From IMG/VR virus record IMGVR_UViG_3300047178_000065, positions 1 to 27,722 of that record: a stretch of DNA of 27,722 nt. The stretch is one strand, 5' to 3'. Each line of letters opens with the position of its first letter. Position 1 is the stretch's first letter. This document shows positions 1 to 27,722 of this stretch, piece after piece. The translations under genes and the position numbers were made by a program. The notes under the pieces were generated by a model, which searched no databases, was not told the origin of the DNA, and saw only the letters and a list, made by a program, of their open reading frames with translations. This DNA comes from a virus.

Positions 1-111
1 GTGTACGAAACAGGGGCATTTGACACCAAGACTTGGAAAGACGCCCAAAAGCTGCCCAACTCCCTCTATATCCAGACGTCGGCTATCGAGAGCTTTGGTA
101 TTATCAAGTGA
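1..111 (+). CDS. C-terminal end of an unknown protein (partial)
   Basis: The reading frame is open from the left edge and stops with TGA at 109-111, leaving 36 residues ending in SFGIIK. The stretch has ordinary amino acid composition, unlike the repeat ORFs that follow. No family is recognisable from so short a tail. It lies 7 nt upstream of the first repeat-encoded micro-ORF on the same strand, so the two may share a transcript. The GTG at base 1 could be internal; the true start is probably outside the window. Confidence 0.55.
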   Translation: MYETGAFDTKTWKDAQKLPNSLYIQTSAIESFGIIK

Positions 112-118
112 GGTTGAT

Positions 119-211
119 ATGAGATCAGCTAAACAAAAATACCGGCCAGGGTCACGGTCAGGGTCACGGTCAGGGTCATGGTCATGGTCACGGTCATATC
201 AAGGAGACTGA
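119..211 (+). CDS. Micro-ORF with Arg/Gly/Trp-Ser repeats, copy 1
   Basis: This is a 30-residue ORF starting MRSAKQKYR and continuing as alternating xSer dipeptides (RS, GS, WS) encoded by GGTCAN hexamers; it ends YQGD. GAGG at 110-113 could serve as a weak ribosome binding site. Its first 27 or so bases are nearly identical to the start of the next ORF at 213, so the unit is duplicated. No family is recognised. The repeats are open in all three frames, so the frame was chosen only because it has a start codon and the conserved leader. Translation is uncertain. Confidence 0.3.
   Translation: MRSAKQKYRPGSRSGSRSGSWSWSRSYQGD
150..197 (+). repeat. GGTCAN hexanucleotide tandem array 1 (8 units)
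   Basis: Eight head-to-tail GGTCAN units with N being C, G or T and never A. The invariant part is GGTCA. The array is in frame with the first micro-ORF (xGG TCA codons). Confidence 0.85.
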
Positions 212-212
212 T

Positions 213-392
213 ATGAGATCAATTAAACAAAAATACCGGTCACGGTCATGGTCATGGTCAGGGTCAGGGTCACGGTCATGGTCATGGTCAGGGTCATGGT
301 CATGGTCATGGTCACGGTCAGGGCCACGGCCAGGGTCACTGTCAGGGTCAGGGCCACGGTCATGGTCATGGTCAGGGTCAGGGTCAAAGTAG
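213..392 (+). CDS. Micro-ORF with Arg/Gly/Trp-Ser repeats, copy 2
   Basis: This 59-residue ORF begins MRSIKQKYR, almost the same as the copy at 119, followed by about 25 xSer dipeptides (R, G or W before S, with a few GP/RP and LS variants) and ends GSK. It has a strong Shine-Dalgarno, AAGGAG at 201-206, six bases before the ATG, which is the main reason to believe it is translated. No domain is recognised. The repeat would give a basic, Trp- and Ser-rich low-complexity chain. The other frames of the same array would read Gly-His/Gly-Gln or Val-Thr/Met/Arg but lack a convincing start. Confidence 0.4.
238..387 (+). repeat. GGTCAN hexanucleotide tandem array 2 (about 25 units)
   Basis: Twenty-five consecutive hexamers fit GGTCAN with rare GGCCAC or CTGTCA-type variants. 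The last unit is the only one ending in A. The array follows the second copy of the conserved leader (209-239), which repeats 115-145 with two mismatches. Arrays like this are prone to length change by slippage. Confidence 0.9.
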
Positions 393-401
393 GAGACTGC
401 C

Positions 402-515
402 GTGAACTACGCCTATTGGTTTGGCATCGCCATCATCGTCGCCTTCGTCCTGTACGTCGTTATCGACGGCCTTTTCAGGTACATCGACTACGTAGTGGAG
501 TTGGAAGACAACTGA
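402..515 (+). CDS. Single-pass membrane micro-protein
   Basis: A GTG-started 37-residue ORF, with TAGGAG at 390-395 as ribosome binding site overlapping the stop of the repeat ORF. Residues 5-25 are an uninterrupted hydrophobic helix (tyrosine, tryptophan, isoleucine, valine, phenylalanine rich) followed by a charged tail ending LEDN. Layout resembles small membrane subunits of the CydX type or other one-helix phage proteins, but no motif proves a family. The close packing and clear ribosome binding site support a real gene. Confidence 0.5.
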
Positions 516-539
516 AACCCCTTACAGACAAAATAAGGC

Positions 540-568
540 TTGACAAAAGAGCAAAAGTATGGTATAAT
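540..568 (+). promoter_or_regulatory. Strong sigma70 promoter P1 (rightward)
   Basis: TTGACA (540-545), a 17 bp spacer ending TGG, then TATAAT (563-568): consensus -35 and -10 hexamers plus an extended -10 TGn motif. Transcription should start near 575, within CCGTACAGGG. A 12-bp hairpin begins almost immediately downstream. About 30 bp from the -10 region onward is identical to the leftward promoter at 4076-4104. Confidence 0.9.
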
Positions 569-577
569 ATCCGTACA

Positions 578-613
578 GGGTGAGAAGGGGTTTCCTTTCT
601 CGCCCTTTCTTTT
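578..613 (+). terminator. Terminator-like hairpin directly after promoter P1
   Basis: Bases 578-589 pair with 594-605 in a 12-bp stem (GGGTGAGAAGGG with CCTTTCTCGCCC, two G-U pairs) around a 4-nt loop, followed by TTTCTTTT. It begins only a few bases after the predicted transcription start, so most P1 transcripts could end as a roughly 40-nt RNA unless antitermination occurs. A second small hairpin, GTGGC-TGT-GCCAC, sits at 629-641. Confidence 0.6.
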
Positions 614-674
614 GTCTTCTATTAGACAGTGGCTGTGCCACCTCCTCTTACTTTCTTTCTCATAGGAGATTGTT

Positions 675-1073
675 ATGAAGAAGATCACCGTCAACAAAGC
701 CGCCATCGACGCCCTCACGCCCACCTATCCTTTTGCAGAACCTTGTGCCTGCAGCGAGACCAGAGTCGAAAAAGAATACGCCGTCAGAGGATCATACAAG
801 ATCAAGCTGTCTACTCTCGAAAAGATTTGGACAAGGGCGTCTCGTCGTTGGGCCAAACATTGGTCGGACAGCGCAGTCAACACCAAAGGCAAACGGAAGA
901 GTTGGGTGACTACCAAAAAACCCTACATAAACGGTGAAGATATCGCTTTTGGACAAGAGGGCCGGTATATCAAGTACTATGCGAACAGCGTCAACATCGG
1001 CTGTCAGAGCATTTCTCGCTACGAGTTGGAGCAGTTTGCTCTCTCGCAGGGATGGGCTTTTCCCTCCGTTTGA
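675..1073 (+). CDS. Hypothetical protein, 132 aa
   Basis: This ATG-started ORF has AGGAG at 664-668 and is the first long gene downstream of promoter P1. The protein is basic and soluble, with a short Cys-x-Cys near residue 25, many aromatic residues around 50-65 (WTRASRRWAKHW) and no transmembrane segment. I recognise no domain. It is followed after 24 nt by another small gene on the same strand. Confidence 0.7.
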   Translation: MKKITVNKAAIDALTPTYPFAEPCACSETRVEKEYAVRGSYKIKLSTLEKIWTRASRRWAKHWSDSAVNTKGKRKSWVTTKKPYINGEDIAFGQEGRYIKYYANSVNIGCQSISRYELEQFALSQGWAFPSV

Positions 1074-1097
1074 TAACAAACTTGAAAGGATCAAGAT

Positions 1098-1268
1098 ATG
1101 GCGAAATTTGTCGTGGTCGAAGTCTTCTCTTCTGAGGAGTTTCCTTCGTATGAAGAGGCTTTCTCGATAGCTGACGTCCGTCTCCAAGAAGGCGAAGACG
1201 TTGTCATATATGAAGTGACAAAGAAATACTTTCCAACGAAAGCGGTATTCAAAGAGGAGGAATTGTGA
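1098..1268 (+). CDS. Small acidic hypothetical protein, 56 aa
   Basis: ATG at 1098 is preceded by GAAAGGA at 1084-1090. The product begins MAKFVVVEVF and ends KEEEL; it is acidic and reads like a compact alpha/beta fold with alternating hydrophobic strands (FVVVEVF, VVIYEVT). Its TGA overlaps the ATG of the GGCT-like gene, so translation of the two is probably coupled. No family recognised. Confidence 0.6.
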   Translation: MAKFVVVEVFSSEEFPSYEEAFSIADVRLQEGEDVVIYEVTKKYFPTKAVFKEEEL

Positions 1269-1693
1269 TGGCAGCTCACAACGTCTTCGCCTACGGCACT
1301 CTCCGAAAACGAGAAGAGCGCCAGCATTGGATGAAATTCATCCATGACACTGGTCGTCAAGTCCAAGTCCAGGGATTTTTATTCGACATGGGATGGTTCC
1401 CGGCCCTACGTCTCTCGGATGACGGCTATTCCGTCCTCTGTGACGTCATACAAGTAGATGACGACGGTCTTGCTCTTCTGGATGACTACGAAGGCTTCAT
1501 CCCCGAATTCCCCGACCACTCCTTCTATGTACGACATCTCGTCAACATCGACGGACTCGATGGCTTCATCTATGAGTTCCACACGACACCTCCTCTCGAT
1601 CAACTCATCCACGGTTCTGATTGGCTGGAGTATACCTCGCTCCGCTCGGAGCAAAATCGACAGGAAAGGGAGCTTGCTCCTTTGTCAAGGTAA
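1268..1693 (+). CDS. Gamma-glutamylcyclotransferase-like (GGCT/AIG2) protein
   Basis: The 141-residue protein starts MAAHNVFAYGTLR; the YGTL signature (residues 9-12) is the substrate-binding loop of the GGCT/AIG2 fold, and Glu75 in LDDYEGF sits where the catalytic glutamate is expected. Family members cleave or rearrange gamma-glutamyl amides to release 5-oxoproline and an amine. ATG at 1268 is preferred to GTG at 1265 because it overlaps the upstream TGA and GAGGAGG lies a few bases before it. Length is near the family norm. It heads a cluster of glutamine amidotransferases and amidoligases, so a role in gamma-glutamyl compound turnover is plausible, though the substrate is unknown. Confidence 0.82.
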   Translation: MAAHNVFAYGTLRKREERQHWMKFIHDTGRQVQVQGFLFDMGWFPALRLSDDGYSVLCDVIQVDDDGLALLDDYEGFIPEFPDHSFYVRHLVNIDGLDGFIYEFHTTPPLDQLIHGSDWLEYTSLRSEQNRQERELAPLSR

Positions 1694-1718
1694 TTCTAAC
1701 CAGAAAGGCGATAAATCT

Positions 1719-2120
1719 ATGTTACGACTTTCCTGTCATGGCGGTATGTGCTGCGGCATCAAACACATCTTCGGTTTTCCATTCTATCCTAATCAGGTGA
1801 TGGAACCTGAGTTGGAAGAGCAGACTGAATTCGACGACGAAGACTTAGCAGGGGAAGAGGTTCGATCCTATCTCTCTTTCTTCACTCCTTCAGCCCCTGC
1901 TGAGACCGTAGAGGCTCGTCTGGACAGGTTCCTTGCCTACATCAGGGAAGAGCGTCCTGGAGGCATCGTAGAGGCTGTCCTGGTCCGTGATTATGAAGGA
2001 GAATGGGACCAGATCGTCGTCAACGAAAAGAGACTCCTCTCAAGAGGTTTTCGTGTCGTCAACGAGGTTCGGAATAGCAACTCCGACAACCTCTGTCGGG
2101 TCTATCATCTCAACATGTAA
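1719..2120 (+). CDS. Hypothetical protein with HGGMCCGIKHI motif (paralogue A)
   Basis: This 133-residue protein is started by ATG 1719 with GAAAGG upstream. Its N-terminus carries LRLSCHGGMCCGIKHIFGF, and its second half has EAVLVRDYEGEWDQIV and LLSRGFRVVNEVRNSNSDNL. Both blocks resemble the next gene (HGGEGIGCCAVDIIQGF and ILKDEGFEFLRTVGNSVY), so I infer a divergent paralogous pair. The middle is acidic (EEQTEFDDEDLAGEE). No catalytic function can be assigned. After the TAA the same frame stays open for 14 more codons before another TAA at 2163. Confidence 0.7.
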   Translation: MLRLSCHGGMCCGIKHIFGFPFYPNQVMEPELEEQTEFDDEDLAGEEVRSYLSFFTPSAPAETVEARLDRFLAYIREERPGGIVEAVLVRDYEGEWDQIVVNEKRLLSRGFRVVNEVRNSNSDNLCRVYHLNM

Positions 2121-2187
2121 TACAACTACATCCCTTACGACGAATACGGCCCTGACGACGACTAACAACAAACAAGGAGAAGAAGTA

Positions 2188-2874
2188 ATGGCATATTCTG
2201 CAAGCAAAATAGAGTTTCTTCGTTTCGGCTCACAGCATGGCGGTGAAGGCATCGGCTGTTGTGCCGTTGACATCATTCAGGGTTTCGTAAACGACCCTGA
2301 CGCACCAGCGACGGTCCAACTCTTCCACGGCGACCGTGGCGGCAAGAACGACGGAGCCCTGACCGTGATTGCCAACGGCAAGTCGGAGTTTGCCTATCTC
2401 GGCAAGACGAATAAGGAAGTCTTCGAGAACTACATCCGTATCGGTACTTTTGGTACGGAGGATATGCCCGACCATACCTTCCTAGCCGTCTTCTCTGATT
2501 ACCAAATGACAGATCGCAACGGAAAGGCTTGGTTGAAGATACTCAAGGATGAGGGATTTGAGTTCCTTCGTACAGTAGGTAACTCCGTCTACACCGGTCA
2601 AGAAGTCCCTACAGAGCCTACAAACAAAGGCAGGCCTCATAAGAACCATATCTTTGCTCTCTTCCGCAATATCTCTTCTAACGCCGTCCCTGATCCCTTT
2701 ACTCCCCCTAAGGCATGGTCAGACCTTCCTGAACCGACGATGACTCCTCATCAAATCTGGCATTCCCGCAAGACGAAGATTTACGGCGAGTCGGAGATCA
2801 AAGGTCACGACCCTGCCAAGACCAAGGCAGCTTCCAACCCCTTCGCAGCCAAGGCCGTAACTGAACCGGCATAA
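2188..2874 (+). CDS. Hypothetical protein, 228 aa (paralogue B)
   Basis: ATG at 2188 follows AAGGAG at 2174-2179. The N-terminus has HGGEGIGCCAVDIIQGF (residues 18-34), similar to the upstream protein, and the centre has LAVFSDYQMTDRNG followed by LKILKDEGFEFLRTVGNSVY. The last 60 residues are Pro/Lys/Ala-rich and probably unstructured. No known fold is recognisable. It sits between the GGCT-like gene and the class I amidotransferase, so it is likely part of the same functional block. Confidence 0.75.
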   Translation: MAYSASKIEFLRFGSQHGGEGIGCCAVDIIQGFVNDPDAPATVQLFHGDRGGKNDGALTVIANGKSEFAYLGKTNKEVFENYIRIGTFGTEDMPDHTFLAVFSDYQMTDRNGKAWLKILKDEGFEFLRTVGNSVYTGQEVPTEPTNKGRPHKNHIFALFRNISSNAVPDPFTPPKAWSDLPEPTMTPHQIWHSRKTKIYGESEIKGHDPAKTKAASNPFAAKAVTEPA

Positions 2875-2885
2875 GGAAAGAGTTC

Positions 2886-2899
2886 GGGACTGAAGTCCC
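2886..2899 (+). other. Small inverted repeat before gene 2918
   Basis: GGGAC-TGAA-GTCCC is a perfect 5-bp hairpin between two genes, ending just before the purine-rich ribosome binding region of the downstream gene. No T-tract follows, so it is more likely an RNA processing or stabilising hairpin than a terminator. Confidence 0.35.
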
Positions 2900-2917
2900 T
2901 TGAAGGGAAAGAAGGAT

Positions 2918-3232
2918 ATGAGAAATGCCTTCAACGAGTTCAAACTTTATCGTGCCATCGGGCTAAAGGAGTGGGGTTATCACGACGAGTCCTTCGCCTT
3001 GATGACGGAGGTCGTACTAGAAGAAGTGGATCACATGGATGTCAAAGCTATCCAAGCGACAAAAAAGGATAAGGAATATGTCGATGCAGAAAGATACTGG
3101 GACGACTACCATTACAAGCAATGGTCCGCCCGGCCTGCTCCTAGGCCAACACAAGGTCATCCTGCAAAAGGACTCGGCTCTGGAAATGCCGGAGCTGTGG
3201 TTGTCAGTCTATCTGACGGGCTCCCCTTTTGA
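2918..3232 (+). CDS. Hypothetical protein, 104 aa
   Basis: ATG at 2918 is preferred to the upstream TTG at 2900, since GAAGGG (2902-2907) lies at a suitable distance. The first 70 residues (MRNAFNEFKLYRAIGLKEWG onward) look helical and acidic; the C-terminus is Pro/Gly-rich and low in information. It overlaps the class I amidotransferase start by about 47 nt, an unusually long overlap here, so one of the two boundaries may be different. No family recognised. Confidence 0.55.
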   Translation: MRNAFNEFKLYRAIGLKEWGYHDESFALMTEVVLEEVDHMDVKAIQATKKDKEYVDAERYWDDYHYKQWSARPAPRPTQGHPAKGLGSGNAGAVVVSLSDGLPF

Positions 3233-3923
3233 GAAGAGGCAGTTCGCAGAGATGTTCTCTCGGGCTCGGTGCTACAACGCCAAGACTCCTGAAGAGGCTG
3301 ATCTGGTTGTCTTCGCAGGTGGTGCAGACGTCAACCCTGCTCTGTACGGCGAGCTTCCACATGAGACGACCGTACACAACGAAGAGCGTGACAAGGAAGA
3401 CATCGATCTGTACAACCTCTGTTACTCCCTCGGCATCCCTATGTTTGGTATCTGCCGTGGTGCCCAGTTCCTTGCAGTGATGAACGGCTTCAAGCTCTAT
3501 CAGGATGTCGATGGCCACAACCAGGCCCATGGCATGTTCGACCGCAAGGGCAAGAAGTATCTACAGTCTGTCTCGTCTGTCCATCATCAGATGGTCATTT
3601 CGGGACCTGGGATGGAAGTCATCGCCCATGGCCACAACAGCAAGACTCGTTGGTTCAACGACACGACGAAGGCAGTCGGCAACCATCAGGACGTCGAAGC
3701 TTTCTTCATTCGTGACACATGCTGCATTGGCGTACAGGGACATCCCGAATACCGTGGCTACGCAGAATACACGAAGTGGTGTCTCGACCTGATCTATGAG
3801 TACGTCGAGTTGAATGCCGATCTTGAAGCCACAGGCAAGTATCGTCGTCTCAAGGCAGAGTACATCATGGAACGGTTTATAAAAGAGCAGGAAAAGAAGG
3901 TGCTTACACAAGAGTGGAATTGA
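3186..3923 (+). CDS. Class I glutamine amidotransferase / gamma-glutamyl hydrolase (peptidase C26, PuuD-like)
   Basis: The protein of 245 residues (from ATG 3186, MPELWLSVY) has the PuuD/C26 hallmarks: FAGGADVNPALYGE (43-56), the nucleophile elbow FGICRGAQ with Cys90, and the catalytic His-Glu pair in GHPEYRG (His186, Glu188). These enzymes hydrolyse gamma-glutamyl bonds, for example gamma-glutamyl-GABA, or release ammonia from glutamine. All triad residues are present, so it is probably active. The frame is open further upstream to 3039, but ATG 3186 fits the family's start. Adjacent amidoligases suggest it trims or supplies a gamma-glutamyl product. The leftward promoter at 4076-4104 would make RNA antisense to this gene. 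Confidence 0.88.
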   Translation: MPELWLSVYLTGSPFEKRQFAEMFSRARCYNAKTPEEADLVVFAGGADVNPALYGELPHETTVHNEERDKEDIDLYNLCYSLGIPMFGICRGAQFLAVMNGFKLYQDVDGHNQAHGMFDRKGKKYLQSVSSVHHQMVISGPGMEVIAHGHNSKTRWFNDTTKAVGNHQDVEAFFIRDTCCIGVQGHPEYRGYAEYTKWCLDLIYEYVELNADLEATGKYRRLKAEYIMERFIKEQEKKVLTQEWN

Positions 3924-3962
3924 TTCGTACAAGGAGTAAGAGATTTGAGAAGGAGGGTTGAT

Positions 3963-4004
3963 AAGAGGTTGGGCAGGCCCATCTCTTGTTAACAATACTG
4001 TTAA
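3963..4004 (+). other. Two consecutive inverted repeats in the 3924-4155 intergenic region
   Basis: Hairpin one pairs AAGAG (3963-3967) with CTCTT (3983-3987) and TGGG (3970-3973) with CCCA (3978-3981). Hairpin two is TTAACA-ATAC-TGTTAA (3989-4004). Neither has a clean T-tract. They lie just after the class I amidotransferase and within the path of the leftward transcript from 4076-4104. They may terminate or stabilise RNA from either direction, or bind a dyad-recognising protein. The rest of the intergenic region is AT-rich with no ORF I trust. Confidence 0.4.
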
Positions 4005-4075
4005 GACAGTAGTTATTAATACAATATAATAAACAATAATCTTTAACTACTACCCCCTTCTCACCCTGTACGGAT

Positions 4076-4104
4076 ATTATACCACACTTTTCACTTTTTG
4101 TCAA
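4076..4104 (-). promoter_or_regulatory. Strong sigma70 promoter P2, pointing left (antisense)
   Basis: Read on the minus strand: TTGACA (4104-4099), 17 bp spacer ending TGG, TATAAT (4081-4076), then CCGTACAGGGTGAG. The sequence from GG before the -10 to the GGGG of the leader is the same as P1 over about 30 bp, in opposite orientation. Transcription would start near 4069 and run leftward, against every gene in that direction, giving an antisense RNA to the intergenic hairpins and the class I amidotransferase. Confidence 0.85.
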
Positions 4105-4155
4105 GAGTTATTTTCAACTATTTCACAACCTTTTGAATTTGAAAGGAATTCTATA

Positions 4156-5325
4156 ATGTGTGGGAACGTGGGACTTATGGGTGTGTTAGAACACCGCGAC
4201 GAGGCGACAATGAAGCGTCTCCTTCTTTATGATTACTTCCGGGGCATGGACTCGACTGGTTTTGCCGCCGTCCGTCATGCCACAAAAGATACCCATGTCG
4301 TCAAGATTGCCAGTCATCCTCTCGACCTGTTCGACAGCAAGAAGTTTGACACCGCCCTTTCGGGTACGGCAAGCTCTGTCTTCATCGGTCACAACAGGGC
4401 AGCTACGAAAGGCAAGGTCACCGCCAACAACGCCCATCCTTTCGTTGTAGATCATATCATCGGTGCTCACAACGGAACTCTTTCCATCACCTCTCATATG
4501 GGCTTGGAAGACGAACTCGGAGAAAAGTTTGATGTCGATTCCCTTGCTATCTTCACCCATATCGCTCGGTTTGGCGTACACAAGACAATTCCTCTCCTCC
4601 AAGGAGCCTGGGCACTCGTCTGGTACGACAAGAACGAAAACACCGTCAACTTCCTTCGTAACAAAGAAAGGTCTTTTTGGACGGCGGTCTCGAAAAACTA
4701 CCAGCAGGTGATGTGGGCGAGTGAATGGCCTATGATACAGGCTGCAATCGGTCTGTCGCCGTCGAAGTATGAAATGGCCCAGTCGACGGAGGGTTATACC
4801 TACTTTGCCACCGATATCGACGAGTTGTACACCTTCGATCTCGACAAGCTCCGCGACAAGACGGACATGGACTATCCTCTCGAATACGCCAAGCGTGGTC
4901 AACTCAAGGGAAAGGAGCCTGCCCCGGCTGTTACACATTACAGCAGCGGCACCGCCCCTTTTCACCGCCATGGCGCCAACACAGGACACTCGGGGAGTAC
5001 ACAGAACAAGAACTCATCGACAACCCTTGGCTCGACTGGTAACGGCACCGGACGAAACGGCGTCCAGTTCATCAATCTCGTCGCCGACAAGAGCGATCCC
5101 TTCGCGGGACACCTTCCGATTGATCGATTTCATGAGCTGGCTAGCTTTGGTTGTTCTTGGTGCAATAGCGACATTGATGTTGATACAGTTGGCGTCACTG
5201 TCGTAAACTACGACGATATCATACTCTGTTCGAACTGTTCAGTCGATTCGTCACAAAATCGTCTCATCGTGCCTGAATTGCCTACACTTCCTGAAGGTAT
5301 CCAGTCCCTCCTTAACCATCTCTAA
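4156..5325 (+). CDS. Class II glutamine amidotransferase with C-terminal zinc ribbon
   Basis: This 389-residue protein starts MCGNVG, so Cys2 becomes the N-terminal nucleophile of the Ntn-hydrolase glutaminase once Met is removed. Further hallmarks are FRGMDSTGFA (28-37), GHNRAATKG (78-86) and the GAHNGTL oxyanion/substrate loop (103-109). The domain ends near 250; a Ser/Thr/Gly/Asn-rich linker leads to a CxxC...CxxC knuckle (Cys333, 336, 358, 361). No synthetase domain is fused, so ammonia from glutamine must go to a separate partner, plausibly the amidoligases next door, or it hydrolyses a gamma-glutamyl amide. AAAGGA at 4142-4147 supports the start. Confidence 0.9.
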   Translation: MCGNVGLMGVLEHRDEATMKRLLLYDYFRGMDSTGFAAVRHATKDTHVVKIASHPLDLFDSKKFDTALSGTASSVFIGHNRAATKGKVTANNAHPFVVDHIIGAHNGTLSITSHMGLEDELGEKFDVDSLAIFTHIARFGVHKTIPLLQGAWALVWYDKNENTVNFLRNKERSFWTAVSKNYQQVMWASEWPMIQAAIGLSPSKYEMAQSTEGYTYFATDIDELYTFDLDKLRDKTDMDYPLEYAKRGQLKGKEPAPAVTHYSSGTAPFHRHGANTGHSGSTQNKNSSTTLGSTGNGTGRNGVQFINLVADKSDPFAGHLPIDRFHELASFGCSWCNSDIDVDTVGVTVVNYDDIILCSNCSVDSSQNRLIVPELPTLPEGIQSLLNHL

Positions 5326-5347
5326 CTCAGCAAGAAAGGTCTAAGTC

Positions 5348-6199
5348 GTGAAAGCTCCAATCAAACCCATGCCGGGATTCAAGTTTGGGTGTGACCCAGA
5401 ATTGTTTGTTCTCAACACAGAAGGTCGTGTCGTCTCTGCACACGATCTGTTGCCTGGAACGAAGGATGAGCCCTTCAAGGTTCCTTACGGAGCTATCCAA
5501 GTCGACGGCACTGCCGCCGAGTTCAACATCGATCCAGTCGAGAACTTCGAAGACTTCGACCGTAACATCGTCGAGGTGATGAAAAGTCTGCTCTCTTTCC
5601 TTCCGAAAGGGTACAAGCTCTCTATCGTTCCTTCTGTCAAGTATGACATCGAGGAATGGGAGCGTATCCCTCCTTCTGCCAAGGTTCTCGGCTGCACCCC
5701 AGACTTCAACGGCTGGACGAATATGCAGAACCCATCGCCGAAACCTACCGGCGAACTCGAACGTGTCCGTACGGCAAGCGGCCATCTCCATATCGGCTGG
5801 ACACAGGATATCGATCTTTCGAAGGATATCGATCATCTCAATCACTGCTCCGACCTTGTGAAGCAGCTCGACTGGTATCTGGGATACTGGTCTCTCTTGT
5901 CCGACAAAGACAACATCCGTCGTTCCCTGTACGGCCAGGCAGGGGCATGTCGTTACAAGAATTACGGTGTCGAATACCGTGTTCTGTCCAACTTCTGGTT
6001 GACGAGCAAATCTCTTCGTAGAGCTGTCTGGGATCGGATGAACCAAGCCATCTGGGATATGTCGGTTCTCTACTTGCCAGAGAAATATAGTAGTGATGCC
6101 AACAGCCTCCTCTGCAAGGCTATCAACTTTTCTCGCCGTAACCAGGATTTTGAGTACGGTCGGAATTATCCTTTGAAAACTATCACGAAGGAAGGCTAA
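5348..6199 (+). CDS. phiEco32-type COOH-NH2 ligase (type 2 amidoligase)
   Basis: The 283-residue protein resembles the phage phiEco32-like COOH-NH2 ligase type 2 family, which has the glutamine-synthetase-like fold and is predicted to form amide bonds with ATP. Visible blocks: FKFGCDPELFVL (11-22), GAIQVDGTAAEFNIDP (48-63) with metal-binding acidic residues, TASGHLHIGW (142-151), and a late GACRYKNYGVEYRVLSNFW. It begins with GTG at 5348, with GAAAGG 9 nt upstream. It sits between the class II glutaminase and a second amidoligase. The acceptor and donor are unknown. The antisense frame is also long but is a shadow. Confidence 0.87.
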   Translation: MKAPIKPMPGFKFGCDPELFVLNTEGRVVSAHDLLPGTKDEPFKVPYGAIQVDGTAAEFNIDPVENFEDFDRNIVEVMKSLLSFLPKGYKLSIVPSVKYDIEEWERIPPSAKVLGCTPDFNGWTNMQNPSPKPTGELERVRTASGHLHIGWTQDIDLSKDIDHLNHCSDLVKQLDWYLGYWSLLSDKDNIRRSLYGQAGACRYKNYGVEYRVLSNFWLTSKSLRRAVWDRMNQAIWDMSVLYLPEKYSSDANSLLCKAINFSRRNQDFEYGRNYPLKTITKEG

Positions 6200-6200
6200 G

Positions 6201-6956
6201 ATGGCGAAGTATCCCAATTTCTACGAGTCTCTTCCTGAGGCTAATAAAAGGATCAAAGGCACCGTCATTCTCTACGACGGCCATCCTTACCACGTCCTGG
6301 CTGTTGCCAATCACATGGGTGACGACATCTTCAGGGTTTACATGGAACCTCTCTGTGACGGAAAAGATAGTGAGATGCGTTTCTTTCCTTTCGATGGCAT
6401 CTCGAAAAACAGCGGAGACAATCCTTCCGTTGGACCTCTCTGTGACCAGTACCTTCAGACGAAACCTCATTCGAAGGTAATCAGGAAACAGATGAATTCC
6501 CCTCATTTCAACAAGTTCCGGCCATTTCCTCTCGGTTTTGTGAACATCGATGACCGTTGTGTCTATGTCGAAAGGGCTCCTACTCGTCGTACAGAGCAGG
6601 GTCTGAATAGTCAGAGTCTCTCACAGATTCCTGTCTGTCTCGGAGGGAATTCCTTTCGAGATCGTCAGGTTGGACTCTTGTCAAATGAGTTGGCAGACAC
6701 TATATTGGGCAACTATCCTAGCATCGACGAAACGTTCGAAGCCTTGAATAATCCCGATATTGCCAATCGTGGCGTGGCTTTCGACAGGAAACTGGCCCTT
6801 ATCCGAGGACCTATCGGAATGCTTTTCGTTGCATACAAGAGCGAGATCGTCGGCGTCTGTCCTCATGGTGACAAGACGATGTTGAAACTCGGAAACGACT
6901 TCAAGTATCTCACTGAAGTTATCGCAGCAACTGAATACTTTGGAAGGATTGTGTGA
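6201..6956 (+). CDS. Hypothetical protein of the amidoligase cluster, 251 aa
   Basis: ATG at 6201 follows the upstream stop by one base with AAGGAAGG before it. The N-terminal 75 residues (VILYDGHPYHVLAVANHMGDD and on) look like a small beta-barrel; the centre has ERAPTRRTEQGLNSQSLSQI, and the C-terminus a beta-rich region (GMLFVAYKSEIVGVCPHG). No catalytic motif is evident. Its position, tightly packed between two amidoligases with an ATGA overlap to the second, implies co-translation and a shared role, perhaps as a structural or substrate-binding partner. Confidence 0.75.
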   Translation: MAKYPNFYESLPEANKRIKGTVILYDGHPYHVLAVANHMGDDIFRVYMEPLCDGKDSEMRFFPFDGISKNSGDNPSVGPLCDQYLQTKPHSKVIRKQMNSPHFNKFRPFPLGFVNIDDRCVYVERAPTRRTEQGLNSQSLSQIPVCLGGNSFRDRQVGLLSNELADTILGNYPSIDETFEALNNPDIANRGVAFDRKLALIRGPIGMLFVAYKSEIVGVCPHGDKTMLKLGNDFKYLTEVIAATEYFGRIV

Positions 6957-8068
6957 TGGCTCATCCAGTTTTTATACCGGCACTGAAAGACAAAGTGTAC
7001 GGCGAGGAAATCAGAAACCTGATGAGTAAAGGGAAGGTCTTCGGTGACATCGGTCTGGAGATCGAATGCGAAGGCAACAAGTTCTACAAGTCAGGCGCCA
7101 AGCTCGAACCGTACTGGTCTTACCACGAAGATCATTCTCTCCGTGGCAACGACAACGCCGAGTATGTCCTCTCTGCTCCTATCCCTTTCAACGAAGTGCC
7201 GGATGCTCTCAAACATCTCTGGACTCTGTTCAAGGATTACGGAACTGAATTGGATGAATCGAACAGGACTTCTGTCCACGTCCATCTCAACGTCGGTCTC
7301 TGGAATGTCAACCGTCTTGCGTCGTTTACGGCGATGTGGTTTGCTCTCGAAGAAATCCTAGCTGAATGGGCTGGCGATCATCGTGTCGGCAATCTCTTCT
7401 GTCTTCGTGCCAAGGATGCTCCGAACATCGTACAAACATTGAAGAGGTTTATCCAGCGTGACGGCGATGTCGCTCTCCATGACGGTCTCCATTACGCCGG
7501 ACTGAACATTCAGGCTCTGGCAAAGTTTGGTTCTCTCGAAAACCGTTACCTTCGTGGTGCCACCGATCCTCAACTTATCCTTGATTGGGTGTCTATCAAT
7601 CGTCGTCTCTACGAATTCTCTGAGCATTTTCCTGATCCTCGGGAAGTCTGCAACTCGTTCTCTTACGGCGGTCCTCTGTTTTTCATGAGGAATATCCTTG
7701 GAGATACTTATGACATCGTCCGTAACGGCATCGATTGGAAAGACGACCAAATCTCAGACTCCCTGTACGAAGGCATCAGAATGGCACAGGACATTTGTTT
7801 CTGTCGTGACTGGTCTGTTTTCGTTCCTGTAGTAACTCAAGACGATCCTTTTGGTCGTCCTAAGAAGAAGAAAAGCCTTTCGGGGCTGGCTCTGTCGAAC
7901 TTCGAAGAAGCTGAATTTCAAGCTATCTTGTCTTCTACCGGACCTGTTTCGGCGCCTTCCCCACATCCTTATCCCCAGCCACCAATAGATAATTCTAACA
8001 ACTTTTGGTTTGTTTCATCAAATGAATTCTCCGAAATGGTTCCAGACTACGATCCAGACGAGGATTAA
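6956..8068 (+). CDS. Amidoligase_2-type ATP-dependent ligase
   Basis: 370 residues from ATG 6956 (overlapping the upstream TGA; AAGGA at 6944-6948), preferred to GTG 6953. Motifs fit the Amidoligase_2 group of the glutamine-synthetase-like fold: DIGLEIECEG (31-40, metal-binding glutamates), SYHEDHSLRGNDNAEYV (55-71), RTSVHVHLNVG (104-114) and KFGSLENRYLRGA (190-202). The last 80 residues are Pro/Ser/Asp-rich and likely disordered, ending PDYDPDED. It is the second ligase of this fold in the cluster, so the pathway may need two successive couplings or a heteromeric ligase. Substrate unknown. Confidence 0.85.
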   Translation: MAHPVFIPALKDKVYGEEIRNLMSKGKVFGDIGLEIECEGNKFYKSGAKLEPYWSYHEDHSLRGNDNAEYVLSAPIPFNEVPDALKHLWTLFKDYGTELDESNRTSVHVHLNVGLWNVNRLASFTAMWFALEEILAEWAGDHRVGNLFCLRAKDAPNIVQTLKRFIQRDGDVALHDGLHYAGLNIQALAKFGSLENRYLRGATDPQLILDWVSINRRLYEFSEHFPDPREVCNSFSYGGPLFFMRNILGDTYDIVRNGIDWKDDQISDSLYEGIRMAQDICFCRDWSVFVPVVTQDDPFGRPKKKKSLSGLALSNFEEAEFQAILSSTGPVSAPSPHPYPQPPIDNSNNFWFVSSNEFSEMVPDYDPDED

Positions 8069-8070
8069 TC

Positions 8071-8865
8071 ATGGTAATTAAAATTCTTCCTTACAAAACC
8101 GGAAGCAAGAGTGTCAAAGCTCTCTGCGAAGCCCTGGACGTCAAAGCCCTACGTCTTGTAAACTCTAAATGGAAGATCAAGAAGGATTCTGTTGTAATTA
8201 ACTGGGGTTCATCTTCGTATGGGCCTTTGGTAGACAAACCTGTTCCAGAAAATACTTCTGTAACTATTTTGAACTCTCCTCTTGATGTCGCCTGTTGTGT
8301 CGACAAACTCAAATTCTTTCAACTCCTGAAAGATTTCACAGTCAGCTCTGAAATCGAAGACGACATAGTCCCTGAGTTCTGGACAGACAAGGAATACATT
8401 CCGGCAGGAGCTTATCCAATCGTCTGCCGGACAGTCCTCAACGGCCACTCAGGGGAAGGTATCGTCATAGCTGACACTCCTGACGATCTCGTCGATGCTC
8501 CCCTCTACGTACGGTATATGAAGAAGAAAAAAGAATTTCGTATCCACGTCGGCAAGACTTCTGACGGCACATTCGTAGTCATCGCAGAACAACAGAAGGT
8601 AGCAAAGAATGGAACAGAACCAACAGACTGGCGCATCCGATCCCACTCCAACGGTTTCGTTTTCCAACGCCAAGGAATTGATGTACCACTACATGTACGG
8701 TCTGCCGCTATGCGAGCTTTGGAAGCGACGGGCCTCGACTTTGGTGCAGTCGATTGTATCCTTACAACAGGAGGGAAAGCCTTTGTGTTGGAAATCAACA
8801 CCGCTCCCGGACTAGAAGGTCAAACCGTGACCGACTACGCCAACTTTTTCAAGGAGTTTTTGTAA
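8071..8865 (+). CDS. ATP-grasp ligase
   Basis: 264 residues. The central and C-terminal thirds show the ATP-grasp plan: a nucleotide-binding strand and loop VCRTVLNGHSGEGIVI (118-133), YVRYMKKKKEFRIHV (146-160), then the metal site FGAVDCIL (224-231) and FVLEINTAPGL (238-248), with Glu241 and Asn243 as Mg ligands. ATP-grasp enzymes join a carboxylate, via acyl phosphate, to an amine or thiol. The N-terminus is shorter and less conserved. GAGGAT upstream and 2-nt spacing from the amidoligase indicate one operon. It provides a third potential amide-forming step. Confidence 0.87.
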   Translation: MVIKILPYKTGSKSVKALCEALDVKALRLVNSKWKIKKDSVVINWGSSSYGPLVDKPVPENTSVTILNSPLDVACCVDKLKFFQLLKDFTVSSEIEDDIVPEFWTDKEYIPAGAYPIVCRTVLNGHSGEGIVIADTPDDLVDAPLYVRYMKKKKEFRIHVGKTSDGTFVVIAEQQKVAKNGTEPTDWRIRSHSNGFVFQRQGIDVPLHVRSAAMRALEATGLDFGAVDCILTTGGKAFVLEINTAPGLEGQTVTDYANFFKEFL

Positions 8866-9032
8866 TGCCTTGCTGTGATCCGACTGGACCCTACCCAGAA
8901 GATACTGTAGGACAATGTCCTCTTTGTGGTTGTGATGTCGATAAAGACGGTCACTCAACTGAAGAGATATGCCACTATTCTCCTCTTGCTTGTGTCAAAT
9001 GTGGGGATCGCCCTTGCGATCTCAGTTGCTGA
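8865..9032 (+). CDS. Small cysteine-rich zinc-binding protein, 55 aa
   Basis: ATG 8865 overlaps the TAA of the ATP-grasp gene (TAATG), with AAGGAG at 8850-8855. The 55 residues hold many Cys in CxxC-type spacing (MPCCDP, CPLCGC, CVKCGDRPC) plus His, typical of a double zinc ribbon or knuckle. No enzymatic motif. It could be an adaptor or nucleic-acid binder; function unknown. Confidence 0.65.
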   Translation: MPCCDPTGPYPEDTVGQCPLCGCDVDKDGHSTEEICHYSPLACVKCGDRPCDLSC

Positions 9033-9044
9033 AAGGAATTATTT

Positions 9045-9263
9045 ATCCAGTGCTACATCTGCGGACACGTCTTGTCCGGTGAACAAGTCTCTTACAACAA
9101 CGAACACAAGGACTGGGACCCTTGTCCGACCTGTCTAATCGCAATCGCGGAGGTTTTCTCAGACCCTCTTGACGAGGATGAAGTCACCTATGCCCTTGAA
9201 AAAGAAGGTATCCTTGAAAAAGATGAGCAGCCTATCAATATTTACCTTGACAAGTCAGACTAA
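9045..9263 (+). CDS. Zinc-ribbon protein, 72 aa, possible ATC start
   Basis: The frame encodes CYICGH and, later, CPTC, a paired CxxC zinc ribbon, then an acidic helical tail ending YLDKSD. The first CxxC lies upstream of the only ordinary start (TTG 9072). GAAAGG at 9031-9036 is placed correctly for ATC at 9045, reading IQCYICGH where MQCYICGH would be expected. I therefore extend the gene to 9045, either with a rare ATC start or a substitution of ATG. If TTG 9072 is used, half the zinc site is lost. Promoter P3 begins inside its 3' end. Confidence 0.55.
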   Translation: MQCYICGHVLSGEQVSYNNEHKDWDPCPTCLIAIAEVFSDPLDEDEVTYALEKEGILEKDEQPINIYLDKSD

Positions 9264-9275
9264 ATATGGTATAAT
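9247..9275 (+). promoter_or_regulatory. Sigma70 promoter P3 driving the replication genes
   Basis: TTGACA (9247-9252), 17 bp spacer ending TGG, TATAAT (9270-9275), then ACTCGTACAGG. Same plan as P1 and P2 with an extended -10. It overlaps the end of the zinc-ribbon gene and lies about 25 nt before the primase-helicase ribosome binding site, giving a short leader. Confidence 0.88.
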
Positions 9276-9305
9276 ACTCGTACAGGTTGAGGAGAGGCTC
9301 GTTAA

Positions 9306-10922
9306 ATGATTAAGACTACTCATCTACCATGTCCCCGCTGTCCCTCTCGTGATGCCTACAGTATTCAGAGCAACGGCTGGGGACGATGTTTTTCCTGTAA
9401 ATGTAACATTCCACCAGATAAGGCTGACGATATGAGTCTGGCAGCCCCAGAAGTGACAACTGATAAACCTTTTACTCCTATGACATCTGTCTTCCGTCCT
9501 TTTCCTGAAAGAGGTTTTGTTGCTGAGACGGTGAAGCGTTATGGCATCGACGTAGGAAGCGAAGGAGCTAAGTATCTTGCGAAGTATCCCATCTTCGATA
9601 TCGAGGGTAACCACATCGGTAACAAAATCCGTGGACCAAATAAACAGTTCTTGTACGAAGGGTCCGTCAAGGGAGCGGGTCTCTTCGGTCGTCAGGCATT
9701 CCCGCCGGGAGGTAAGTATATCACTGTCGTAGAGGGTCAGGACGACGCAGCAGCGGCTTATCAGATGATGGGCAGTAAGTGGCCTGTCGTATCCGTACAC
9801 AGCTCCTCTACGGCTGTACAAGACGTAAAACGAGACTTCGAATATCTCAATTCCTTCGACAACATCGTCTTCTGTTTCGACAACGACGAACCCGGTAAGA
9901 AGGCTCTGAAGGATGTCTGCAACGTCGGTTTTGAAATCGGCAAGATCAAGACTCTCTCGTTGCGTAAGTACAACGATCCCAACGATTACCTTCGGAACAA
10001 AGAGGGCGATGGGTTTGTACGAGAATGGTGGCAGGCTCCTAGCTATCGACCAGACGGTCTTAAAATGGGCCGTGACATGGCCGATGAGATTCTTAATCGT
10101 CCTAAACATTTCAGTGTACCCTATCCGTGGCAGGGACTGAACAAGATGACGTATGGGATGCGGCTGTCAGAGGCCGTACTTCTTATGGCAGACACCGGCG
10201 TAGGTAAGACATCCGTACTAAAGGAGATTGAGTATTGTCTGCTGATGAATCCTGACATCATCAAGGAAGGATACGGAGTTGGATTTCTACACCTGGAAGA
10301 ACCTAACCACGACACTGCTCTTGGACTCCTTAGCATTCACGACAGCAAGCCGTACCACCTACCTGACACTCCATTTACTCCAGAAGATATCATAAAGGCT
10401 CATGGGGAGGTCCTAGACCATAACCGTGCTATCTTCTACGATCATTTCGGTAGCAATGATATTGACGAAATCCTCAACAAGATTCGCCACATGGTTGCCC
10501 TCGGGTGTAAGTACATCGTCATCGATCACTTGTCCATAATCGTGTCAGATCAGTCTGGAGATGAAAGGAAGCAGCTCGACGAGATCAGTACGAAGCTGAA
10601 GACTATGACGATGGAGTTGAACATTGCTGTACTTTGCGTCATTCATACAAACAGGACTGGCCAGGCGCGTGGTTCGGCGGGCCCGGAGAAAGTTGCAAAC
10701 ATTCATATGTCTTTGTATCGGGACAAGAAAGCCAAGGAGGCGTGGCGACGGAACATTACAGTTGTTACTGTTGAAAAGAACAGGTTTTGTGGCCGTACGG
10801 GACCATGCCTGTGGCTTGAGTACAACCCGGAGACAAATCGCCTTACAGAACTGACACAGGAACTGATCGACATCTACGAAGAAGGAGGAACTGCCCATGA
10901 AAGTGACCAGCCCTGGGCGTAA
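9306..10922 (+). CDS. T7 gp4-like bifunctional primase-helicase
   Basis: 538 residues, close to T7 gp4 (566). Order: N-terminal zinc motif (CPRC at 9-12, CFSC at 28-31) for template recognition; TOPRIM primase with VVEGQDDAAA (141-150) and FCFDNDEPGK (189-198); linker; RecA-like DnaB-family helicase with Walker A MADTGVGKTS (294-303), Walker B YIVIDHLSII (403-412), and a conserved HTNRTGQARGSAG block. It unwinds the fork 5'-3' and makes primers. GAGGAG upstream supports ATG 9306. It is the first gene after promoter P3 and overlaps the next small gene by 26 nt. Confidence 0.95.
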   Translation: MIKTTHLPCPRCPSRDAYSIQSNGWGRCFSCKCNIPPDKADDMSLAAPEVTTDKPFTPMTSVFRPFPERGFVAETVKRYGIDVGSEGAKYLAKYPIFDIEGNHIGNKIRGPNKQFLYEGSVKGAGLFGRQAFPPGGKYITVVEGQDDAAAAYQMMGSKWPVVSVHSSSTAVQDVKRDFEYLNSFDNIVFCFDNDEPGKKALKDVCNVGFEIGKIKTLSLRKYNDPNDYLRNKEGDGFVREWWQAPSYRPDGLKMGRDMADEILNRPKHFSVPYPWQGLNKMTYGMRLSEAVLLMADTGVGKTSVLKEIEYCLLMNPDIIKEGYGVGFLHLEEPNHDTALGLLSIHDSKPYHLPDTPFTPEDIIKAHGEVLDHNRAIFYDHFGSNDIDEILNKIRHMVALGCKYIVIDHLSIIVSDQSGDERKQLDEISTKLKTMTMELNIAVLCVIHTNRTGQARGSAGPEKVANIHMSLYRDKKAKEAWRRNITVVTVEKNRFCGRTGPCLWLEYNPETNRLTELTQELIDIYEEGGTAHESDQPWA

Positions 10923-11160
10923 ATGGTATATCAATATCAACAAGAATTTGATACGGAGTAACATCCTTGCAGAAAATCCTGAACCTCCTATCACGATACG
11001 TCATGGCAAGTACGGAAAATCTAGGGCCTGTATGGGTGTTTGGATTCCTGACGGGAGTCGGATCATCTATACTCCTAATAGTACTATTTTGGCTTGTGGG
11101 GCGCGTCTTGTAATAGAGTGTCCTACAGAACCTAAAGAGGATTATCTTGATGGCTCTTAA
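10897..11160 (+). CDS. Small basic hypothetical protein, 87 aa
   Basis: ATG 10897 lies inside the end of the primase-helicase gene and has a near-perfect Shine-Dalgarno, AAGGAGG at 10880-10886. The product is basic in its first half (MKVTSPGRKWYININKNLIR) and beta-rich, with no known domain. Its end overlaps the DNA polymerase start by 11 nt. Its position between helicase and polymerase suggests an accessory replication role, but nothing in the sequence proves it. Confidence 0.65.
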   Translation: MKVTSPGRKWYININKNLIRSNILAENPEPPITIRHGKYGKSRACMGVWIPDGSRIIYTPNSTILACGARLVIECPTEPKEDYLDGS

Positions 11161-12530
11161 GTATCTGACAGCCGACCTGTCGAAGCTTTGGAGTGTCGAC
11201 ATCGAAGGCGATCTCATACCAAGCACGGTTATCTGGTGCCTCTGTGCAGTCAAGCTTGATACAAAGGAAGAGGTACGTCTTCGTACTTCGAAGGATATAA
11301 GGGAGTGGATCGATGCCCGTAAGAAAGAAGGTTGTCGGTTCGTTGGCCACAACATTATTGGATATGACGCCCCTACTCTTAATCGTCTTCTGGGCACCTC
11401 TCTCACTATTGCTGACTTGGTTGACACTCTTGTCATGTCGATGGTGTATAATCCTTCCCTTCCTGACGGCCATTCTCTGGGCGCTTGGGGTCTTCGTATT
11501 AAACATCCGAAGGGAGATCACTCTGACTTCTCGAAGTGGTCTCAAGAACAGGAAGACTATTGCCTGAACGACGCCATCCTCTGTATGAAGGTCTATATGG
11601 CTTTGCTGCATCGGTGTATCAAGGCGGGGCTGACCGATACAGGTCTTGAGATTGAACATCGGTCGTGGCAACTGATACAACAACAACAGAAGAATGGCTT
11701 CGCCTTTAACTATCCAGAGGCCATGGTGTTGTACTCCAAAGTTAGAGGAATAGAAAATGACATCGCTGGACGAGTCCACACAATATGGCCCGCTAAACTT
11801 CTTTTCATACGAAAATATGCAAAGGCATATAAAAAGGATGGAAGCTATACAAAAGACTATCTCCGACATATCGAGCAGTATCCTCAAGTCACAATCTCCA
11901 ACGACGGAGGATACAACGTCTTTGATTACGTGTCTTTCAATATTGGAAGCCCAGATCAAAGATTGGAAAAGCTGCTTGCTCTCGGTTGGGTCAACGAAAA
12001 AGACGAAGTTACTAAGACTGGGAGACCTCAACCAGTTGTCAAGGGAAAGCTGGCACCTTCGCTCCAAAGGTTTGTCGACAGTACAGACAACCCCGGAGTA
12101 AAGTTGATTGCGGAGTGGTTGGATTACAACGCCCGTGGCAACATGATTAACACTTGGATGGAAGCGTACAACCATGACACCGGATGTATTCATGGCTCTT
12201 TGTGGCTTGCTAATACTCTTCGTTATAAACATTCTGCTCCTAATACTGCCAATATCCCTGCAGTTCGTATCAAGAAAGTCGACGGCAAAGAGGTTGTCCG
12301 GTATGGTGAGGACGGCGTATTCACTTATGAAGCCCGTGATCTATGGGTCACTCGTGATCCTGTACGTCGCCGTCTTGTGGGTGTCGATGCTAAAGGTATC
12401 CAACTACGTGTTCTCTCTAATTATCTGAACAACAAGGAGTTCACTGATGCAGTCCTCGGAGGCGACCCTCACAGTTACAACCAAGAGGTTGGAGGTTTTT
12501 CAACAAGAGCTATCGCGAAAACTTTCATCT
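11150..12530 (+). CDS. DNA polymerase, family A (T7-like), exon 1
   Basis: Encodes residues 1-460 and the first base of codon 461. The 3'-5' exonuclease domain shows VDIEGD (Asp17, Glu19), FVGHNIIGYDAP (64-75, Asp73) and YCLNDA (Asp141). Polymerase motif A is VDAKGIQLRVLSNYL with Asp413, and motif B begins with Arg453 and Lys457 in TRAIAKTFI. Without splicing the frame runs into TTA ATT TAG and would end in the middle of motif B. Joined to exon 2 it yields 618 residues (T7: 704) with all catalytic groups. ATG 11150 is chosen over TTG 11147; AAGAGG lies upstream. Confidence 0.93.
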
Positions 12531-13116
12531 TAATTTAGGATGACTTGGGAGAAATCCCTCGATTAAAACCACGTGAATTGCTGGAAACTCTCTCTGAGAC
12601 AATCAGCAGCCAAGCTAAGGGAAAAGAATTGTTTTGCAAGAAATGTAATACTGAGTCTGAAGATTTTAGATCACATCGTAAAGTTTGTAGACCTTGCGAG
12701 CGTGTTAAATCTAGGGCGAACGCGTTTAAATATGCTCGCGGTATTACATACGAAGAACGAGATGCTCTTCTAGAAAAACAAGGCGGGAAATGTGCCGCCT
12801 GTGGAACGAGCAATTCTAGGTCAGTTAAAGGCTGGCACGTCGATCATCGTCATAGTGACGGCTTGATTAGATCGGTTCTTTGTGCGACTTGCAACATCGC
12901 TCTTGGTCAAGTGAGCGACTCTATCGAAAGATTAGAGCATTTGATTGAGTACCTTAGAAGGTTCAACGACTAGGCGAAAGCCGTACAGCCAAGAGGCTGG
13001 AAGTGCGTGGCCCCGGACACGGGTGAAGATATAGTCTGGTCTGCATGGCGACATGCAGCAGTTCCACAAGCTCCCGTGGAACGGGCTGAGATTAACGACC
13101 TCAGTTGAACATAACG
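12531..13116 (+). ncRNA. Group I self-splicing intron in the DNA polymerase gene
   Basis: 586 nt. The 5' exon end UCAUCU pairs with GGAUGA (12538-12543), placing a U-G wobble exactly at the splice site (P1). The intron ends in G (13116), as group I introns do. Core elements are visible: GUGAAUUGCUGGAAAC with AAUCAGCAGCCAAGC (P4-P6), CGACUA (12966-12972) pairing with UAGUC (13032-13036) as P7, and the typical GAAGAUAUAGUC. Splicing joins t12530 to at13117-13118, making TAT (Tyr461) and restoring KTFIYAFLLGAGD, matching T7 motif B. An HNH endonuclease ORF lies inside, between the P6 and P7 strands. Confidence 0.92.
12629..12973 (+). CDS. Intron-encoded HNH / endonuclease VII-type homing endonuclease
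   Basis: From TTG 12629 (AAGGG about 8 nt upstream) the product is 114 residues. It has an N-terminal CKKC...CRPC zinc pair (3-23), GITYEERDALLEKQGGKCAACG (38-59), the VDHRH active site (71-75), and CATCNIALG (85-93): the ββα-metal fold with structural zinc, as in endonuclease VII-like HNH enzymes. It likely cleaves intronless polymerase alleles to spread the intron. The frame is open further upstream to 12545, but that part is intron core RNA. Its stop codon lies in the P7 strand, so RNA structure and coding overlap. Confidence 0.85.
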   Translation: MFCKKCNTESEDFRSHRKVCRPCERVKSRANAFKYARGITYEERDALLEKQGGKCAACGTSNSRSVKGWHVDHRHSDGLIRSVLCATCNIALGQVSDSIERLEHLIEYLRRFND

Positions 13117-13592
13117 ATGCATTCCTTTTGGGAGCAGGAGATGCAAAAGTCGGACAAATCATTGGGGATTCAGCAAGAGCTGGCAAAGAAGTTAAAGCTC
13201 GCTTTGTCTCGGGCTTCCCTGGACTTGGACATCTACTTGATGACCTTGCACGACAGGTGGATCGAACTGGAAGGATTAAGCTTTGTGACGGGACTCCCGT
13301 TATCGTCGACCGACCACACACGCGCCTTGGCTACCTCCTGCAAGGAGACGAGTCAAGGATCATGAAGAAAGCCGCCATCATCCTCAACTCCCTCGTACGG
13401 AAAGCCGGACTAGATGTCTTGAAGGTTGGTGACATCCATGACGAGTTTCAATTCGATGTCTTAAAGGAACACGTAGATGCTTTTATTGATCTGTGTCGCA
13501 CTGCTTTCCGCCTTGCTGGGGAGTTTTTTAACTACAATCTACCAATCGAATGTTCGGCAAAAGTAGGACTTACCTGGGCGAGTACCCACTGA
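13117..13592 (+). CDS. DNA polymerase, family A (T7-like), exon 2
   Basis: Begins with the last two bases of the Tyr461 codon, then AFLLGAGDAKVGQIIGD, which matches the end of T7 motif B (KTFIYGFLYGAGD). It contains HTRLGYLLQGDESRIMKKA and motif C VGDIHDEFQFDV with catalytic Asp569, and ends VGLTWASTH like other T7-type polymerases. The region 13053-13116 is open in frame but belongs to the intron. Tyr461 corresponds to the O-helix tyrosine controlling sugar selection (Tyr526 in T7). With motifs A, B and C intact it should be an active replicase. Confidence 0.92.
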
Positions 13593-13681
13593 TGAATGGC
13601 ATGCCCGGTGGCTTTTTAGAGAAGGGTTCGAAGCAGGGTTGTCTGCAGTCGATGATACTTTTTATACCGGGGCATAAATAA
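13592..13681 (+). CDS. Possible 29-residue ORF after the polymerase
   Basis: An ATG overlaps the polymerase TGA (TGATGA), and the ORF runs to TAA at 13679-13681: MNGMPGGFLEKG to IPGHK. There is no good Shine-Dalgarno, so it would depend on coupled re-initiation. It has no recognisable motif. It may simply be an open stretch of the 190-nt intergenic region that also holds promoter P4. Confidence 0.22.
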   Translation: MNGMPGGFLEKGSKQGCLQSMILFIPGHK

Positions 13682-13705
13682 ATCTCTCTTCGTGTACGAT
13701 TTTAC

Positions 13706-13734
13706 TTGACTTTGTGCGCGTTTTGTGGTATAAT
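13706..13734 (+). promoter_or_regulatory. Sigma70 promoter P4 for the SSB gene
   Basis: TTGACT (13706-13711), 17 bp spacer ending TGG, TATAAT (13729-13734). Downstream GTAGAGAGTAAG replaces the CGTACAGG initial region of P1-P3. It gives the abundant ssDNA-binding protein its own transcript, about 40 nt before the gene. Confidence 0.85.
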
Positions 13735-13782
13735 AATTGTAGAGAGTAAGACGTTTTATTCTATTTGAAAGGATACTTTTTG

Positions 13783-14388
13783 ATGCCAACTACTACGATT
13801 CACACCTTCCGTGGCAAGACTAGCTTTGCTAAAGTCCTCCCTGACCAGCTCTCTCTGAACTACAGCAAGGATGGCAAGGAGTGGAAGGTTGATCTGGAGA
13901 TCGATGAAGCTACTGTGAAGGAAGCCAAGAAGCTGAAGATCGGCGACAAGATTCGCCGAGGAGAGCCGTACGAGAAGGACGGTGTTGAAAAACCTGCCTA
14001 CCTCGATGGCCGACCTTATCTGACTTTTCGTCAAGCTGAACTTCGTCGTGACGGAAGCCCTAACAATCCCATCGAGATCAAGGATATCCTAGGCAAGCCT
14101 TGGGATTATACAAAGGAGATTGGCAACGGCAGCGTAGTCGATCTTAAGTTCGCCGTCGTAGACAACGGCCCCGGCAAGAAGAAGGGCATCTATCCCCGAG
14201 CCATCCGTGTCCTCGAACTGGTTGAGTTCAAGCGTCAGACCTTTACTGACATCGATGAAAGCGATCCGTACTATCAGGCTGCCTTGAAGGCACAGGAAGA
14301 CTTAAAGGCTGCGGCTCCCGAGAAGACTACCTTCGAACAGGACTTCGGTCTTGACGAACTGGATGACAATCTCGAAGACGTGATGTAA
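13783..14388 (+). CDS. Single-stranded DNA-binding protein (T7 gp2.5-like)
   Basis: 201 residues from ATG 13783, with AAAGGA at 13768-13773. The body is beta-rich as in an OB fold (PYLTFRQAELRRDGSPNNP, GSVVDLKFAVVDNGPG, GIYPRAIRVLELVEF), and the C-terminus is a strongly acidic tail ending LDELDDNLEDVM, the protein-interaction tail of phage and bacterial SSBs. Length, tail and position beside the polymerase fit the gp2.5 type, which coats ssDNA and couples polymerase with helicase. Sequence identity to T7 itself is not obvious, so the family call rests on architecture and context. Confidence 0.8.
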   Translation: MPTTTIHTFRGKTSFAKVLPDQLSLNYSKDGKEWKVDLEIDEATVKEAKKLKIGDKIRRGEPYEKDGVEKPAYLDGRPYLTFRQAELRRDGSPNNPIEIKDILGKPWDYTKEIGNGSVVDLKFAVVDNGPGKKKGIYPRAIRVLELVEFKRQTFTDIDESDPYYQAALKAQEDLKAAAPEKTTFEQDFGLDELDDNLEDVM

Positions 14389-14545
14389 GAGATACTAACC
14401 CAAGGGTTAGCAGATAGCGGTACATCTGTACAGACAGGGAAGACTGTTCTGTTGTATCGAAGAGGCCATACTAGTAAGACCCCAGTCGGTGAAAGGCCGA
14501 CACCCTCTCTTCAAACGAAGTGAGAATGTTTGAAAGGATTTGTGA
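14389..14545 (+). other. Intergenic region with several hairpins (candidate structured RNA)
   Basis: 157 nt with no ORF I trust and at least four inverted repeats: CTAACC-CAAG-GGTTAG near 14395-14410, GTACA-TC-TGTAC around 14431-14442, CAGACAG with CTGTTCTG around 14440-14462, and GTCGG-TGAAAGG-CCGAC around 14485-14501, the last enclosed by AGAGG/CCTCT. The series precedes gene 14546 and could be its 5' leader or a small RNA. It lacks a tRNA T-loop or anticodon stem, and there is no T-tract terminator. Confidence 0.4.
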
Positions 14546-14803
14546 ATGGAACGATTTAATCTGAGCTTTCGTCGTAAGGGTTACTTCTATATGGAAGGCG
14601 AAGTTTCCGTAGACCTTGAAACAGACGGCCCGGCTTTGCTAAAAGACGTCATCGACAAGGCTCATACAAAGAAGTTTACTCGTTTCATTCCCAAAGATAT
14701 ACAATACTTCGATGACGAATGGGTATTTGGTAGGACAGGTCCGGGTTCAAACCCTCCTTCTCCTACAGAAGTAAAGGAAGAAGCTGTTGACGAAATCGCT
14801 TGA
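14546..14803 (+). CDS. Small hypothetical protein, 85 aa
   Basis: ATG 14546 is preceded by AAAGGA. The product starts MERFNLSFRRKGYFYMEGEV, a beta-hairpin-like stretch, with an acidic Pro/Glu tail (PSPTEVKEEAVDEIA). It overlaps the next gene by 17 nt, indicating coupled translation with the exonuclease. No family recognised; an accessory role in recombination is possible only from context. Confidence 0.65.
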   Translation: MERFNLSFRRKGYFYMEGEVSVDLETDGPALLKDVIDKAHTKKFTRFIPKDIQYFDDEWVFGRTGPGSNPPSPTEVKEEAVDEIA

Positions 14804-15623
14804 AGACCTCCCAGCCGACATTTATTCCCTATTTGATCCTGACAACCACGTCGTAGCAACTGAAGAACACCTCGAAACTCTCTGTACGAACCTCAAGAAG
14901 ACTCTCCGAGATCGTCTTGCTAAGCAAGAGAAAAGAGAGGGCAGTCTCCGTTTCTCTTCCCTGGGTTGGCCCGATAGGAAACTCTGGTTGGCTTCTCGTC
15001 AGACAGAGGGGGAAGAGATGGATGGCAAACTCCTCTTCAAGTTCTTGTACGGACACGTCATCGAAGAGCTTATCCTTTACCTGGCCAAAGAGGCAGGACA
15101 TACCGTCTCTGATGAGCAGAGAGAAGTCGAAGTCCTAGGAGTCAAAGGACACATCGATGCCATCATTGACGGCGTGGTAGTAGATGTCAAGAGTGCTTCT
15201 CCTTTCGGCTACAAAAAGTTTAAAGATGGTTCAGTCGTTGATGACGATCCCTTCGGATACATCCAGCAAATTTCAGGATACTCCAATGTTCTTACTCCAG
15301 ACCAAGGCCCGGCCTTCATTGCATTCGATAAAGTTGCTGGCGACATTTGTGTGTCTCCTGTCTCTGTCTCGATTGCCTCGTGTCATAAACCGGAAGATAG
15401 AATATCACATCTCCAAGAAGTTCTAGCTTCTGATACCATTCCTGAACAATGCTATCCTTTCGTACCAGAAGGTAAGAGCGGTAACATGAAACTGGCTACA
15501 GGCTGTTCCTACTGTCCCTACAAGTTCAACTGCTTCCCTGACGTACAAGGCTACGCTTATTCTACTGGACCTGTTTACCTAACCAAGGTAGTTCGTGAAC
15601 CAAATGTCTATAGGTTTCTGTGA
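14787..15623 (+). CDS. PD-(D/E)XK exonuclease, Cas4/RecB-like, probable Fe-S protein
   Basis: 278 residues from TTG 14787, with AAAGGAAG at 14773-14780. Nuclease motifs: His90 and Glu93 (YGHVIEEL), GHIDAIIDG (Asp124), VVDVKSA (Asp133, Lys135), and QISGY (161-165), the QxxxY motif. Cys33 together with C222, C240, C243 and C249 (GCSYCPYKFNC, Cx2Cx5C) resembles the iron-sulphur arrangement of Cas4/AddB nucleases. It probably resects DNA ends in phage recombination or degrades host DNA, replacing T7 gp6. No Cas genes are nearby, so CRISPR adaptation is unlikely. Confidence 0.83.
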   Translation: MTKSLEDLPADIYSLFDPDNHVVATEEHLETLCTNLKKTLRDRLAKQEKREGSLRFSSLGWPDRKLWLASRQTEGEEMDGKLLFKFLYGHVIEELILYLAKEAGHTVSDEQREVEVLGVKGHIDAIIDGVVVDVKSASPFGYKKFKDGSVVDDDPFGYIQQISGYSNVLTPDQGPAFIAFDKVAGDICVSPVSVSIASCHKPEDRISHLQEVLASDTIPEQCYPFVPEGKSGNMKLATGCSYCPYKFNCFPDVQGYAYSTGPVYLTKVVREPNVYRFL

Positions 15624-15967
15624 GCAGAGCCTCCCATCTTCGTACAAAGTTTGGCATCACTGTCGAACAGTACGACCAGCTACTGGCTGACCAAGGTGGA
15701 GGTTGCTTCATCTGTGGTAAGACACCCGAGCAAGAGGGTAAAAATCTTGCAGTAGATCACGACCACGTAACAGGAGAAATCAGGGGCATCCTCTGCGCCT
15801 ATCATAACCATAGAGTTATAGGTCGTCATCGAGACGGAGACCTACTGAGGAAGATGGCAGAGTATGTCGACAGGCACACCGGACTATTTATTCCATCTCC
15901 TGTACGTCGCCGCAAAAGAAAGAAGAAGGTTGTTAAAACTAACACTAGCGGCATTGATGTGTCTTAA
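15620..15967 (+). CDS. Endonuclease VII-like protein (Holliday junction resolvase candidate)
   Basis: 115 residues. It has FGITVEQYDQLLADQGGGCFICG (11-33), VDHDHVTGEIRGILC (45-59) and a following HNH-like CAYHNHRVIG, the recombination endonuclease VII signature with structural zinc cysteines and the DHDH catalytic block. The tail is very basic (RRRKRKKK). The start is GTG 15620, overlapping the exonuclease stop. As a stand-alone enzyme in the replication block it may resolve branched DNA before packaging. It is homologous in plan to the intron HNH enzyme, so a free-standing homing endonuclease is the main alternative. Confidence 0.8.
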   Translation: MSRASHLRTKFGITVEQYDQLLADQGGGCFICGKTPEQEGKNLAVDHDHVTGEIRGILCAYHNHRVIGRHRDGDLLRKMAEYVDRHTGLFIPSPVRRRKRKKKVVKTNTSGIDVS

Positions 15968-16265
15968 GAACGTAATATATTCTGAAGCCAGAGGAGAGCC
16001 TGATGAAGGAAAACAAGCTGTCGCTCACGTCATTACTAACCGATCTACAAGAGAAAATAGAGATATATGCAGAGTGGCCAACTCATCTCAATTCACCAGA
16101 ACGAAGTCTCCTCTCAGTTTTAGATTCTCTTATAGAAATACTGACCCTTCTAGTGGAGCTACATACTTCCGAAACTACCCCGGTAGATGGAGAAACCTCT
16201 TGTTTGTAAAGCAGATAGGCCACCATTACTTCTACAAAGAAAGGGTCTCTGATGGCCGGACTTAA
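15957..16265 (+). CDS. SleB-like cell wall hydrolase (Hydrolase_2 type)
   Basis: 102 residues from ATG 15957. MCLKNVIYSEARGEPDEGKQAVAHVITNR is the opening of SleB/CwlJ-type peptidoglycan hydrolases, with Glu in SEARGE as likely catalytic acid; it continues CRVANSSQFT and SSGATYFRN, and ends in the family's IGHHYFYKE strand. All core blocks are present in a compact form. No signal peptide is visible, and the ribosome binding site is weak. It lies far from the lysis cassette, within the replication genes, and overlaps both neighbours. Confidence 0.75.
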   Translation: MCLKNVIYSEARGEPDEGKQAVAHVITNRSTRENRDICRVANSSQFTRTKSPLSFRFSYRNTDPSSGATYFRNYPGRWRNLLFVKQIGHHYFYKERVSDGRT

Positions 16266-16986
16266 GGAGCAAAGCTCCACACCTAAGATTCTCGCCTTGG
16301 ACATTGAAACTAAACCAGCAATTGTCTATGCCTGGAAACTCTTCGATGTCAATGTCTCAGTTAATCAGATCGTAGATGTATCCCGTATCATCTGTGTAGC
16401 TGCCTCTTGGGTAGGAAAAGACGAGGTTTATTTCTTCGCTGACTGGCTGCCCGGTGGTCGTACAGAGATGTTAAGGGGTATCTACAACTTGATGTCTGAA
16501 GCCGACGCCGTCGTGACATACAACGGAGATAAGTTTGATCTTACAAAACTGAGAGGAGAGTTTCTCCTTGAAGGCTTTCCTCCTCTGCCTCCTCTGACTT
16601 CAATCGATCTGTACAAGACAGTGAAGAAGTTGGGGTTCCAGAGCGGCAAGCTTGAATTCATCGGACCGTTCCTTGGTCTTGGTGATAAGGTAAAGCACGA
16701 AGGCTTCTCTCTCTGGACCAAGGTTATGGAAGGAGACAAGGAAGCCCAGTTGAGGATGCAAAACTACTGCATCGGTGACGTCCGCCTAACTGTAAAACTC
16801 TACCTCTTCCTTCGACCATACATCACCAATCATCCTCATATGGGAGAGGAGGCTCACGCCTGCGGTGCCTGTGGTTCCAACAAAGTACAAAGTCGTGGCT
16901 ATCGTCGTACAAAGACATTCAAAATTCAACGTCTTCATTGTCAGTCGTGTGGTTCTTGGCAAGACGGCAAACGTAGTAAAGTATAA
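16252..16986 (+). CDS. DnaQ-like 3'-5' exonuclease with C-terminal zinc ribbon
   Basis: 244 residues from ATG 16252 (AAAGGG upstream). The RNase H-like exonuclease motifs are ALDIET (15-20), TYNGDKFDL (89-97) with Asp96, and YCIGDVRLT (172-180) with Asp176. A C-terminal CGACG...CQSCG ribbon (Cys204, 207, 230, 233) followed by a basic tail should bind nucleic acid. The polymerase has its own exonuclease domain, so this enzyme likely works in repair, recombination or RNA processing. It overlaps the hydrolase gene by 14 nt. Confidence 0.83.
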   Translation: MAGLKEQSSTPKILALDIETKPAIVYAWKLFDVNVSVNQIVDVSRIICVAASWVGKDEVYFFADWLPGGRTEMLRGIYNLMSEADAVVTYNGDKFDLTKLRGEFLLEGFPPLPPLTSIDLYKTVKKLGFQSGKLEFIGPFLGLGDKVKHEGFSLWTKVMEGDKEAQLRMQNYCIGDVRLTVKLYLFLRPYITNHPHMGEEAHACGACGSNKVQSRGYRRTKTFKIQRLHCQSCGSWQDGKRSKV

Positions 16987-16992
16987 GGTGTA

Positions 16993-17205
16993 ATGTGTAT
17001 CATGAATGAAGAAATCTTGCCTGAGGTTGTTAAAGAAGCTATCGCCGACAGGTACGAAGGATGGGAGCTAGTCGAACTCCTTGACCTTTCTGTACGAGAC
17101 ATCATCTATTATTTCGAGGAAGACATCCTCGATAAACTTGACGACATCAAAGAGGATTTGAGGATTGAAGATTCAATTGACGACGAAACACGAGAACCCT
17201 TTTAA
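16993..17205 (+). CDS. Small acidic helical protein, 70 aa
   Basis: ATG 16993 is used (AAGG just upstream overlapping the previous stop); ATG 17002 is an alternative giving 67 residues. The protein is helical and highly acidic (YFEEDILDKLDDIKEDLRIEDS). The composition suggests a protein-interaction or DNA-mimic type small phage protein, but there is no specific evidence. No family recognised. Confidence 0.6.
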   Translation: MCIMNEEILPEVVKEAIADRYEGWELVELLDLSVRDIIYYFEEDILDKLDDIKEDLRIEDSIDDETREPF

Positions 17206-17209
17206 AGAA

Positions 17210-17326
17210 ATGCATTTTGTTGACCCATCCAAGTTCTATTTCTGGCTTGGTTCAGATCAAGAGGTTTACTACCATGCAGACGGAACAGATACACCAATCT
17301 CTGGTACAACAGAAGGTGAAGAATAA
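17210..17326 (+). CDS. Possible small protein, 38 aa
   Basis: The ORF runs from ATG 17210 (MHFVDPSKFYFWLG) to TAA 17324-17326 and has credible amino acid composition, rich in aromatic residues early. The ribosome binding site is weak. It overlaps the start of the diphosphohydrolase gene by 53 nt in another frame, and its stop forms TAATG with a further overlapping ORF (17326-17730). Confidence 0.35.
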   Translation: MHFVDPSKFYFWLGSDQEVYYHADGTDTPISGTTEGEE

Positions 17327-17783
17327 TGGCGTACAAAGCAAAGCCGTCGGGCCCGGGACCGAGAAGCGCCAGCCCTATCTTTCAGAACCAAACTCCTACA
17401 ACGGACCCAAGCTCCTCGGGAGTGAAGAAAGAGACCCTAACGGAATCGATCCCAAGTCCAGTGGAGCCAAACTTGATGCAGGAAAGCCCTGCCTCTGGCG
17501 AGGGGTCGTTGACTACTTCCCCGGAGCATTGCGGGCGGTTGCTACTGTTTCAACTTTTGGAGCAACTAAATATTCCTGGAAGGGATGGTCCACAGTACCC
17601 GAAGGGTTTGAACGATATAGTGATGCGATGGTTCGCCACCTTGTCGCCGAATCAGCGGAAAGTCCTTGGGATAATGATTCGGGAATCCTTCACGCAGCTC
17701 ATGTCGCCTGGGGAGCCCTCGCGCGTCTAGAGTTTCTCCTCCGCGAAAAGAACCTGCATATCTCTGACGAACCTTGGAAATAA
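17274..17783 (+). CDS. dATP/dGTP diphosphohydrolase (MazZ-like, DUF5664)
   Basis: 169 residues from ATG 17274, with AGAGG upstream. After a variable N-terminus come DPNGIDPKSSGAKLDAGKP, VSTFGATKYSWKGW, VPEGFERYSDAMVRHLVAE and SGILHAAHVAWGALARLEFL, the pattern of the phage dATP/dGTP diphosphohydrolase domain. Such enzymes convert dATP or dGTP to the monophosphate plus pyrophosphate and in some phages (MazZ) belong to the 2-aminoadenine (Z) DNA pathway; many relatives occur in ordinary phages. The HD phosphohydrolase and ribonucleotide reductase follow closely. A 134-codon ORF overlaps it in another frame. Confidence 0.8.
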   Translation: MQTEQIHQSLVQQKVKNNGVQSKAVGPGTEKRQPYLSEPNSYNGPKLLGSEERDPNGIDPKSSGAKLDAGKPCLWRGVVDYFPGALRAVATVSTFGATKYSWKGWSTVPEGFERYSDAMVRHLVAESAESPWDNDSGILHAAHVAWGALARLEFLLREKNLHISDEPWK

Positions 17784-17785
17784 TC

Positions 17786-17926
17786 ATGACAGAAGAACGT
17801 TGGTGTGAAACTTGTGGTAAGACTACCGAGCTAGACGAGTATATCGAAACAGGAGGAGATTGTTTTTCTTGTGCGCAATGGTGGAAAGATCATGATCCTG
17901 ATAGTTTACTAGACGGAGATGATTGA
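17786..17926 (+). CDS. Small zinc-ribbon protein, 46 aa
   Basis: The ORF begins at ATG 17786, three bases after the previous gene, and contains CETCG (7-11) and CFSC (26-29), a single CxxC/CxxC knuckle, then an acidic Asp-rich tail. Its TGA overlaps the ATG of the HD protein. It is too short for an enzyme and is perhaps an adaptor. Confidence 0.6.
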   Translation: MTEERWCETCGKTTELDEYIETGGDCFSCAQWWKDHDPDSLLDGDD

Positions 17927-18558
17927 TGGAACAAACACCCTCATGCATCTCTGTGTACGACGGAGAGTACTTTGACTTTCTTGACCCTGACTCTTCGGTG
18001 TATACTGTTGCTACCATTGCTCATGCTCTATCTAATCTGTGTAGGTATACTGGTCATGTCAATCGTTTCTATTCTGTTGCTGAGCATTCTGTCCTTGTTT
18101 CTCTGGCGGTGCCGAAGAAGTTCGCTATCGAAGGTCTCTTCCATGACGCCGCCGAGGCTTTTCTTGGGGACGTTTCCTCACCTCTGAAGAAGCTCCTTCC
18201 AGAATACCGAGCACTAGAAGATGCAGTCATCACAAGTATTGCAAAGAAGTTCAACCTCTCTCCGTGGAAATTGCACTCTAAAGAGGTTCATGAAGCTGAC
18301 AAGAGGATGTACCACGCAGAACGACAAGAAATCGCCCCAGGAAAAGACAACCTTTGGCATACCAACTTGAGAGCTGCTCGTACAGTAAAGCCTGTGGGTT
18401 TTTCTCCTGAGGTCGCAAAGCAACTATTCCTTGATCGATATAATGAGTTGACAGAAAGCCGTACAGATGAACGGAATGAATACGTACGAGGACAAGGATC
18501 GTCGCAGAGTGAGGCGGCTATGGAAAAACAAGGACAAGAGATTCCCCAAGCTGTCTAA
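17926..18558 (+). CDS. HD-domain nucleotide phosphohydrolase (DatZ/YfbR-like)
   Basis: 210 residues from ATG 17926, with GGAG upstream. HD-fold metal ligands: His33 in IAHALSN, His54 in VAEHSVLVS, His73-Asp74 in LFHDAAEAFLGDV, Asp125 in HEADKRM. This is the phage family that includes dATP triphosphohydrolase DatZ and 5'-nucleotidase YfbR-like enzymes. It would remove phosphate(s) from deoxynucleotides, adjusting the pool for replication. The last 40 residues are polar and Glu/Arg-rich. It sits next to a MazZ-like enzyme and a ribonucleotide reductase. Substrate cannot be decided from these motifs. Confidence 0.82.
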   Translation: MEQTPSCISVYDGEYFDFLDPDSSVYTVATIAHALSNLCRYTGHVNRFYSVAEHSVLVSLAVPKKFAIEGLFHDAAEAFLGDVSSPLKKLLPEYRALEDAVITSIAKKFNLSPWKLHSKEVHEADKRMYHAERQEIAPGKDNLWHTNLRAARTVKPVGFSPEVAKQLFLDRYNELTESRTDERNEYVRGQGSSQSEAAMEKQGQEIPQAV

Positions 18559-18599
18559 AGAACAACAGGTATACAGACAATCAATAAAGGATGATTTCA

Positions 18600-19936
18600 T
18601 TGACGATTAAATTTCCTGAACTACCTAATCCCTTTCCTTCTGACTATGAGAAGTTTATCGCAGTATCCCGATACGTGAAGTGGATCGAAGAGAAAGGCCG
18701 AAGAGAAACCTGGCCAGAAACTGTCAGCCGTCTGATTAACTACTACGTCAGTCGTGTCCCTCAGTTCGAAGAAGTAGCGGAAGAAGTTTACAAAGCTATC
18801 CATGACCTCTCTGTCGTACCAAGCATGAGGGCTTTGGCTACAGCCGGGCCTGCTATGGATCGTAACGACATCTGTGCCTACAACTGTTGCTACGCCCCTG
18901 TAGACAATCCTCGTGTGTTCGATGAAATCCTTTATATCCTTATGTGCGGCACTGGTGTCGGCTATTCAGTAGAGAAAATGTATGTCCACAAACTCCCAAC
19001 AGTCTCAGAAACCTTCGAGGAAACCTCTAGCGTCATACATGTTGCAGATTCAAAGGAAGGTTGGGCACGAGCCCTCAGAGAACTCATCGCCCTTTTGTAT
19101 GCAGGTCAGCTTCCCAAATGGGACGTCAGTCGAGTACGAGGTGCAGGCGAAAGACTTAGGACCTTTGGTGGCCGTGCTAGCGGACCCGAACCTCTGGTTG
19201 ACCTTTTTGGATTCACTGTCCGCCTCTTTCGTGGTGCAGCCGGACGGCAACTCAGTTCACTAGAATGCCATGACTTGATGTGCAAGATCGCCGATGTAGT
19301 AGTCGTAGGTGGTGTACGTCGATCAGCTCTTATCAGTCTTAGTGATGCCGATGACGAACGTCTTCGTACGGCAAAGACAGGAGCTTGGTGGGTCGATGCA
19401 GGGCATCGTGCCCTTGCTAACAACAGCGCAGTCTATACAACTAAGAAACCTGACGTCGGTTTCTTTATGAAGGAATGGAAAGCTCTCTATGATAGCAAGT
19501 CAGGCGAGAGAGGGTTCTTTTCCAGGTACGCAGCTAAGAGAATAGCTGGACGCAATGGTCGTCGAAACATCGACCATGAGTTCGGTTGCAACCCCTGTTC
19601 CGAGATATTGCTTCGCCCATACCAGATGTGCAACCTGTCCGAACTGGTTGTACGACCTGACGATACATGGAAGACTCTAGAGAATAAAGTAAGACTTGCT
19701 ACAATCCTTGGCACTGTCCAGAGTACCTTTACAAACTTCAAGTATATCCGTAAAATTTGGGCAGATAACTGTAACGAAGAAAGGCTCCTCGGTGTATCCC
19801 TTACTGGTGTTCTTGATAACCCTAGTCTTATCCTTGATCCTAGTCTTCTTGAACACTTGCGTAACGTTGCAGTCGAAACCAATAAAGATTGGGCTGCCAA
19901 GCTGGGTATTCCCCAGAGTACTGCTGTGTCTTGCGT
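18600..19936 (+). CDS. Class II (B12-dependent) ribonucleoside-triphosphate reductase, exon 1
   Basis: Encodes residues 1-445 and two bases of codon 446. Motifs fit monomeric class II reductases (RTPR): AYNCCYAPVDNP (redox Cys near 96/97), CGTGVGYSVE (116-125), GCNPCSEILL (329-338) with the thiyl radical Cys333, Asn331 and Glu335, and MCNLSEL (Cys344, redox partner). The enzyme makes dNTPs with adenosylcobalamin, without oxygen. TTG 18600 is preferred because AAAGGA (18586-18591) precedes it at 8 nt; ATG 18591 overlaps that ribosome binding site and is the alternative. The unspliced frame ends at 19943, before the phosphate-binding motif. Confidence 0.92.
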
Positions 19937-20668
19937 GGACTGAAAGTTTAGCGCAATTAAAACTAGGTGAATTGCTGGGAAACCTAAGGGGTAAAACCTA
20001 TGGTAATCAGCAGCTAAGCCCGAAAGGGAAAGTTCAGAGACTATTACGTACACCCAAGTGGGTGGAAGCGCCTAGCTCCCTTGTAAAGGGATGATGATAT
20101 AGTCCGATCTCTTTAGAAATATGGAGCAGTTTGTGTACTCTCTTTATCGAATAATAAATAATCAATCCAAGTCTTCTTACATAGGTATGACGAATAAGTC
20201 CATTAGCCGAAGGTTTTACCAGCACCTATATGCTGCAAAAACCGGTAAGAAAACTAAACTGTATGACGCTATTAGATCATACGGGGCGGATTGTTTTTCT
20301 ATTATTCTTCTTAAAGAATTTGATACACGGCAAGAATGTTGTAATGCTGAAATTGACTTGATAGCAAAAGAAGATTTCCTTTACAATCTTGCTGCCGGAG
20401 GCGACGGAGGATTTGTAATCCAAGACGTCGAAAGTTGGAAAGAGAAACTTAGGGAAAAGAGAAAAGGAAGAACTCCCGCTCTCGGTATGAAACATACAGA
20501 CGATAATAAAAAGTTCTTTAGTGAGTGCAATAAAAGAAAAACTCTTCTGTATGACTACGACCTTCCTTCTTCTTTTAAAGAAGCAAACCAACTTTATGGT
20601 ATTAGTAAAACACACTACTACCGTCTGGTAAAACGGAGAAAGATTAACGACCTTTCTTGAACACTATG
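19937..20668 (+). ncRNA. Group I self-splicing intron in the ribonucleotide reductase gene
   Basis: 732 nt. The 5' exon end UUGCGU pairs with GCGCAA (19951-19956), with the U-G pair at the splice site (P1); GUUUA (19946-19950) pairs with the exon 2 start UAAAC (P10); the last base is G. The core shows GGUGAAUUGCUGGGAAAC and AAUCAGCAGCUAAGC (P4-P6), GACUA (20039-20043) with UAGUC (20100-20104) as P7, and GAUGAUAUAGUCC. Splicing makes GTT (Val446) and restores SCVKPSGTVSQLVDS of class II reductases. A GIY-YIG ORF fills the 3' part. Its core is clearly similar to the polymerase intron. Confidence 0.93.
20121..20660 (+). CDS. Intron-encoded GIY-YIG homing endonuclease
   Basis: 179 residues. The catalytic domain shows VYSLYRI (5-11), SYIGMT (19-24), RRFYQH (30-35) and Glu77 in NAEIDLI, the GIY-YIG motif set. 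The C-terminus, SFKEANQLYGISKTHYYRLV (around 151-170), is a helix-turn-helix DNA-binding module of the NUMOD type. It probably cuts intronless reductase alleles. It lies downstream of the whole catalytic core, and its stop is 8 nt from the 3' splice site. There is no strong Shine-Dalgarno, as is common for intron ORFs. It is AT-richer than its neighbours, consistent with separate origin. Confidence 0.9.
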   Translation: MEQFVYSLYRIINNQSKSSYIGMTNKSISRRFYQHLYAAKTGKKTKLYDAIRSYGADCFSIILLKEFDTRQECCNAEIDLIAKEDFLYNLAAGGDGGFVIQDVESWKEKLREKRKGRTPALGMKHTDDNKKFFSECNKRKTLLYDYDLPSSFKEANQLYGISKTHYYRLVKRRKINDLS

Positions 20669-21263
20669 TAAACCAAGTGGCACGGTGTCTCAACTCGTGG
20701 ATAGCTCTAGTGGTCTTCATGCTCGTCATTCTGACTACTATCTACGTACAGTAAGGGCAGACAACAAAGACCCGATGACAACCTTCCTTAAGGAAGCAGG
20801 AGTATACTATGAACCGTGTGCGTACAAGCCGGATAGCACTACGATCTTTTACTTCGCTAAAAAGTCTCCCGCAGCTAGCGTTAAGCGTGAGCAAATATCG
20901 GCTACTGGAAGTCTTGAAGTCTGGGACACCCTCCAACGTCATTGGTGCGAACATAAGCCCTCCGCAACCGTCTACGTAAAAGAAGGAGAGTGGCTGGAAG
21001 TAGGAGCTTGGGTGTACGAAAACTTCGAGAATCTTTCAGGAGTATCCTTTCTTCCTTATGACGGCGGGACATACAAGCAGGCTCCGTACCAGGAGTTGAG
21101 TGAAGAAGACTGGAATGCTTGGGTTGAAGCCCATCCTATGCCAGTGATTAATTGGGACGATCTTTCCTTCTACGAGAAGGTGGATAGCACGACTGGTAGT
21201 CAAGAGCTGTCTTGTTTTGCCGGTCAGTGTGATATTGTATCGATTGGAAACCCTGATGACTGA
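20669..21263 (+). CDS. Class II ribonucleoside-triphosphate reductase, exon 2
   Basis: Starts with the last base of Val446, then KPSGTVSQLVDSSSGLHARH, the substrate phosphate-binding loop of the reductase. It continues to a C-terminal CFAGQC, the CxxxxC pair that shuttles electrons from thioredoxin-type reductants to the active site in RTPR. Spliced length is 643 residues from TTG 18600, somewhat shorter than L. leichmannii RTPR (about 740), but with all catalytic cysteines. It overlaps the next small gene by 8 nt. Confidence 0.92.
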
Positions 21264-21477
21264 AGATGAATATACTTACCCGATGGCAGACGAGAGTGAA
21301 ATCTTTGCTACCATTCCTCTCAATGAGTTGCAGGAATTGATTGAAGACTCTGCCTTCCTGCAGGCTCTTCATATCTCAGGAGTCGATGACTGGGAATGGT
21401 ATGAAGACACCCTAGAGACATTCCAAAAGGAGCATAAATATGGGAATTCTTTCTTTTCTATCTCCGATCCAAAGTAA
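21256..21477 (+). CDS. Small acidic hypothetical protein, 73 aa
   Basis: ATG 21256 overlaps the end of the reductase gene. The product is helical and very acidic (TEDEYTYPMADESEIFA, LNELQELIEDSAF). Its end overlaps the spanin gene by 38 nt. I recognise no family; it bridges the nucleotide and lysis modules. Confidence 0.6.
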   Translation: MTEDEYTYPMADESEIFATIPLNELQELIEDSAFLQALHISGVDDWEWYEDTLETFQKEHKYGNSFFSISDPK

Positions 21478-22000
21478 CCTGACGGCTATTCTAGGGGGAG
21501 CGCTTGCGCTCTCTCTGGTTGGCAACGGAGCTCTTCTCTGGTACGGAACACATGAAGCCAAGGTAGCTACAAGCTACGTCGTTACAACCAAAGCTGTCGA
21601 CAAAGCAGCTACTGTTCATAAGACTATCACGGAGAACCGAGATGCAACAGCGGTACAAACTGTTCAAGCTGACACTACTGGCACCATTGCTTCTGACATT
21701 GCCAGCCTGCGGAGCAAGAGTCGGATCATCTATCTGCCCCAGCCTGCCCCCAGCTCCCAAGGTTCTGACAGCTCCAGTACAGGAACCGTCGTTCCAGCCA
21801 CAAGCGGCAGTGCCCAACCCGACCAACCTCTTGCCAGCGGGTCCGACCAACTCGTCCCGTTGACTCAACAGGAAGAAACGGATAGGGAGATTTGTGTTAC
21901 CAACACCGATCTCGTAAAGGGGTGGCAAGCCTATTATCAATCTCTGATAACTATACAGAAGGAAGAATCAGTTGGTACAACTAGCCCAACAGGTAACTGA
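21440..22000 (+). CDS. i-spanin (Rz-like)
   Basis: 186 residues from ATG 21440, with AAAAGGAG upstream. Residues 14-34 form one N-terminal transmembrane helix (ILGGALALSLVGNGALLWYG), followed by a periplasmic Ala/Thr-rich helical stretch and a Pro/Ser/Gly-rich segment, the layout of an inner-membrane spanin. A second ORF with a lipobox (21642-21863) is nested in another frame, as Rz1 is in Rz. Together they would link inner and outer membranes and fuse them at lysis. Sequence conservation in spanins is low, so the call rests on topology, nested partner and location. Confidence 0.8.
   Translation: MGILSFLSPIQSNLTAILGGALALSLVGNGALLWYGTHEAKVATSYVVTTKAVDKAATVHKTITENRDATAVQTVQADTTGTIASDIASLRSKSRIIYLPQPAPSSQGSDSSSTGTVVPATSGSAQPDQPLASGSDQLVPLTQQEETDREICVTNTDLVKGWQAYYQSLITIQKEESVGTTSPTGN
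21642..21863 (+). CDS. o-spanin lipoprotein (Rz1-like), nested in the Rz gene
   Basis: 73 residues in another frame, entirely inside the i-spanin gene, started by ATG 21642 with GGAG upstream. Its N-terminus is a lipoprotein signal: basic MQQRYKLFK, hydrophobic LTLLAPLLLTL, then the lipobox LPAC with Cys23. The mature part is Pro-rich (PSLPPAPK, PNPTNLLPAG), as in Rz1. It would be anchored in the outer membrane and bind the i-spanin, which indicates a Gram-negative host. Confidence 0.83.
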   Translation: MQQRYKLFKLTLLAPLLLTLPACGARVGSSICPSLPPAPKVLTAPVQEPSFQPQAAVPNPTNLLPAGPTNSSR

Positions 22001-22409
22001 TGCAGCTATTGCTGTACGAAAGAAGTGGCTCGTCCCTGCCTCTGTAACTCTAGCCCAGTTTGGTCTGGAGAGTGCATGGGGCAAGAAGGTCACCGGGAAG
22101 TTTAACTTCTTTGGTAACAAGTGGGACGGTCAAGGTTCGTACACAGAAGTTCCTACTCACGAATACATCAATGGCAGGTACGTCTTAACTACTGCTAAGT
22201 TCAAGGACTTCTCTGGGTACGAAGATGCCTTTGATTTCCACGGTCAACTCCTGGCCACCCGCCCTGCCTACCACAACGCCATGGCACTGGTAGATCATCC
22301 AGAAGCTTTTGCTCACGCACTCACTGGTGTCTACGCAACTGATCCTCTCTACGGAGATAAGTTGGTAGAGATTATGAGAGGCTCTGGGCTGGAGAAGTAC
22401 GACGTATGA
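21972..22409 (+). CDS. Endolysin, glucosaminidase family
   Basis: 145 residues from TTG 21972, with AAGGAAG upstream. LAQFGLESAWGKKV (27-40) holds the catalytic Glu33 of the mannosyl-glycoprotein endo-beta-N-acetylglucosaminidase (FlgJ-like) fold; GKFNFFGNKW, FSGYEDAFDFHGQLL and a late ALTGVYATDPLYG complete the family blocks. It cleaves glycan strands of peptidoglycan. There is no signal peptide or membrane anchor, so it needs the holin. The start overlaps the spanin end and its TGA overlaps the holin ATG. Confidence 0.88.
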   Translation: MVQLAQQVTDAAIAVRKKWLVPASVTLAQFGLESAWGKKVTGKFNFFGNKWDGQGSYTEVPTHEYINGRYVLTTAKFKDFSGYEDAFDFHGQLLATRPAYHNAMALVDHPEAFAHALTGVYATDPLYGDKLVEIMRGSGLEKYDV

Positions 22410-22693
22410 AAGCGACAGACATCCTGGAATCTCTAAACGAGATCGTATTATGTTTCGTAAACAAGTGGTGGCGACCTGTGGGATACGCAACGGTGATAGG
22501 AGCGATGGCGGCAAACACCATCCTCATTCCTATCCTGACCAAGACTGGAGTTTCCCTGAGGGAACTTTCGGCATTGATCTTAGCATTTGCCCCACTAGCC
22601 GCCTTGCGTACGTACGAGAAGATGAAGGACCCGAATGACCCTCTAGGTCAAGAGCCTAAGGACCCTGCACAGTCAGACGCCAATGCGAACTGA
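22406..22693 (+). CDS. Holin
   Basis: 95 residues from ATG 22406 (ATGA overlap with the endolysin; GGAG upstream). Two hydrophobic segments, about 27-46 (YATVIGAMAANTILIPILTK) and 53-68 (ELSALILAFAPLAALR), flank a short loop, and the charged Pro/Asp/Lys-rich C-terminus is typical of holins. It would form holes in the inner membrane to release the endolysin. It is the last rightward gene before the terminator. Confidence 0.8.
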   Translation: MKATDILESLNEIVLCFVNKWWRPVGYATVIGAMAANTILIPILTKTGVSLRELSALILAFAPLAALRTYEKMKDPNDPLGQEPKDPAQSDANAN

Positions 22694-22708
22694 TTAGACA
22701 AAAAGAAA

Positions 22709-22743
22709 CCCTCCCCGGCTTAATTGCTGAGGAGGGCTTTTTT
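22709..22743 (+). terminator. Bidirectional rho-independent terminator
   Basis: CCCTCC (22709-22714) pairs with GGAGGG (22731-22736) and is followed by a run of T at 22738-22743; on the other strand the hairpin is followed by TTTCTTTTTG. It separates the rightward lysis genes from the leftward virion genes. Confidence 0.88.
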
Positions 22744-22752
22744 ATGATATGA

Positions 22753-22974
22753 TTAGTGTGCAAGCTTGAAGTATTCAATCACTGTATAGACACCACCAAT
22801 GATTGAAGTACCAAGTATTGCTGTAATAAGAGAGAGAGCCCCTAGACCTTTATGCTTGAACGCAAGGAGGGCGTCTAGCTTTTCCTTGATGTCTTCGTTC
22901 TGGGCGGAAAGATGTTCCACTTTAGTTTCTAGTATAGCTAGTCTCTCTGGCAAAGTTAGATAGGTCTCGCTCAT
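22753..22974 (-). CDS. Small membrane protein with coiled coil (XhlA-like layout)
   Basis: 73 residues. The N-terminal 45 form a heptad-rich helix (RLAILETKVEHLSAQNEDIK), and residues 45-67 a single transmembrane segment (GALSLITAILGTSIIGGVY). This is the layout of haemolysin XhlA-type or holin-accessory proteins. Its ATG overlaps the stop of the 1431-residue gene (TAATG on the minus strand), so it is translated with the virion genes rather than the lysis cassette. Confidence 0.7.
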   Translation of the reverse strand: MSETYLTLPERLAILETKVEHLSAQNEDIKEKLDALLAFKHKGLGALSLITAILGTSIIGGVYTVIEYFKLAH

Positions 22975-25900
22975 TAACGGGCTTTCTTGTCTGGTATGAA
23001 CTGATGGTCAGGAACAAAACCTTGAGAGACTGCCGGTGCTGTGGCATCAAGCACCTCGTCACGGGCATTTTTTCTTTGAGCGTCGAGTACCTCTTTCAGC
23101 CTTGCTATCTTATCTATATCCGACATACTCTGATACTCTGGAGATTGAATCTCTTGAGCAAAGTCACGACGGAAATAATCACCTGACTTTTCTTGGTACG
23201 ACCTAAGCTGCTCTGGCGTAAACGTAACCTTATGGGAGACGTCGTCGTCATCGTACGCAGTGTAAGTCTTACTTTCAGGAAGCACCATCTTCTTGTTAGC
23301 CAACGTCGAAAGACGGTTGACTTCTTGAATAGCCGGGTCCTGTTCGACAGGCTGTATCTTGAAAGGTCCTGAGCGAGAAGGCATAGGACGACCGTAGACG
23401 TCAAGACGTGCAGGCAGAGAACCTGCCTCCCAAGGGAGAATAGCCTTGACTTTGTTGACAGTCTCCTGTGCCCCAGACTTGTCGAGAGTGTCCGTTACGT
23501 ACGGAACTTCCTTATTCGTCTCTTCTCTGAGAGCTGCGTTGTACGGAACCAACTGACTAGGAATGCTAGTAAGGTAAGACCTCATCTTGTACTCTCCGCC
23601 CTGCTTGTCCAGAGGGGCAAGGAAAGGCGTCAAGTCTTTGATCGTACTCTCGTCGAGAACAGTCTTTAGCATACTAGAGAAGGCAGCCTTGACCTTACCG
23701 GTGTAGCCGTCTTGATCTTTAGTTGCTTTCAGCTCGTCACGGGCGTTAGCCAAGAGGAGAGCGTTGTCTGCTACTGCCGACATACCCTTGATGGTGTAGT
23801 AGTTATCCCCGATCTTTATCGAGTTAGCAGGAGCGCCATTGACAGGGTTACTGCCGTTGATGACTCCGTCTTGTACGATGTATTGCATAAGCAGTCCGGT
23901 CAGACCTGCAGCAACTGCCATACGGGCAGCAGCTTTTTGTCCTTCTAGACCCCCCTTAGCCAACCCGATTTGGTTGTACCTATCGAGAGGAGCAAGAGGT
24001 CCCCACCGGATACCAGCCCTCATGACGCCATCGACGATACCGTTGAACGGAGCAATGAATGCAGACACACCCGGAACAGGTTGTGTAATCATACGGCCAG
24101 AGCCATCCTTGGTAGGATAGCGGATACCTTGTTCTATACCGTTGGCTGCACCAGCCACGAGCCTACCCATAGGTCCCATAGGATCACGGAAGGTATCGAT
24201 CTTGGTTTGCTTATCTACCTCTGCGAGCATCTCAGGGGTGGGATTGTTACGTGCATCTGACATCTTTTGCCAGAGGTCGACAGGATCAGCAAGAGAAGCT
24301 CCACGATCTCGGGCATACTTGGCTGCCTGATCCCATAGATAACTCGTACCAAAGATGTCTTTGACGAACTCTCCTGTTGAATGAAGAAGATTGAGAGGTG
24401 CCGAAAGGAGAGCATCTGCGGTGTTGTAGACAGGCCTTTTCATGAACGTAGAGTTCATCAGATCGTTCTTCAACATACCGAGAGGAGCAGACCCCGATCC
24501 TTCATCAGAGAACAGACCCGGAACTCTCTTCTGTAGGGCATTGACGAAGCCGTCTGCATATCCCAGACCACGAGCAGCCATCTGTGTGGCGTAGACCCTT
24601 TCCGCTCCTGGTACTAGCCGGAGAGGTTGCCCTGCCGTGGCAGCAAGAGAGTCAGAGATAAAGTTCAGACCATTCTGTGCAATCATACCTCCATATATTT
24701 TGACATGGTTGGCGAGATTCGACACAAGACCTGAGATGTATCCCTTACGGAAGAGATCGACAATGCCAGGGTCTTTGCTAGCTGAAGCGGCAAGGATTTT
24801 ACCGACACTGTCTGGATTGTTGACACCCAGTTTATTGATCTCTTCCTGTACGTCCTTGTTAGAGATTCCGTTATCGAAGTCTCCTGTTTTACCGCCGGTG
24901 GCGAGACGACCTTGCTGATCGATCTGACGTTGACGAGCCCTGAAGGCAGAACCTTGTCCATATGCACTGTCGTCTGCGAGGTTGAACATAGCCCGAGTGG
25001 CGTTACGTTCGTCTTCAGTAAGTCCTTCAAAACCTACACGAGAAAGTTTCTGAGCCATGGCATAGGTTTGAATACGTACAGCTTCAGACCAAGGAGCTAA
25101 CTCACGGGGATTACGAGGGCCATCGAAGAGAGAGTAACTGTGGTCGTCGTTGTTGTGGTCGTTGAGATAACTCTTAGTCTTCTCGTTGAGTTCATCGAAG
25201 CCGTCTTTGTCTTTAGCTGCCGTAGTACGAGCCCATTCGTCATAGGCGTTACGAAGATCGGGATCGTCAGAGACTTTATCTTTGTTGATTGATCCTGCAA
25301 ACTGGTCGTCTACCCTCATATGCGGAGGAGCAGGCTGAGGTTCTCCGTCAGGACCTACTTCAGTCCCAGTTCCGTTACCTCCATTACCGTTGCCGTTGCC
25401 ATTACCGCCACCGCTTAATCCTGTTTCTTCATACGGTTCGTGGATGACATTGGCAGGACCAACTGCCGTACCAGTAGGCTGTTTTGTATTGTTATTTACA
25501 GAAATGACAGGAGGAGACTGCGGCTCTTCCGTGCCAACAGTTGGTTCAGGAGCCGTAGCAGGTTGACCACGGTCACGAAGAGCTTGAGCATTTAATTTTA
25601 CTGTACGATCAGGATTAGCTCCTGAGATACGGAGTCCTTCAATGGTGTCGACGTCGGGGTGAGCGGCGGCGAGTTGCTTACCAAGGTTGAGAGTTTCACC
25701 TACACCGAGCTTGACAGGATTAGTCTTGTCGCCGATGTCGATGGAATGTATGGTGTTGCCTTCGACGTCATAAGAACCTTTGACGACCTTGCCGTCTGGC
25801 GTCTCGTACGTAAAGGAGTGGCTTGGCCTGCCCGGATCAGGGTTAGGCGTACTAACAAAACCGGGTTGTTTGATATCTTTCTGACGAAAACGATTAAGAT

Positions 25901-27269
25901 CAGTAGATGTCGTAAGAGGGTCACCATTAGAATCAGTGAGTTGTTCTCTTGCTCCAGATACTCTTTTACCCGAAAAAGTATTGGCATCAGGATATTGAGC
26001 AGCCACAGATTTCAAGAAATCTCTTTGTTCAGGAAGAGTCCAAGATTGTTTATCTTCTGGTCGAGCCCAAGGATTTCCTACAGAGACATCTTCGATATCA
26101 CCATCTTTATTGACACTGAAGTATCCTGAGATTTTAGAACCGTCATCTTTAGTATAGTCGAAGTGATGGACATTACCTCCGTCTTCAGGAGGATAAAAAG
26201 TTGTATTGTTGTGTATGACTCTGTTGTCTGTGCCTTGCATCGCAGGACTAGTGACTGCATCACCACCCGGCAATTTACTTTCAATCACGCCTTGAGTTTC
26301 AGGAGTAACTGTATGATTTTCTTTGGTAAGGGGATGGGCAAGAACCGATCCTGTGGGAGCACCAGTGTCAGGGTCAACGTAAGCCCTACCGGCAGAAGTT
26401 ACCTCACCCGTATCAGGATCACGGACGTTGACGGGGTGGTAACTGCCAGTCTCATCAGTCTCGCTGATAGGATCGACATGGGTCGTATTTACCGTAGGCT
26501 TGACAGGAGGCTGAACCTCAGGACGTTTACCTGACAGCTCGTCAGGATTGTAGTTGACGTGATCGTCTGTAGTGTCAGCCTTGAACGTAGGATTTTTGTT
26601 CCAGCCTTGAGCATGAGCCTTGACATTTAGATCGACTGTCGTACGATCAAGATTAGGATGAGCCGACAGGATTTCATCAGTCGTTGCGCCACGCTTAATC
26701 ATGTCCGTAATACTGGCCTGACGAGCAGGAGTAAGATACGGTTCAGGAATATGCATAGCTTCGAGTCCAAGACCGGGAAGAACATCCATAACATTCTGTC
26801 CAAGCTCAGACGGATGACCAGTAATGGCACGCCCAATAATATTAGCAGTATCAACAGCTCCAGTCTGTAGCCTATTGACAATTTGAGTGATAGGATCAAT
26901 TACAAAATCAGTGACTGGACGAGTAAACAAAGCATTAAGTATAGGTTTCTGATCTGGCGCGAGACCGAAGGGATCGCCACTCTCAGGACGAAGATTAGTC
27001 GTATCTGCCATAAAATCGAAACGACCTGCAGTAGCAGGATCAGGAACCATAGACGGCGTCTGAGAAAACTGTTGTTGGCCTTTCAAAGACCAGGCCGGAA
27101 CAGTTACCTTTTGACCGCTGTCCATAAAAGTTACAGGAGTCTCGTCTCTCATAGGCGCCATAGAAGGCATAGCAGAGGCGAGAGGGTCTATCCGAGGGTC
27201 GACCGGAGCATCCGGCACGAAGGTATGGCTAATATCTGGGGCGTCTGGAATGAACTGATTATTAGCCAT
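22974..27269 (-). CDS. Very large internal-virion / polyvalent-type protein, 1431 aa
   Basis: ATG 27269 follows CGAGGAATAT. Layout: N-terminus with FIPD and FVPD motifs (6-9, 17-20); a low-complexity Asp/Pro/Thr/Gly region; two copies of a 70-75 residue domain (about 367-440 and 483-552); a Gly/Asn linker (618-634, GGGNGNGNGNGG); and a helical C-terminal half (about 830-1180) with SGLVSNLANHVKIYGG and SIKIGDNYYTIKGMSAVADN, resembling large ejected podovirus proteins with polyvalent-protein-associated domains. C-terminus GFVPDHQFIPDKKAR repeats the terminal motif. It is probably packaged in the head and ejected with DNA, or forms part of the internal core. No enzymatic motif is evident. Confidence 0.72.
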   Translation of the reverse strand: MANNQFIPDAPDISHTFVPDAPVDPRIDPLASAMPSMAPMRDETPVTFMDSGQKVTVPAWSLKGQQQFSQTPSMVPDPATAGRFDFMADTTNLRPESGDPFGLAPDQKPILNALFTRPVTDFVIDPITQIVNRLQTGAVDTANIIGRAITGHPSELGQNVMDVLPGLGLEAMHIPEPYLTPARQASITDMIKRGATTDEILSAHPNLDRTTVDLNVKAHAQGWNKNPTFKADTTDDHVNYNPDELSGKRPEVQPPVKPTVNTTHVDPISETDETGSYHPVNVRDPDTGEVTSAGRAYVDPDTGAPTGSVLAHPLTKENHTVTPETQGVIESKLPGGDAVTSPAMQGTDNRVIHNNTTFYPPEDGGNVHHFDYTKDDGSKISGYFSVNKDGDIEDVSVGNPWARPEDKQSWTLPEQRDFLKSVAAQYPDANTFSGKRVSGAREQLTDSNGDPLTTSTDLNRFRQKDIKQPGFVSTPNPDPGRPSHSFTYETPDGKVVKGSYDVEGNTIHSIDIGDKTNPVKLGVGETLNLGKQLAAAHPDVDTIEGLRISGANPDRTVKLNAQALRDRGQPATAPEPTVGTEEPQSPPVISVNNNTKQPTGTAVGPANVIHEPYEETGLSGGGNGNGNGNGGNGTGTEVGPDGEPQPAPPHMRVDDQFAGSINKDKVSDDPDLRNAYDEWARTTAAKDKDGFDELNEKTKSYLNDHNNDDHSYSLFDGPRNPRELAPWSEAVRIQTYAMAQKLSRVGFEGLTEDERNATRAMFNLADDSAYGQGSAFRARQRQIDQQGRLATGGKTGDFDNGISNKDVQEEINKLGVNNPDSVGKILAASASKDPGIVDLFRKGYISGLVSNLANHVKIYGGMIAQNGLNFISDSLAATAGQPLRLVPGAERVYATQMAARGLGYADGFVNALQKRVPGLFSDEGSGSAPLGMLKNDLMNSTFMKRPVYNTADALLSAPLNLLHSTGEFVKDIFGTSYLWDQAAKYARDRGASLADPVDLWQKMSDARNNPTPEMLAEVDKQTKIDTFRDPMGPMGRLVAGAANGIEQGIRYPTKDGSGRMITQPVPGVSAFIAPFNGIVDGVMRAGIRWGPLAPLDRYNQIGLAKGGLEGQKAAARMAVAAGLTGLLMQYIVQDGVINGSNPVNGAPANSIKIGDNYYTIKGMSAVADNALLLANARDELKATKDQDGYTGKVKAAFSSMLKTVLDESTIKDLTPFLAPLDKQGGEYKMRSYLTSIPSQLVPYNAALREETNKEVPYVTDTLDKSGAQETVNKVKAILPWEAGSLPARLDVYGRPMPSRSGPFKIQPVEQDPAIQEVNRLSTLANKKMVLPESKTYTAYDDDDVSHKVTFTPEQLRSYQEKSGDYFRRDFAQEIQSPEYQSMSDIDKIARLKEVLDAQRKNARDEVLDATAPAVSQGFVPDHQFIPDKKAR

Positions 27270-27283
27270 ATATTCCTCGTTGA

Positions 27284-27722
27284 TTATTGAATAAGGTAAG
27301 TCTTGCCACCTACCTGTACGGCAGGATGACCGTTGATCTTACCACGAACTGCCGTGCTAGGAATCCTGTTAGCAGGGATCGTAGGTATCTGGTCAGAAGT
27401 AGGAGCAGCCGATGGAGCCCCCGCAGGAGAAGTAGTTACCCCTGCTACTGGAACAGGCCGACGACTCTTCACAGGAGCTACACCGCCTTGAGGCAACCCG
27501 GCAGGCATGACGATATTCGTACCAGGAATTGTACCGCCGGGAGGAATACCCATAGCCTTTCCGAGAGCGATCTGGGACTGAAGGACTTGAGCCCCTGCCT
27601 GCTGTTGATGAGCCGAGGCGTTGACACCACCTGCGGCAGCTTGGCCGTAGTTACGAGCAATCTCCGAAGGCAACAGAGCCTGACCGTTGGCGGCACCTTG
27701 GGCACGAGCAGCAGCAGTAGTC
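27284..27722 (-). CDS. Probable structural protein, C-terminal part (partial)
   Basis: The minus-strand frame is open from the right edge to the TAA at 27284-27286, at least 145 residues. The N-terminal part visible is Ala/Gln/Gly-rich (AQGAANGQALLPSEIA, QQQAGAQVLQSQIAL) and probably helical; the middle is Pro/Ala-rich linker, and the C-terminus a short strand-like GHPAVQVGGKTYLIQ. TTG 27671-27673 is an internal codon rather than a start. The composition fits a phage virion or internal protein. It directly precedes the 1431-residue gene on the same strand, 14 nt apart. Confidence 0.6.
   Translation of the reverse strand, partial: TTAAARAQGAANGQALLPSEIARNYGQAAAGGVNASAHQQQAGAQVLQSQIALGKAMGIPPGGTIPGTNIVMPAGLPQGGVAPVKSRRPVPVAGVTTSPAGAPSAAPTSDQIPTIPANRIPSTAVRGKINGHPAVQVGGKTYLIQ

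Follow-up and report, generated by a model that had tools for sequence, protein, structure and literature searches.

A podoviral amidoligase cassette with an effectively obligate five-gene core and a predicted role in amide or gamma-glutamyl conjugation

Introduction

What would a phage make with three amide-forming ligases, two glutaminases, and a gamma-glutamyl cyclotransferase encoded side by side? This question is raised by the window, a 27,722-nucleotide stretch of DNA whose cassette belongs to an uncultured tailed phage. A first-pass annotation had proposed that six enzymes of amide-bond chemistry lie on one strand between positions 1268 and 8865, together with three unassigned proteins, and that this full catalytic set amounts to a working pathway. 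From the sequence, the most likely role of the cassette is amide or gamma-glutamyl conjugation, perhaps of peptidoglycan precursors, although we infer both product and target.

Results

All six enzymes were found intact on the plus strand, where all the features described below also lie, at matching coordinates, and profile (Pfam, PHROG) and structure searches placed the proteins in the families proposed for them. The residues that the annotation had named (YGTL and Glu75 in the cyclotransferase; Cys90, His186, and Glu188 in the C26 protein; the N-terminal Cys, Cys2, of the class II glutaminase) were correct, and the catalytic and metal/ATP residues of the six enzymes are near-invariant in alignments of 47–90 relatives.

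The GGCT/AIG2-like gamma-glutamyl cyclotransferase (141 aa; 1268–1693, with an alternative GTG start at 1265; Pfam PF06094, 3.5e-14; PHROG 2520, 1.7e-11) has the YG(S/T)L loop and the catalytic Glu of its family, with YG.L kept in 46/47 homologues and Glu75 in all 47. The Peptidase C26 protein, which has a class I glutaminase fold (3186–3923, start approximate; PF07722, 1.5e-20; PHROG 7218, 2.2e-35), combines the family match with a Cys90-His186-Glu188 triad that is retained in 75/75 homologues, and its nearest solved relatives are 3fij (Lin1909) and 7d4r. It is probably a gamma-glutamyl hydrolase, and it scored below the equivalog cut-offs for PuuD (30.4 versus 266 bits) and for gamma-glutamyl-CDP-amidate hydrolase (37.2 versus 250 bits).

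The second glutaminase is a class II enzyme of the Ntn type (GATase_6, 389 aa; 4156–5325; PF13522, 1.5e-14; PHROG 4736, 5.8e-64), carrying a Cys directly after Met (Cys2, 83/86 homologues) as well as Arg81, the oxyanion residues Asn106-Gly107, and Asp128 (each 85/86). Its glutaminase domain is followed by a linker and a C-terminal CxxC-x21-CxxC ribbon (Cys333, 336, 358, and 361), and the ribbon is present in 74 of the 86 homologues. Many phage records name this protein GlmS, with which it shares the N-terminal Cys glutaminase domain. In GlmS, however, this domain precedes two SIS domains, whereas the phage protein has the ribbon instead; Pfam detected no SIS domains in it, and its glmS score was 36.6 bits against a cut-off of 418. 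The GlmS identity was rejected on these grounds, and the ribbon tail and the absence of sugar-isomerase domains indicate that the usual database name is wrong.

Two of the three ligases belong to GS-fold families. The phiEco32-type COOH-NH2 ligase (5348–6199; PF14395, 2.1e-7, beyond the Pfam cut-off; PHROG 3815, 2.7e-75) keeps its putative metal/ATP residues (DPE, HxH, and GxEYR) in 89–90 of 90 homologues. Structure prediction drew on an alignment consisting only of the window and related loci. In comparison with the PDB, the AF2 model of this ligase (pLDDT 95.8) matched plant glutamate-cysteine ligase (2gwc), YbdK (1r8g), and glutamine synthetase (4lnn) with a probability of 1.00, confirming at the level of the model that the protein has a GS/GCS fold. 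The second enzyme, an Amidoligase_2 protein (6953–8068, alternatively from 6956; PF12224, 7.6e-6, also beyond the Pfam cut-off; PHROG 7469, 2.1e-57), retains ExExE (Glu36/38/40), HxH (109/111), Glu196, and Arg198 in 83–85 of 85 homologues. Profiles of both GS-fold ligases returned nothing useful from PDB sequences.

The third ligase is a RimK-like ATP-grasp protein (8071–8865; PHROG 2599, 1.9e-65; Pfam RimK, 2.5e-4; TIGR00768, 4.5e-7), in which Lys79, Lys176, Asp228, Glu241, and Asn243, including the metal residues of the family, are conserved in 85/85 homologues. Its profile matched the RimK structures 5zct (5.9e-10) and 4iwx, and its nearest relatives are RimK, followed by cyanophycin synthase and D-Ala-D-Ala ligase. 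With 26.3 bits against a cut-off of 331, it missed the equivalog of RimK proper, the S6 glutamate ligase, and support is lacking for "ribosomal protein S6 glutaminyl transferase", its name in databases. Long versions of the ATP-grasp protein (loci L012 and L064) have an extra C-terminal part that matches no family.

The annotation had recognized unassigned proteins among the enzymes but counted three; there are four (orf2, orf3, orf4, and orf8), and it had not recognized orf8 as part of the core. The neighbors orf2 (133 aa; 1719–2120) and orf3 (228 aa; 2188–2874), both with approximate starts, are diverged tandem relatives whose families merged in an iterated HMM search covering 37–38 of 89 loci. 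orf2 had neither a Pfam nor a PHROG match and is associated with the branch of the window only; orf3 has a dN/dS of 0.13–0.19. orf4 (104 aa; 2918–3232, start approximate) was found only in the closest relatives (the window and loci L002–L004), is weakly constrained (dN/dS 0.30 and 1.1), and probably lies outside the pathway.

In contigs located via the ligase, the five-gene core (class II glutaminase, COOH-NH2 ligase, orf8, Amidoligase_2, and ATP-grasp ligase) was complete in 58/58 cases, and in those located via the ATP-grasp protein in 37/38; it is effectively obligate. C26 is frequent (53/58 and 34/38 cassettes, respectively) and GGCT facultative (34/58 and 20/38). The core lies on one strand with a median span of 4.75 kb, the same gene order recurs in 47/58 contigs, and dN/dS for seven cassette genes, measured against two close relatives, was 0.07–0.28. 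Such shared order and constraint put the cassette far beyond chance. Published annotation that treats some of these genes as separate auxiliary metabolic genes would agree with passive hitch-hiking or decay without a joint function. That reading is scarcely tenable and is refuted in practice by the contig survey, given the near-always complete core, the low dN/dS, and the near-invariant catalytic residues. Together, the intact, co-conserved, and strongly syntenic enzymes under purifying selection support the single working pathway that the annotation had suggested.

The cassette is also widespread. INPHARED record counts for three core proteins were nearly equal (316, 312, and 315), corresponding to about 310 cassette-bearing entries among 50,697 phage records, and the same cassette was seen in PA11, O4, CW02, CVT22, LUZ24, ECBP2, and Slicky01. 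Hosts include Pseudomonas, Escherichia, Klebsiella, and Vibrio, and the largest host groups among the matches listed are Gram-negative. A near-identity DNA search in phages gave no match for the region, and no ORF matching two cassette families, a gene fusion that might reveal the substrate, was found.

The cassette sits inside the replication gene block and not in the virion module. A DNA primase/helicase (9306–10,922; PHROG 239, 1.6e-135), which is a constant neighbor outside the pathway, lies directly 3′, follows the cassette in most loci, and is itself followed by DNA polymerase. This location makes the virion modification raised by the annotation less likely. Proximity to primase and polymerase might instead point to hypermodification of DNA bases with amino-acid or amide side chains, and amino-acid-decorated bases do occur in other phages. 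However, the thymidylate synthase family (including base hydroxymethylases) and QueC were each absent from 40/40 cassette-bearing records in searches whose controls worked, making DNA modification very improbable.

The remaining core member, orf8 (251 aa; 6201–6956), usually lies between the two GS-fold ligases and is present in 87/89 loci as well as in the 58/58 and 37/38 contigs above. It is tightly constrained (dN/dS 0.07–0.16) and carries the motif RxPxRxxxQG (residues 125–134); Arg125, Arg129, Gln133, and Glu239 are conserved and Lys213 is frequent, and no Asp, His, or Cys is conserved among its homologues. A search of the PDB with its AF2 model (pLDDT 88) gave no match at E<=0.001 and only weak resemblance to eIF5A/HEX-1; among viral models, the significant matches were short uncharacterized cassette homologues from phages, for example CW02 gp8 (H9D1D2, 7e-13). 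Since the modeled fold is phage-specific and lacks a PDB match, and conserved Asp, His, and Cys are missing, an enzymatic role for orf8 is less likely than one as scaffold, carrier, or substrate.

These properties bear on whether the ligases might build an amide or peptide tag on orf8 or on a host protein, as RimK does on S6 and LysX on LysW. In favor of tagging, orf8 accompanies the cassette as constantly as the enzymes do, conserves the Arg, Gln, and Glu residues listed above but no Asp, His, or Cys, and is weakly EF-P/eIF5A-like (SH3-type), a class whose members are themselves tagged; moreover, the ATP-grasp protein is closest to RimK, and the glutaminase tail is zinc-ribbon-like. However, the EF-P/eIF5A resemblance is not significant (E 0.04–0.2; TM below 0.35), orf8 lacks a LysW-like conserved C-terminal Glu, and the RimK cut-off was missed by a wide score difference. 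We regard tagging as rather unlikely. Its narrower form, in which orf8 would be a dedicated phage acceptor or carrier on which the three ligases build a conjugate supplied by the ribbon-tailed glutaminase, appears distinctly unlikely; if true, it would make the cassette a system for viral protein tagging or carrier-bound biosynthesis, not a cell-wall modifier.

Discussion

What the sequence provides is three ATP-dependent carboxylate-amine ligases, a class II glutaminase, a C26 protein, a GGCT, and the non-enzyme-like orf8. The best explanation of the whole, which we hold tentatively, is a podoviral peptidoglycan modification cassette. The glutaminase would release ammonia from glutamine, with which a GS-fold ligase would amidate a carboxylate, and the remaining two ligases would attach amino-acid or gamma-glutamyl units onto a shared acceptor. 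orf8 may hold the acceptor or the enzymes together, and C26 and GGCT may remove gamma-glutamyl groups or return them to use, in the manner of PuuD and BtrG in established pathways with gamma-glutamyl protection. The leading candidate for the target is the stem peptide of cytoplasmic peptidoglycan precursors, and the modified new wall could block later phages or tune lysis. The absence of membrane-spanning segments from the cassette proteins by hydropathy (maximum 19-residue mean 1.30) fits cytoplasmic precursors. Against action on the wall, Pfam recognized no muropeptide-binding or Mur-ligase domain in the cassette. The endolysins of 40 cassette phages comprised GH24 lysozymes (21/40), M15 peptidases (4/40), a glucosaminidase (1/40), and an amidase (1/40), a mixture that does not clearly point to stem-peptide chemistry as the determinant of lysis-enzyme type.

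A soluble gamma-glutamyl or amide metabolite, serving nitrogen or glutathione metabolism or blocking a host defense signal, would also suit several of the enzymes: glutamate-cysteine ligases and YbdK are similar to the GS-fold ligases, family membership marks C26 and GGCT as gamma-glutamyl hydrolases, and the ZRK32 phage paper interprets similar genes as nitrogen-metabolism genes. That claim, however, was based on addition of the whole phage and not on gene tests, and the cassette offers no defense-linked substrate. Moreover, GGCT is missing from about 40% of ligase-found cassettes, which rules out glutathione turnover as their central function. We consider such a metabolite doubtful and favor modification of peptidoglycan precursors.

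Several known systems resemble parts of the cassette. PuuA/PuuD and SpuI/SpuA, which form the gamma-glutamyl-polyamine pathway, likewise pair a GS-fold ligase with a C26 hydrolase, and 7d4r is among the structures nearest to C26; the phage set differs in that its GS-fold ligases come from other families and its C26 protein misses the PuuD cut-off. In butirosin biosynthesis, the ATP-grasp ligase BtrJ adds gamma-Glu and the AIG2/GGCT-type BtrG removes it, a pairing of families also seen here, although genes for an acyl carrier protein or for aminoglycosides are absent from the phage set and its GGCT is optional. In peptidoglycan amidation by MurT/GatD, a glutaminase feeds an ATP-dependent ligase that amidates a carboxylate (PMC3267633, PMC5871853), a scheme resembling ours. 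MurT is, however, of the Mur-ligase type, a domain that Pfam did not find among the ten proteins, whereas the phage ligases are GS-fold and ATP-grasp enzymes and one glutaminase is class II.

The closest likeness is to the published podoviral amidoligase ("peptidoglycan modification") cassette, to which the region belongs; such a cluster had been described before. Both the cluster and the idea of envelope modification appear in section 16 of PMC5498523 and in PMC11945000 and PMC10580990, which cite Hardies 2013 and Iyer 2009, respectively. As outlined there, the cassette was described in Iyer 2009, Hardies 2013, and Duhaime 2017 for LUZ24, PA11, CW02, phiRIO-1, and phiEco32-like phages, with PSA-HP1, tf, PaP3, and 7-11 also named, and the consequences for later phages or lysis given above follow the proposal of Iyer and Hardies. 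In these accounts, orf8 has no place in the cassette model, which counts against action on the wall. The literature searched contained no experiment on the cassette product or target.

The window shares with the published cassettes the COOH-NH2 ligase, second amidoligase, ATP-grasp protein, glutamine amidotransferase, and GGCT, all on one strand beside replication genes. It differs in the position of GGCT, which lies upstream of C26 here and adjoins primase in LUZ24 and CW02, in its two additional related proteins (orf2/orf3), and in the length of orf8 (251 aa versus ~185 aa). As a metabolic module shared by hundreds of lytic podoviruses and located beside the DNA-copying genes, the cassette has a product whose identity would reveal either that viruses have a new route to reshaping the host wall or that they possess a new tagging chemistry. 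To the published cassette, our analysis adds a quantified five-gene core, orf8 as a core member, and the CxxC...CxxC ribbon of the glutaminase, which together define a concrete minimal set for reconstitution.

Gene content and catalytic residues of the cluster

The window is a fragmentary virus record of 27,722 bases; its positions 1268-8865 encode ten proteins, all on the + strand. Family profiles recovered on that strand all six amide-bond enzymes claimed for this interval by the first-pass annotation: GGCT (PF06094, 3.5e-14), C26 (PF07722, 1.5e-20), a class II glutaminase (GATase II; PF13522, 1.5e-14), a COOH-NH2 ligase (PF14395, 2.1e-7), Amidoligase_2 (PF12224, 7.6e-6), and a RimK-type ATP-grasp ligase (weak in Pfam, 2.5e-4; PHROG 2599, 1.9e-65). 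Four of the ten proteins, orf2 (1719-2120), orf3 (2188-2874), orf4 (2918-3232), and orf8 (6201-6956), were left without a family assignment.

The annotation had also proposed a full catalytic set, and the expected residues were indeed near-invariant in alignments of 47-90 homologues per family: Asp16-Pro17-Glu18 (89/90), His146, His148, and Glu209 (each 90/90) in the COOH-NH2 ligase; Glu36/38/40 (83-84/85), His109/His111, Glu196, and Arg198 (85/85) in Amidoligase_2; Lys79, Lys176, Asp228, Glu241, and Asn243 (each 85/85) in ATP-grasp; Cys90, His186, and Glu188 (75/75) in C26; Cys2 (83/86) and Arg81, Asn106, Gly107, and Asp128 (85/86) in GATase II; and Glu75 (47/47) in GGCT. All seven cassette genes gave dN/dS values of 0.07-0.28 between the window and two close relatives (L003 and L004), and the genes are intact and maintained by selection.

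In a fold comparison, the predicted structure of the COOH-NH2 ligase (AlphaFold, pLDDT 95.8) aligned with plant glutamate-cysteine ligase, YbdK, and glutamine synthetase at prob 1.00, with a best E of 8e-5 and TM scores of 0.3-0.5 relative to the query, which confirms the GS/GCS fold. Profile searches found no solved sequence relative for either GS-fold ligase family; for ATP-grasp the closest solved relatives were RimK enzymes (5.9e-10), followed by cyanophycin synthase and D-Ala-D-Ala ligases, and for C26 they were Lin1909 and 7d4r. GATase II ends in a C-terminal CxxC-x21-CxxC ribbon, a type of tail that 74 of 86 homologues have, and lacks SIS domains; the name "glutamine-fructose-6-phosphate aminotransferase" carried by many records is thus a misnomer.

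Conservation of the cassette

GATase II, the COOH-NH2 ligase, orf8, Amidoligase_2, and ATP-grasp lay on one strand in all 58 IMG/VR and phage loci with enough flanking sequence in a ligase-seeded survey, which includes LUZ24- and phiEco32-type relatives and is skewed to the window's branch because the best-ranked loci are those closest to the window. The order C26-GATase II-COOH-NH2 ligase-orf8-Amidoligase_2-ATP-grasp was kept in 47 of these loci; C26 occurred in 53 and GGCT in 34. An ATP-grasp-seeded survey, sharing some contigs with the first, found the other four core genes in 37/38 loci, C26 in 34/38, and GGCT in 20/38. The five-gene core is effectively obligate, and orf8 is a core member.

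Some loci depart from this layout. L080, a 69-kb contig, carries one cassette with the COOH-NH2 ligase and glutaminase duplicated. Two MAG contigs, viral or cellular (L096, Geobacteraceae; L097, Rickettsiales), hold partial sets: each has the COOH-NH2 ligase and C26, to which one adds GGCT and the other the glutaminase and Amidoligase_2. In L167 and L137, ATP-grasp homologues of the cassette family lie outside a cassette, accompanied only by GGCT in L167 and by no other member within the stretch examined in L137; these might represent an ancestral or minimal pairing.

The orf8 model was good (pLDDT 88.2, pTM 0.84), and a fold search gave no PDB match at E<=0.001; its significant matches among viral models were similar phage proteins, likewise uncharacterised, one being CW02 gp8. 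Gly112, Arg125, Pro127, Arg129, Gln133, Gly134, Gly218, and Glu239 are conserved, and no conserved Asp, His, or Cys was found, suggesting that orf8 is likelier to be a scaffold, carrier, or substrate than a catalyst.

Proteins orf2 and orf3 (1719-2874) are diverged relatives in one family with the motifs CC..I..F and GF....NS, present in about 37/89 loci. In close relatives they usually stand in tandem upstream of C26; in L090, L106, and L117 the family lies between ATP-grasp and primase. A small CxxC...CxxC protein (9033-9263) immediately upstream of primase, which matched no assigned family, is kept in 47/89 loci.

Possible pathway and acceptor

Judging from family membership, the glutaminase would release ammonia from glutamine, a GS-fold ligase would use ATP to couple a carboxylate to ammonia or an amine, and the second GS-fold ligase and ATP-grasp would attach further amino-acid or gamma-glutamyl units. 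PuuD and BtrG are analogues for gamma-glutamyl removal or recycling; by this analogy C26, plus GGCT where present, may strip or recycle such groups.

All cassette proteins appear soluble by hydropathy, which suggests that the acceptor is probably cytoplasmic. We tentatively favor a peptidoglycan precursor; a protein, or orf8 itself, seems less likely, as does a small metabolite to a similar degree. Across 40 cassette phages the lysis enzymes were of mixed type (21 GH24, 1 glucosaminidase, 1 amidase, 4 M15) and do not decide among these acceptors. DNA base modification is counted against by the families sought in the cassette phages, as thymidylate synthase and QueC were each found in 0/40.

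Other features of the window

The window's endolysin (21972-22409) matches PHROG endolysin families; the record of L004, the nearest long relative, has a glucosaminidase-type endolysin, whereas most cassette phages have a GH24 lysozyme. Two group I introns interrupt genes. The first (12521-13058; Rfam RF00028, 7.8e-12) carries an HNH/endonuclease VII-like ORF (12545-12973) and lies within the DNA polymerase gene, whose two parts are 11147-12538 and 13053-13592; the second (19918-20685; RF00028, 5.3e-20) encodes a GIY-YIG homing endonuclease (20121-20660) and leaves the ribonucleotide reductase gene in two parts, 18591-19943 and 20685-21263. Near the left end, 143-386 holds about 30 copies of a GGTCAN hexamer in two blocks. 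The 1431-aa protein at 22974-27269, encoded on the - strand, matched no PHROG family at 1e-5 and is possibly an internal virion protein.

Comparison with described phages

Searches of INPHARED by tblastn reached 316 records for the COOH-NH2 ligase, 312 for ATP-grasp, and 315 for the glutaminase, with nearly identical host-genus breakdowns; the faster-diverging Amidoligase_2 reached 75. PA11, O4, and CVT22 share the order C26, GATase II, COOH-NH2 ligase, orf8-like, amidoligase, ATP-grasp, primase; CW02 additionally has GGCT upstream of primase, whereas LUZ24 and ECBP2 place the glutaminase after the amidoligase. Most of these phages were listed by Duhaime 2017 under a seven-gene "peptidoglycan modification cassette" (PMC5498523), credited there to Iyer and Hardies 2013, and the same genes are listed for UFV-P2. 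Superinfection-exclusion and endolysin-target ideas are repeated in PMC11945000, and PMC10580990 names Iyer 2009 as the source of the wall hypothesis for phiEco32. The open-licence papers searched yielded no experiment on the cassette product. Because the same gene set occurs in described phages and in this literature, the window's cluster is a further member of an already described cassette; new here are its effectively obligate core, orf8 as a core member, the glutaminase ribbon, and the kinship of orf2 and orf3.
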